Positions 1-64,000 of a DNA stretch of 64,000 bases are shown piece after piece. The position numbers and the translations under genes were made by a program. The notes below the pieces were generated by a model, which was not told the DNA's origin, did no database searches, and saw nothing but the letters and a program-made list of their open reading frames with translations. Source of the DNA: Plasmodium relictum (Eukaryota > Apicomplexa > Aconoidasida > Haemosporida > Plasmodiidae); contig NC_041692.1 in assembly GCF_900005765.1 (NCBI RefSeq), positions 806,001 to 870,000 of the forward strand. The letters run 5' to 3'. Positions within the stretch are counted from its first letter, which is position 1; each line of letters opens with the position of its first letter.

Positions 1-206
1 TATAAATTTTATCATTTTTTTTGAAGTTGAAAAAAGTAATCAAGAAAAATTTGTACATATAATTAAGAAAATTATTATAGAGTAGTTAAAAAGATTATAA
101 AGAATAACAATTAAATTTTAAAAGAAAATTAATATTATTTAATAATACATTTTTAAAATTTTAAAAATATAATTTCCAAATTTGAAATAGGCTATAAATT
201 TGAAGT

Positions 207-566
207 ATGATAATTAAAATATATAACTTTAATTTAATTAAGAAGAATTATGCTCATAAATTTGCTTCTCCGGATTGTCCAAACTTAATTAATATTAAAA
301 AAGTGATTTATGAAAAACTAAAACCAATATGCTTTCACATTAAACAAGATTATACAATGGGCCATCATGTTCATGATATGCATTTTTATGGCATTTTGTG
401 CTCTCCTTTATTTGAAAATAAAAGCTATAAAGAAATGAATTCGATGGTAGAAAAATTAATGAGTGAAATTAATTTAGCAGGAAGAGTAAAATTACATTGT
501 CAGCCACCTTCAAGATTTAATAAAATGAAAAAACACATTAGATGGAGATGGAATTTAGAAAAGTAG
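207..566 (+). CDS. Small BolA-like protein (putative)
   Basis: A 119-residue single-exon frame with little low complexity, so probably a real conserved gene. Residues about 30-107 follow the BolA pattern: a helix containing 'KVIYEKLKP', a short strand, a GHH segment, 'HFYGILCSPLFENKS' where BolA proteins have 'HF-vivS-F-gks', then a helix 'MNSMVEKLM' and a strand with His near 'VKLHCQPP'. BolA proteins work with monothiol glutaredoxins in iron-sulphur cluster trafficking; the conserved C-terminal His is a cluster ligand. Here the His is shifted and followed by a basic tail rich in Trp and Arg, which is unusual. The assignment comes from pattern only, without alignment, and a small organellar ribosomal protein is an alternative. 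The gene converges on the DMT gene, with 430 bases between stop codons. Confidence 0.5.
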   Translation: MIIKIYNFNLIKKNYAHKFASPDCPNLINIKKVIYEKLKPICFHIKQDYTMGHHVHDMHFYGILCSPLFENKSYKEMNSMVEKLMSEINLAGRVKLHCQPPSRFNKMKKHIRWRWNLEK

Positions 567-996
567 TTTTCATAAAATATCAACAATTAGTTAAATATTT
601 TACTTATAAAAATGTCCTTATTTAAAACTTTGGTTAAATAAATATCTAAATTATTTATATTAAAAAAAATTTTTTTTTTTGTGTGTATTTGTTCTATTTT
701 TTATATCTGTATAATATAGTTCATTTAAATTTATTTAATAATTATTTGTTTTTCTTATAAAAAGAAAAAAAAGAGAAAAATAAATAATTTATTAATATAT
801 TATTTGTATATAAAATTAATTATTTAAATTGTTTTTTTCTTTTTTTTTGTTTGTGGTTTTTTTGAAAATATGTTTTCACGATATAATAAATTCTTCTAAT
901 ACATTAAATAATTATAAAAGTTATAAAAAAATGAAGTAAATTTAAATAGTAAAAAAAAAGTTCTTAAAATAACAATTAAAGATATATATGTATATA
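567..996. other. Convergent intergenic region
   Basis: It separates the ends of the BolA-like gene and the minus-strand transporter gene. It holds T and A homopolymers only and must contain both 3' UTRs. No gene or structured element was seen. Confidence 0.6.
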
Positions 997-2277
997 TCAT
1001 GCTTCTATCTTTTTATGAAATCTATACTGATATAAAAGCAATGATACAACTATAAAAATTGTTCCTATAAATTTATTTAAACCTATTGTTTCGTTTAGAA
1101 AAAATTTTGCTAAAATAAAAGTAAAACATGGTTGAAATGATTGATATAAAGATACACTAATTGGTGTTAGATGATTAAGAGCTATTATTTGTATTTTCCA
1201 GCAGATAAATATGATAGCAATAGCTGAGTATATTACACATAAGAACTGATATATATTTAAATTATATATTTCATTTATAATATTATATTTTTTTTTAAAA
1301 AGCATTTCTCCTAATATTCCAAAAGGTAATGCTATAAAAAACATAACTATCATTTCAAAAAATTGTATCATATTATTATTTACATACTTAGTAGCAATAT
1401 TAATATAAATAACTTGTAGTCCTTTCGTTACTGGAACTGTTAGTAATAAAAGAAAACCAAAATCTAAAGAATGAATATTCCATATTTCAGCTGTTATAGC
1501 TAATCCAATACATGATAAGAAAATAGATAAAGACGTTATATAATTCATTTTTTCTATTTTTAAATAATGTGACATTAAAGCTGTAAAAATTGGTATAGTT
1601 GGTTGAATTATACCAACATTATGAGAATCGGTATATTGCAATGCAACTATTACAATAATTTGTCTTAATGAACCTGCCACTGATGATATAATCATAGGAA
1701 TATATGCCACTTTAGGTATTAATTTTTCATCATTTTTATTTATTTGACTTAAACAATGGTCATTAGCACCTTCTATATTAACACAGGTTTCATACTTTTC
1801 ACAATTATATATATTACCATTATTATCACTACTCATGTAATTACTATTATTTTTATTGTCATCGTCATAATGTTTTATATTATCATAGCATTTATTACTA
1901 CTATGCGAATTTTTGTTCAAATTATTATTATTATTTTTTTTTAACAATAACTTTTTTTCTATATTTTTTTCTTTTTTTACCATTTCTTTCATATTACATA
2001 ATAATTTTTTCTTTTTAGGTTCGGATTTTTTTGACGAGTATATGTAAATCATTATCGGTATAGTAAGTATAGATCTTAAAATAATAAAAATATACGTAGA
2101 TCCATTTAACTTAATAAAATATTTTATTAATGTATAATTTATACCATATAATAACATCGAGAATAAAAGAAGTAAATTAACACTTATTAATACGATTTTT
2201 TTTTTCTTTTCATCTTTTTCATTTTTTACTGAATAATTTTCACTCTTCAAATTATCATCACTTAGTACATAAGACAT
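997..2277 (-). CDS. DMT1: Drug/metabolite transporter (DMT, EamA-like)
   Basis: A 426-residue membrane protein with about ten predicted helices. Two lie at residues 28-50 and 60-80; a Lys/Asn-rich cytosolic insert spans about 83-185; eight more helices lie between about 190 and 418. The repeated EamA arrangement, with polar 'LQYTDSHNVGIIQPTIPIFTA' in the first half and 'LNHLTPISVSLYQSFQPCF' in the second, is typical of the DMT superfamily, which moves small metabolites such as sugar phosphates, nucleotide sugars or drugs. Substrate and membrane are not evident; there is no signal or transit peptide at the N terminus. Its neighbour is a CDF zinc transporter in divergent orientation. I recall the same DMT1-CDF pairing in P. 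falciparum, and the gene symbol rests on that memory. The ATG at 2277 is the first in frame. Confidence 0.8.
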   Translation of the reverse strand: MSYVLSDDNLKSENYSVKNEKDEKKKKIVLISVNLLLLFSMLLYGINYTLIKYFIKLNGSTYIFIILRSILTIPIMIYIYSSKKSEPKKKKLLCNMKEMVKKEKNIEKKLLLKKNNNNNLNKNSHSSNKCYDNIKHYDDDNKNNSNYMSSDNNGNIYNCEKYETCVNIEGANDHCLSQINKNDEKLIPKVAYIPMIISSVAGSLRQIIVIVALQYTDSHNVGIIQPTIPIFTALMSHYLKIEKMNYITSLSIFLSCIGLAITAEIWNIHSLDFGFLLLLTVPVTKGLQVIYINIATKYVNNNMIQFFEMIVMFFIALPFGILGEMLFKKKYNIINEIYNLNIYQFLCVIYSAIAIIFICWKIQIIALNHLTPISVSLYQSFQPCFTFILAKFFLNETIGLNKFIGTIFIVVSLLLYQYRFHKKIEA

Positions 2278-3915
2278 AATTTATTATCATTTAAAAAAAA
2301 AAGAAAAATTATAAATTAAAATAGAATGAAAATTTTGTTTATAACTAATATAAATATCTATCTTTTTCTTTTTTTTTTATTAAGTAAAATACTTTTATAA
2401 AAAAAAAAAAATTTAATTTTTACTTAGAAAAAAGGGGTTTAAGACATATTTGTTAATTATACAAAAAAAAAAAAAGAAAATTATTATAAATATCTTAGTA
2501 CAAGTCTAAAATAAGATTTTTCATTAAAATTAAGCTCAGCTAAAATGTGCATAAGTTAAAAAAACTTTAAAAAAAAAGTAACACATATACATCAAAAAGT
2601 ATAATTTCATAATTTTTTTTTAAAATGTTGAATGCTAAATTTCTAAATTCTCCTAAATTAAAAATGTTAAATTAATCTTTAAAAAAAAATTTTAGAAAAA
2701 AGAAAACAAGCAGAAAAAAAAATAAAAATAAAAATAAAAATAAAAGTAAAAATAAGAATAAAAATAAAAATAAAAATAAAAAGTAAAAAGTAAAAATAAA
2801 AATGGTCCTATTAGGGAGAAACTACATTTAAACGATAGTTTTATTTTCTTAAATCAAATGAAATCAAATCTTTTTGCTAAAATTATAATAAAAAAATAAA
2901 AAAACCTATATAAAACTTCTAAAAATAAAATAATTTTTTAATTAAAAACATAAGTCTTTCTAAAATATATAAATAAAACCTGATGTATTTTTTTTCATAA
3001 TAATATTTTTTAGTAAATTTTTTTTTCATTTACATAAATCGTTTAATTAATAGAAATAATAAGGTAACTTTTTTTTTTAGATTTTAAATTTTGAAATTTT
3101 TTTTTTATTTTTCTTTTGCTTTAAAATGTTATATAAGTAGAATTTTTGTAAATATTCTTTTGGCTATAAAAAAATTATGTTAAATTTTTCTTTTTTTTTT
3201 TTATTTTCATATTTTCACAGATATGTTTATTACTAAAAAATAAAAAATAAACAAATTAATGTTAAAATATATTTACTTTACTGTGTGTTTAGAAATATTT
3301 TTGCTTTGTTTTATCATTAAATGTATTTTTTTTTTTTTTTTTAATGATAATTCTATATTATTCTTTATTTTTTAATGTATTTGACGTAAGCATTATTCTT
3401 TTTACTTTTTTTTTTTTTTTTTTTTATAAGTATCTTAAAGATGATTATTTGCTTTTAATATTTTAAATTTATTCTGCATATATGTCGAATAAAAAAGCAA
3501 AAATGAAAAAATAGAAAAAAAAAAGACCTCTATAAAAACTTTTTAAAAATTTTTTATTTTTCATACTATTTTTTTTAGTTACAACATAAATAACTATTTT
3601 CTGTTTCAAATAAATATGTTTAAAGTTTAATTTTTTTTTTTTAAATATTTTTTTAGTAATAATATATTATTCTTTTATATAAGATCATCAATATAAATGA
3701 CCTAATAAAATTATAAGAGTGTATTAGCAATTTTTTATTGTTTACAGTTTGAAGAATTTATAGAATAAGAAAGAAATTAAATGTAAAATTTATATAGTTG
3801 ATTAGAATAAATCTCTGCATGAACGCATACATTTTATTAGGAAATAAATATTTTGAACTTTTATCTAAATGCATTTTTATAAGATTGTTTAATAAAATAA
3901 TAGTGTAAAATAAAA
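2278..3915. other. Divergent intergenic region between transporters
   Basis: A 1.6 kb stretch that must hold the promoters of both the DMT gene (leftward) and the CDF gene (rightward). It contains an AAAAAT-type repeat and several T tracts of 14-18 bases. No open frame of substance and no recognisable RNA gene. Confidence 0.6.
2714..2803. repeat. AAAAAT-type short tandem repeat
   Basis: About 90 bases made mostly of the hexamer AAAAAT, with interruptions such as AAAAGT and AAGAAT. It lies in the shared upstream region of the DMT and CDF genes. Ordinary replication-slippage repeat for this genome. Confidence 0.85.
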
Positions 3916-5475
3916 ATGGATAAGTCATTACTTCAGCGGGAGATGAATGTAAACGATGTAGATGAAATGTCTCGTTTATATGATAAATCTCAAAAAAGAG
4001 CTACTAAAAAATTAATTATTGCAAGTATAATATGTGTTATATTTATGATAATTGAAATAGTTGCTGCAATTGTATCTAATTCTTTATCTTTAATGACAGA
4101 TGCTTCCCACTTATTTTGTGATTTATTTTCCTTCGGATTAAATCTTTTTTCTATTTATGTATCAAATTTTGAAGGAAATGTTGATATGTCTTTTGGATAT
4201 CATAGAGCCGAAATAATAGGAGCTTTGTTTTCTATTTTTTTTATATGGGCATTATCTGCTTATATTTTATATAGTGCAATATTAAGACTGTTTAATGTTA
4301 AAGTTGTAAATGGATATATAATGTTTGTTACATCATTTGTAAGTACTCTAGCAAATATATTCATAGCATATATCTTAAAAGTGCATACACATGGATTTGG
4401 ATTTTTTGATCACAAAAAATGTAGCCATAATGAGAACTCTCATAATCATAATAAAAAATGCGTAAGTAGTACAAAAACTCAATCGAAAAATAATAGATAC
4501 CAAAACATAAATAGTGAGATTGTTTTAGAAAATAATGATATTACAAAAAATAAAAGCATTGTAGATAGTAAAGTTAATGGTATTTCATGTGATTACGTTA
4601 CTTTTGATTATTATGAAGATATAAATAAAAACGATGATAATAACAATTCTCATAAAGAAAAGGAAATGAAAAGTTCATTAGAGGTATCTAAAAATAATTT
4701 AGAGGACGATATTTTTGATAACAGTAATAATAATAATAATTTTCAAGTAGATATAAGCGGTTATACAAATAATAACAATGATCTAATTAAGAAAAAGAAA
4801 AAAAGAAAAAAAAAAAATCCGTATAATAATTCATTTAATGATAATAATATAGAAAATCCAAATGCTTATATGCTAAAGAACGAAAACTGTGAAGAAAGCA
4901 GAAATTGTGATAATTACGAAAATCACATAATTAAACAAAATTCTTGTCATGATCATAATAATGAAGAAATAAATAACATAAGTTTAAAAGCGGCATATAT
5001 TCATGCCATTAGTGATTTAATTCAAAATATAGGTGTAATGATTGCATCAATAATCATTTGGTACAACCCTAAATATTCTATTACAGACCCTATATGTTCA
5101 ATTATTTTTTGTTTTATTGTTTTTTCAACTACTATATCAGTAATTAAAGAAGTTTTAAATGTATTAATGGAAGGGACACCTGTTAGCATTAATTTAATTG
5201 ATTTGAAAAATGATTTATTAAAAATTCCAGGTGTCATAGATGTTCATGATTTACATGTATGGTCATTATCTATTGGGAAACCAGCCTTAGCTTGCCACAT
5301 AGTTGCACATAAAAATAATGCACACTATGTTTTACATAATGCAACATTATTATGCCAGCAAAAATATAAAATTTTACATACAACTGTTCAAACTGATTAT
5401 CCATCAAATGTATCTAACTGTGAAACTTACGCACATCTTAAATGTTCAAATTTAAAAACAAATACATTAAAATGA
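3916..5475 (+). CDS. Cation diffusion facilitator zinc transporter (ZnT type)
   Basis: A 519-residue CDF protein. Helix 2 carries the metal motif H65-LFC-D69 after 'DAS', and helix 5 carries H363-AIS-D367. Together these form the tetrahedral transport site of ZnT/MTP zinc-proton antiporters. The conserved 'FGYHRAEIIGAL' follows helix 2. The loop between helices 4 and 5 (about 157-355) is His-rich at both ends, as in ZnT proteins, but is split by a long Asn/Lys insert. The C-terminal cytosolic domain has the standard 'GVIDVHDLHVWSLS' fold seed and ends near 'AHLKC'. The likely role is export of Zn2+ from the cytosol into a compartment or out of the cell. The organelle cannot be read from sequence. 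All key residues are intact. Confidence 0.93.
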   Translation: MDKSLLQREMNVNDVDEMSRLYDKSQKRATKKLIIASIICVIFMIIEIVAAIVSNSLSLMTDASHLFCDLFSFGLNLFSIYVSNFEGNVDMSFGYHRAEIIGALFSIFFIWALSAYILYSAILRLFNVKVVNGYIMFVTSFVSTLANIFIAYILKVHTHGFGFFDHKKCSHNENSHNHNKKCVSSTKTQSKNNRYQNINSEIVLENNDITKNKSIVDSKVNGISCDYVTFDYYEDINKNDDNNNSHKEKEMKSSLEVSKNNLEDDIFDNSNNNNNFQVDISGYTNNNNDLIKKKKKRKKKNPYNNSFNDNNIENPNAYMLKNENCEESRNCDNYENHIIKQNSCHDHNNEEINNISLKAAYIHAISDLIQNIGVMIASIIIWYNPKYSITDPICSIIFCFIVFSTTISVIKEVLNVLMEGTPVSINLIDLKNDLLKIPGVIDVHDLHVWSLSIGKPALACHIVAHKNNAHYVLHNATLLCQQKYKILHTTVQTDYPSNVSNCETYAHLKCSNLKTNTLK

Positions 5476-6296
5476 TATCTGGATATATACATATATAAAA
5501 TATTTTGCAAAATAATTTTTTTTATTCAATTGAATTTGTGATGATCAAAACTTTATATTTTTATAGTTTATACGATAAAATATATATATATATAACTTAA
5601 TAATCTTAGTACTATAGTTTAATTTTATACATTTATATTTGCATTTTAATTAAGGATATTTATAAATTATTATAGCAAAAAAAAAAAATTTTTTTATGAT
5701 TTTTAATTATATACATAAGCAGCCATCATAAAAATAATTTAATTAAACATATATAATAAATGAATTTATAAAATAAAATGAGAAAACAAAATTTTGGTAT
5801 TATATTTTTTAACTTATAATTTGTCATTATTTAAAAATGAAATAATATTGAACAAGAAGAAAATAATAAAATTAATTGTTTCGTTTTTTTTTTTTTTTTT
5901 GAGGAATTTAATAATTATGAGATTTTATATATAAGACACATTAATATTTTTATTTTTTTATATTTCTTTTATTTTTATCTCATTTTAATTTTATTTTAAT
6001 ATATAAATATTATTTTATTTTTAAACATTTATCAAGCAAAACCTTTTTCTTATATATTTACAGAGTTATTGTTTTAACAGTATAATATCTAACCGTTTAT
6101 CTATATGTTCAGTATTTTTTTTTTTAAAAAAAAAAAAATAAAATAAACTTTATAAATTTTTATTTGAATATTTGTAATTTCTTTTAAGCACTGTTAAAAT
6201 ATTTAAATTCAATACAGTAGAAACTAAAATATGTATATCAAATACTCATATAGAAGAATATATAAATTATAAAATACTATTCAATAGATAAATAAA

Positions 6297-6345
<49 letters not shown>

Positions 6346-6996
6346 ATTTCTACTAAAGAAGGAACCTTTATAAATAAAATTTAAATGATAAAATTGTTAA
6401 TATATTTTATTTGTTAAAAATTAAAGGGCAAATATAAAAGTAATTTTAACACTTTTTAATTTATACATTTATGTTATGGCTGAAAATAACAAATGACATA
6501 TTTTCTATAAAAGGAGTTTATAATTATTTAAATAAAAGTAAAAAAGCTATATATGTGTAACATATATCATTCTTTTTTTATTTTTTATTTTTTTATTTTT
6601 TTTTGTAAAATCTGAAAAGTTAATTCCTTTATAATATTTAAGGATAAATTGAAAATTTCCTTAAAAAACAAAAAAATAAAATTAATATAAGTATCTGCTC
6701 AAAATATACATCATAAAAGTAATATAATAATAAAATTAAAAAAGAACATGAAAGTAAAATAGCATAGAATTAATTAAAAAAAAAATGTTTTAATTTAAAA
6801 TTATTATAAAACGTAAACATATATATATATTTAAAATAAATTTTTAAAAAAATATTATAAAAAAACATTTAGAAAAATACAAGTTTATATTATTTCTAAA
6901 GTCATCAAACTCTCAATTTCTTATAAAGAAGAAAAATAAAAGAAAGAGATACTAATATACATGTTTGTATGCATTTTTTTTTTTTTTTAATAAAAA
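5476..6996. other. Convergent intergenic region
   Basis: A 1.5 kb AT-rich stretch between the end of the CDF gene and the end of the minus-strand FAD monooxygenase. It contains 3' UTRs and a long TA microsatellite. No gene was seen. It is a candidate position for the synteny junction described in the findings. Confidence 0.6.
6302..6341. repeat. (TA)20 microsatellite
   Basis: An uninterrupted run of about 20 TA dinucleotides in the convergent intergenic region between the CDF and FAD monooxygenase genes. Confidence 0.95.
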
Positions 6997-9876
6997 TTAT
7001 ATGTATATTTTATTTATTAACTTAATGCAATCAAATAAATCATGATCTCCCGCTGATATAATATGCCTATCTGGCCTTAAAATTACGTAAGAATCCTTTG
7101 ATTTTAAATTTAAAACATTTAAAAACATATCTTTTATTATTTTTGATGTGAAAACATAACTAACGTTATAATTCGTTGCATTCATTTGAATATGCTTTAT
7201 TTTTGAAGCATCTCCCATGTGATATTTTTTTTTTTGGTTGAGTAAAAAATTATCACTAACAACTATTTTATTACTATAAATTGTTTTGTCTATCTTTTTA
7301 ATATCTTCCTTTTTTATAATATTAATAGATTCACCTTTGTTGCTTTTATATATTAAAACATCTGAATCCCATATACATAAAGAAAATTTGTCTTGTGATA
7401 TATTATGTACTGATAAATAATCAATTAAGTTATTTAAAATTATATTATCAAACAAAATAACTAAAATTGATAAATTTGTATTATTAAATATAGGTAAATC
7501 AACTGTAGATAATTTATAAATACGATTTTGATCAAATGTATAAAGATTAAAATGGGGTATTTTTGATCCATTTACGCTAGGAATTTCATATTCATATATA
7601 TTTTTGCTTACTTTTAATTTAGGTACTCTTTCTTTTTTTTCTTCAAAAATATTTTTGTCTTGAAAATCATTTGTGTAATTAAAACAATTATTTTGGTTCT
7701 TATTTTTCTCTGCTGTACAAGATTGGATATTTTCAAAAGTGAAATGGTCATTATTATTATTTATATTATCTTTATATTTTATGTTTTTTTCTGATTCAAA
7801 GGATAAATTATCTAAATTGTTTTTATTTAACAAATCGTAACTATTTTCTTCATTTATATTATTATTATGAAAATTTTGTATATTTTGTTCCTCTTCTTTT
7901 TGAATATTTCCTATTGAATTTTTAATTTTAATTTCATTGTGTATCTTACTTTTAATATTATTTTTATTAAAGCATGAACTTTTTTTATATATTTTTTCTT
8001 CGTTGATTTCATCTATTGTATCTATATAAGAATAGCAGAAATCCACACCAGGATACAACAAAGTTAATACGTTCTCTTGATTTTTAAATAAATTTTCTAT
8101 TTTTTTCTGGTTATATTGAAATATGTATGGAATATTATTAAAAATATTTAAAAACTTTTTAGCATTTTTAAATAAATAATAAAACAAAACAGAATTTTGG
8201 ACTACATTATTGTTGCAATTATTTATTAATCTGATAAGAAAATTATTATTATATCCTAATGCATTTGGTATATTATTCCCTTTTTCATAATTTTTAACAG
8301 CATTGTAAATAGTAAAATTTGCTACTAATTTTCTCTCAATATTGTAAGAATTTATATAATTATCAATTTTTTTTTTCTCTTCAGTACTCATTATATTCAT
8401 GGAAAAATTCATTTTTGTAATTTCATTTATAATATAAGATAAATTATTTGTATTTTTTCTTGACAAATTTTTTAATTCTTTTATTTTTTCTATATTATCT
8501 AAAAAGGACTTTTTTTTTAAATTAAAAATTCTAATTATTTTCCATGTTATATTAATAACATCTCCTATTCCTAAATTCAAACCAAATCCTCCAGATGGAG
8601 GTAATTTATGTGCAGAATCTCCTAAAAGAATAATACGTTTAGTCTTTTTATCAACAAATGTTGAAGCAATAGAACTATGCATTTTCCACTTATAAATATT
8701 ATATATTTTTATATCATACAATGGAAATCCAATTAATTTATTTATAATTTGTATGCAATTGCTTTTATCGCAGTAAACTTCTTTTTCTTTCTCTGTTATA
8801 TAAGGAATATGAAGAACAACTTCTCCCTTTCTATAATTATGGCAAACTAATACACCAATATATTCATTAAATATAAAATATAACATAGAAGGATTATATT
8901 TTATTAAATTACTTAAATACTTTGAACTAAAATGTATATTTACAAATTTCATATATTCCTCTTTGTTTTCATCATTAATACTTAGACTCTTTTTTATTTT
9001 ACTTTTTCCTCCTTCTGAAACAAAAACATAATTACTTAGAACAATTTCTTCTTTATTATTATTTAAATTTTTAATTTTTGTTATTATGTAATTTGGAGGA
9101 TTCATATGTTTTTCTAAATTATGCATATCATTATTACAATCATAATTGTTCATATAAATTTCATTTTCAATATCATTTATATTCTTATATTCGTTTTTAT
9201 TGTATTCTACACGGTTATATTTATATAAATCTATTAATTCTCTAATATTCAAAAAGTTTACATATTCATATCCTATTAATAATTCTGAATAGTCATAGGA
9301 ATGAAAATTATAAAACTTTTCTTCTCCTTTTTCTTTATCAACTACATTATCATATTCTGATTCGTCTAATTCACATGTTTTGAAAATATTTTTTAAACAT
9401 CTATGAGTAGATAATTTCAAATGTATATTTTTTAAAAATTCATTTTTTTTCCTTTTATCACATTTTATTTTATTGAAATAATAACTATATAATATTCCTA
9501 ATAATTTATATTGAGATAGATGGGTAACTTTACTTGGACTAATATCTTCATAATATGTATTTTTATAAGTATATTTATTAATAAAATTATCATAATAACC
9601 AACACAATTATCTTTTCTAATATTTGTGCAATATTGAAAATTTCTCCATAAATTTAAGTTTTCTGTTTCATTTAAAAAGCATTTATCCAAATGAGAAATA
9701 CTTCTCCAAGCTTCCATCGTTTGATTATTATAATAATGAGCTTTAGGTATTTTTTCTATATATTTATCTTTTTCAATTAATATATGAGGAATTTTATATT
9801 TTTGTAGATATAAACCTGTTGTTACACCTGTTGGTCCACCTCCAATAATTAAAGCAAATGTTTTTCTAACCTTCAT
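6997..9876 (-). CDS. FAD-dependent aromatic hydroxylase-like monooxygenase
   Basis: A 959-residue class A flavoprotein monooxygenase. The dinucleotide motif GGGPTG starts at residue 12. The second FAD motif G419-D-S-A-H423 runs into 'KLPPSGGFGLNLGIGDV' and then 'WKI'. The 'PP-GG-G-N-GI-D--N--WK' form resembles bacterial and fungal phenol or propionate-type hydroxylases more than UbiH/COQ6. The C terminus, 'VILRPDRHIISAGD', resembles the thioredoxin-fold tail of that group. The family uses NAD(P)H and O2 to hydroxylate aromatic rings; the substrate here is unknown. Asn/Lys inserts at about 210-270 and 650-790 explain the excess over the usual 550-650 residues. The start is fixed by the FAD motif close to the N terminus. 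No targeting peptide is visible. Confidence 0.85.
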   Translation of the reverse strand: MKVRKTFALIIGGGPTGVTTGLYLQKYKIPHILIEKDKYIEKIPKAHYYNNQTMEAWRSISHLDKCFLNETENLNLWRNFQYCTNIRKDNCVGYYDNFINKYTYKNTYYEDISPSKVTHLSQYKLLGILYSYYFNKIKCDKRKKNEFLKNIHLKLSTHRCLKNIFKTCELDESEYDNVVDKEKGEEKFYNFHSYDYSELLIGYEYVNFLNIRELIDLYKYNRVEYNKNEYKNINDIENEIYMNNYDCNNDMHNLEKHMNPPNYIITKIKNLNNNKEEIVLSNYVFVSEGGKSKIKKSLSINDENKEEYMKFVNIHFSSKYLSNLIKYNPSMLYFIFNEYIGVLVCHNYRKGEVVLHIPYITEKEKEVYCDKSNCIQIINKLIGFPLYDIKIYNIYKWKMHSSIASTFVDKKTKRIILLGDSAHKLPPSGGFGLNLGIGDVINITWKIIRIFNLKKKSFLDNIEKIKELKNLSRKNTNNLSYIINEITKMNFSMNIMSTEEKKKIDNYINSYNIERKLVANFTIYNAVKNYEKGNNIPNALGYNNNFLIRLINNCNNNVVQNSVLFYYLFKNAKKFLNIFNNIPYIFQYNQKKIENLFKNQENVLTLLYPGVDFCYSYIDTIDEINEEKIYKKSSCFNKNNIKSKIHNEIKIKNSIGNIQKEEEQNIQNFHNNNINEENSYDLLNKNNLDNLSFESEKNIKYKDNINNNNDHFTFENIQSCTAEKNKNQNNCFNYTNDFQDKNIFEEKKERVPKLKVSKNIYEYEIPSVNGSKIPHFNLYTFDQNRIYKLSTVDLPIFNNTNLSILVILFDNIILNNLIDYLSVHNISQDKFSLCIWDSDVLIYKSNKGESINIIKKEDIKKIDKTIYSNKIVVSDNFLLNQKKKYHMGDASKIKHIQMNATNYNVSYVFTSKIIKDMFLNVLNLKSKDSYVILRPDRHIISAGDHDLFDCIKLINKIYI

Positions 9877-12206
9877 TTTTATTTTATTTTTTTTTTAATG
9901 AATACTTATATAGTTCGTTTACATATTATTTTGAGCATTCAAATAAAAGGATAATTTTTTTACTTGTATTTATTATTACTATTTTTTTTTTTTTATATGT
10001 ATTCATATATATATATATATATTCTTTGAATAAAACATTTCTATTGAAATAAAATTATATAGATTTTAATAATATTTTATTATCTATAATCCTCTTTATT
10101 AATTTTTTCTTAAAACATATCTTTCAAAAAATTCATCTATCTTAATCATCATTTTTATATAAATTTCTAAAATGTATGATATAGCTTTTATTTTTTTTGT
10201 TTTGTCGAAATAAAGATTTATTCCTAAAAAGTATATATATTTTATACTTTATTTTTTTTTTCAACTTTTTAATTTTTTATAGAATAATTTAAATTTCACT
10301 TTTATACTTATTATTACTTAAAATCTGGTTTATGATATTAAAAAAAAAAAAAAATTTATATAAAGAATTTATTTCAGATATACATATTACCATTCCATTT
10401 TTTTCTCTTTTCTTTTACTAAGAAATAATAGAAAATAATACAAAAATAATTTTATTTATTCTTTTAAGTAATTTGTGTATTTCTTTTTCTTTTTTTTTTA
10501 TTTTAAACAAATTAAAAATAGGATGAAATATTTATTTTTATTTATTAAAAAATTATAGTTTTACATACGTATATTTTTGTTATTTTAATTTTAAAAGAAA
10601 TATATACTTTTTTGTGATCTAAACAATTTTTAATAATAACAATATTATAAGCTTTTAATTATATTTTATCTTATTATTTTTTATTGTTTCTTGTTTTAAT
10701 TTTTTTAGTGAAACAAATATCAGAAAAAAAAAAAAAATATATCTTTCATATAATAGGAAATATTATTTTATAAAATAAATAAAAATAAACATTGTAAAAA
10801 AAATTATTTGTTTTTATTAAAAAATGATCATATTTAATTAAAATGATTTCAGTTTATAAATATTAGCTGCAAAAAAAAAAAAAAAAAAAAAATAAGAGCG
10901 TAAGAAATAAAAAAATGATAAAATTCTTTTAATAGAACAAGTTCAGAAAAAAGTGTAGTATAGAAATAGGTTATTAAAAGAAAATACAAATAGAGAAAGA
11001 GAAAAAAAAAAATTTTTATATAAAAGTTTTTAAATAAAGTTTAAGGATAGTTATTAAAACAAAACAAAGAAGAAAAATAAAAGAAGAATTAAACAAGAAA
11101 ATAGATAAAAACAAAATACTTTTAGTAGATTAAAAAGTATGCTGGAATAAAAAAGATACTTATACTAAGAAATAGACAAAAAAAAAAACAGAAAAAGAAG
11201 GAGAAGTTAAGATGAAGCATAATAAGATAAAGTCTTAATATTTAAGAAGATAAAACATTAATATATAATGTTTAAACATATTGGAAAGAATAAGATGAAT
11301 TAAAGTAAGAAATTTAAAAGGATGTAGTATAATATTTACAAAAGTAAATATATAGTAAGATAATGTTTCAAAAGATAGAGAAGATAAGATAAAGTTTAAT
11401 AAGGTATTTTTTTTAAGAAAAAGATAAAAAAAAAAGTTGAATTAAAAAATAAAAAAAAATTATGTAATATAAAAAGATATTAGAGGGAATTTTTTTTTTT
11501 TAAAATGGAAATGAAAAAAAAAAATATACTATGAAAAATTAATTATAAAATATAATCAAAATAAACTTGAATATAATTTATTTAAAATGTAATACATTAT
11601 AAATAAGAAATAATGAAAAAAATTTATTACAAAATGTGGGTATATAAAAAGTGCTTATAAAAAAAAAAAAAAGAAAGAAAAGAAAGAAAAGTAAGGTAAA
11701 CGGTAAGAAAGAATATAAGAGTTTAAGAAAACAAAGAAAAGTATAAGAGAAAGAAGATAAGACAAAAAGAAATTAGAATTATAATAAAAGAAACAGATAA
11801 GAATATAAGATGAAAACAAAGTGTTAGAAAATAATATAGGAAAATAAGAACATCAGATAAAAATATAGGTAGTAAAAAGCAAATAGAAAGATTAGAAAAT
11901 GAAAAAAAAAAAAAAAAACCAAATATATGAAAAACATGATAAAAAAAATGACAGATTACATGCACACATAATATTAATTTATATTAATATAATAAATGAT
12001 GTTACTCCATTTATTAAAGACATTTAATTTTTTCAATTTCTGAATTTTAATTTCAATTATTTCTATATATATATTAAAATTTCGTATTTTTAATATATAT
12101 GTATCCTCATTATTTAAAATATATTAAATTTTAAAAAAATACAATATATGCAAAAAAAAAATTAGGAATATATATATATATATATTTGTTCAAAAAAATT
12201 TTCAAT
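9877..12206. other. Intergenic region with purine-skewed segment
   Basis: A 2.3 kb stretch upstream of the FAD monooxygenase and downstream of importin beta, both on the minus strand. The left half is T-rich. From about 10880 to 11960 the plus strand becomes strongly purine-rich, with G far exceeding C. No credible gene: the long minus-strand frame there is an all-hydrophobic product of the skew. Confidence 0.6.
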
Positions 12207-14840
12207 TTATTTCTGAGCTAATCTAGCATTGCATATTCTTTTTAGCCACTTAATTTTTAAAACACATGATTCACATTTTTCATCTCCTTGACTAGATAAA
12301 ATATCAATTTTTCCATACACTGATATAATTAAATCAGTTAACTTAGAATTTTCGATTAGTTCATAACCATAGGCATGAACTAAATCACCTAATAAAGAAA
12401 CTGCATTTTGAAAGTTTTGAGCATTGAAATGATTTATTTCTTTAATCAATATTAATTCAATTAAATCCAATATATTAGGTATATAAACTTTTAGTTTTGC
12501 TATTTCATTACCATCAAGTAAAGCATATATAATATTACTGTATGTTAATAAAATTGCATCTCTGAGTTCAAAAACATAATTAACCCAATCATCACTCTCG
12601 GGTGGTCCTGAACTAATAGTAATTTTTGAAGTTTCAGTTAAAATATTAGCAAAAAAATTAAGATATCTTGAAAAGTTTCTATTTAATGCGGTAGCAATAT
12701 CCCCCAATACAGTTAATATACTAATTTTAATAGAATCATGAACTCCAAATGTTTTTAATGCATCCCATAAGCATTCTAAAATCAATTCCATTTCCTTTTC
12801 AAATTCCACAGTCCAAGGTATACATATATCTGATACCATTTCTATGCATATTTTACATGTAGAAGTTTCAGATACATTCCTTAATCCTTTAAATATAACA
12901 TTTAAAAATGTTTTTAAGTGTTCTCTGAAATCTTCTCCCATTACATTAATAATTGCACTGCAGGCCAGTAAAGCATCTTCACATATGTCATTTCTGATCT
13001 CAAACAATCGAAATATGCTCAAATAAATAGGTTTAAGAAACGGCTTGCATTGATTACCAAGCCTGTTAATAATAAATTGCATAGTTCCACAATAATAACC
13101 TTGCAAAGATTTGACTTCTTCTGTTAGTGGATTTATGTATGTATTCGTTAATAAATACATCATATGTGATAATAATTCAATCATATATTTTAAGCAATTA
13201 TCAGAAACATTTAGAATAACAACATTGAGTGCATTAAAAGCTGCTTCTCTTAAATTTCTTGTATCTGCATCTTCTCTTGAAGTTACATCTATTAATTTTT
13301 TACACAAAACACAAAAAGAATCATCTAAGTCAGTTGTATAGCTATTAGTTATTTTATTAAAGGAGCTTTTTTTATTTACAGCTAGTTGATTAATAACCCA
13401 ACAGACGTTAGCTGCTACTCTAGGGTAATCATTTAATCTTTCTAATAATATACCATATAAAGAATTACTATCGTTATAATTACCTAAAACATTATAAATT
13501 ATTTCAGAATGAAAGGTAGTAATTTTTCCAATAGTCCAAGCAGCAGTATCACGAACTGAAACAGAAGGATCTCTTAATACTTCTGACAATTGGCCAACAG
13601 ATTCCTCAACCAATGGCTTCAATTTTTCGGTATCTGGTCCTTCCATTATAGATCCATAAGCCAAAACGGCAGCTTCTCTTCTTCTCCAATCTTCATGTAT
13701 GAAATTTTCTTCAACAAAAGAAATAACTGGTTCAACTATATCATTTTTTAATAATTGTGCACTTAATGCAAGAAAAGTAGCAGAAGCCATAGATAAAGTC
13801 CATGCATCAATATCTACATCTTCACTTTCTTGTGTAATCATTGCATTGAATATTTTTGGCAATAAAAATACCATTGCTTGTTTAACTATATTATGATTTT
13901 TTTTCCCTTCTTGCAATTCGTATTGATTTATAAAAGTTTCTTCTTCACATACAGTATTCCAAAACTCGATTGCACTTATAGCTATTCTTTCATTATCTGA
14001 TTCAATAGCAGTCCATGTCAAAGGGCCTATAGCATACATATAAGCGTCTAAATAAGAATAAAAATAGCTAACTATATTTATTAAGCACTCATATGCTGCT
14101 ATTTGTACACTTAATCTTTCTGTATCTTTACATCCATCAATTACTGTTTTCATAATTATATCTCTTTCAACTTGAGTTTTAAAATTTTGATCAATAAATG
14201 ACATTAGGTTGTATAATACCTTCATATTTGCACAATGTATTGATTCCTCTGCTGGCTCACACAAAGAATTTATGATAGCAGTTAATATTAAATCTAGATC
14301 TGGTTGTGTAAATACGTATTTTGTTTTGCTTTCATTGCATATATCTGCAATATCTTCCGTCAAATATGCTAAACATACAGTTGAGGATTTTTTGGTGTAT
14401 GCATTTTTTTCTATTATATTATTTACTAATTTATGTAACAATTCAGAAGATTTATTATGAGATAATTCTATTTTTGTTATAATAGAAATAATTTGACAAG
14501 CCGTACCAATAACTATTTTATCACATGGTTGACTTAATAAAAGTAATAATGAATTTTTTAATTCATTTTTTATATCTTCAGGAAAATTTATCCAAGTTCT
14601 TGCTCTTTCTTCACTTTCAAAATTGTCTTTAGCTGTAAAAGCATTTTTTATTAGCAATCCAGCAATTTGCCTTAAATAAGGATCATTTTGACTTTTACAA
14701 AATTCATTAGATAACTGATTTATATATTGAACAAAATTTGTTTCTTTAGCAAGTTTTAATTTGGATTCTGCTTCAGATCGAATATCTATATTGGGGTCTA
14801 CAGTTGCATACAAAATTTGTGCAATGTTATTTGTTTCCAT
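12207..14840 (-). CDS. Importin subunit beta (karyopherin beta 1)
   Basis: An 877-residue protein, almost exactly the length of animal importin beta 1 (876) and free of the inserts common in its neighbours. The N-terminal Ran-binding region (about 20-100) includes 'DPYLRQIAGLLIKNAFT' and 'WINFPEDIKNELK'. HEAT repeats follow along the whole protein, for example 'DWRRREAAVLAYGSIMEGP', 'DPSVSVRDTAAWTIGKI' and 'YPRVAANVCWVINQLA', the last two being hallmark importin beta segments. An acidic stretch, 'ESEDVDIDAWTLS', sits mid-protein. It carries importin alpha-bound cargo through nuclear pores and is released by Ran-GTP. Single exon, complete. The ATG at 14840 gives the canonical short N terminus before the first helix. 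Confidence 0.96.
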   Translation of the reverse strand: METNNIAQILYATVDPNIDIRSEAESKLKLAKETNFVQYINQLSNEFCKSQNDPYLRQIAGLLIKNAFTAKDNFESEERARTWINFPEDIKNELKNSLLLLLSQPCDKIVIGTACQIISIITKIELSHNKSSELLHKLVNNIIEKNAYTKKSSTVCLAYLTEDIADICNESKTKYVFTQPDLDLILTAIINSLCEPAEESIHCANMKVLYNLMSFIDQNFKTQVERDIIMKTVIDGCKDTERLSVQIAAYECLINIVSYFYSYLDAYMYAIGPLTWTAIESDNERIAISAIEFWNTVCEEETFINQYELQEGKKNHNIVKQAMVFLLPKIFNAMITQESEDVDIDAWTLSMASATFLALSAQLLKNDIVEPVISFVEENFIHEDWRRREAAVLAYGSIMEGPDTEKLKPLVEESVGQLSEVLRDPSVSVRDTAAWTIGKITTFHSEIIYNVLGNYNDSNSLYGILLERLNDYPRVAANVCWVINQLAVNKKSSFNKITNSYTTDLDDSFCVLCKKLIDVTSREDADTRNLREAAFNALNVVILNVSDNCLKYMIELLSHMMYLLTNTYINPLTEEVKSLQGYYCGTMQFIINRLGNQCKPFLKPIYLSIFRLFEIRNDICEDALLACSAIINVMGEDFREHLKTFLNVIFKGLRNVSETSTCKICIEMVSDICIPWTVEFEKEMELILECLWDALKTFGVHDSIKISILTVLGDIATALNRNFSRYLNFFANILTETSKITISSGPPESDDWVNYVFELRDAILLTYSNIIYALLDGNEIAKLKVYIPNILDLIELILIKEINHFNAQNFQNAVSLLGDLVHAYGYELIENSKLTDLIISVYGKIDILSSQGDEKCESCVLKIKWLKRICNARLAQK

Positions 14841-17152
14841 TTTTATGTAATATTATACAATAATTAAAATAATAATAAATAATAAGTAGATAACAAAATC
14901 GTCATGCACAAAAAATTTAAAAAAAAAAAAAAGAAAATCCAAAATAATAAAGTATATTTACATTAGCAAGCATAAAAATAATCAAAAATAGAAATATATT
15001 TTCAGCTATTAAAATAAAAAGAAATATTGAAATGGGATTATAGTATATCACTTTTATCTTTTATTGACTTTTTTCTTTTTCTTTTTTTTTTTTCAAGCTT
15101 TTATTTTTTTTTATTTTGTTGTAATTCAATTTTTCTTAACTTTTTCTTTTCTTTTTTTTTTTTTTTATTTATTTATAATACAACCCATGTTTTAATTTAA
15201 AATAAAAAAATTGCATATATATGTATATATAAATACATAAATATATAAAGATTGATTATAAATTTTTTTTTACTATTTTTTTATTTGTTAAAATATGAAA
15301 TTTTTAAAGCTAAATTTTTTTTTTTTTAAAGATATATATATTAATCTTCATAAAATTAAATTTTTACAAAAATTATAAATGTTTATATTAATATATATGG
15401 TTTTTAAATTTATATAATCAAATATTTAATAATATATAAATTTTCTAAATTTATGAATAAAAATATATATATATATTTTTTTTTTCTTTATTTTCCTTTG
15501 ATTTTTTTTTTTTTTTTTCAATTCATCTTTGTTTTATATTATTTTTCATTATTTTTTCGGAAAATAAAAAACTAATAATTATTTAATTTCTAAATTTTTA
15601 TGTATCTTTATGATAATTTTTTAAAAAATTTCTACAAATATATTTCAATAAGGATACCTGAAAATAACTAGTGTACTAAAAATTAAAATATATATGCATA
15701 ATAAATACATAAAAAATACATATTCTTTATATAGTTTTAATAATCTCTTTACAAATCGACAAAAACTTTTAAAACTGTTGATATTTATTTGTAATTTTAA
15801 CTTATGTATTCATTTTAGGTAAGAGATTTAAAATCCAAATATATTTTAATGAATACAATTATAATCTACGTAAATTTAAGAACATATATATGTATACTTT
15901 TTTTCTTTCATTTATATTTTAATAAATATATTTTTACATATTTTACAAATATGTGATAATGTGCATTTTTTTTTTTTTTTTTAATTTCTTAATTACTAAA
16001 ACATAATAAAAAAAAAAAAAATTATTTATAAATTATATATTGTTATGTATTTTATAAAAATTATATTAATTTTTTCTTATTAAACAAATGTTTTTCAAGA
16101 TTTTTCTTACATAATATTAATCTTATATAAAATATTTTATTGTATTCTTATATATATATTTCATTAAAATTTTATAAATTTTAAATTTAGTCCATTTAGA
16201 ATGAAAAATAGGTAAGGGCATAGTGAATTAAATAATTTACTATGAATAGAAGGATAATTAGCTTAATATATTCTTGTTTTTACAAAAAGTATTCAATAAA
16301 AATTTTTTTTTTTTTCTTTTTTTCTTATAAAGCTTTAAAATATATAATATTAATAAAATTTTATTTTATTATATATATTTTCTTTGAATCATTACATTTA
16401 TTACTCTTAGCAATGATATAATTTTATATGTGATTTAATTATTCAATTTTTATGAAGATAATATAGAAATATGTTTTAAATTTGAAAGTTTCAATAGAAG
16501 AAAATTTATTGTTTAATATCCTTCGTTTAGAAATTAAAAATTATATTTTAAGAAAAAATAGAGATACTAGAATTTTCTTAACTATAGCATAATATGTTAG
16601 GTACTATTAAAAAAAATAATACAGGGAAAAATAGATAAAAACAAAGGAAAAAGAAAATTAGATTTTAAAATATTTTTCTAAATAGCGATTATTATAACTC
16701 ATTTTAGTATTTTAATAATTTCTTACGAAAATATGAATTAACGAATATAATAAAAATTTATAAGCTTTGGAGATTAAAAAAAGATTAAAATAAAAAAGTT
16801 TATACTGTATAAAAATATTTAACAAAAAAAAGAAAAGAAAAAAAGTTTAATATTTATTAACATTTTATGACTATTTTTTTTTTATTAAATAAGATTATTT
16901 TCTTTAGTACTATTAACAGTAATTGACAAATATATATATATTTTTTTTTTAATTTAAAAAAAAAAAATAAAATACAATAAATAAAAAAGAAGAGCTTTTA
17001 TATTATTTAGTACATTATATGTGTTAATATTTAGATAATTATATAAGTAACGATACAAACAAAGCAATATTAAAATAATTATATATAATACAAATATATA
17101 TATATGTCATTTATTTAAGATAAAGAAGCATGTATAAAAATGAAAGATTTTT
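14841..17152. other. Intergenic region
   Basis: A 2.3 kb very AT-rich stretch holding the importin beta promoter and the 3' UTR of the RAP gene. It contains many poly-T and poly-A runs and short TA tracts. No open frame, tRNA or stable structure was recognised. Confidence 0.6.
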
Positions 17153-19978
17153 TTATTTGTTTGCGTCTGTCAAGAAATTTTTAATATTTGTTATTTCCTC
17201 ATCTATATTTGTATTTTCTTCATTTGCACTTTTTACATTTTTTATAAAATTAATTATTTCACTTTCTTCATCAGAAAAATAATTTTCAATTTCAGTATCT
17301 TCTAATGAATCATCAACGGAATTTTTATGCTCAATGGAGTTTTCTTTTTTGTCCTTTAGTTCATTTTCATTTTTTTCTTTTAATAAAATATTATCTGTTG
17401 TATTAATATTATCTTTTTCGTTAATATGTAAGCCTTCTTTTTTAGAATTAAGAAAAAAAAAGTTGGCAGCATTTCGACCAAAGGCATACAGAAAATTAAT
17501 TTTTTCTTCATAATCATTTAAATTATTCCAATCATGATAACTTAATGTAATAACTTTATATTTCTTCTTTTCTAAGATCTTTATTTTCAAATCCGATATT
17601 GATGTACTAACTAATGAATTTACATAATAGCTATAAGGACCAAGGCACTTAATTATAACATTTGAATCTGTTAACATTATATCTGCACATATATTGTTAA
17701 TGTAAATATTTTTCAAATGATCTACATTAATTTTCATTAAAATTCTTGATAATTCATTAATCCATCTTGGACAATATTTTAATTTTTTTCTTTTGATTTC
17801 ATAATTGTCAATAAATTTATAAAAATCTTTTATTTCTTTTGGAAATTTTTCAAACGTTGAAGGGAAAACATATTGTAAATAATCACTAACATATTTTAAT
17901 TTGTCTACTTTGTGATCCCCTAAGTAATCTTTATGTGGAATTATTAAATAGGTCAATTTTAATATCATCTGTTGAGTACAGTTAATTAAACAGACACAGG
18001 AAAAAAGTAATAACACTAAGGATTGTAAATCAAAAAGAGAATCCTTTTTAACTAATTTTTCTAAGTTACCATTCGAAGCATTATTTATGTTTTCTTCATC
18101 TACTTTATCATAATTTCCATTTTTCTTTTGAGTCTCACTATGAATGATAATATCTTTTTCTTTAAATATTCTATCTTTATTTTTATTTTGATCATTTACA
18201 CAACTATTATACATATTCTGATTGATTAAATTATTATTACTTGATCGTTCACTAGGTTTTAATTTATCATTTATGTTTTTATTTATTCCTGAGGTAATAT
18301 TTATGTTTAGATTATTAAAATTTCTATTGTTTTCAAAAGATATATCTTTATCTTTTTCTTTTACTTCTTCCTCTGATGTCTTAGAAAAATGGATTGATGA
18401 ACTTTTTGCATTATATCCATTTATTAGTAATTGTTTATCTAAGTGCTTATGAACATACTGATACATATAATTATAAAATTTCGGATGATGAAACTTTAAT
18501 TTTGCAAAAGAATGAATTACTAAAGATAAATTATTTGGAGAAAACTCTTTTGCCAACTTTTTTGCTGATTTGCTCATGCACAACAATATGTTACCTTCTC
18601 TAATATCTAATCTAGCAAAAGAAGATATAACAAGGCATAAATGAAGAGGATGTGAAAAATAATAATTATGTTGCAATTTTAATATGCATTTTTTCCAAAA
18701 TGTTTTATGATAAATATAAAAAAATGCTAAAGCATTAGAAACTAATGCTATGTCTTGAAACGTCCATTTAACTGTATGAAAGCAAAATTGATTTGTTAAT
18801 AATTCTATAGTATCATACTTCTTTATCTCTAATTTTTTAAAGCTATTTAATAATAATGATAATGCGCAAGCACTTAATTCATTTATTTTTTTTAATATAA
18901 TAGAACAAAGTAAATTTATTAGCCTATTATCCCTATATCCAATCTTGCTAAAACACCAAAACAGGATAACTATATCACTTGCATCTAAATAAACAGATAC
19001 TATAAAAGTATTCTGAACATATTTTTTCCATAAATTTTCATCTCTTACATGATTAATTGATGCTTTATATATCTTTTTAATAATTTTATTTTTATTTTCA
19101 TAACTAACAGAATCTATCTGAAATTCTTTTATTTCATTTTTCATTTCTTTTTTTTCATCTTTCCTTTCATTTATTTTTTTAACTTCATCTAAAAGTTGCA
19201 TAGACTTTATTTCAGATATGTTAAAATCATTTTCCTTCAAATTTTTTTTTATGCTTATATAATATTTTTTATTTACATAACTATTTGTAATTGCGTAACT
19301 ATTCAATGAAATCTGCTTTTTTAAAAGTTTTCTTTTTGTAACATATTTGTTATTAAAATTATTAATTTTTTTTTCATTATATTCAGTTATATTTTCATTC
19401 ATATTTTTTTTCTCTTTATCTTTAGTTATTTGCTCTATATTTATTATGTTATTATTATTCATTATTTTATTAATTATTTGTTTTTTATATCTCTTTTTAA
19501 GACTATCCTTTTGGTTTTTTAATGATTTATTAATAGTATTTATTTTTTTTTTGCTAGTTTCCATTTTTCTGTTTTCACATAAACTATAATTTAAATTTAT
19601 TTCATCTTCATTCCCTTTTTTTTTATCGTCATTATTTTCTATTTTTTTTTTATATTTCTTTGGTTGAGATATTTCTAGTTCATTATTATTTAATATTTCA
19701 AAAATACTTGTTTGTTTTTCATTACTTTTGTTTTTTTCATTTTTAGTGTTTTCGTTTTTATTCTTTAAACTGCTTTTATAATTTATTAGATCAGCATATT
19801 TCCCAACTCTTATAAATCTCTTTTCATATTTATTAAAACTAACTTTGTTTAAATAGTTAATCTCAAATGTATAAGCATTTAAACTACACATAAAATATTT
19901 TGTAGATACATCATTTTTATAATTTATTAATAAATTTTTTTTTAATGTGTTATTACTTATCAAGTTTCCTAATTTCAT
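17153..19978 (-). CDS. RAP-domain RNA-binding protein
   Basis: A 941-residue protein. The N-terminal 300 residues are Lys/Asn low complexity. Residues about 330-520 form helical repeats of the FASTK/heptatricopeptide style, such as 'HPLHLCLVISSFARLDIREGN' and 'NLSLVIHSFAKLKFHHPKF'. After an Asn-rich insert comes 'CPRWINELSRILMKINVDHL', then a RAP domain at about 765-845 with 'NVIIKCLGPYSYYVNS' and 'YKVITLSYHDWNNL'. RAP proteins are expanded in apicomplexans, and several act on mitochondrial or apicoplast rRNA. The gene lies head-to-head with the selenoprotein gene, 850 bases apart. The very acidic C-terminal tail (about 860-941) is low complexity. The ATG at 19978 is followed by a basic N terminus consistent with organelle import, though no clear signal peptide is present. 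Confidence 0.88.
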   Translation of the reverse strand: MKLGNLISNNTLKKNLLINYKNDVSTKYFMCSLNAYTFEINYLNKVSFNKYEKRFIRVGKYADLINYKSSLKNKNENTKNEKNKSNEKQTSIFEILNNNELEISQPKKYKKKIENNDDKKKGNEDEINLNYSLCENRKMETSKKKINTINKSLKNQKDSLKKRYKKQIINKIMNNNNIINIEQITKDKEKKNMNENITEYNEKKINNFNNKYVTKRKLLKKQISLNSYAITNSYVNKKYYISIKKNLKENDFNISEIKSMQLLDEVKKINERKDEKKEMKNEIKEFQIDSVSYENKNKIIKKIYKASINHVRDENLWKKYVQNTFIVSVYLDASDIVILFWCFSKIGYRDNRLINLLCSIILKKINELSACALSLLLNSFKKLEIKKYDTIELLTNQFCFHTVKWTFQDIALVSNALAFFYIYHKTFWKKCILKLQHNYYFSHPLHLCLVISSFARLDIREGNILLCMSKSAKKLAKEFSPNNLSLVIHSFAKLKFHHPKFYNYMYQYVHKHLDKQLLINGYNAKSSSIHFSKTSEEEVKEKDKDISFENNRNFNNLNINITSGINKNINDKLKPSERSSNNNLINQNMYNSCVNDQNKNKDRIFKEKDIIIHSETQKKNGNYDKVDEENINNASNGNLEKLVKKDSLFDLQSLVLLLFSCVCLINCTQQMILKLTYLIIPHKDYLGDHKVDKLKYVSDYLQYVFPSTFEKFPKEIKDFYKFIDNYEIKRKKLKYCPRWINELSRILMKINVDHLKNIYINNICADIMLTDSNVIIKCLGPYSYYVNSLVSTSISDLKIKILEKKKYKVITLSYHDWNNLNDYEEKINFLYAFGRNAANFFFLNSKKEGLHINEKDNINTTDNILLKEKNENELKDKKENSIEHKNSVDDSLEDTEIENYFSDEESEIINFIKNVKSANEENTNIDEEITNIKNFLTDANK

Positions 19979-20249
19979 CTATTTGCTGCCTATTGAAGTT
20001 TTAAAAAATTGTCTAAGTTATTAAATTATAACAAAAAAAAATATAAGGCTAAAGGATTAAATGCGCTTTTCGTAATTTTTAAGAAACCTAAATTTCATAA
20101 AAGCAAACATATGCTATTAAATTTTAGAAATTAATAAAAAATGTTTTTAATCTTTTTTATAAAATTACTAAAATTTCTTTTTCAAATTTTATATAATATT
20201 AAAGATTATATCTTATAAAAAAATAAGTCAAACGAATTCTATAGAGCAT

Positions 20250-20317
<68 letters not shown>

Positions 20318-20828
20318 AAATAAAAACTTTTATTTCATAAACATTATTTAAAAAACCTATAAAATAATAATATTTAGAATAAATAAAGATAGGAACATGA
20401 TTATTAACAGATAAGAGAAAGATGAAAATATAAGTTATAAATAAAAAATTAAAAAAAATATTGTATACATAAAGATGATAAATGGTGTAGAAGAATGAAT
20501 TGAAAAAAAAATATATTTTTGAACATAAAATGTTCTTATATGCAGTTCGAAAAAAAAAAAAAAAAAGAGAAAATATTTTTTAAAAAAAATATTTTACATT
20601 ATTGTAACGCATTAAAAAAAAAAAAAATAAATTGAAAAAATATATATTGAACAGAATCATTAATTCCAAGTGTTATTTTTCTAGTAAAACTCAATACTTT
20701 TTATATCTTTAATTTTAATAAAATTTTTATGCTTTTAAGTATTTGTATCTGAGTATATATATATTTTAATCAACAATAAAAATACATATTATTTGTATAT
20801 TTTTTTTTAGAAGTCAAAAAAATTAAAA
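19979..20828. other. Divergent promoter region, RAP / selenoprotein
   Basis: An 850-base region between two divergent start codons, with a long AT dinucleotide tract and several A-runs. No further gene was seen. Confidence 0.6.
20253..20308. repeat. (AT)28 microsatellite
   Basis: About 56 bases of uninterrupted AT dinucleotides in the divergent promoter region between the RAP and selenoprotein genes. Confidence 0.95.
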
Positions 20829-21836
20829 ATGACTCTAAAGAAAATATATATTTTAATTGTTTTAATTTTATTTAATATTGCTTCCTTGACTGTAGAATCA
20901 GGGTGATCTAGGAAGTTACATATTAAATTACCAAATAAAGATGATGATTATTTAGCTAAATTAATTGACATTTTTAAGGATATATGCAGCTACACTGTAA
21001 AAAATAAAAAAACAATTCAAAAAATTATAATAGGATCATTAATATCAGCATATTCAGTAAATTCATTGTATAATTCAGGAGTTACATTCAAAAAAAACCC
21101 ACATTATTCTTTTTTTATTCCATCAAGCAAATATTTAAAAAATGTATTTAAAATTATAAAGAAAAATTATGAAATAAAGATGGATAAATTTGTCCAACAA
21201 AAAATATTTGAAAAATATTTTACCAATGTTAATAACTTAAAAATTATGGAAATGTATATAGTGAATAATTTAATGAACTTTACATATTATTTACCTGAAA
21301 AAATAAAGAAGGAAAAGTTTTACAATTTTTTAAAATACAAGGAATTTGAAAATTTTGAAAGCTTATTTAGTCATGTAAAGATATTAAAGCATGAACAAAT
21401 TTTTATTTTTCATGGAAAATTAAAAAAACATTTTTGGATACATCTTCCTTTAAAATACAAAATATTGAAAGCTGATAATGATACATATACTTTAATTTTT
21501 ATACCATTATACAAATATTACTCTAATTACATTATTGAAATAAAAATACAAAAAGAAAATAATAATGTAAAATTTGCAACATTTATCAAAAGGAATGAAA
21601 ATGGTAAAAAGACAGACTTATTTTATATAAATGTAATAAAAAATATTGCTTCATACTTAACATATGATATCTTTGATGGAATGGATAATAATATTAAGGT
21701 ATACTATAAAAGAAACAACAAATTTGGCAAATTGAATTTCATTAATTCAAAAAGAATATTAAAAAAAGATAAATTCAAAATGAAATTCATCCTCCCTTCT
21801 TTTAAATCGTTTAATTTTAAAATTAAACAAAAATAA
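20829..21836 (+). CDS. Selenoprotein, secreted or membrane-anchored, Sec at codon 26
   Basis: From ATG 20829 the frame runs 25 codons and meets TGA at 20904-20906. It then stays open for 309 codons to TAA at 21834-21836, giving 335 residues if TGA is read as selenocysteine. Residues 1-22 are a hydrophobic signal peptide or anchor ('MTLKKIYILIVLILFNIA'). The Sec sits just after it, in SG-U-SRKL. A second moderately hydrophobic segment lies near 67-85; the rest is basic, Phe/Tyr-rich and without a known domain. A SECIS-like hairpin lies about 250 bases beyond the stop. The signal peptide sits exactly upstream in frame, so the start is natural and a 256-residue protein from a later Met is unlikely. 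Plasmodium is known to have a few lineage-specific selenoproteins (Sel1-Sel4); this is probably one, but I cannot say which. Function is unknown. Confidence 0.82.
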
Positions 21837-22424
21837 GTGTTATCAAAAAAAATTAAGTATATGCATAAATGTATAATTCAATAGTATTCGATAGGGAATG
21901 AACGAGTGTATATTTTATGTAGTTTTGTAAATATATGATTTTTACATTATGCATATATAAATTCTTGTTTTGTTTTGTTTAGTTTTTATATAAAAAAACA
22001 TGTATATATGAATTGTTTTTCATTTTTTATGTCTTTAAAAGTGTCAAATTAGCAACATCATCTTAATATAATATTCAATAAAATGAACGAATGAAGAACT
22101 ATTCCAAAATCCTTTGTAAAGGAAGGAATAAATCGGACATGTTCATACATCTAAAATAATTAATATTTATAAAATTTAATATTAAAAATTTTTTTTTTTT
22201 TCTATTTTCAATAAAAAAAATTTTAATTTAAAACTTTTAAAAAAAAATTTTCTTTTTTTTTTTGAAAATATTTATTCTTTTAAAGCTCTTTAAAATAATT
22301 TCTAAAAATGTTGTTTTTTTTTATTAAATATTTTAAAAAATTATCGCAATAAAAAATATAGCAGAACATTAATTACAATATCAAAAAGCAAAGCAAAAAA
22401 AGAAAAAAAAAAAATGAATAGATA
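21837..22424. other. Convergent intergenic region, selenoprotein / SOD
   Basis: A 588-base region holding the 3' UTR of the selenoprotein gene (with the SECIS element) and, on the other strand, that of Fe-SOD. Apart from the SECIS it is homopolymer-rich and featureless. Confidence 0.65.
22083..22146 (+). promoter_or_regulatory. SECIS element (form II-like)
   Basis: Lower stem ATGAAC (22083-22088) pairs with GTTCAT (22141-22146). The 5' core quartet ATGA (22091-22094) faces GGAC (22135-22138), allowing the tandem G.A/A.G pairs of a K-turn. Helix II is 11 bases on the 5' side and ends in TATTCC (22100-22105), which pairs with GGAATA (22125-22130). An unpaired AAAA (22106-22109) supplies the apical adenosines. 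A mini-stem TCCTTT / AAAGGA (22110-22115 / 22118-22123) closes over GT. Spacing and order fit a eukaryotic form II SECIS, which recruits SBP2 and the Sec-specific elongation factor. The pairing was done by eye. Confidence 0.8.
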
Positions 22425-23021
22425 TTATTTGTTTAAGGCATTTCTTAAATTTTCATTAGCAAAACCCCAATTTACTAAATTCCACCATGCTTTTACATAC
22501 GATGCCCTATCGTTTCTGTAATCAATATAATAAGCATGTTCCCAAATATCACATGTTAATATAGGTATACCAGTGTTGTCTCTTATTGGATTTCCTGCAT
22601 CATGTGTTTGTAAAATTACCAATTTATTTTTATTATTTAAAGCTAACCAACCCCAACCTGAACCAAAATGGCCACATAAAATATTTGAAAATTCATCTTT
22701 AAAATTACTAAATGATCCAAAATCCTTTTCAATTTTTTCTTTTATTTCTCCATAAGGTTCTCCCCCACAATTTGGTCCCATAGAATCCCAGTAAAATGTG
22801 TGATTCCATATTTGAGCTGCATTATTAAAAATTGCTCCTGTTGATTCTTTTACAATATCTAATAATGATTTATTAGCAAAATTTGTATCTTTAATTAATG
22901 TATTTAATTTATTAACATATCCTGCATGATGCTTATTGTAATGAAAACTTAATGTTTCTTCACTTATATGAGGCGACAAAGCATTTAATGCATATTTTAA
23001 TTTTGGTAATGTAATAGCCAT
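22425..23021 (-). CDS. SOD1: Iron superoxide dismutase
   Basis: A 198-residue Fe-type SOD, full length. Metal ligands are in place: H27 ('SFHYNKHHAGYV'), H74 ('AQIWNHTFYW'), D158 and H162 ('DIWEHAYYIDY'). Gln70 in 'NNAAQIWNH' and the 'FGSGWGWL' and 'HDAGNP' segments mark the iron rather than the manganese subfamily. It dismutates superoxide to O2 and H2O2. With no leader before 'MAITLPKLKYALNALSPHIS', it should be the cytosolic enzyme (SOD1); Plasmodium also has a targeted paralogue (SOD2). No low-complexity inserts. It converges on the selenoprotein gene. Confidence 0.97.
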   Translation of the reverse strand: MAITLPKLKYALNALSPHISEETLSFHYNKHHAGYVNKLNTLIKDTNFANKSLLDIVKESTGAIFNNAAQIWNHTFYWDSMGPNCGGEPYGEIKEKIEKDFGSFSNFKDEFSNILCGHFGSGWGWLALNNKNKLVILQTHDAGNPIRDNTGIPILTCDIWEHAYYIDYRNDRASYVKAWWNLVNWGFANENLRNALNK

Positions 23022-24512
23022 TTTGTCTTTATTAAGTTATATATTGATAAATTTTTATATTTTTTTTTTTCTTTCGGAATAACTTTCCTATTTTTCAATT
23101 TTATTTTGAAATATATTTAAACAAAAAAATATTATGTTGTTTTTTATAGTTTATTACCTTAAATTTTTTTTATTTTATTTATAAAAATGAAATTATAAAA
23201 TAAAATTTTATAATTACTTAATAATTAAAATTTAGTAAAATATAAGTCACACAACTTTGTAATTTTTAAATGAAAAAAAAAAAAGGTAATAAATATTGAA
23301 GTAATTTTTCTATTTTTTTTTTTAAACCAATTGCTAAGTGCTTAATAATTAAAAAAAATGCAATTTTATAAATTTTGTATATTTAGATCCTTACAGAGTT
23401 AAAAAAAAAAAAAAAATTATGAAAAGAATAAATAATTAAAGTTAAAATGATATAAAATAAATAAAAATAATCATTTTTTTTTATTTTAATTTTTTTTTTT
23501 TATTAAAATGCTTTACCTATTTTTTTCACTCAATACTTTAAATAATGTAAGATATTGTTACTACAAAACATATATTTATATGAAGTTATATATAATCTTA
23601 TTTCGCTTATTTTTTATAAACACAAAAATTTATGTAAAATAAAGTACTATTTTTTTTACATTTATAAAAAATCGTAATTAAAAATTACTATTAATATTTA
23701 TTTTTTTTTCATTTATAGTTTATAATTATTCATATAAAAAATTATGAGCTATATTTTTAGAAATATTCATTGATTTAATTTTATGTTAAAAATTAATTTG
23801 TGTAGCTATGTGTTTATAAATGAAAAATTTAATTAAAAAGAAAAAAGACAAAAAATAAAGCATAACTACATAAAAAAAAATAAAAAAAATTAAAAATAAT
23901 AAATAAGAAATACAAAACAGTATAAAGCTAATAATATAACAAAAAAAATTAAGTATAATATTTATGAGAAATTTGTTGAATAAGTATCTACTTAAATATA
24001 AAAGGCTTATATGAATTACACAATGAACAACAAAAAAAAAAAATATATCATATGCATGCATAACCGAAAAAATTAAAATATAAATAATTGAACTATTGTA
24101 TTAAATAAAAATCTATTAGTATATAAATGATATATATAATTATTAAAAAGAAAAAATAAAAAGATTAAAATATTAAATAATATATATATATAAAACTAAA
24201 GAGAATAAGATTTTTTTTATTTTTGTGGTAATAATAGTTTCCTTTGAAAATTATGCTTTTGCATATTTATAGCTATCACCTATTTTTTTAATACTTTCAT
24301 TGTTGAAACTTTTTCTTATTATCCATATTAATGATTACTAAGTTTTCAATCTCGTCTCAATTTTATATTTTTTTTATGTGTATCATTTTGATTTCTTTCA
24401 TATCTATATGGAGATATTAAATTTTTTGTTTTGGAAATTATTAAGGATATATGTTTTTTTTTTTTTTTTAAACAAATAATTGTACTTTACAATTATCAAT
24501 ATTTACAATCTT
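23022..24512. other. Intergenic region upstream of SOD
   Basis: A 1.5 kb stretch containing the SOD promoter and the 3' UTR of the large low-complexity gene. Segment 23800-24060 is A-rich on the plus strand, and the minus-strand hydrophobic frame there is not a credible gene. One TGCATGCA site lies near its middle. Confidence 0.6.
24053..24060. promoter_or_regulatory. TGCATGCA palindrome (possible ApiAP2 site)
   Basis: An exact TGCATGCA, about 1.03 kb upstream of the SOD start codon. The core TGCATG is a known binding motif of several Plasmodium ApiAP2 factors (for example AP2-Sp and SIP2/AP2-EXP types). A single copy, so its use is only inferred. Confidence 0.35.
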
Positions 24513-24667
24513 CTAAAAAATATTGTCATATGCTTTGCTGTTCATAGATTCGTAATAAATTTTACAAAAATCAAAAGTAAAATTTCTTTTAGCTTTGACT
24601 AAACTAAATTTCTCCATATTTTTTAAGCTCCCTTTGTATAATGCTCTATTATAAGAATTTGTAAATT
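24513..24667 (-). CDS. Probable C-terminal continuation of the large gene in a shifted frame
   Basis: Immediately after the A9 run at about 24672-24680, the frame reached by re-reading one base (or by one extra A) stays open for about 50 codons to TAG at 24513. It encodes 'VKFTNSYNRALYKGSLKN' followed by a segment with Cys, Phe, Tyr and Met. Its composition is coding-like and denser in G+C than the adjacent intergenic DNA. It has no good start codon of its own. It could be a homopolymer sequencing error, a true frameshift mutation or -1 slippage on A-AAA-AAG. Confidence 0.5.
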
Positions 24668-27600
24668 TTACTTTTTTTTTAGTGCAGCATGAAATATAGA
24701 TAAGCACATATCAACTGATAATGTACGATAAATGTTATTTTTTTTATCATAAATAACTTTATGATAATAAGGAATGCCACTATAATCCAGTGGTAAATAA
24801 ATTTTATTATTTAATGAAACTTCATTTCCATTAAATAGTAGTTCATTGTTTATTGAAGAAAAATGCATAGGATAACGATTTAATATATTTTTTTTTAGTA
24901 ATTCTTTTTTTACAACTCTTAAATCAGTAATTTTAATTTTATATAATTTGGATTTATTCAAATTTTTTAATTTTTCTAACCTTTGATTAATATCACAAAC
25001 ATTTTTCACTTCTTTATTTTTTATTTCGTAATTATTTTCTTTTGAAAAATGATTTATGTGCTTTAACTGTTTGGTATCACTTTTATTTGTATTATATTTA
25101 TTATTTTTTAATGCTTTCATACTCTCACTTTTCCTAATAGCATTACTTCCTTTTCTGATAATTTTTCTATCTCTTAAATTCCTTTTAAAATATGTAAAAC
25201 TCTTTGTTTTTTTAAGATAGACATTTTCTCCATTCACATATTCATTCCTTTTTATTATAAATGATTTACTATAATAAAGTGCACTTTCCTTTTTTTGAAG
25301 TAAATAATTATTTAAGTTTATATTTTTAAAATCTACAATGTTTGATTTTATTAGTCTTAATTTAGTTGCATTGTATTTCTCTTTATTTCGCTTATTTGTT
25401 TTTATTATATTTAATTTTTGAGTATCTTTATTTATGTAAAATGACTTCCCTTCTTTATTTAAAATAGGTAAACTATAGTAGAATTTAAGATCATAGTTCT
25501 TTAATTTTCTAATATATCTGCTTAATTCTATTAAGTTTGGATTATTCTTTTTATTGCCATTTAATATATTTGTACATAGTAAGCGGGAACTTTTTTTATC
25601 TTTAATTTTTAATATTTTTTTCTTTTCTACATTTTTTGAAAATATACTTATTTTTAATAAAGGAATATTTTTACTTTTATTTAATTCTGTAACATGTGTT
25701 TTTATATTATTTCCCAAATTAATATTTTTCATATATTGTTCATCTTTCATACAATTTTTATTTCTTTTTAAATTATTTTGAGAAAGTACTTTATTACATA
25801 TGTATTTATTTAATTGTTTATTATTTTTAATATTATACTCCATATTTGTTTTTCCTACAATAGTTGTAAAGTTATGCAATATATTTTTGAAATTATTTAT
25901 GCTATTATTTTTTTCTGGTGGAATATTTTTATAGTCATTAATATATTTTCTCATAGACACTGAATACTTTTTTATAGAATATAATTTATTTTCTTTCAAT
26001 ATACTATTTTCATTTTTATTATATTTACCACAAAACATTTGTTTTATCTCATTTGAATTAATATTGAAATTTTTTTCTTCTGATTTTATTTTATTTTTTT
26101 CATTTGCATCTTCATCTAATAACTTTTGATTGTCTATTTGTTGCTTTTTGATAAGAATAAAAGCATTTCTTTTTACACTACAAATTTCTTCAGTTTTTTC
26201 ACTAAATTTTTCTTCTTCTACATTCATATTGATGATATGTTCTTTTTCTTCTTTTCTTTTTATACTTACTATATTTATATTAATGTCATTATCTTTTGCT
26301 ATTGAATTTTTTTTTATTTTTTCAGTATCCATTTTTATTTCATTTTCTTTTTTAACTAATTTTTCATATAAATTTTTATTCGATGAGTTTTTCATAAAAA
26401 TAGTACTATATCTATATTGAAAATTTTTCATTAAACTTTTTTCATAAATTAAATTTTCTTTTGTTTTATTTTTATTTATTTCTTTCATGTAATTCCTTTT
26501 AATATATAATTTTTTATTATCTATTGATTTATTTATTAAAAGAACTAATTTCTTCACAGTATTTTTTTCTTTTGGCTTTTTCGCTGGAATGAAGTATGTA
26601 AATTTTTTTTCAGATTGTATTTTTGTTTTCATCATTTTTTGTTTATTTTCATCTATTTTTACATATGTTTTACTATATATATTATTTTCTTCATTTTTTT
26701 TTCTTTTTTTTAGATCATTCATAAATATATCATTATTACTTTTTATATTTTCACATGAATTCGTATACAACATATCTAATTCAGTATGATTTGAATAATA
26801 TATTTCTTTATTTTTGTACACATTTATTAATGTTAATTTATCTTCTTTTTCAATTTTTTCATTTTTGCTATAGTTACCTTTTAATTCTATTATATTTTCA
26901 TTTTTATATTTATTATCATTTATTAGATTACTTGCGCTCATTTTTTCGTCATCTCCGTATTCATATGATAATTTTGTTTCATTTTTTTTTTCACTCATGC
27001 AATGCTCTAAGGGACTATTTTTATTTAATTCACTATTTTTGACTTTGAACTGTAATATTTTTTCATTTTCATTTTTATTCTCATCTTTATTTTCATTTTC
27101 GTTCTTATTTTCATTCTCATTTTTACTTTCATTTTCGTTTTTATTTTCCTTCCCATTTTCATTCTCATCTTTATTTTCATTTTCGTTCTTATTTTCCTTC
27201 CCATTTTCATTCTCATTTTTATTCTCATTTTCATCTTCTTTTTCATTCCTATATACATATTGAAGCTTTTGTTCTACTTTTATTTCATTTCCCTTTTTTT
27301 CTTCTTTGTATCTTTTTTTTATTTCTTTTTCTTTTCTTTGTTCATATGAATTGAACTCTCGTTTTTTTCCTTCGTAATAACCTATTTCTTTATTTGTGAA
27401 ATCATTTTTTCGAGTATTTATAATTGATATGCTATATTTTTTATTATTATCAACTTTTTTTTTTATAAATGAATCACCGTTAATATTTTCCTTTAAATGA
27501 ACTATATCAATACCTTTTTTCAAAATAAATTTGATACCTAAATAGTTGCTAGGTATATTTTTATTTTTTATTTCTTCTTTATATATTTTTATTATATTAT

Positions 27601-30148
27601 TTTTTGGTACACATTTTTTTTCTATTTCTTCCCAGTTATTTTTTTTAACTCCTTTTTGATTTTCAAATGTATACATATTTTTTACTTTAGGGAATTTTTC
27701 CGATATATCTTTTTTATATATTTGCAATTTTTCATTTTTTATATTGTCTAATACAACTTTATTATTAATTATATTTTTTTCACTTACTTTAAATTTATTA
27801 ATATCTGCTCGATTTTTCTTTGTTATTTTCTTGACTATTTCCTTTTTCTCTATCATTTCACTTTTTTCTTTTACAGTATTATGTTTATGATCTTTCTTTT
27901 TATCAGGTAAATAAACTCCTTTAATTAAATTGTTTTTTTTTGTTTCCATTCCATTATCCATAATTTCTTTCTTTTCATACTTCCCATATATTTTTTTTCT
28001 GTCTAAGTTTTTATATTTTTGCATTAAGGTATCAAATTCTTTTTTTATTATCCTTTTTTTATTTATTTCTTTCATATATTTTATCATTAAACTGTTCATA
28101 CATTTATTTTTTTCTTTTTCATAGGTGATACATTCTTCATCATTTTTATTATTTAATTTTGATAAATTTTTTTGTTTTTTTAAATTATCATGTCTTAAAT
28201 TATTGGTTATATTTTCTGCATAACATTTGGAATTTTTGTTATTTAAAATATTTCCTCCATATATATTATGGTATGTACTTTTTTTCTTGGAAATTTTTTC
28301 TCTGAATACTTCACATATTTTTTTTTCTTGCAGTGTCTTACTTAAAGTAAAATTTTTAGTTTTATAAATGAATAAATTTTTATTATTCTTATGGTTTTTT
28401 ATATTATAATATCTTAAAATAGAAATATTCTTTTGAATATCAAAAAAATTATTTGATTTCATATTGCACTTATTAATTAAGCAGTTTTTATCTACAGATT
28501 TCGTATTCTCAAATTCGTTTTTTTTTTCTCTTTTTTTAAATTGTTTTAAATTATTTTTATTCATATACAATAAAAAATTTTCATTTTTATTTGCATCTTT
28601 TTTTTCTGAAAATTCTTGTTTTTTACTGTTCAACTCTTCATCTAATTGCTTAAATATATGGTTTTTGCTTAATTTACTAAAATATATATTTCTACCCGAT
28701 GTTTTAAGTAGTGTATTTTTATCTTTTATTTCAGGATATATATTTTTATCAAGTTTTTCATTTATATTGTTTTTAATAAGTGTTTTAGTTGATACATTAT
28801 CATCTATAAACTTTACAATGCTACGCTGATAAGGTAAAATTTTTTTTAAATTTGCTCTTAAAATGTCGTATGATTTTTTTTTATCTTTAATAATGTGAAC
28901 ATCCTTTTTTTTTATAATTTCATGTAATCCATTTTGACTTGATAATGTAGATACATTATTTTTAAGGGTTCTTTCTATTGATTTACTTATATTTAATTTT
29001 TTATTATATATATTTCCTTGGTCATTTTCTTGTTGAACCTTTTTATAAACTATTTTGGGATTTATAATTTCATCTTTCATCATAAAAAGATTTTTCTTAT
29101 TTTTTGATTCATTGATATTAGAAGATTTAAAAAGAACAAAAGTATTTTTACTTTCTAAAGGAGATTCAAGCATGAATTTTACATTTTTCTCTTTTTTATA
29201 TGAAGAATGAGAACATTTCTTTTCTTTAGTAAGAAAAAGCACCTTTTTTAAAATTTCATGGGGATATATATTTTGATCTTTCCTATGGTTGAAATAGTTA
29301 TTTTTTCTAACTAAGAAATATTTTTCTTTATTTACTTTATTTATTTTTAAACTTTTTATGTTCCTATGTGATCGTTCTATGCTTTTAAAAGTGGATAAAT
29401 CCATTTTATTAATTATATTTTCCCCGTGGCAAATATCTTTAACATTTCTTTTTCTTTTTATATTTTTTAGCTTATTTAATACTTTGCACAAATTATTACA
29501 CATATTTTTATTTTTAATAAAAATTAATTTTTTCTCTATTTGATATTTAAGGCTCTTCTTATTTAATTTAATCAATTGTTTATTTTGTATAAGGTCTTTA
29601 TAAAGTGACCTGTCTCTACATTTCTTTTTATTTTTTTTTGACTTTACGTTTTTATCATTTTTTTTTGAATTAAAACTTTTTTTTAACATAAAATATTTCT
29701 TATGTTCTGTATTACTTTTTAGTTTTTTGAAGTCCTTTAAATTTAGTTTGCGTATGTAATAGTCTTTTTTTCTTTGCTTTATTTTATTTACAAGGTGAAG
29801 GAACTTTCTTTTTTCTTTCATATTTTTTAAATTTCCTATGGAGAATAATCCTTTTTTGATTTTTTTTTTATCTATAAAAAAGCAAAAATTAAAGTTTTTT
29901 TTTTATTATTTTCTTGATTCTCTAATTTGTTATATTTTATTTACCAAATCGTTTTTATTTTTATAGAATTCACCTTTAGAGTAGATATCATCATAATTTT
30001 TACATTTTAATAATTTTATTAATTTCTTTTTTTTTAAATTATAGAACGAACCATTTTCTTTTTCTTTATCTAAAGAATCATCTAGTCTTATTATCACAGA
30101 TTTTTCTTTTTTACTAATTAAATCCGAACTTAACATTTCGTTAATCAT
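24668..30148 (-). CDS. Large Lys/Asn-rich protein of unknown function (two exons, C-terminal frameshift)
   Basis: The main frame (24668-29821) encodes 1717 residues, strongly basic, Lys/Asn-rich, with no domain I recognise. It can be extended 5' by an intron at 29872-29973 (donor AAAG|GTGAAT, acceptor TTTTTTATAG). Exon 1 at 29974-30148 starts 'MINEMLSSDLISKKEKSVII'. The join is phase-consistent with no stop, giving about 1792 residues. The middle carries a NENENK/ENGKEN tandem repeat. The C terminus, 'PLDYSGIPYYHKVIYDK' and on to 'LSIFHAALKKK', is more complex and so probably the conserved part. The main frame stops right after an A9 run, yet another frame stays open to 24513 with coding-like sequence. 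Function unknown. Confidence 0.72.
27055..27246. repeat. Coding tandem repeat (NEN/ENGKEN)
   Basis: On the minus strand this encodes repeats of Asn-Glu-Asn-Glu-Asn with Lys, Gly or Asp variants. A 16-residue (48-base) super-unit containing ENGKENKNENENKDEN occurs twice in succession, within shorter 6-residue units. It lies in the middle of the large low-complexity protein. Confidence 0.85.
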
Positions 30149-30522
30149 TGAAGAATGTTTTTTTTTTTTTATATGTTCTGTGTAAAATCATTTAAGCAGG
30201 AAATTAATTTTTTTAAAAAATAAATGGTCTTTTTAAATAAATTTTATTAAGTTTTATATTAAAAAGAATATTAATATCATTAAAATTGTTTTATTTAAAA
30301 TTAAAAATATTAGAGAAATTTTAATGCTTATTAATTTTTATAAATGTATTTAAAAACACTTTTATATTATTATCAAATTTTTTAAAATAAAAATTATTAA
30401 CATTAAATAAATATCCATGCTTATAACCACTCATTTTACATTAAACTGTCTTATTAATTTTTGTAATTCTCTTATGTAATTTTTTTTAGAAATATATAAG
30501 TATACATCTGTATTTTTATATA

Positions 30523-30578
<56 letters not shown>

Positions 30579-30643
30579 TTAAAAAAAAAGAAAATATAAC
30601 TGTGTAATACTTTTATGTTTTATAAATATATTCCTCATTTATT
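30149..30643. other. Intergenic region between two minus-strand genes
   Basis: About 500 bases with T-rich tracts and a long TA microsatellite. It contains the promoter of the large gene and the 3' UTR of the next gene upstream. Confidence 0.6.
30525..30574. repeat. (TA)25 microsatellite
   Basis: About 50 bases of TA dinucleotides just downstream of the stop codon of the 287-residue minus-strand gene. Confidence 0.95.
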
Positions 30644-31507
30644 TTATATAATTTTATTATTTTTTTTTTTTAAATTGTTACCTGATTCAATATCATTATG
30701 AAAGGACTTATTTCCTAAATAAGCAGATAAATTATTAAGGACAATTTTAGCCCTTTCACTAAATAAATTTTCGTTAATTTTTAAGTCTAAATATTCTAAT
30801 TTTTTTACTTTTCCTAATGAAGCTATAGTAGGCAATTCATATTTTTTTTTATACTTTTCTCTTTTTAATTTGTTCTTATCTCTTTTGTAAACAGTTTGAT
30901 AATAAGGCCCATGAATACCATAATTATCATAGTTAGGTAAATATGATGGATTACTGTAGCTATTATTCAGCAATAATTTTCTATTATCTAAATCATTTTT
31001 CTTTAAAATACACTTTTTTTTTGGTGAAGAATCTTTTAAATTTGTTAAATTATTTTTTTTCTTTTCCATTTTTAATTTAACCGAAAAAGTATGTAATTTA
31101 TCATTTTCTTCATCATTTAATGGAATATTTGTATCATTTAATTCATATAAATTACTAATATTTTCAATAATAGATCCATCTGTATTTTTAAATTCATTAG
31201 TAAAACTGTTTTCTAATATTTCATTTTGAGAATCACTTATATAATTTTCATTGCTATCAACCGATAAAGTTATAGAGTTTTGTTCACTTTTTTGTTGTTT
31301 TTGTTCTCTATTTTCTACCAGATCACTGATTTTATTCTTTTCTTTTGGCATTTTGTATAAACTTTTCTCCTCTTCTATGGTGTTTATGCTTTCTTTTTTT
31401 ATCATATTTCTTTTACGTTCTATATTATTATCTTTTCCCTTTTTTTTTTTAGAATATTTAACAAATCCATTAAAATGTATTTGCCCTTTTTTACTTGTAT
31501 TATTCAT
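30644..31507 (-). CDS. Conserved-looking parasite protein, unknown function
   Basis: The first ATG in the frame is at 31507, giving 287 residues; upstream codons are open but contain only TTG. The N-terminal half is charged low complexity. The C-terminal part (about 190-275) is more complex, with 'SYSNPSYLPNYDNYGIHGPY' then 'ELPTIASLGKVKKLEYLDL' and 'RAKIVLNNLSAYLG', and is the likely functional region. There are no membrane segments, zinc motifs or catalytic signatures, and I do not recognise the family. It is divergent from the 393-residue gene, with over 2 kb between them. Confidence 0.7.
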   Translation of the reverse strand: MNNTSKKGQIHFNGFVKYSKKKKGKDNNIERKRNMIKKESINTIEEEKSLYKMPKEKNKISDLVENREQKQQKSEQNSITLSVDSNENYISDSQNEILENSFTNEFKNTDGSIIENISNLYELNDTNIPLNDEENDKLHTFSVKLKMEKKKNNLTNLKDSSPKKKCILKKNDLDNRKLLLNNSYSNPSYLPNYDNYGIHGPYYQTVYKRDKNKLKREKYKKKYELPTIASLGKVKKLEYLDLKINENLFSERAKIVLNNLSAYLGNKSFHNDIESGNNLKKKNNKII

Positions 31508-32934
31508 TTTTTGTCTATTCAAATTTTCCAAAATTTATAATTAATTTAAAAAAAAAGTTGACTGAAAAATTAGGAATATATGCATTTAATTTTTTTTTTT
31601 TTTTCTCAGGAAAAAAAAAAAATCAAATCAGTTGTGTAGAAGTAAAAATATATGTATAAAAACTTAGTATATATTCAAAACGAAAAAAAAATAAATACAA
31701 GAATCATGAAAAAATTTCCACATATAATTTATGTGATTTTCTCTTTTTTTATAATAAATTTTTAGAAAGTTTTAAAATTCCACATATTATGTAGCACAGT
31801 CACAATACTAGTACTGAAACTGAAAACTATTTAATTTAAAAAAAAATTATTTACAAAAATCTATAAGCATATTTTTTTTATTTGCCAATAAATCAACAAA
31901 AAAAAAAAATTATAATTTTTAAGTAAATATATTGTTTATTTGTTTGTGTGCAAGTACATAATATTTTTTACAACAGAATAAATAATATTACTTTTTAGCA
32001 ATATTCTTTTTAATTATAAAAAAAATAAAAAATTAGGAAAAATCTAAATTTTATAAATCTAAAAATTTTTAGAATGTATTAATTATAGAAAACTTTTATG
32101 AACTTTTTCCTCAAAGTATAATAGTGTTTTACATTTTTATAAAAAGAGAACTTTTCAAATGGATATTCATTTGTGTTTTTATTTATTTATTATATATATA
32201 TATTTTTATACATATGTATATATAATTTAAAAAATAATACTCTAAAAAAATATAAAAAAAAAATAAAGTGAATGCACACAAGCACTTTAAAGATAAAATG
32301 GATTTAATAATTTAAATGTATGATTCTCTTTAAGATTATTAAGTAAAAAAAAAAATAATAATAATCCTGATAGTTTCTCTATTTCAATGAAAATATAATT
32401 GAGAGTATAAAGAATTATATATTTTTATATAAAGTCTTAAATAGTGTCTTGTGAAATGACGAAAAATATATGTACGAACAATATAGTCATCAAATGCTAA
32501 TGTTTAAAAGTAAGTACCTTAAGATTATCAAAAAACGAACTAAATGACATTACAATAATTATGTTTAAGTAAATATAAATTTATTTTTAAAAATACCACG
32601 AAATGACATAAAATATATTTTCATTTATTCTACATTTTAAGTTTTTATTTTTAAATACCTTATTGTTGAGAAATTTTATTTTTTCCAGAATATGACTTTA
32701 GAGAAATATTTTTATGTTAGATTAATTCTTATAACATACTATAACCGGATTTAATAAAAATAAGGGAAATTAATTTTTATAAACTATAATTTGATTAAAG
32801 AAACTTAAAAAATTAGTATTTATGTATTAATATACATATATATATATATAAATATATATTTATACATAATATGCGCAAGTAAATATCAAATCCCCTAATA
32901 AGCGTAAAAGAAAAAAAAACTTATTTTAAAATAT

Positions 32935-33273
32935 TTGTGCTCACAAGAGCAAAAGAAAAAATATATCTTCTTTATAAAAAAATCCTAATTGGATTATGAA
33001 TATTATTATATCATATATTTTAAAAAAATAAAATTTAAAAACATATTTGTAAAGCTTGAAGACTTTTACTAAAAAGTTAATTTTATGAATAAAAAAAAAA
33101 AAAAGTGGGTGCACACCCTTCTGAAGTACATATAAAAGAATTGAAAAAAATGCACACTTAAAAAAAAAAAAAAAAAGGGTATTTGTTCTACAAGCTAAAA
33201 TTTTAAGACGAAAAAAAAAAAAGGCTTCATAAGCTTTTTTGGTAGCTGCATTTTCACCCAAAAATGACAGCTA
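32935..33273. other. Cluster of short hairpins, possible structured RNA or regulatory island
   Basis: Five inverted repeats lie within 340 bases: TGCTC/GAGCA (around 32938-32951); AATCC/GGATT (around 32981-32995); GGGT/ACCC (33107-33118); AAAAAGGCTT/AAGCTTTTTT with a CAT loop (33218-33240); and TAGCTGCATTTT paired with AAAATG-a-CAGCTA over a 6-base loop (33243-33273). The last two abut and are the most stable. No known RNA family was recognised, and the poly-A spacers argue against a compact RNA. Confidence 0.35.
33110..33157. promoter_or_regulatory. Two TGCACAC sites upstream of the 393-residue gene
   Basis: TGCACAC occurs at 33110-33116 and again at 33151-33157, about 500-550 bases before the start codon at 33661. 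GTGCA/TGCAC is the core recognised by the merozoite factor AP2-I in Plasmodium. The first copy is within GGGTGCACACCC. Confidence 0.35.
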
Positions 33274-33660
33274 AACACTATGATATTATTAACGTGCTTA
33301 ATTTCGTTAAAATTGATAAAACTTTAGAAAATTAACATACATATACAAATAAATTTATTGTTTCAAAAAATTAAAATATTTTGAAATTATATGTTTCGTT
33401 ATAATTTTTAATTGTTTAATATTCAATTTGTCAGACACTATTGTATTTTTTTTATTGTCAATAATATTTTTAAGACTCATTTTTCTTATATCTTAAAGAG
33501 ATTCAATATTTTTAAGCATTTATAATTTTCTTTTTCAAAATAAATATTTGTTTTTACCTTTTTATTTATTCATATTATTAATTTTATTATATATATATTT
33601 ATATGCATAAACATTCTTTTTTGAATATACTTTATATGTTGTCTATTTAAGTGTCAAAAT

Positions 33661-34842
33661 ATGACAAATGTTATAGAATGTACTTTCAAGACCCCACCTG
33701 CAAGTGCAAAAACACCTGAAAATGCCGTTATTTGGAATCAGTTTCAATATTGTGATGAAAAAGGATGGTATTCACTATCAAATCATGAAGAATTATCTTT
33801 GAGACCTACTATCTTCGATGACAAAAGAATTAAGTTTTTACCACAATTACAAAAAGTCCCTTCTGAATTTGAATCAGTTTTATGTGGAAAGTATGATGCA
33901 AAAGCTTGGGGTAAAGATGACTGCAATGTAGTTATTGAAGGTGAAAAGGATGTTCATATTAGTCTCCCAGGATTGAAAGAAAAGATAAATTACAACCATC
34001 CAGTAAGATTTCCAACATTTTTGAAAAATTGGAAAATTATTGTAAATCTTATTAATGAAAATGTTATAGTGATACGTATAAATACAGAAACAGCGATAAT
34101 AATAAGCATAAATGAAAAAAAAAATATAACCGTTAAATCAATAGATTTTAATAATGGTTTTTTATGTGTTAATCCGCATACAAATTTAGCTATCGCTTAT
34201 GGTGATTTTGCTTTAAGTGAACTGAAAAAATGCGAAAAAATTCCTCCTATTGTACATGAAGGTGGGGAATGGGGATTTCTTGTTCACTTATTTAAATGGG
34301 GACATATTATTGTACCAAAAGAATTAGAAATGAAATTACCTTCACCAGGATTAAAGTTAATTGGTAAGAAAGTTGATACGGTTGCAATAGTTTCTATTCC
34401 TCCAAATATACATGTGCATGTAAAGGTTGATGGGCCAAAATGTATAAGAAAGTTAGAATACGGAAAAGATTTTAATATTACTGCAATAAAAAGTAGTGAA
34501 TCAGACGTTGACATTTATTTACTGTTTGATGGGCAATTACTAAAATATGAATTTTCTTTTGACACTAGATTAAACAAACCAGAAAAAGGTAGATCAAATC
34601 ATAATGCCAAATTAAAGTGTACAAGTAAGAACAAGGAAGTATCTTCCTTCACTTTTCAACAAGCATCTAACTTAAAATTACTATTAGCTTCAAATTGTCC
34701 TAGTGACAACTTGGGTCATTTGTTAAGCAATCAAACAATAGCAATATTTAATGCAGAAACTGGAGAGTATCTTAGTCATCCACAAGGTCTTCAGTTAACA
34801 AACGTTTTTAGCAAGTTGTCATACCCAGTTGAAAAAGATTAA
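33661..34842 (+). CDS. Conserved protein of unknown function, low-complexity-free
   Basis: A 393-residue single-exon protein, beta-rich and notable for having almost no Asn/Lys filler, which implies strong constraint. The N terminus includes 'PENAVIWNQFQYCDEKGWYS' and 'LSLRPTIFDDKRIKFLPQ'. The middle has 'GGEWGFLVHLFKWGHIIVP', and the C terminus has 'LLSNQTIAIFNAETGEYLSH'. There is no signal peptide, membrane helix or clear catalytic motif. It reads like a soluble cytosolic or cytoskeletal protein with a beta-sandwich or propeller fold, but that is an impression. Possible TGCACAC promoter sites hint at late blood-stage expression. I do not recognise the family. Confidence 0.85.
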   Translation: MTNVIECTFKTPPASAKTPENAVIWNQFQYCDEKGWYSLSNHEELSLRPTIFDDKRIKFLPQLQKVPSEFESVLCGKYDAKAWGKDDCNVVIEGEKDVHISLPGLKEKINYNHPVRFPTFLKNWKIIVNLINENVIVIRINTETAIIISINEKKNITVKSIDFNNGFLCVNPHTNLAIAYGDFALSELKKCEKIPPIVHEGGEWGFLVHLFKWGHIIVPKELEMKLPSPGLKLIGKKVDTVAIVSIPPNIHVHVKVDGPKCIRKLEYGKDFNITAIKSSESDVDIYLLFDGQLLKYEFSFDTRLNKPEKGRSNHNAKLKCTSKNKEVSSFTFQQASNLKLLLASNCPSDNLGHLLSNQTIAIFNAETGEYLSHPQGLQLTNVFSKLSYPVEKD

Positions 34843-36180
34843 AAATTTTATAAATTTCTATTTTTAATTATTCTGAATTATTTTTTTTATGCAATCTTCA
34901 TTTTATAGTTATATTCATATCCATAAATATTGTCTTTTTTTTTTTTTTTTTATGTTTATAATTATTTTAAGGAAAAAAAAAATTAAATCCAATTCATTCT
35001 AAATGTTTGTTTTTTTTTTCCCCCATTTTAATTAAAATTATTCAGAATAAAATTTTCGAACAATTATAAATAATGTACCTAAATTTTTTTTTTTTTTGTT
35101 TAAAAATAATTAGATTTAGAAACTAAAGTTCTCAATTTTCATATGATTTATTCTCTTTATTTTTTTTTTAAAAATAAAATATCATTTAAAAAAAAGAAAA
35201 TCTCTGCAATTTCTTAAATTTTCTCTCGATGTTATTTATAAAAAATAAAAGGAAAAGAAAGAGAAATAAATATATCAAAGAATGCCATAAAATAATTTAT
35301 TGTATGTACAAAAAATTTAATAAATTTTTTTATAGAAAATTAAAAGTTGATAAAATAAAATTTTTTCACTTAAGATTTAACTTAAAATTTAATTTGAAAT
35401 GGACATGTAAATATATATATATATATCAATGATTCTAGGGTTTACAATAAAATATTTAAAAATTTTATTTTATAATCTAAAACCCAATGAACAAAAAAAA
35501 AAACTGTCTAAAAAATAATTTATTAGTAATTCGAATTAAAAAATATATGCTTTATTGTTATACAAAAATATTAAAAAGGTGAAAATGTAGAGTTTTATGA
35601 TGCAACATGAAGACATATATATGTACAAGTTATGACAATAAAAAACACAAATATTGGAATACTTGATATATAATTAAATTCTAACTATGAATTTATATAA
35701 CTTATAAATGTTTTTTTTTTTTTTTTTTTATATAATGAATAAATATATTTTTGTAATTCATGCTACAAATATGTATATATGTTAAAAAATTTTATACGCT
35801 TTGATCATTTGTAAAGGAAATAAAAAAAAAAAATTATTGTGTATATCTTTAAAATTAATAAAGATTTTATCACTGACATTCATATATAATTAATATTTTA
35901 TGAAAATCTAGGCATTGCCTCTAATAGTGGTATATTAACTTATAGTTCATTATAAATATATTGTTATTTTCGCTTTTTTTTTCTTTTTTTTATATTCTGT
36001 TTCTATAGTAAAATTCTAAATTATTTTGAATAAACAAAAGGATTTTTCTTAATTTTATAGGATTTCCTTTTTATATTATTTATTTTTTTAACAGAATTTT
36101 CTAAGTTTTAACTTAGTGATACTAAAGAATAAACAATATACATTTAATTGCCTATACATAAAACATATATTTTTATATTA
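34843..36180. other. Convergent intergenic region
   Basis: A 1.3 kb region between the stop codons of the 393-residue gene and the zinc-finger gene. A 67-codon basic frame at 35229-35432 lacks gene-like features. A weak inverted repeat (GGGTTT / AAACCC around 35438-35485) was the only structure seen. Confidence 0.55.
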
Positions 36181-38070
36181 TTAACGAAATTCACTGCATA
36201 ATTCAGATTTAGAGTAGAAAATAGATTTTACTTCATATTTTTTTTTTTTTTTATGAGATGATTTATTAAATTTATTTTTTGATTTAAGATCATTATTTTC
36301 CTTTATAAATTTACTTTTTTTATCTGATTCAATTTCTATACATGCACTCTTTTTTTTTTCGGTGTCTTCGTTTTTATTCTTTACTTTTTGTGAGTTATTT
36401 AGTTCTTTATTTTCCTTTATAGAGTATAAATTTAAATCTCTATTTTTATTATTAACTTTTAATGTATGTTTATCCAAATAACTTATGTTATCTTTATTAT
36501 TTAAAATTAAATTATTATGATTATCTGCATTCATTTTTTTTTTATTATTATTAAAATTATGTAATTCCAAATTGTTAAAATTTTCAACATAATTATTATT
36601 CTTGACATTTTTATTATTATTAAAATTTCTTTTTATAGTATTATCTACCATATTTTTTTTTGAATGATAATCTGTTATATTTTTTTTATTAAGCTTTTTA
36701 TAATATTCTAAATATTCATAAAAATTTTTAATTTCTAAGTTTTTTCCATAGGTATTAAATACCTTATAATAATTACCATTTTCAAGCATCAATTCCATGT
36801 TACTATCCTTATTCCTATACAACTTATTAAAGTATTCAATGTATCTTTTTACGTCACTATATTTTTTGTCACTTGCTAGAGTAAAACTTAATTTTTTTAT
36901 AATTTTCTTATTATATGCATTATTTATATTATCGAACATTAAAGTTTTTCTTTTCACATTACCACTTTCTACAACAGATTCTAATTTTTCGTCATTATCG
37001 TTTAATATATTTAAACTCTCATCACACCACATGTCGCCATTTCTAGGGCATGATCCTGCTTGCGTACTTAAATTACAACTCGATTTATATGTTCTATCAT
37101 CATTTGATATAGTATTAAAATTATTATGTTTTTCCAAATTTTTTTTTTCATTATATTCACTATTATTATTTTTTTCTAAATATTTATTATTATTAATTAC
37201 CTTTTTATGTTTTTTTTTTTTTTTTTTAATATTATTATTATCAAATTTTTTTATATTTTCTCTAGTTAATCTTCCATTTGTATTTAGTATATCCTCATTT
37301 TTATTATTCACGTTAAATTTATTTAATTGACCATCATTTTCTTCATTGTATACTATATTTTCTCTCATAGTCCCATGCATTTCTTCGTTGTTAAAAATAA
37401 TGTTATTCATTCTTTGATTATTGCATATCTCCCTATCTTCCTCTAAAACATTATTGGCATTTGTAACCTCTGTGTGATTTTCATTTACATTTTCCATTAA
37501 TGTATTATCGTTTTGTTCATCATTAGTATTATTTTCTCTAGAATTATTTCTAGTACTGTTTTGAGGTCTCACACATTGACACATATTTCTGAAGATAAAA
37601 AAATTAATTTTTTTTCTTCTTCTTCTGCCTGTTACTCTGTTTCTATTAATTCCTTCCCTATTATTATTATCCAAGTTGTAATTTTGTGCATAATTCATAT
37701 AATTACATAAATAGCATTGAACATATGAACATTCGATATTTGTTATATTTCTATTATTACACTGAAAACATATGAGTATTATTACCTTTTTGCCTATATT
37801 ATCATATGGTACGATTGCATTTACTACTTTACATTTAGGGCACTTTCTAAAATTTGCACTACTTTCACATTCAAAAAAAGTTAAACATTTATAACATATA
37901 ATGCTTTTAAATGAAATATTGCAAAATGAAATAGATAAATTTTCTAATCCTGCAACTGAATCTAGAATACCGTCTGGGTTTAATAAGTAAAAAGTTTTAT
38001 AATTTTTTTCTATTACTTTACAAAAACTTTCAATTAATTTATTATTTTTTTCTAAGGTACAAAGATCCAT
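36181..38070 (-). CDS. Protein with two LSD1-type zinc fingers
   Basis: A 629-residue protein whose first 130 residues are well structured and whose remainder is Asn/Lys low complexity. Two CxxC pairs make the first finger (C59, C62, C77, C80) and two more the second (C101, C104, C119, C122). In both, exactly 14 residues separate the inner cysteines, the spacing of the plant LSD1 zinc finger. Residues in between ('LTFFECESSANFRK' and 'NNRNITNIECSYVQ') only loosely match the plant consensus, so a generic zinc ribbon is possible. A basic patch, 'RVTGRRRRKK', follows. LSD1-type fingers are mostly protein-protein or DNA contacts in eukaryotes; no role is proven here. The ATG at 38070 is the only sensible start. 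Confidence 0.72.
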   Translation of the reverse strand: MDLCTLEKNNKLIESFCKVIEKNYKTFYLLNPDGILDSVAGLENLSISFCNISFKSIICYKCLTFFECESSANFRKCPKCKVVNAIVPYDNIGKKVIILICFQCNNRNITNIECSYVQCYLCNYMNYAQNYNLDNNNREGINRNRVTGRRRRKKINFFIFRNMCQCVRPQNSTRNNSRENNTNDEQNDNTLMENVNENHTEVTNANNVLEEDREICNNQRMNNIIFNNEEMHGTMRENIVYNEENDGQLNKFNVNNKNEDILNTNGRLTRENIKKFDNNNIKKKKKKHKKVINNNKYLEKNNNSEYNEKKNLEKHNNFNTISNDDRTYKSSCNLSTQAGSCPRNGDMWCDESLNILNDNDEKLESVVESGNVKRKTLMFDNINNAYNKKIIKKLSFTLASDKKYSDVKRYIEYFNKLYRNKDSNMELMLENGNYYKVFNTYGKNLEIKNFYEYLEYYKKLNKKNITDYHSKKNMVDNTIKRNFNNNKNVKNNNYVENFNNLELHNFNNNKKKMNADNHNNLILNNKDNISYLDKHTLKVNNKNRDLNLYSIKENKELNNSQKVKNKNEDTEKKKSACIEIESDKKSKFIKENNDLKSKNKFNKSSHKKKKKYEVKSIFYSKSELCSEFR

Positions 38071-39824
38071 TTAAAAAAATGGATTAAAAAAAATAAGCAT
38101 TTTTTAAAAAAATAAAAATAAAATATATTTATAATTTATAATATACAGTTTAAGTTTTAATTAGAGAAATATGAATTTTAAAAGATTTGTAGATTGAAAA
38201 TTTTTTAATAATAATGGATAAGAAAGCATAAATGTTTACTAAAAAAAGTATATATATATGTTATGCGATAATTGAATATTGTTTTTTAATAATGTTTTAG
38301 AATTTATTTAAAAACAAAAAAATTATGAAAAAAAAAATAAATTTTAGTAAGTTATTTACAGTTGTAATAAAGCAAGCTCTAATTTTCAAAATTTTATTTT
38401 CAAAATATACAATAAATTAAAAATCTATACATATCTTTTAAAACTGTTTATAGAAAAATAAAAGTTAAAATATATTTTTTTTTATAAATTTATTGTAAAT
38501 TTTATAATTTTATAAAATTATTCATTCTTTAATTTTGAATATTCATGTAGTATGTTCATTTGCTTAAGCAAATAATACACGTTTTATAAAAAAGCGAAAA
38601 GAAAAAAAATCTGATAAATAAATTCTTTTTAAAATATTAGAACATTATTATTTTTTATATGCACCACAAGAAAAAAAAAAGAAAAGATTACGTTATTAAA
38701 ATTTTAAGAAAATTATACTCTCATTATATTGTTGTGTAATTTAAAAAGAAATAAAATTTTTATAATACAATAAGGTGTTAAATTATGAATTAAACTATTT
38801 TTTTAATTAATATATTTCATATATTTTTTCCATGTTCTTTTCATTTTTTTTTTTTTTTATTTCTCCTTTTTTTTCTTGTAGGTTATTTTATTGCTATCGC
38901 TTTTTTAATTTTTTTTTTTTTGTGTGTGTGCGAAATATAAAAATAAAGGTGTATAAGGTTTATGTTATATAATGTTAAAGCAACCAAGAATAAAGAAAAA
39001 GCCATGCATAAGTTTTACTATTGAAATATAAAAAATTTTAGTTAAAAATTAAAATATTTATTTTTTACATTTACAAATTTATTCATCATTTTTCTGTTAA
39101 TTTAAAAATATATGTTATAATGAATTATTCAGCATAAGAAAAAAAAAAAAAAAATTAAAATGCTATCAAAATATTGCTACATTATTTGTTTATAAGTACA
39201 CATTCAATTAAAAGGAATACATACATAATCATTGTCAAATATATAAAAATACATTTAAAAAAAGAGATATATAAAAAGAGAAAAAATATATATAATAAAA
39301 AAAAATTGAAATTTAACTACTATTTTTTACGTTGTTTTTTTTCAAAATTTTATTTTCAAGATCTCTATAGTATACCAAAAAATATTAAAAATTTTGTCAT
39401 GTTTGTTCATAGGAAAAAAGAAAAAGAATTATTTAGTGTGTGAGTAAATTTACGTTCTTTAATAATGGGGAAAATATATTTCATGAAAAAAAAATTTTTA
39501 GAACATGTTAATATTTTTAACAGGAAAAAAATCCTAAAATATAGTAGTTTTAAAAATTTTTAGTTTTTATTTGTCTATAATTTTATTCATTTATTCCTAA
39601 TTTTAATATTTAATATACTTTTCATACTTCAAATGTATAAATATTTAAATTCAATAAATAGGAAAATTTAGAAAAAAGAAAAAGATTCTTAAAAAAAAAA
39701 AAAAAATAGAATATTAAGTAATAATATATTTATATTAATATATTTAAAAGCATTAAAAAATCCTATGAATACATTTTAAGCAAAAGATTTAAAGAAAGAA
39801 GTTATTTTAAACAATAGGATCATA
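38071..39824. other. Divergent intergenic region
   Basis: A 1.75 kb AT-rich stretch that must hold the promoters of the zinc-finger gene and the DDHD phospholipase gene. The 89-codon frame at 39174-39443 is Lys/Tyr-rich and not persuasive. No RNA gene was recognised. Confidence 0.55.
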
Positions 39825-41940
39825 ATGAATCATACCTTAAAAGTTGAAGATAATAACGATGATGATGAAAAAAATAAGAAAAACAATAATTTTTATTTTT
39901 TTTCTAAAAAGGACAATAGTGTTAATAAGAAAACCAATAAATGCAAAAAAGAATCTGAAATAAAATTTTATGAAGAAGAACCTTATTTAGATGATAAAGT
40001 TAACGAAGTAGATTATATTATTTTAATAATTCATGGTATAGGATCTAATGAAGAATTGATTATAAATCAATGTGAAGACCTTAAAAATAGTTTTAAAATT
40101 GTAAAAAAAATGTGGTTTTTTGATTATCCTTTTAATATACATTTTCATATATTTAATTGGAAAAAGTACATAATTGACGCACAAATTCAGTAATTTTTTT
40201 TTTTTAAATAATAGTATCTGTTTATATGTATATAACCCATTTTTATTAAAATGAAAATTCATTAAAATAATATTTCTCCATATATTTTATTTTACTTATT
40301 ATTTATTACATAAAGTATTCATACAATAAATTTTTTTCTCTTTTTTTTTTAATTTTGCAGTGTTTTCAATAGAATAAATATTAATACAATGGCAGAGACT
40401 AGAAAAATAGTTAATTTGGCTTCTGGGGACATAATATGTTTTTTACATCCAAGATATGGGGATTATATAATGCTAAATTTATATAATGATATAAATAAAA
40501 CTTTAGAATCTTTAAAGAGTGTAATTTTAAAACTTATAATACTATAAATGTAAAATGAAATTCTATATATTTTTTTGTTCATACAAAAAATATTTATTTT
40601 TATATATTTAAAAAAATTTATATATATAAATTAAAAAAAATGGATAACTCTTTGTTAAATTTAATTTTTAGGATTCCACAGGAAGATTTAAAAATTCCAA
40701 AATATGTCTGTTAGGATATTCTTTAGGTAGTGCAATGGCATATGAAATATTAAATAATGTGAAAGTTAGAATTAGTGAGAGTAATTTAAAATATAACTTA
40801 AAAAGTAAAATTCATTATTTATTTACACTTGGAAGCCCATTAAGTGCTTTATTATCTTTATATAAACCTGAATATATAAATAATGGGCTTAAGTTAATTA
40901 AAGAATTAAAATTTTATAATATTTTTCATGGTTTTGATCCAGTTGCTTTTAGAATTGAACCTTTAATTTATCCTAAAATAAAAAACATTCCTCAACCTGT
41001 TTTAATTAATTATTGGAGAAATAATGGGGCTAGGTATTGGTTTGAATGGGATAAAAATATGCAAAATGCAAAAATAGCTATTGTTCAAAATTTAAATGAC
41101 TTTACATCTGCTATTACCAATGGGTTTTATAAATTTCTGGGAAAATCAGAAAGTAACGATGAGGATCAAGGAACTTTAAATAGAAACATTTGCTATAATA
41201 AATGTGAAAGTAAAGATATAAATATGTTTTTACTGAAAGTGAAAGAAAATCAAAGAAAAATGGCTATTCAAAAAAGAAAAATAAAAATAGAAAAGAGAGA
41301 AGAAAAAAACGAATCTTATAAAGAAATATGCGAAAATGAAAACAACAAAAAATGCCATGAATTAAATAACTCTAACATTCCTAATAATAATGATTATTGC
41401 TCAAAGGAAAATTCAAGTTATGTTGATAATACAAAAAGTGTTTGTGCCTCTCAAGATACTAATAGTGAATATTCTTTTTTTGACTATGATATTAGTGATA
41501 ATTCTGATAAAATTAAAGATGAAGAAAATAATAAAAATGATAATGATAAACTATTAACTACTAGTTCTAATATAGATGAAGAAGAATTACCTCTTCGATA
41601 TGATTATCAATTGCAGGAATTTATAATGGAACATTATATATATCCATTGGCTGTTGCGAAATCTCATTTTAATTATTTTATAATTAAAGACATTTCCTTT
41701 TTCATATTAAAAGAGTTAATTAATAAAAGCATTTCAATAAGCTATGAAGATTATCTAACAAAAATTGAAAGAGAATATAATAATAAAGCTTTAAATGAAA
41801 AAGATAATGTAAAAAAAGATAGATACTTAAAAATATCATTAAAGGCATGTAAAACACTTGAAGAATTTCGAAAATATGAAAGAAGTATTCAAGCTATGTC
41901 AGATCCATTTAACATGAAAAACTTTAAAAATTTGATTTAA
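39825..41940 (+). CDS. DDHD-domain phospholipase A1-like protein (three exons)
   Basis: Exons 39825-40189, 40361-40520 and 40672-41940 join in frame (donors GTAATT twice; acceptors TTTTGCAG and TTTTTAG) to give 597 residues. Exon 1 has 'DYIILIIHGIGSNEELI', the lipase oxyanion HG motif. Exon 2 has 'LASGDIICFLHPRYGDYI', matching the 'D-l-yl-PRY' block of intracellular PLA1. Exon 3 has the nucleophile elbow G-Y-S192-L-G. The C-terminal DDHD-like region is 'RYDYQLQEFIMEHYIYPLAV' followed by 'KSHFNYFIIKD'. After the elbow there is an Asn/Asp/Lys-rich insert (about 320-450). The family hydrolyses phosphatidic acid or related phospholipids at ER or Golgi membranes. No signal peptide is visible. Catalytic Asp and His candidates lie in the DDHD region. 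Confidence 0.88.
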
Positions 41941-43091
41941 TAACAATAAGTGTAATTGAATATTATTTTTTTGTTAAAAAAATGAGTAATAATAATATTT
42001 ATATTTTTTTGTAATTTCATTTTTATATTTTTTTTTTTTTGTTAATTTTAAAGTTTATATTTTTTAATTACTTTTTTTTTTTAATAAAAATTATCTGATT
42101 TATATATTTAAATTTGTTTCCTATTTTTAAAATATAAAATTATAAATTTACATAAATTTTAGTAAATTTTTCAAGTTTAAAATTCTAAGCCATATAGCTG
42201 TTCTAATTTTTCCTTTTTTATGAAACAGAAAATTTATTCTGAAATTTCCATTCTATAAAATTTATTATAAAAAAATAATCAATGCGTAAATATTTTAACA
42301 AAAGATTGTTAATAATTGCTAAAAAAAGAATAAAATGAAACTCATATAAAGTGATAGTTAATATAAGCAAAATATTAGTTGAAATATATACATATAATTT
42401 ATTTTTTAAATATACTTATTATTTTAAAAAAAATTTTATTCGATATTTATGTTCATAGATTTAATTTGAGAAGCGATATGAAACAGTGAATCTCCATTCG
42501 TTCAAATAAATATATATAATCATAATCATGAAATTCTTTACATAATTTTTTTTATATATAGAATTATATTTTGTTTTTATTTTTTTCATAAATTTCTGTT
42601 ATATATCTTTAAATTCTATTTATTTTATTTTTTTATTTTTAGTAAGATTTTTTAAAATATAAAGTTATTTTTACAGTTATGTTGTTTCATTAATATAATT
42701 TAAAAAAAAAAATTTTATTATATTTTAAATTTATATACATTTATATATTAATTTATCATATTTTGAAATTTATAAAGTGCATAATATAGAGTTAGCTTAT
42801 TTTAAAATATTTTTTTTTTTTTTTCTTAAATTGTGTTTTAAGAATAAGATTTATTTTAATGTTGTATATTTAGCATTATTTTTTAACATATCTTTTAAAA
42901 ATATATATAATGTTATTTTTATAGTTATTGGATTGTTTGTTTCATTCCTCATTTAAATACAAAAAAAAAAAAAAAAATTTATAAAATGATGACAGGAAAT
43001 TGTGTTATTTGTATTCTTTTGAAACAATAAAAAAAGGTAGTTTTTTTCTTTTATTTCATTTTTTTTCTTTCATATATGTATCAGAAAAAAA
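41941..43091. other. Intergenic region
   Basis: A 1.15 kb stretch with the 3' UTR of the phospholipase and the promoter of the AAA ATPase. A slightly GC-richer 45-base segment at 42464-42507 is bounded by ATTTGA / TCAAAT. Otherwise homopolymers. Confidence 0.55.
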
Positions 43092-46000
43092 ATGTTTTTT
43101 GATTCCTTAAAAAAAAGAATATATGATATAATTTTAAATAATAATTTAATTTTAAATAATGAAGATAAACAAACAAATTTAAAGAATGTTATTAATAATT
43201 GTTCTTTAATAGAAAATGTTTTAAGAAAAGAATATTTAGAATATAGGCGTTCACCAAAAAAGAAATTAAAAACAATAATTATAAATGTAATAAGAAATAT
43301 TTTTGAAAATTACGACCATTTTATGAAAAGGACAATTTGTAGAAATGATAAAATGAAGATAAACAAAAATAAAAAAAATTATATGAAATCAAAAGAAAAT
43401 ATAAAGGATAAAGATATAAAAAGCAAAAAGAAAATGAAAACTGATAGTAAAGGTGAAGATGAAAATGAAGATGAAGATGAAAATGAAGATGAAGTTGAAG
43501 ATGAAGATGAAGGTGAAAGTGAAGAAGAGATAAACATAAATGAAGTAGAAAAGGAAAATATAAAAATGATAAAAGAAAATGCAAATTGGGGTGAAAAAAA
43601 TGAAGATGATGATAAAATAAAAGAATTAAATAAAAATAGGAACAAAAAACTCATAAAAATAGAAAATAGAATAAGAGAAAAAATTATTAAAGAAGAAAAA
43701 AATATGTTCTTAAATTTAATTAACCAGAAAATTAAATCAGAAATAAATAATATTGTAGAAAACAGAGAAAACATTTCAAGAAACAACTCCAATAATATTA
43801 TAAGTTGTATAAAATCTAATAAAAATTTAAAAGATTATAAAGGAATTAAAAATATAAAAAAGGATATTTTATATAGTATAATTTATCCATATAAATTTCG
43901 AGAGGGTTGCTTTAATAGTATTATAAATATTAATGGTGTAAGTGGAGCAGGAAAAACTACCTTATCTTATGCTATTGCAGGAGAATGCGATTGTCCTTTT
44001 TTTTATATAAAGCTACCAGAGTATATAAGATATATATCAAATGATGCAAAAAATAATAAAATAAAAATAATATTTGAATACATAAAAAAAGAGTATAATA
44101 AAGGTATACTTTGTATTGATGATATAGATATTATATTTTCTTCAAAAGAGGATTCTACTGATTTATATTTATTTACCTACTTATTAAATATCTTTGAAAA
44201 TTCCAATATTATTATACTTTTATTAAGTATTAATAAACCATATGAAAGCGTCCTTTATACAAAAATTCAAAAATTTATATCAATACCTATACCTACATAT
44301 GAAGATAGAATAGAAATGCTTCAACAAATATCTCAAGAATTTTCACTATATTTTGATATTAAATATACAGCATCAATTACATATGGTTTTAATAGAGGAC
44401 AAATATATGATATTATAAAGGAATCATTAAATCTTTACTTATATAGTGATATCTTAAAAGAAAATATAAATATAGATATTATTGATAAAAATGCAAAAGA
44501 TATAGAATGTAAAAATGAAAATTTGAATGATTTTTATCAAAAAAAAAAAATTCTTAAAGAAAAAAAAAAAAATGATGATGATGCAAATGAAGATTTTTAT
44601 AGCTTAAAAAAAACGGAAGAAAAAATTAAAAGTGATGATGAATGTGTAATGGAAGGAAATGGAAATATAGCAGGAAAATATGAAGAAGAAATTCAAAATA
44701 ATGAAATTACAAATAATACAGAAAAAGAAAAAATTATATTTGATGTAGATAATAGTCCCGAATATTCACATAACGTAGAAAGTAGGAATTTCTTTAAAAA
44801 TGATTGTTTAAGTGAAAATAACAAAGAAGTTAATTTAAAAAGAAAATATAGTAGTATATTTCAGTGCAAAGAAAATAAGGAAAACATAAATGAGAAAAGA
44901 AAAAAAAAAATAAGTATAGATATTGACAATGATATTATATATGAAAGTGTAAAAAATATAAAGAAGAAAATGGTAACACAAAATATATGTGAAGTACCTA
45001 ATATTAGTTTAGACAATATAGGATCCTTAAAAAAAATCAAGAAAATATTGGAGTGTAAATTTATATTACCAATTAAATATGCTAATATATATAAACATTT
45101 AGGTATAAATAAAAGTATGGGAATATTATTATACGGACCTCCAGGATGTGGTAAAACTATGCTTGCAAAAGCAATAAGTAACGAAATGAAAGCAAATTTT
45201 ATAGCTATTAAAGGGCCTGAAATTTTAAACAAATATGTAGGAGAGAGTGAGAAGAAAGTACGAGAAATTTTTTCATATGCATCGATATATAAGCCTTGTT
45301 TAATTTTTTTTGATGAAATTGATAGTATATGCATTAACAGAGCTAATAATAAAGCTGCATTAGCTTCAGATAGAGTTGTAAATCAATTACTGGCTGAAAT
45401 GGATGGTCTTTCACAAAGAGAAAGTGTTTATATTATAGCAACTACAAATAGACCTGACATAATCGATAAGGCATTATTACGAAGTGGTAGATTTGATCAG
45501 CTTATATATGTTTCATTACCTAAACATCAGGGGAGAATTGATATTTTAAAAAAACTTTCAAAAAATATGCCTATAGATAAAGATGTAGATTTTTCTAAAA
45601 TATCAGATTTGACCAAGGGTTATAGTGGTGCAGATTTATATGGAGTTTTAAGAGAAAGTGCCTTTATAGCACTTCAAGAGTGTAAAGATAAAATTAATTT
45701 TTTAAATTCAGATATGCAAAGATCAAATAATGCAATACATAATAGTTTCAACGGTTATATATATGAATCTAAGGACAAATCTATTTTTTTTAATTCAAAA
45801 ACCGATAACTTAAATAATAATAATAATAATAATGATTCCACACAAGAGTTCAAGGACAAAAATGATATGCCAAGTACCTGTGTAGAAAATTTACATAATT
45901 TTTCAAATGATAATACACTTAACAAGTTACAAATGAAAAGTAGTTACAAAACTGCCCAGCATGATTTGAGTTATATGCTATTTACTCAAGTTAATAAGAA

Positions 46001-46457
46001 TTATAATTTAGGTAATGAAATACAGAGGAAAAATAAAAAGGATTATAAAAAAGCAGTTGATCCAAAAGATAAAGTAGTTAATGAAAATAGTTTCCAATTG
46101 CATAAAGAAAAAAGTGTAATCAATAATGAATTAGATAATAAGAATTGCAATGAAATATCTAATTATGATGAAAAAGAAATATTAAGTGAAAAAAAAAAAG
46201 GGGAAATAATAGATTATGAACATTGCAATAATATATTCACAAAAAATAATAACATGATGTATAAAATTGAAGATTTAAAAAATGAGGATTTAAGTGAAAA
46301 GGATAAAAATAATTTAATATATGAATTCATTCAAAAAAATAAGAATTTGCTAACAATTAAGCAAAAACATATTTTGTCAGCAATAAAAATTATACCTAGA
46401 AGTGTTACTAAGAAACAGATGAGATATTATAAAGAAATAAGTAAAAAGTTTAAATAA
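43092..46457 (+). CDS. Double AAA ATPase, NVL/Rix7-type ribosome biogenesis factor
   Basis: 1121 residues with two AAA modules. D1 has Walker A G282-VSGAG-K288-TT and Walker B 'LCI-D343-D344-I-D', where the usual catalytic Glu is Asp. D2 is canonical: '[20 protein letters not shown]' (Walker A from G682), D741-E742-ID in Walker B, '[10 protein letters not shown]', the arginine-finger segment '[13 protein letters not shown]', and '[17 protein letters not shown]'. An acidic Glu/Asp repeat lies at about 120-148, and Asn-rich inserts separate D1 from D2 and follow D2. The C terminus, '[18 protein letters not shown]', is typical of the CDC48/NVL class. Rix7/NVL extracts factors from nucleolar pre-60S particles. 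NVL is preferred over CDC48 because no N-domain is visible and D1 is degenerate. Confidence 0.88.
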   Translation: [1121 protein letters not shown]

Positions 46458-48522
46458 ATAATTATATATTAAAAATTGAGAACTTTTATTACATAATCAT
46501 ATTTTACAAATAAATATATATTCTATATTCGTAAAAATTTTTTTTTTAATTAAATTTTTTTTTATTTTGTAATACTTTTCACAAAAAAAAAAAAAAAAAA
46601 AATGAAAATGAAATCATTTTATAATAATTTGTTTACGTTATTAAATATATATATATATATATATCATAATTTAATAAAGTATTTTTTTAACTTCTGCTTA
46701 ATTTTTTTATATAGGATATTGAAATACATTTATTTTACAAATTCCATTTTTGTGTTATTTTATTTCATTATATATATATATATATCTATATTTATTATGA
46801 ATAATTTAATTTTTTTTATAATCTTAAAAAAATATATTTTTTAAGTTGTTAAGATTAACATGTATTTCATTGTATGTGTATGCATATCCCTATATTTAAA
46901 TTTTAATTTTTGAAATGTTATTTAATTTATATTTTTAAATGAATATTTTTCATTATAAAATTTTATTTACTGTTTCTTTTATATTTATATAGATATATTT
47001 TTTTTTAATACAAGAAAATTATTATATATTTCTTATTTTGAAATATATTACATATACTTTCTTAATAATTAAAATAATATACTTTAGTATAAAAAATAAG
47101 AAAAAGGGTTTCTGTTTGTTGAATATATCTTTGATAAAAAGTATAATATTTCTTTTTATTTAAACATAAATTTCATTAAATTTTTTTTTTGAAAGTATAC
47201 ATCTCTGTTCTATAAATGCAATAAAATCGTACTATATAGTTCTTTTGATTTAAAAGAAGAAAAAAAAAGGATAATACTTACATTTATTAAAAACAAACAT
47301 ACGGGATTCTAATTATAGAAAAAATTTTATTATTTTCAAGTTACAATTAAAAAATAAATTGTACATTGAGAAGAATTCAAAGGCATTAATAATACCCAGA
47401 CAATCCCTATTACATATTTTATAAAGTATAATTTTGATTTATAGTTATCTTTATATTTAGATATTACTGGAAATATTTTAAAATAAAAAAAAAAAAAATA
47501 TTAAAATTGTTTTCAATAGTTTTAGTTGTAAAATGTTAATTGCATAAAAAAGGTTAATTTAGATATTTTCATTATTCTTTTTTTATTAAAACTAATATTA
47601 ATATATTTATATATATATATGAAAGAATGTACTTTTTTTTTATTTTTGGTATAATTATTTTGTGTAAAAATACATACATATATGAAATAAATATATTTAC
47701 TGTCTATTAAAATTTAAATTATCTCTCTATAAAATAAAATATTCATTGCCTTTTAAACATAATTACTATTCATTAAAATATCTATTAAAAAAAAAAATAT
47801 TATAAAATGTACTTCGAACTTATATACTTCATTTTAGAACGTTTCTTTTCTATATATATAATTTTTTTTTTAGGTCAATTGAATATTGTGATTTGGAAAA
47901 ATATACATAACACATATATATATATTTTTTAATTTTCTTCTAATATATTTAAGCGCAAAGAAAATTCTTAATACGTTGAATACGCTAATGTAAAAATCTT
48001 TTTTTGTATGAGTGTAAAGAAAATATATTAAAGAAAATATATAAAAAAATATTATATATATGTAAGGGTGATTATGCATAAATTTTTTTACTATCCATTA
48101 TCTATGTAAAAATATTTATTACTTTTATTCACATAATTTTAAATTAATTTTATATATTACTGTTAATTTCTTAAATTTAAAAAATTTTTTTTTTAAATAA
48201 TAAAAAATTGTGTGTATATATATATATAAACATATATATTATATTATATTTCATTTACTATTTATTTTGAATACAGAAGTTAAAAAATGCCATATTACTA
48301 TATGCTTAATTTTTTTTATTCCAGTATTTAATTATATATAGATTTTTATATGTATGCATATAAATATATATACTTCTGACTTTTTAGTATTTTTTTGTAT
48401 TTATTAATATAAATAAATATATATGTATTTTTTACTATATATATATATATATATATATATATCTTTTTTTTTTTTTTTTGATGTTTTTTAAATATATACA
48501 CAATTATTATTTAAATTTTAAT
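46458..48522. other. Convergent intergenic region
   Basis: A 2.1 kb stretch between the ends of the AAA ATPase and ALBA1 genes. Two hydrophobic frames (46602-46844 on plus, 47870-48079 on minus) are TA-driven. It holds two 3' UTRs and several TA tracts, including about 28 bases at 48435-48462. Confidence 0.55.
48435..48462. repeat. (AT)n microsatellite
   Basis: About 28 bases of alternating AT just downstream of the ALBA1 stop codon, followed by a poly-T run. Confidence 0.9.
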
Positions 48523-49254
48523 TTATGAAAGAGCTCTTCCACCTCTATATCCACCCCTGCCACTTCTATATCCTCCTCTGTTTCCTCCTCTATATCCACC
48601 TTCTCTTCCTCCTCTATACCCACCTCTATATCCACCTCTTCCTCCTCCCATTCCACCACCTGATCTATATCCACCTCTACCAAAGCTACCTCCATATCCT
48701 CCGCCTCTACCACCTCTGAAACTATTTCTGCCTTCATACATTCTATCTGAAAATCCTCTATATCCACCTCTTCTTAAAAATCCACCTCTTCCTCCTCTAA
48801 AACCTCTGTAAAATCTTGGTCTAAATCCTCTACCTCTAAATCCTCTAGAATTGACAATTTCTTCTGGTGTCATTTCTTTAACATATTTTTCATCTAATGG
48901 TGGTTGATATCCTGCATCCTTGGTATCTAGTTGATCTTTTGATAATAAAATTTCAATAAAAGAAACAGTTTTTTCTTGAACAACATGCTCATTATTATCT
49001 TGTCCACTAACATATTGGTCTGTTATAATAGTACTACCACATTTAGTAATTTGATGTAATCCCTTAAATCTTCTTTTAACAATTTCTGCTAATGTTACAG
49101 CTTTTGCTATTGCATTACCAGTGGCTTTTATTTTTATGCTTTTTTTTTCCTCTTCACCAAGAAGTTTAGCAGCATAATTTACATAATTGGTCATTCTCCC
49201 AGTTGATGTAATTCTCATTTCATCTTCATCTATTGGCTCTCTATCTTTCTTCAT
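48523..49254 (-). CDS. ALBA1: DNA/RNA-binding protein Alba 1
   Basis: 243 residues. The Alba domain (about 11-100) is clear: 'MRITSTGRMTNYVNYAAKLL', then 'IKIKATGNAIAKAVTLAEIV' and 'KRRFKGLHQITKCGSTIITD'. From about 140 the protein becomes an RGG/GYR-rich tail ('GFRGRGFRPRFYRGFRGGRG' and further Gly-Gly-Tyr-Arg repeats), typical of RNA-binding proteins in granules. Plasmodium ALBA1 binds DNA and RNA and regulates translation of many asexual-stage transcripts. Coding sequence is much richer in G+C than its surroundings because of Gly and Arg codons. The opposite-strand and shifted frames over the tail are artefacts of this repeat. Confidence 0.96.
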   Translation of the reverse strand: MKKDREPIDEDEMRITSTGRMTNYVNYAAKLLGEEEKKSIKIKATGNAIAKAVTLAEIVKRRFKGLHQITKCGSTIITDQYVSGQDNNEHVVQEKTVSFIEILLSKDQLDTKDAGYQPPLDEKYVKEMTPEEIVNSRGFRGRGFRPRFYRGFRGGRGGFLRRGGYRGFSDRMYEGRNSFRGGRGGGYGGSFGRGGYRSGGGMGGGRGGYRGGYRGGREGGYRGGNRGGYRSGRGGYRGGRALS

Positions 49255-52026
49255 TTTTATTAAAAATTATTTAAAAGTAAAATTATTTATTTTTTTTTTT
49301 TTAATTTTGTGGTAACAAAAATGTTTCCCTCAGTTATTGTGTCAAACAATTTCGTTTTTTACTTTATTTACAATATACAGTATAAATATATATATATATA
49401 TATATATCTTTTTTTTTTTTTTTTTAATTAAAACAACTAAAGCTATCTGAATAAAAGTAAAATAAAATAATTATTATAATTAGATTTGAATTAAAAAAAA
49501 ATATAAAAATATATTTAACAAAGGTTAAAAAATTTATTAAATCACGTAAAAAAAAAAAAAAAAAAAAATTTAAATATTATAGTAACATAATACAAGTATG
49601 CATCTTACATTTATTTTTGATTTTTAATCAGTTCCTTTTTTTTTTTTTTTACACTATATGTTTTCTATCACAATATTCATTCCTACAAAAATTAAATAAA
49701 ACAAAAAATTATAAAAATATTATAAATGCTCAAAAAAAAAAAAAAATATTTTTATAGGCATGCATCTTAAAAAATACGAAATTAAAAAATAAAAAAGTTT
49801 CACATATACGTAATAAATGAAAACAAAATATATCTTCCTATTTTATATTTTTAGAATATATATTTCTTTTCATATTATACATATATACTTAAATTAGAAA
49901 AACTTGTTTATCATTATAAAATGACGTGTAAAAAACTTGTAGATTAAAAATAATATAATAACTTTGATACAATGATGTGTTATAAAAAAGAAATAACAAA
50001 GAAATGTCTACAAAAAATTATGATATGTAATTATAAAAAAATAAAAATAAAAACAGATACAAAGTAGGTACAATAATATATACAATTTTTAAATACAGAG
50101 TTATGTGTATTCCTCATATAATGAAGTATAAGGTAATGCTTTGAAGCATGTATTAAAATGTTATTGTGACAACATTTTAATTCATTTACATATATATATA
50201 TATATATATAAATCTATAAAAAATCTTTTAAAAATAATTAAAATTTAGTTTTATATTTTAAAGAGTGTAGCTTATATAAAATTTGGTTTAAAAAAAAAAC
50301 AAAAACATAAATAAAAAAAACAAATTATTAATGAAATTTACAAAATGGTTATTTAAAAATTGTTCAGATGTGCTATTAAAATTTTCTCTGTTTAAAAAAA
50401 AAAAAAAATGAAAACTCACATAAAAGTATATTAATTGAAATAAAATATTCTTCATGAAGTGTAAAATATTCATAAACTAGTTTAGAACATCGTTATGTAA
50501 ACGAATACAGCATATACATAGTATAAAGAAAAAAAAAATGGAAATAAGTAAAAAACGTATTTATCTAATATATTTATTAAAAATACCTTCTGACTTCAAT
50601 GCCTTTTCTTTTCTCCAAATACCATGGTTCGCGTTTTTTTTTTAACTTTTTTTTTTAATTTTTTTTATTGTGTTTTATTTTATTTTTTTTTTTTTTTTGT
50701 TTTATTTTAATTTAATTGTTTTTATTTTATTTTATTTTTTATTTTAATTTTTTTTTTTTTATGTATACATAATTTTTTTTTTTTTTTTTAAAATGAGCAT
50801 ATGTAAAAAATCATCTATAATTTTTTTTTAATTTTTTAAACATAAGCATACTTCAATATTTAATAGTACAGGGTGCTCTAGTTAAAATAGATAAAATTGC
50901 ATTCAACGATCTTTTAATACATATATATATGTACATACAAGAGAAAAAATTTTTTTTTTGAACGCATGCTTTTTAAATTATATTCTACATAATATAATTA
51001 TTAATATGGGATAATTTTGAAAGAAACTACATAAAATAATACATTTGATACATTTTTAAAATCTTCAAGTATATTTTTTATATACATTAACATGTAGATT
51101 AAATGAAATATATTAAAAAGATTAACTCAAAAATTATATAAAATTGACAAAAAATTCTATTAATATATTCTTCTATCAAAATATACAATTTACTTTTTAA
51201 TTCGTTCATATGCATCTGAGTTTTAAAAGTGTTATTATTTTGTTTTATATAAGTTATATGTTATCTATATATTGAGAATTCCTTAAATTGTTTACATTAA
51301 ATATGCAAATAAGTATATAAATGTATTTTTTTAACATATGCATATATATATATATATATATAAATATATTTTTTTTTAATATATATATATACATATTTTT
51401 ATTTCTTGTTGCAAATACAGAAACATAAGCTATAAAAACTTTCTTTTTTATGAAAATTTTTTTTGATAAAAACTTTTAATAATTTTTTTCCTTAAATATA
51501 TTTTTTTAAAAATAAATCATTTCTTTATATAATTACTTTTTATAAAGTATAAAAAAAAATTTTCTTTCTCTCAAAAGACCTTCATATTTGTTCTAGAAAA
51601 GTCGTTTTTACTTAAGTGATATAAGATGTAATACCAAAAAAAAGTTCAAAATAATATAAAAAAAAAATAGAACAGAATTAAATATCATCTTTCTCATTAT
51701 AAGATATTTATTATTTATAATAATTTGAATTTTTTGTTTTTAGTTCTAATGATTTGTCAAACAAAAAATATAAAATGATACTTTATATAAAATGATTACC
51801 CAAATATAATTCTTTCCAAATAATTAAATAAAAATGTTAAATTTAAGAAAGATAAAATTGAATTTTAAATCTTTTTATATTAAAAAATATTTCTATGTAA
51901 AAGTATAAAATATAGATTATATAAAATATAACGGAATAAAGAAAATAAGGTTTTCTGTATAATCATTTTTTACATTTGTCTTACATTAATTTACATTTTC
52001 TTTTATATAAAATTATTTAATTAAAA
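49255..52026. other. Large divergent intergenic region
   Basis: A 2.8 kb region with the ALBA1 promoter (leftward) and the promoter of the six-exon gene (rightward). It contains long T tracts near 50630-50790 and many TA runs. ATGCATCTTA occurs twice near ALBA1 and GCATGC once at 50964-50969. No gene was seen. Confidence 0.55.
49598..49769. promoter_or_regulatory. Repeated ATGCATCTTA upstream of ALBA1
   Basis: The decamer ATGCATCTTA is found at 49598-49607 and 49760-49769, 344 and 506 bases before the ALBA1 start; read on the gene's strand it is TAAGATGCAT. Its core TGCAT resembles ApiAP2 motifs. Two exact copies in such AT-rich DNA are suggestive but not conclusive. Confidence 0.3.
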
Positions 52027-52902
52027 ATGGTTAAAAAAGATAATATTTGGATAGTATGTAAGCTCTATTGTGAAGAAAATAACGAAATAGAAAATAAAAA
52101 AAAAAAAGAAGATATATTCGAAGTATTAGAAAATTCTAATACCTCATTATCTGTCTGGATTAAAGAAGTAATTTGTTTGACTATTTTTTACATATTCTAT
52201 TCAAAATTTTTGATTGTGTTAATTTAAAATTTTTTTTTAGGAATTTGATAAAAAAGCTATTTTACTTTATGGAAGAATTTTTAAAAGCATACTTTTTAGT
52301 CGTTTCTACAGTAAACATAATATATTTAAAAGAAAGAAAAAAAACGATAATTCTGTACATTAACTTTATCTTTTTTTTTCTTAGTTATTTTTACAAATTT
52401 AAAACTTAGAATATTTATTATAAGAACTAGTAATGTAAGTATTTCTTATTTTATAAAACATTAAAGTGATTTTAGAAAGTTCAAAATAAACTAATGTTTT
52501 AATTTTTTTTTAGAAATATAAAAGAGAAGTCACACTTTTAGCACAAGCTGTTACAATATGTGACTATTTAAGAGTTAAAATATTATATAGTGGTGGTATG
52601 ATTCCTTTTTTTTTTTTTGTTTTCTCTTAAATATATATTTATTTTAATTTATTTTATTTTTTTTTTTTTTTTTGAATAAAAATATTGATTTTTAAAAAAT
52701 GAAAAAATTGTTTTTTATAGTAACGTTGTGTAAATGTAAAAGGTTTTTGAAAGATTTATTTATTAAATTAAAAATTGAAGATAACATTCCTGCAATTTTG
52801 AAGTATACTTTTATCTTTTTTTTTTAAATATTAATACATACTTGAAGTTTTAAAAGTTTTTTTTTTTTTTTTTATTTCAGAGAATTAGAAAATTGCCCTT
52901 AA
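52027..52902 (+). CDS. Small six-exon protein, unknown function, possible Alba-like fold
   Basis: Exons 52027-52167, 52241-52310, 52385-52434, 52514-52595, 52721-52802 and 52881-52902 join in frame to 148 residues. Every junction has GT and AG, and the phases (0,1,0,1,2) agree. Exon 1 starts 'MVKKDNIWIVCKLYCEEN'. The C-terminal 75 residues run strand ('LKLRIFIIRTSN'), helix ('YKREVTLLAQAVTICDYL'), strand ('RVKILYSG'), helix ('TLCKCKRFLKDLFIKL') and end 'KELENCP'. This strand-helix-strand-helix order with Gly after the second strand resembles Alba/Rpp20 domains, but no signature is conclusive. Five introns averaging about 90 bases in such a short gene is unusual here. It lies head-to-head with ALBA1. 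Confidence 0.65.
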
Positions 52903-53447
52903 ATTTTATTAAGACAAATCTAAATCATTTTATTAATGTATGTTTCCATCTTTTTATTAAATACATTTAACACTTTTTAATATATAAATATACATAAATT
53001 TTTTTATTGTATAATTTTTAAGTAATTTGTATATTTTTTATTCTAAATGAATATTATGAATTTCTCATAACTCTTTATATTAAAATTATATTTTCAAATT
53101 AATATTATCCATTTGAAGTAAAAAGAAAATTTATGTAATATCACTTTATAAATTTTGTTTTCTTCTTTTTTTATTAATTAAAAAATGTATTTTTAATATG
53201 TATAAAAAGATAATTATTTATTTTATTTTATTTTATTTTTTTTTTTTGTTTTAGTAAAACTAATAGTTATTTATAAATAAAAGCATATTACTTTACCACA
53301 TAAATGCTATAAAAAATATATAAACATATATATATATATAAAGCTTATAAAATTATCAAAAAACACATTATTTAATCTTATTTTATATAAAATTTTTTTT
53401 TATACGTAGCAATTGCACATGAAAATATATGTTTTTCTTTTTTTTTC
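52903..53447. other. Convergent intergenic region
   Basis: A 545-base stretch between the stop codon of the six-exon gene and the end of L13. AT-rich 3' UTR sequence only. Confidence 0.6.
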
Positions 53448-54259
53448 TTAATTATCTTTAGATTTTGCTTTTATATCTTTTCTTTGTTGTTGTCTATTTT
53501 TTCTTCTTTCTGTCAATTTGGCTTTGCGTAGTGTTTTATAAGCTAAATAATTTTTATCTATTTTAGATAATTCAATAGTTTCATAGAATGGCTTAGTATT
53601 TCTCTCATTTTTAAATATACTGCGTAGTTGCTTCTTTTTCTTTAATTCTTTAATAACTTTCTTGTCTGAATCATCAGGTATACCACCAATACCTTTTTTG
53701 CTGTTATATTTTTTTAATGGAATCATGACTAGACTTTTTTTATATTTTTCTAATCTTTCTATATTTTTCTTTAATGTTTCTTCACATCTATTTTTTCTTC
53801 TTTTATCAACACATATACCTATACTTCTTGCAGCATTTATAGATAATTTTGCTCCCTAAAAAAAAGTCCATATAGCAATATAAGTTTTTTTTTTTTTTTC
53901 ATATATTCATTTAAAAATATAAACATAAAAAACATGTTTGGTACATATAACCAAACTGTATGTGTAATTTAAAAAAAAAAAAAAAAAGATAATAAAAATA
54001 TAAATGTATTTTTTTATACTTTTAATTCTTCAACAGTAAAACCTCTTCCTAATCTCGTTCTAAAATTATATCTCTGTGTTGGACAATGTACTATAGGATG
54101 TAATTTTTCGATAGGTGTACCTCCATTTTCTCTTCTTCTCTTTTCTCTCAATAATCTTCTTTTTTCTTTTTTTATATTCTTATTAAATTTTACTCTTACA
54201 TATCTTTGCCACCATTTGTGAAGGTGAACATTTGGCAATACATTGTTATGCGATACCAT
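53448..54259 (-). CDS. RPL13: 60S ribosomal protein L13 (eL13)
   Basis: Two exons: 54020-54259 and 53448-53855 (minus strand; donor AAA|GTATAA, acceptor TTTTTTTTAG), 215 residues. It starts 'MVSHNNVLPNVHLHKWWQRY', the eL13 signature. It continues with 'PIVHCPTQRYNFRTRLGRGF' and 'TVEELK', then exon 2 'GAKLSINAARSIGICVDKRR'. The Lys/Arg-rich C terminus ends 'KDIKAKSKDN'. The true ATG is at 54259; the codons upstream are in frame but begin only with TTG. It is a large-subunit component, divergent from the S16 gene, so the two share one promoter region. Confidence 0.96.
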
Positions 54260-55312
54260 TTTGTACAATTAAATCAGATAAAATACTAAAATTTACAAAA
54301 GAAAAAAAAAAAAAATTATGTATATATTAAACACGTATTTAAATAAATATATATATATATAGAAAGAAAATTAGTACTATAAAAAAAAAAATTATTTATT
54401 TGTAAATTTTTTTTTCTGTATATATTCCATTTTACACAATCACGCATAAATATATATATCTATATATATATATAATATATATTTATCTTTTTATATAATT
54501 TTTTTCTATATTTTAAATAGAATAAAAAACGTTCATAAGATATTATAAATTTTTTTTTTAATATTTTAAATTAGTAATTACATATATTTTTATATTTGTT
54601 TCTTTAAAAAATTTTTTTTTTTACTTGTTCTTATTTGTTTACCTTTTTATATGGCTTACAGTATATTCATATATAATTATAAATAAAAAAATTAAAAAAA
54701 ATTGTTTAAATAAAATTATATTATTATGGATAATAATCTATTAAAAAAATTTTTTTATTCAAATATTTTTTTTTTAATTTTTTTTTTTTTTTTCAGTGCT
54801 TTTTGAGTGATTAAAGGGGGCAAAAATTTAGCACAGGTTTCAAAAAAAAAAAATAAACATTTCAATATTCAGCTTGAACTTAATATAAAAAAATATTAAA
54901 TATTATTATATTTATATGTAATTTATATATATATTTTTATTAATATTTATAATTCTTATTTTTAATTTTAATTAATACGTGTATTATAGCATACATATAA
55001 CTCTACATAAAAATATTATCTATATTTTTTTTTTTTTTTAAAAAATTTTTGTATTATCAAAAAAAAAATATATATATATTTAGCATCAGAAAAATTATTT
55101 ATAAAGAAATATAAATTTTAATTTCCTAAATAATTAATTCTTAATTAATGGTAAAAATAGAATGAAATAATTACATTTACATTTATTTTTATTTTATAAA
55201 ATATATTTTAACATAAAACTTTCTTTTTTTTATAATAATATATTGATAATTTTATTGATATATGTTTTGAAAATTTGTAATTAATCTACATTTTTATTTT
55301 TCTTCAGAAAAA
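54260..55312. other. Shared divergent promoter of L13 and S16
   Basis: A 1.05 kb region between the two ribosomal protein start codons. It is nearly all A and T except for a short GC-richer island near 54797-54841 holding a G-box. A polypyrimidine-CAG directly before the S16 start (55306) could be a 5' UTR splice acceptor. Confidence 0.65.
54815..54821. promoter_or_regulatory. G-box AGGGGGC
   Basis: AGGGGGC fits the Plasmodium G-box consensus (A/G)NGGGG(C/A) described in heat-shock gene promoters. It is nearly central between L13 (about 440 bases to its ATG) and S16 (about 490 bases). It lies within a hairpin-capable segment in which GTGC plus TTTTTG can pair with CAAAAA plus GCAC. Confidence 0.45.
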
Positions 55313-56111
55313 ATGACAACAAAAGTTAAAAGAGTTCAAACATTTGGAAAAAAGGTATTATAAATTATAAAATTAAATATTTATATTTATTAATAAAAAT
55401 TACGTGTATATATTTTTATAAATTTAGTTAATATGCATATACATAAAAATGAAATAAAATAAAATAAAAAATATACATTAATAAGCTTATTTTAATTTTA
55501 ATACATAAGCAATAAAATAAAAAAAAATGTTTATACCTTTATTCATTAACAAAATTATTTATTAAAAAAAAAGCAAATTTGAATTTTAAGAAAAAAAATA
55601 TATATATATATACATTTAAATATACAAAATTTTATTTTAGTTTATAACAGTAGTATTATTACTACGATAAATTTACTTATTGTTAATTTTATTTATTATT
55701 TTTATTTTTTTGAAATAGAAAACTTCTGTTGCTGTAGCCACAGTAACCAATGGAAAAGGATTAATAAAACTAAATGGCAAAAATTTAGACTTAGTTGAAC
55801 CATATATTTTAAGAACTAAAGTTTATGAACCATTATGGTTAATTGGATCATCAAAATTAAAAAATCTAGATATTCGTATAAGAGTTAAAGGTGGTGGTCA
55901 AACTTCTCAAATTTACGCAATAAGACAAGCCATTGGTAAGGGAATAATTTCATACTATCAAAAATATGTTGATGAATCAACTAAAAAAGAATTAAAAGAT
56001 ATTTTATTAAGATATGATAGAACATTATTAGTCGGAGATACAAGAAGATGTGAACCAAAAAAATTTGGTGGAAAAGGTGCTCGTGCAAGATATCAAAAAT
56101 CATACAGATAA
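55313..56111 (+). CDS. RPS16: 40S ribosomal protein S16 (uS9)
   Basis: Exon 1 (55313-55354) encodes '[14 protein letters not shown]'. A 364-base intron (GTATTA ... AAATAG) follows, then exon 2 (55719-56111), giving 144 residues. Exon 2 has '[20 protein letters not shown]', '[20 protein letters not shown]' and the invariant C-terminal '[11 protein letters not shown]' of uS9, whose tail reaches the P-site tRNA. Complete and of normal length. The intron after codon 14 is a feature the gene shares with many eukaryotic ribosomal protein genes. Divergent from L13. Confidence 0.97.
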
Positions 56112-56897
56112 ATTTTTTTTTTTTCTTGGAGAAGAAATATATATACTTAAATATGATAAATAATATAGAACAAAATTTCACTAAATAATCTTATTTTTTT
56201 AGAGGAAAAAACAAAAAATTCGGAAATATTTAATGAAAAAAAAAAAAAACATACAATGTTTAATAGTATTATGAAAATATGTATACAACTTTTTAATTTC
56301 ATTTTTATATACGTATTTTTTTTTTTTTTTTACTTTAAAAAACCAAAAAAAAAAACACCTGTATGAAAAAAAATAAACTTGTTTTTAATCTTTAATGCAA
56401 TTTTATGTTGTAACAAAAAAAAAAAAAGGCAAGTAAAAATTAAGAAATATTTTTACAGTTAAAAAAAAAAGAAATAGTAAAATATTTCTATTGCAAATAT
56501 AATAAAAGAAAAAAAAAATGTAACATTTCTAATTTTATAAGGAAAAATAATTGTCATAAATTATTTTCCTGTAAAACGAATTAATAATATAATATGATTT
56601 TATTAGATCTAACATATGGTGATAAAATTATAAAAATATGATTAAAAATGAGCTTCCACATAAAAAAAACAAATTTATAAATATTTTCATACTATAATTT
56701 CTAAAAGACTCATGAAAGATATGTAAAAGAAAAATAAAGGATACAAAAAAAAGGAATAAATAAAGTAATACAAATAAATAAATTAAAAGGCAAACAGAGA
56801 AATTATATAAAGTAAAAGGCTAACATCCAAAAAAAATAAAAAAAATAGCATTATAAATTATATAATAACATGATTAGGTATATATTTTATGTATTAA
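56112..56897. other. Convergent intergenic region
   Basis: A 786-base stretch between S16 and the minus-strand GMD gene. A-rich tracts; no gene or structure was seen. Confidence 0.6.
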
Positions 56898-57971
56898 CTA
56901 TTTTAAAACTTTGGTATTTTTATAATTTTCATATCTTTTTAAGCATGTTTCATAATCATCTATAGGTATATTATAATTTTCAAAATCATATTTTAGCATT
57001 TCATATATAAGTTGAGTAAAATTGTAAGTTGGCTCCCATTTTAAAATTTTTTTAGCTTTTGAGAAATCACCTAGTAATGTATTAACTTCACATTTTCTAA
57101 AATATTTGTTGCTTTTATTAATAACTATTTTATTATTTTGACATATACCTACTTCGTTAATTCCTTCTCCAATCCATTTTATATATATGCCTACAAATGA
57201 AAAAGAAATTTCACAAAATTCTCTAACCGAATGATTTTCACTAGAACAAATAACAAAATCTTGAGGTTCATTTTCCTGTAGCATCAAATACATTGCATAT
57301 ACATAGTCTTTTGCATGTCCCCAATCTCTATATGTATCAATATTACCCAATGTTATAAAATTCTGTAAATTTTTGCGAATTCTTGCTATTCCTCTGGTTA
57401 TTTTTCTTGTAACAAAAGTTTCTCCTCTTCTAGGACTTTCATGATTAAATAAAATTCCATTAACACAAAACATATTGTATGATTCTCTATAATTTATTGT
57501 TATATAATGTGAATATAATTTAGCAATAGCATAAGGAGAAACAGGATAAAAAGGAGTATCTTCGTTTTGAGGAATACTCTTTACTTTACCGAATAATTCT
57601 GATGTTGATGCATTATAAAATTTTACATTTTTTATCTTTGACATTTTTATTGCTTCTAATATTCTTAAAGTTCCTATACCTGTTACATCAGCTGTATATT
57701 CAGGTAGCTCAAAGCTAACTTTCACATGACTTTGGGCTGCTAAGTTATAAATCTCAGTCGGTTTAATTTCAGATATTAATGAGCATATACTACTACTATC
57801 AATTACATCACCATAATGCAAAATTAACTTATCAAAAATATGATCAATTCTTTTTGTATTAAATGAACTACATCTTCTTATTACTCCATGTACTTCGTAA
57901 CCCTTCTCTAATAAAAGCTCACTTAAATATGAACCATCTTGACCTGTTATTCCAAATATTAGTGCAATCAT
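56898..57971 (-). CDS. GMD: GDP-mannose 4,6-dehydratase
   Basis: 357 residues from the ATG at 57971, which places '[20 protein letters not shown]' at the N terminus as in other GMDs; the open codons further upstream start only with TTG. The NADP-binding G-I-T-G-Q-D-G motif is followed by '[13 protein letters not shown]' and '[11 protein letters not shown]'. The catalytic region has 'ASTSELFGK' and the YxxxK in '[15 protein letters not shown]'. '[17 protein letters not shown]' is nearly invariant in GMD. It makes GDP-4-keto-6-deoxymannose, the first step of GDP-fucose synthesis, which feeds O-fucosylation of thrombospondin-type repeats on parasite surface proteins. Complete, without inserts; cytosolic. 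Confidence 0.97.
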
Positions 57972-58806
57972 ATTTTTCAAAAAAAAACAAAAAATTATGT
58001 TTAAAATAAAAAAAACCAAAAAAAATATTTTTATTAATCTCTATGGATAATACATGATAATAAAAAAAAAATATATCTACAATTAAATTACAATGTCAAT
58101 TTCGTATTATAACAAAATTAACTGTAATTACAAGGAATAAAAAGGGTAAAAAATTTAAATAATATTTATTTTTCATAAAAAATATAATTGTAATACACAA
58201 GAAAAAAATAAAAGGATTCTTAGATATTTAATAAGTAATTTTAATTACAATATGTTCTGTTACTATTTTTAAAAAAAAGAAATAGAAATAACCCTTTGTA
58301 ATTTTTTTTTTTTTCATTAATATGAATATTAATACATCTAAATATATTACAAAATATCTATTTACATGAATTATTAAAAAAAAATTAATAGATATTTATA
58401 AAAACTCATATCAGAAATTTTTTTTATTTTAAAAAAAAATATAAAATGAAATAAAAACATTATAAATAGAAAAGAAATATATATACATAAAAAAAAAAAA
58501 AAAAAAAATAGTATGCAAATGAACATATAAACTGTATATATATATATATATATATGTATATTTATTTATTAATTTTTTTATTTTAGTATATTAACAGTTT
58601 TTTCTAGTTCGTGGATAAATATTAGACTTAACTTTCCTTTTATATTTTATTTTATTTTTTTTTTTTTTTAATTTTATCCACTAAAATAATTTTTTAAAAA
58701 TAAAGTATCCTTTATTTTTTACACAACTTAAGACTTTTAAATTTTCTGTTAATCCCTTTTTTTTTCTCTCTCTATAATTATAAACTTTTTTTAAAAATGT
58801 AATAAC
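57972..58806. other. Divergent intergenic region, GMD / ABCF
   Basis: An 835-base region with promoters for GMD and the ABCF gene. It has several poly-A and poly-T runs and a short TA tract around 58536-58556. Nothing else was recognised. Confidence 0.6.
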
Positions 58807-61800
58807 ATGTTTCTTGAACTATATTTTTCTTTAATAATACTTTGTTATGTAATATTTAATAAAGCTATACAGATTAATAAATATAATTTTTTAAATAGTT
58901 TACATTTTAAAAATAATATTGGTGAAAAAAGAAAAAAATATTTAATAAAAAAGAATTCTATAAGAAGTAAAATAACAGAAAAATCAAAACTAAGAACAAG
59001 TCAAGAATTATATTATTACAAATATAGAGAAGAAAATGCAGAATGCAAGTGTGATGATGAATATGAAGAATATGACAATGATATTGTAGAAGACTATCTT
59101 AAAGAAGGGGAAGAATTTGACGAGATAGAAGAAGATTATTATGACGAATATGAAGAATATTACATTAATGAAAATATAGAGAAAAGAAAAATAGAATATA
59201 AAAAACTATTTAACATTGATGAAAATGATGAATATCAAGTTTTATCTCCAAAATATAATATGAACATTTACAATATATTAGAAAAAAAGTACGATAAGGA
59301 TGAAGAGAAAAATAAAGTTATTTTAACAATAAATAACTTAAATTATGAAATAGATAACAAAAAACTTATAAATAATTTAAATTTTCAATTGAGTAAATCA
59401 GAATGCGTTGGTTTGATAGGTAATAATGGATGCGGAAAAACTTCTTTATTGAATTTAATTTATGAAAATGCTGATAAAAATTCTAAAAGTATAATTATAA
59501 GTAACAGAAAAATTAGCCAAGACATATTAAATTTTAAATTAAATGAAAAAAACTTATTAGCTGCTATTAATAAAAATGATTTCGGAGTACTGTATAAAAT
59601 TTTGTCGTACATGAAAAATAATTCATTAGAATTGAGCGCCATGCCATCTTTAATAAAAAATAAAGATATGTCATATTTTCAAATGAAAAAAAATAATAAA
59701 ATCAACAATAATGAATTATTTTATAAAAATGATGTTTTTTACTTTAAACAAAATATTCATTTACTAGAAGATAATAATCTAACAGTTTTTGAAAAAGTTT
59801 TGAGATTTTATGAAAGTACACTTGAAAAGTATGAAGTTTTAAATTATATAGAAGAAAACATTAGTCAGTATCGAAAATATGAGGTAATAAATAAATTTAA
59901 TATAAAAGAAGATCAAGCATTTAAACAAACACCCGAAGATGAATCTGATAATAAAAAATCTAGTAGAAATAATAATATAAATTATAATGAAACAAAATTA
60001 AATAAATTTGATGATATTATAAATAATAAAAATAAGAATATTATTGACCATGTTAGTAATGATAGTAATAAGGAATACTTAAATGATGTTAATAGTAATT
60101 ATAAAACGAAGCTTTCGACAGATAAAGCTAATGAAAATTTTGTTAAATCTAAATACTTTGAAATGATTTTAAAATTATATATGTATGAAAAGGAATACAT
60201 TTTTAAGGAAATAAATGACGTTAAAATGAATTTTAATAAATATGTAAATATACTAAATCTGAAAAATTTTCTATATGTAAAATTGTGCCATTTAAGTAAC
60301 GGCTATATTATTCGAGTATACTTGTTATTATTGCTTTTAAGCAAATCTAAATTATTACTAATAGATGAAATAAATAATAATTTAGATATATTCAATATAT
60401 TTTTTATAATGAACATCTTTAATTATTCTTTGAAATATAAAAAAATGGGAATTATATTAGCAAGTCATGATTTTTTTTTAGTAAGCAAATTATGTAACAG
60501 AATATTAGATTTTAACAAAATTTGCGGATACGATATTGATTTCAATAATGTAGCACTATTAAAAAAAATTATTAAGAATGACAATAAGAATATAGATGAA
60601 TTAAAAAATAATGAAAAAATATGTAACTTAACATACTTTCAAGGAAATTATACACAATATTTAAATAATATGAAAGTTTTGTTTGATAATAGGAAAAAAA
60701 AAAAAGAAGAACTTAAAAAAATATTAGATCAACTAAATTCTACTATATCTAAGAGTAAAAAAAAAAACAAAAAAGAATTTATGCAACAATTTTTAAAAAA
60801 AAAAGAAGAAGAATTAAAATTATACCAAAATATTTATTCCATTTATTTTGATAGTAAATTAAATTATCAATATATGTATTATAATCTAGTATATAGTAAT
60901 AAAAACAAGAACAGTTCTAAAAGCTATGAACAACAACTAAATAGAAACTTAGACAATAAAGAAAAAATTAATGTGAATTATGAAAAACAAAACTTTAAGC
61001 AGAACAGTGATTTAAATATAAATGAAAATATAGTAGATATCGATGATAGATTTGAAAATATAAAGAAGGAAAATTATAATAAATATACAAATCCTGAACG
61101 TGTATCAGAAAATATAAAAAATGATCATGTTGGTTACTCCATTGGGAACGATAATAGTGTAAGTTCACATGAAAATCAGTCAATATATAGTGAAGAAAAT
61201 GGAGATGAAGAGGATATAAAAACATTTGTTTATAATAAACTTAATGATATAGAAAGTAACATGAATAAAAATATTCTAATAGATATGAGCAAAAAGATTA
61301 AAAACAATGAATTAATACAAACAGGAGAAGTATATTCAACCGGTAATGCAACTTTATATGAATTTAATAATTTCACTTTTTATTTTTTAAATAAAAAGAA
61401 TAAAAAAAAAAAATATATATTTAAAGAAATGAATCTAAGTATAAACAGTGGTGAAAATATTTTAATACTCGGAAAAAATGGAATAGGAAAATCAACTTTT
61501 TTTAAAATATTAACTAATAAATATAACTTAATATTAAAAGAAAAAGAAAAAAAAAAAAAAAGTATTTATGCTTACGGAGATAATGACAGTGAAGAAAGTA
61601 ACGATAATGCAGGATGCGAAAAAAACAGAAAATTTAATTGTGAAGGAGCAATTAATTGTAATTTTAATAATGTATTATTAACATATTTTGAACAAAATAT
61701 GATAAAAAGTTTAAATTTAGAAATTAATGATCACTTTAAAAATTTAATTGAAAATGTTAGTTATTATCCAATTAGTTTTAATGATAATTTTGAAATGAAT

Positions 61801-62661
61801 CCATTTAATGAAAATCTTTTTTTTTATGTTTTAAACAAAACCAAATTATTTGAAAATGATAAAATAGATAATATTGAAGAAAAAATTAATGCATTGTTAA
61901 AGATATTCTATATAGATAGTGCAACCTCTATTAAAGAAAAAAGTGGGGGAGAAAAAGTTAGAATACTATTCCTTTCTTTGTTTTTAAAAAAATCCAATTT
62001 ATTGTTATTGGATGAAATAAATAATAATCTAGATATTTATTTGAAAAATCTTTTGTTAAATTTTCTAAATTTTATCTACGAAGGAAATTATATATTAACC
62101 ACTCATGATTTTTATATTATAAAAAATTTACAAAATATTCACAAAATAATTTATATTTTTGATTATCAGAATATTTTTACATTTTATAATGTAAAAGACT
62201 TTATTGATAGTTTTTATAATTTTATTTTAAATTCTTTTAATGTATTTAAAAGGGATGGGGAATTACATAAAAAGTCTAATATAGCACAAATACTCAAAGA
62301 TAATGATAATTCGTCAAATTTAAGTTATTACAAACAAGAAAGCACTCTAAATAGCTGTTTCAATAAAGACAATGAAATTAATATATTCAGAATAAATAAC
62401 AGCGAGTGCGAAAATATCACTAAAAAGGAAGAAGAATTAAATAAAAAAAATTATGAAAAATATCTTTATGATAAATATGATTATGAAATATTAGACTTTT
62501 TAAAGGGTCAAGTATTAAAAGAAAAAAACGAAAGAAAGAATTACGAACAAATAAATGTTCAAGAAAATAAAGAAAAAAAAAAAGTAAAGAAAAAAAATTT
62601 TGGAGGTAAAGGATCTTCAGGAAAAATAAAAATAAAAAATTGGAAAAGATGGAAGAAGTGA
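58807..62661 (+). CDS. ABCF1: ABCF-family ATPase with apicoplast-type leader
   Basis: 1284 residues, two ABC domains and no membrane helices apart from the leader. Residues 1-20 are a hydrophobic signal peptide ('MFLELYFSLIILCYVIFNKA'). A Lys/Asn/Ser-rich, acid-poor stretch (about 21-65) looks like an apicoplast transit peptide, and a very acidic segment follows. Domain 1: Walker A G205-NNGCG-K211-T, signature L496-S-N-G, Walker B ending D520-E521, H-loop 'LASHDFFLV'. The inter-domain linker is charged, with coiled-coil character. Domain 2: Walker A G889-KNGIG-K895-S, signature S1046-GGE, D1069-E1070, 'TTHDFYII'. Both Walker B extensions read DEINNNLD where ABCF proteins normally have DEPTNHLD. 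ABCF proteins act on the ribosomal E site; this one presumably acts on organellar ribosomes. Confidence 0.9.
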   Translation: MFLELYFSLIILCYVIFNKAIQINKYNFLNSLHFKNNIGEKRKKYLIKKNSIRSKITEKSKLRTSQELYYYKYREENAECKCDDEYEEYDNDIVEDYLKEGEEFDEIEEDYYDEYEEYYINENIEKRKIEYKKLFNIDENDEYQVLSPKYNMNIYNILEKKYDKDEEKNKVILTINNLNYEIDNKKLINNLNFQLSKSECVGLIGNNGCGKTSLLNLIYENADKNSKSIIISNRKISQDILNFKLNEKNLLAAINKNDFGVLYKILSYMKNNSLELSAMPSLIKNKDMSYFQMKKNNKINNNELFYKNDVFYFKQNIHLLEDNNLTVFEKVLRFYESTLEKYEVLNYIEENISQYRKYEVINKFNIKEDQAFKQTPEDESDNKKSSRNNNINYNETKLNKFDDIINNKNKNIIDHVSNDSNKEYLNDVNSNYKTKLSTDKANENFVKSKYFEMILKLYMYEKEYIFKEINDVKMNFNKYVNILNLKNFLYVKLCHLSNGYIIRVYLLLLLLSKSKLLLIDEINNNLDIFNIFFIMNIFNYSLKYKKMGIILASHDFFLVSKLCNRILDFNKICGYDIDFNNVALLKKIIKNDNKNIDELKNNEKICNLTYFQGNYTQYLNNMKVLFDNRKKKKEELKKILDQLNSTISKSKKKNKKEFMQQFLKKKEEELKLYQNIYSIYFDSKLNYQYMYYNLVYSNKNKNSSKSYEQQLNRNLDNKEKINVNYEKQNFKQNSDLNINENIVDIDDRFENIKKENYNKYTNPERVSENIKNDHVGYSIGNDNSVSSHENQSIYSEENGDEEDIKTFVYNKLNDIESNMNKNILIDMSKKIKNNELIQTGEVYSTGNATLYEFNNFTFYFLNKKNKKKKYIFKEMNLSINSGENILILGKNGIGKSTFFKILTNKYNLILKEKEKKKKSIYAYGDNDSEESNDNAGCEKNRKFNCEGAINCNFNNVLLTYFEQNMIKSLNLEINDHFKNLIENVSYYPISFNDNFEMNPFNENLFFYVLNKTKLFENDKIDNIEEKINALLKIFYIDSATSIKEKSGGEKVRILFLSLFLKKSNLLLLDEINNNLDIYLKNLLLNFLNFIYEGNYILTTHDFYIIKNLQNIHKIIYIFDYQNIFTFYNVKDFIDSFYNFILNSFNVFKRDGELHKKSNIAQILKDNDNSSNLSYYKQESTLNSCFNKDNEINIFRINNSECENITKKEEELNKKNYEKYLYDKYDYEILDFLKGQVLKEKNERKNYEQINVQENKEKKKVKKKNFGGKGSSGKIKIKNWKRWKK

Positions 62662-62979
62662 AATGCAAATTAAAAATATAAATGTTGGATAAACAATAAA
62701 GGATATTCACAAATTCAATAATAATAAAATGAATAACGTCAATAATTGTATTGTTAAGAAAAATATTATAAAATATAGTTATTATAACGATAATAAAGAC
62801 ATTAAAATAAAAAGTTGATAATTTAAAAATTGGAATAATGATCATATTAGTTTTTTGAAAATACTTCTTCATATTTTATTTAGTTTAAACTCATATGAAT
62901 ACATAAATATGCAGTATATAGTATATAAAAAAAGGATGAAAAATAAAAAAAAAAAAAAACTCATAAAAATGACATACAA
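62662..62979. other. Short convergent intergenic region
   Basis: About 320 bases between ABCF and the end of the DENR gene. AT-rich; nothing was recognised. Confidence 0.6.
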
Positions 62980-63996
62980 TTATTTTGGTGGTAAAAAAAC
63001 AAATTTATCTTCAGTTACTTCAGGACAATTTTTCATTATAACTTCAGCAATATTTTGTTCTACATCTCCCTATAAATGAGGAACCAAAGAAAAAGGAAAA
63101 AAAAAAAATTTTATTTATTTATTTATTTTTTTTTCATGTATTTATGTAAATAATTACTTGTATATCTATTTGATCTGGATTATTATTCGTTCCTTTAATA
63201 ACTGAAGAACCGCAAGCGTAAAATCTAGAGAAAATTTTTGCCATTTTTTCTAACTTAGCATATGTATGCAATCCCGTTACAACTGTCACAACTTTTTTTC
63301 TTGCTCTTGTTGTTTTTTGTATTGTTATTTTTTGATTGGCCTAAAAAAATAAGAAAACGCATGTAGATATATAGATGCAAATATATGTATCTATACATAT
63401 ATATATTTATGATATTACAACTTTGGGGATTTTTTTTGTTTGCTTTTTATTATTATTATCAGCTTCATTATTCATAATATCATAATTATATTTTTCTTTA
63501 TTTTCTTCTTTACACTCATTATAAAATTTTCCATATTCACAATATTCATATGGCATTCCACAAACTAAAAAAAAGAAAATAACAAACTTATTTCATATAT
63601 TAAACTTATTAAAAAAAAAAAAAAAAAAATATGCAATTATATAATTTTATAAATAACAAAAACATAACATTTAATTCATTTAAATTTTATATTGAAAAAA
63701 AATTTATAAATACATAAAAAAAAAAAAGAGAAAAAAAATTAATTTTTATTTTATTAGTTGATTTTACTTTTGCAGTATTCAACATTAACTGGTTCATATT
63801 TCTTTTTATCTTTATCTAAGTTATTATATGCTGTATTTTGATTTTCATCATTTCTGGAATTCGTTTCATCTTCTTTTATAATATTATTATTATCATTTCT
63901 TTTAATTTCATTTTCATTATCATTCTTACTTTTATTATTAATAGCAGTTTTAGTATTTTGCTTGTTACGTTTTTTTTCTTCTTTTTTATCTTTCAT
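62980..63996 (-). CDS. Density-regulated protein DENR (SUI1-domain translation factor)
   Basis: Four exons on the minus strand: 63768-63996, 63419-63564, 63158-63340 and 62980-63069, joining in frame to about 215 residues. The N-terminal zinc-binding motif spans exons 1-2: 'PVNVEYCKICGMPYEYCEYG', closely matching DENR. Exons 3-4 form the SUI1 domain: 'RARKKVVTVVTGLHTYAKLE', 'FYACGSSVIKG', 'DQIDIQGDVEQNIAEVI' and a C terminus at 'FLPPK'. DENR with MCT1 removes deacylated tRNA from post-termination 40S subunits and promotes reinitiation. Exon 1 is Lys/Asn-rich and its first ATG is only four bases from the window edge, so the start is provisional. Coordinates of the last exon may be off by a base because of homopolymers. 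Confidence 0.9.
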
Positions 63997-64000
63997 TTTC

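What the first reader, a model, noticed from the sequence alone, without database searches (positions are those of the whole stretch)
20829..21836. Selenoprotein with UGA decoded at codon 26
A signal-peptide frame of 25 codons is followed by TGA (20904-20906) and then, in the same frame, 309 uninterrupted codons. Nothing in the nuclear code explains this, but a SECIS-like hairpin in the 3' region does. Plasmodium has a Sec machinery and a few lineage-specific selenoproteins (Sel1-Sel4, known from Lobanov and co-workers); this is likely an orthologue of one, or an additional member. Automated annotation would typically truncate it to a start at 21066 and lose both the signal peptide and the Sec.
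Basis: partly seen in the sequence, partly recalled or inferred. Interest (0 to 1): 0.85.

Follow-up and report, generated by a model that had tools for sequence, protein, structure and literature searches.

The report
Malaria-parasite selenoprotein Sel3, selenocysteine near N-terminus
This is the gene for Sel3, an already known malaria-parasite protein that reads an in-frame stop codon as selenocysteine; the one fresh element is a predicted START/Bet v 1-like domain, a fold that often binds lipid-like molecules, in a protein without recognised relatives outside malaria parasites.

Summary
In detail: ATG 20829, 25 codons with a signal peptide, TGA 20904-20906, 309 open codons, TAA 21834-21836. 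A full-length match to Rfam SECIS_5 lies 245 nt past the stop on the same strand (22082-22147, 80.3 bits, E 3.7e-16), the only match reported in the 22.6-Mb genome. The genome also has tRNA-Sec, SepSecS (23), SelD (38) and eEFSec (75); PSTK was not found (67). Of 12 homologues at E <= 0.001, 10 are named Plasmodium proteins, two of them 'selenoprotein, putative (Sel3)'; none is modelled through the TGA with matching flanks. So this is Sel3, a known selenoprotein, in another Plasmodium.

The parts
20829..21836 (+). Sel3 coding sequence, 335 residues with Sec at codon 26, TAA at 21834-21836
   Evidence: homology
20829..20891 (+). Signal peptide / N-terminal hydrophobic segment (residues 1-21)
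   Evidence: KD-19 peak 2.11 at residues 6-24; 9 of 21 identical, ungapped, to the N-termini of the P. cynomolgi and P. knowlesi models
20904..20906 (+). In-frame TGA, read as selenocysteine (U26)
   Evidence: the reading as Sec is inferred from the SECIS, homology on both sides and the machinery
21183..21713 (+). Predicted START/Bet v 1-like (SRPBCC helix-grip) domain, residues about 119-295
   Evidence: P. vivax orthologue model
22082..22147 (+). SECIS element (Rfam RF01991, SECIS_5), 245 nt after the stop codon and 1175 nt after the TGA
22090..22094 (+). SECIS core, 5' side (A AUGA), unpaired in the family structure
22106..22109 (+). Unpaired AAAA of the SECIS below the apical mini-stem
22136..22139 (+). 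SECIS core, 3' side (GACA, holding the GA)
22425..23021 (-). Neighbouring gene, tail to tail: Fe/Mn superoxide dismutase (198 aa); context only

Best explanation
This is the orthologue of the Plasmodium selenoprotein Sel3. The SECIS in the 3' flank (22082-22147) recruits the parasite's Sec machinery (a SECIS-binding protein, eEFSec, Sec-tRNA with anticodon UCA). The ribosome then inserts selenocysteine at UGA 20904 and goes on to the UAA at 21834. The signal peptide sends the chain into the secretory pathway. Sec26 lies four residues after the hydrophobic segment (taken as residues 1-21), so it should sit at or near the N-terminus of the mature protein. The protein contains a predicted START/Bet v 1-like domain (residues ~119-295), a fold that usually encloses a hydrophobic ligand. 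Shown by sequence: frame, TGA, SECIS, homology, most machinery genes. Inferred: Sec incorporation itself, that the SECIS is in the transcript, cleavage of the signal peptide, the fold, and any redox or ligand role.
For: SECIS_5 full-length hit, 80.3 bits against a cut-off of 50, E 3.7e-16, the only one reported genome-wide at E <= 10 (63 of 6294 first-look candidates were scored). 54 of 66 bases match the family consensus, 44 of 46 at its capital-letter positions. Homology to Plasmodium proteins named Sel3 / selenoprotein, best E 4.2e-106. Homology on both sides of the TGA: the signal peptide aligns without gaps to the 5 of 12 homologue models that have one, 9 of 21 identical for two of them (about 1 in 1000 permutations reach that identity), and the KLHIKLP / LHIKLP block follows in two of these models. 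Machinery: tRNA-Sec, SepSecS (23), SelD (38), eEFSec with human eEFSec as best PDB match at E 3.6e-62 (75). The fold agrees in models of two orthologues.
Against: No DNA of another species could be read, so conservation of the TGA is inferred from how relatives' gene models break; the five models with the signal peptide are all from one clade (P. vivax and simian relatives), so they are not independent. PSTK was not found with PF08433; SBP2 was not sought; the eEFSec frame is under the curated cut-offs of TIGR00475 and PF21208; the SepSecS match has one in-frame stop, perhaps an intron. No Cys partner of Sec is conserved: position 53 is Cys in 6 of 11 sequences that cover it and Thr in 5. One unnamed ORF (P0014) has the segment after the Sec but an unrelated N-terminus with arginine at the aligned place; it runs on into sequence that looks to me like 2-oxoglutarate dehydrogenase (recognised by eye), so it is probably chimeric. 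The P. fragile model (P0008) has a Cys aligned to the Sec column, but its flanks there are unrelated.
Confidence: 0.94

Rival explanations
1. The TGA lies in a small intron (or the true first exon is elsewhere) and no Sec is inserted; some models of relatives splice this region out.
For: Six GT-AG excisions that span the TGA keep the frame with only the terminal stop: 9, 24, 57, 87, 87 and 120 nt. The 24-nt one gives the same junction as the P. cynomolgi model (residue 21 to residue 30). First exons upstream of 20829 were not tested.
Against: The donors (GTTTTA, GTAGAA, GTGATC) are poor against the usual consensus and 9 or 24 nt is too short for an intron (both recalled, not tested). The two 87-nt and the 120-nt ones delete conserved KLHIKLP...DDDYL, and the 57-nt one cuts the hydrophobic core. 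The five relatives' models with the signal peptide use five different donor/resume pairs; two of them resume at LPN and two 'partial' entries start there, but here the triplet before that point is AAA, not an AG acceptor. An intron gives no reason for a SECIS 245 nt after the stop.
Confidence: 0.04
2. The TGA is a sequencing or assembly error, or a recent nonsense mutation in a pseudogene.
For: A single base difference would suffice.
Against: The rest of the frame is intact over 309 codons, with homologues at 39-60% identity. The SECIS matches its model end to end. 0 of 12 homologue models runs through the same place with matching flanks, and 9 of the 12 carry the word selenoprotein in a source's name.
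Confidence: 0.01
3. Sec is inserted, but the domain is not a START/Bet v 1-like fold: the model is wrong or shows only a common alpha-beta arrangement.
For: No significant match by sequence: Pfam, NCBIfam and PDB. Foldseek's superpositions are loose (rmsd 5.6-14.9 over its E <= 0.001 rows, TM by target 0.24-0.54). Model pLDDT is low outside about 116-295, the alignment has only 13 rows, and both models use the same 13 sequences.
Confidence: 0.2

Closest known systems
Plasmodium Sel3 (The Plasmodium selenoproteome, Lobanov et al. 2006; paper not held, known here from citing passages and from protein names)
   Same: Orthologue by sequence: 60% identical over 90% to the P. malariae entry, 55% to P. 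ovale curtisi; a SECIS of a curated family downstream.
   Different: Another Plasmodium species (P. relictum by assembly size and contig count, recalled); full-length frame with signal peptide and TGA visible, whereas the 12 relatives' entries seen are partial, start later or skip the site.
Rfam SECIS_5 (RF01991)
   Same: Positions 1-66 of 66 matched; core AUGA, AAAA and GA present.
   Different: Nothing notable: 54 of 66 identical to the printed consensus.
StARkin / START-like sterol-transfer domains (yeast Lam2/Lam4, GRAMD1), PRELI/SLMO, PR-10/Bet v 1
   Different: No significant sequence similarity; carries a signal peptide and an N-terminal Sec tail; no ligand known.
SelK/SelS-type membrane selenoproteins (recalled, not tested)
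   Same: Single N-terminal hydrophobic segment; Sec in a tail predicted to be disordered.
   Different: Sec is N-terminal here, not near the C-terminus, and a globular domain follows.

Membership tests
Plasmodium Sel3 | Sequence homology to proteins named Sel3 over most of the length | tested here: met
   P0002 E 4.2e-106, P0003 E 1.0e-94, both 90% of the query; alignment
Plasmodium Sel3 | In-frame TGA inside a frame otherwise open | tested here: met
Plasmodium Sel3 | TGA at the same place in the P. falciparum gene and other species' DNA | not testable with these tools
   No DNA of other Plasmodium species was reachable; scans of viral contigs and genome contigs gave no relatives. Indirect support: 0 of 12 homologue models runs through the site with matching flanks
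Plasmodium Sel3 | Selenium incorporated in the protein | not testable with these tools
   needs 75Se labelling or mass spectrometry
Eukaryotic SECIS element (RF01991) | Score over the curated cut-off on the sense strand, downstream of the stop | tested here: met
   80.3 vs 50 bits, + strand, 245 nt after TAA
Eukaryotic SECIS element (RF01991) | AUGA/GA core and unpaired A's below the apical stem | tested here: met
   AUGA 22091-22094, AAAA 22106-22109, GA 22136-22137
Eukaryotic SECIS element (RF01991) | Lies in the transcribed 3' UTR of the same mRNA | not testable with these tools
   no transcript data
SRPBCC superfamily (START / Bet v 1) | beta-alpha-alpha-beta6-alpha helix-grip fold | tested here: met
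   in predicted models only:
SRPBCC superfamily (START / Bet v 1) | Sequence-profile match to a member family | tested here: inconclusive
   Pfam: 6 weak families among 13 members at E <= 10, none of them a START/Bet v 1 family by name (best DUF1247, E 0.0058, 4 members). PDB sequences: only Protein ENL at E 1.2
SRPBCC superfamily (START / Bet v 1) | Binds a hydrophobic ligand | not testable with these tools
   no assay

The most novel reading that the evidence does not exclude
Sel3 is a selenoprotein built on the START/Bet v 1-like lipid-binding fold: a secretory-pathway protein of malaria parasites that handles a lipid or other hydrophobic ligand and whose mature N-terminus carries a reactive selenol. 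It may act on (for example reduce) an oxidised lipid-type ligand, without a conserved cysteine partner of its own.
Probability: 0.4. Interest if true: 0.7.

Novelty: already known. Interest (0 to 1): 0.4.

Why it matters
The gene shows that the Sel3 selenoprotein, its SECIS and most of the Sec pathway are kept in a Plasmodium species whose Sel3 is only 46-60% identical to the ten named ones found, and it shows how gene models lose it. If the START-like fold is right, it gives a first handle on what this selenoprotein without known relatives might do, and it makes a ligand-binding test possible.

Tried and rejected
Micro-intron: GT donors in 20832-20904 paired with AG acceptors in 20905-21059 were enumerated, with the flanks joined in the script; six pairs keep the frame. 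Judged unlikely, see rivals. First exons upstream of 20829 were not tested.

Second place in the genome, G000:C14:297840-297900 (about 60 bases, 82%): I looked at the surrounding sequence only and take it as a chance AT-rich match.

General SECIS_1 model in the genome: 0 matches at E <= 10; SECIS_2 to SECIS_4 were not tried, and the parasite's other selenoproteins were not looked for otherwise. PSTK by PF08433: none. SBP2 not sought. The TIGR00475 top hit looks to me like an organellar EF-Tu (by eye). The eEFSec candidate is C2:222199-224271; it scores under the TIGR00475 cut-off (140.9 against 242.25) and under that of PF21208 (23 against 27), so its identity rests on human eEFSec being the best PDB match.

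Relatives' DNA: the viral contigs and genome-contig scans matched 24 and 15 pattern stretches, none a relative. The profile search (candidates cut to the 7993 sharing most words) gave 13 proteins at E <= 10, the same 12 plus P0014.

Literature: the two founding papers (PMC1342035, PMC1370700) are not held. Passages only were seen of PMC2375036, PMC3473315, PMC12486841, PMC6155587, PMC11055854 (29, nothing on Sel3) and PMC11878077; the rest were search listings. Plasmodium with 'START domain' and selenoprotein: 0 papers. At least two of selenoprotein, StARkin, SRPBCC, START-like, Bet v 1: 39 papers, of which 15 were listed; none of the 15 is on this protein by title, and 24 were not seen. That does not prove absence from print.

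Full report
What is there. Translation of 20829-21839 gives MTLKKIYILIVLILFNIASLTVESG, a TGA at 20904-20906, 309 sense codons and a TAA at 21834-21836; the frame is closed upstream by TAG at 20808. With the window's base composition (81% A+T) a run of 309 open codons has a chance of about 3e-14. A scan of the six frames for a stop followed by at least 100 open codons and preceded by an in-frame ATG peptide of at least 20 residues gave 2 cases in 64 kb; only this one has TGA.

The SECIS. Rfam's SECIS_5 (RF01991) matches 22082-22147 on the same strand from its first to its last position, 80.3 bits against a gathering score of 50, E 3.7e-16 in a search of 20001-24600. It is the only family over its gathering score in the whole window. 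It is also the only match to that model reported at E <= 10 in the 22.6-Mb genome, where 63 of 6294 first-look candidates were scored; of 14 control genomes, 6 have weak matches and 0 reach the cut-off. It begins 245 nt after the stop codon and 1175 nt after the TGA. The core AUGA (22091-22094), the unpaired AAAA (22106-22109) and the 3' GA (22136-22137) are present; 54 of 66 bases, and 44 of the 46 at capital-letter positions, equal the family consensus. The segment 22075-22156 folds at -15.3 kcal/mol, with 0 of 200 shuffles as stable. Such agreement in primary sequence suggests that the family was built from orthologues of one gene (inference; I could not see the seed).

The protein family. 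The single-sequence search gave 12 proteins at E <= 0.001: 10 named Plasmodium proteins and 2 without a name. The P. malariae (60% identity over 90%) and P. ovale curtisi (55%) entries are called 'selenoprotein, putative (Sel3), partial'; 7 of the other 8 named ones carry 'selenoprotein' in a source's name, and P. fragile does not. The profile search added one ORF, P0014, E 3e-4, probably chimeric. So the gene is Sel3. [quoted passage not shown] another speaks of at least four selenoproteins in P. falciparum (PMC12486841, passages). The founding paper is not held, so I cannot say where it placed the Sec of Sel3.

Why the TGA is read. None of the 12 homologue models runs through the site with matching flanks. 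Five (P. vivax, cynomolgi, inui, coatneyi, knowlesi) start with the same signal peptide and then jump, with five different donor/resume pairs, to a point after the Sec (about residues 34, 30, 29, 34 and 75 of this protein). Two start at LPN as 'partial', two have other starts just before the DDYLGK block, one (P. fragile) has an unrelated N-terminus in which a Cys happens to fall in the Sec column, one begins at MYIKLP and one later. Gene models break in this way around an in-frame stop. The five with the signal peptide are one clade, so they count less than five. The peptide aligns to them without gaps: 9 of 21 identical for P. cynomolgi and P. knowlesi, 8 of 16 for P. inui and P. coatneyi, 6 of 12 for P. 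vivax. Permutations of this peptide reach the identity in 0.1-0.2% of trials (2.5% for the short P. vivax piece) and the BLOSUM score in 0-0.09%. The frame before the TGA is therefore very probably coding. A real intron is unlikely: the six frame-keeping GT-AG choices remove 9 to 120 nt, and those of 57 nt or more remove conserved or hydrophobic-core sequence. The LPN junction of relatives' models has AAA, not AG, before it here.

The machinery. The genome has tRNA-Sec with anticodon TCA at C12:1630110-1630198 (69.3 bits), SepSecS at C13 (287 bits, one in-frame stop in the matched stretch) and SelD at C7 (177 bits summed). A 690-aa frame on C2 has human eEFSec as its best PDB match, E 3.6e-62, although it stays under the curated cut-offs of TIGR00475 and PF21208. 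PSTK was not found with the KTI12 model, and no search was made for the SECIS-binding protein.

How it most likely works. Shown: the frame, the TGA, the SECIS, the family and most of the machinery. Inferred: the SECIS brings eEFSec and Sec-tRNA to the UGA; the signal peptide (in this protein the one 19-residue window peak above 1.2) leads the chain into the ER; Sec26 ends up at or near the mature N-terminus, in a stretch that the model leaves uncertain (18-37 and 39-42 under pLDDT 50); a START-like domain follows. No cysteine is conserved as partner: position 53 is Cys in 6 of 11 sequences and Thr in 5. If the selenol is redox-active it would have to rely on an outside thiol such as glutathione. 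What it acts on is open.

Which species. The window lies on a 2.6-Mb contig of a 22.6-Mb assembly of 514 contigs. Size and count fit P. relictum (recalled). The protein is at most 60% identical to the named Sel3 relatives found, which agrees with an avian parasite but does not prove it.

Verdict. The predicted START-like fold is the one part that I did not find in print, within the limits.

Noticed in passing
P0014 (unnamed 'lgn' contig of 1656 bases): An ORF with RSKQLHIKLPDEDDDYLAKLI... (Sel3, just after the Sec site, arginine at the aligned Sec place) that runs on into sequence resembling 2-oxoglutarate dehydrogenase E1 (recognised by eye); probably a chimeric assembly, otherwise a Sel3-like stretch without Sec.
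   Followed up: partly
G000 whole genome: PF08433 (PSTK/KTI12) finds nothing although SepSecS, SelD, an eEFSec candidate and tRNA-Sec are present; the kinase may be split by introns or diverged.
   Followed up: partly
G000 whole genome: The general SECIS_1 model finds nothing at E <= 10, so the parasite's other expected selenoproteins (Sel1, Sel2, Sel4) would not be seen with it.
   Followed up: partly
window, about 20250-20310: (AT)n tract of about 60 bases upstream of the gene.
   Followed up: no
window, minus strand, around 20582: A 126-codon open stretch after TAA with a hydrophobic upstream peptide, antisense to the 5' flank of Sel3; AT-rich and probably chance.
   Followed up: no
window 997-19978: Neighbouring frames by Pfam: EamA transporter, cation efflux/zinc transporter, FAD_binding_3 protein, importin beta, RAP-domain protein; ordinary.
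   Followed up: partly
PMC11878077 (passage): P. falciparum SEL3 is listed as an upregulated hub gene in ring stages overexpressing PfAlba3, a hint of regulation.
   Followed up: no
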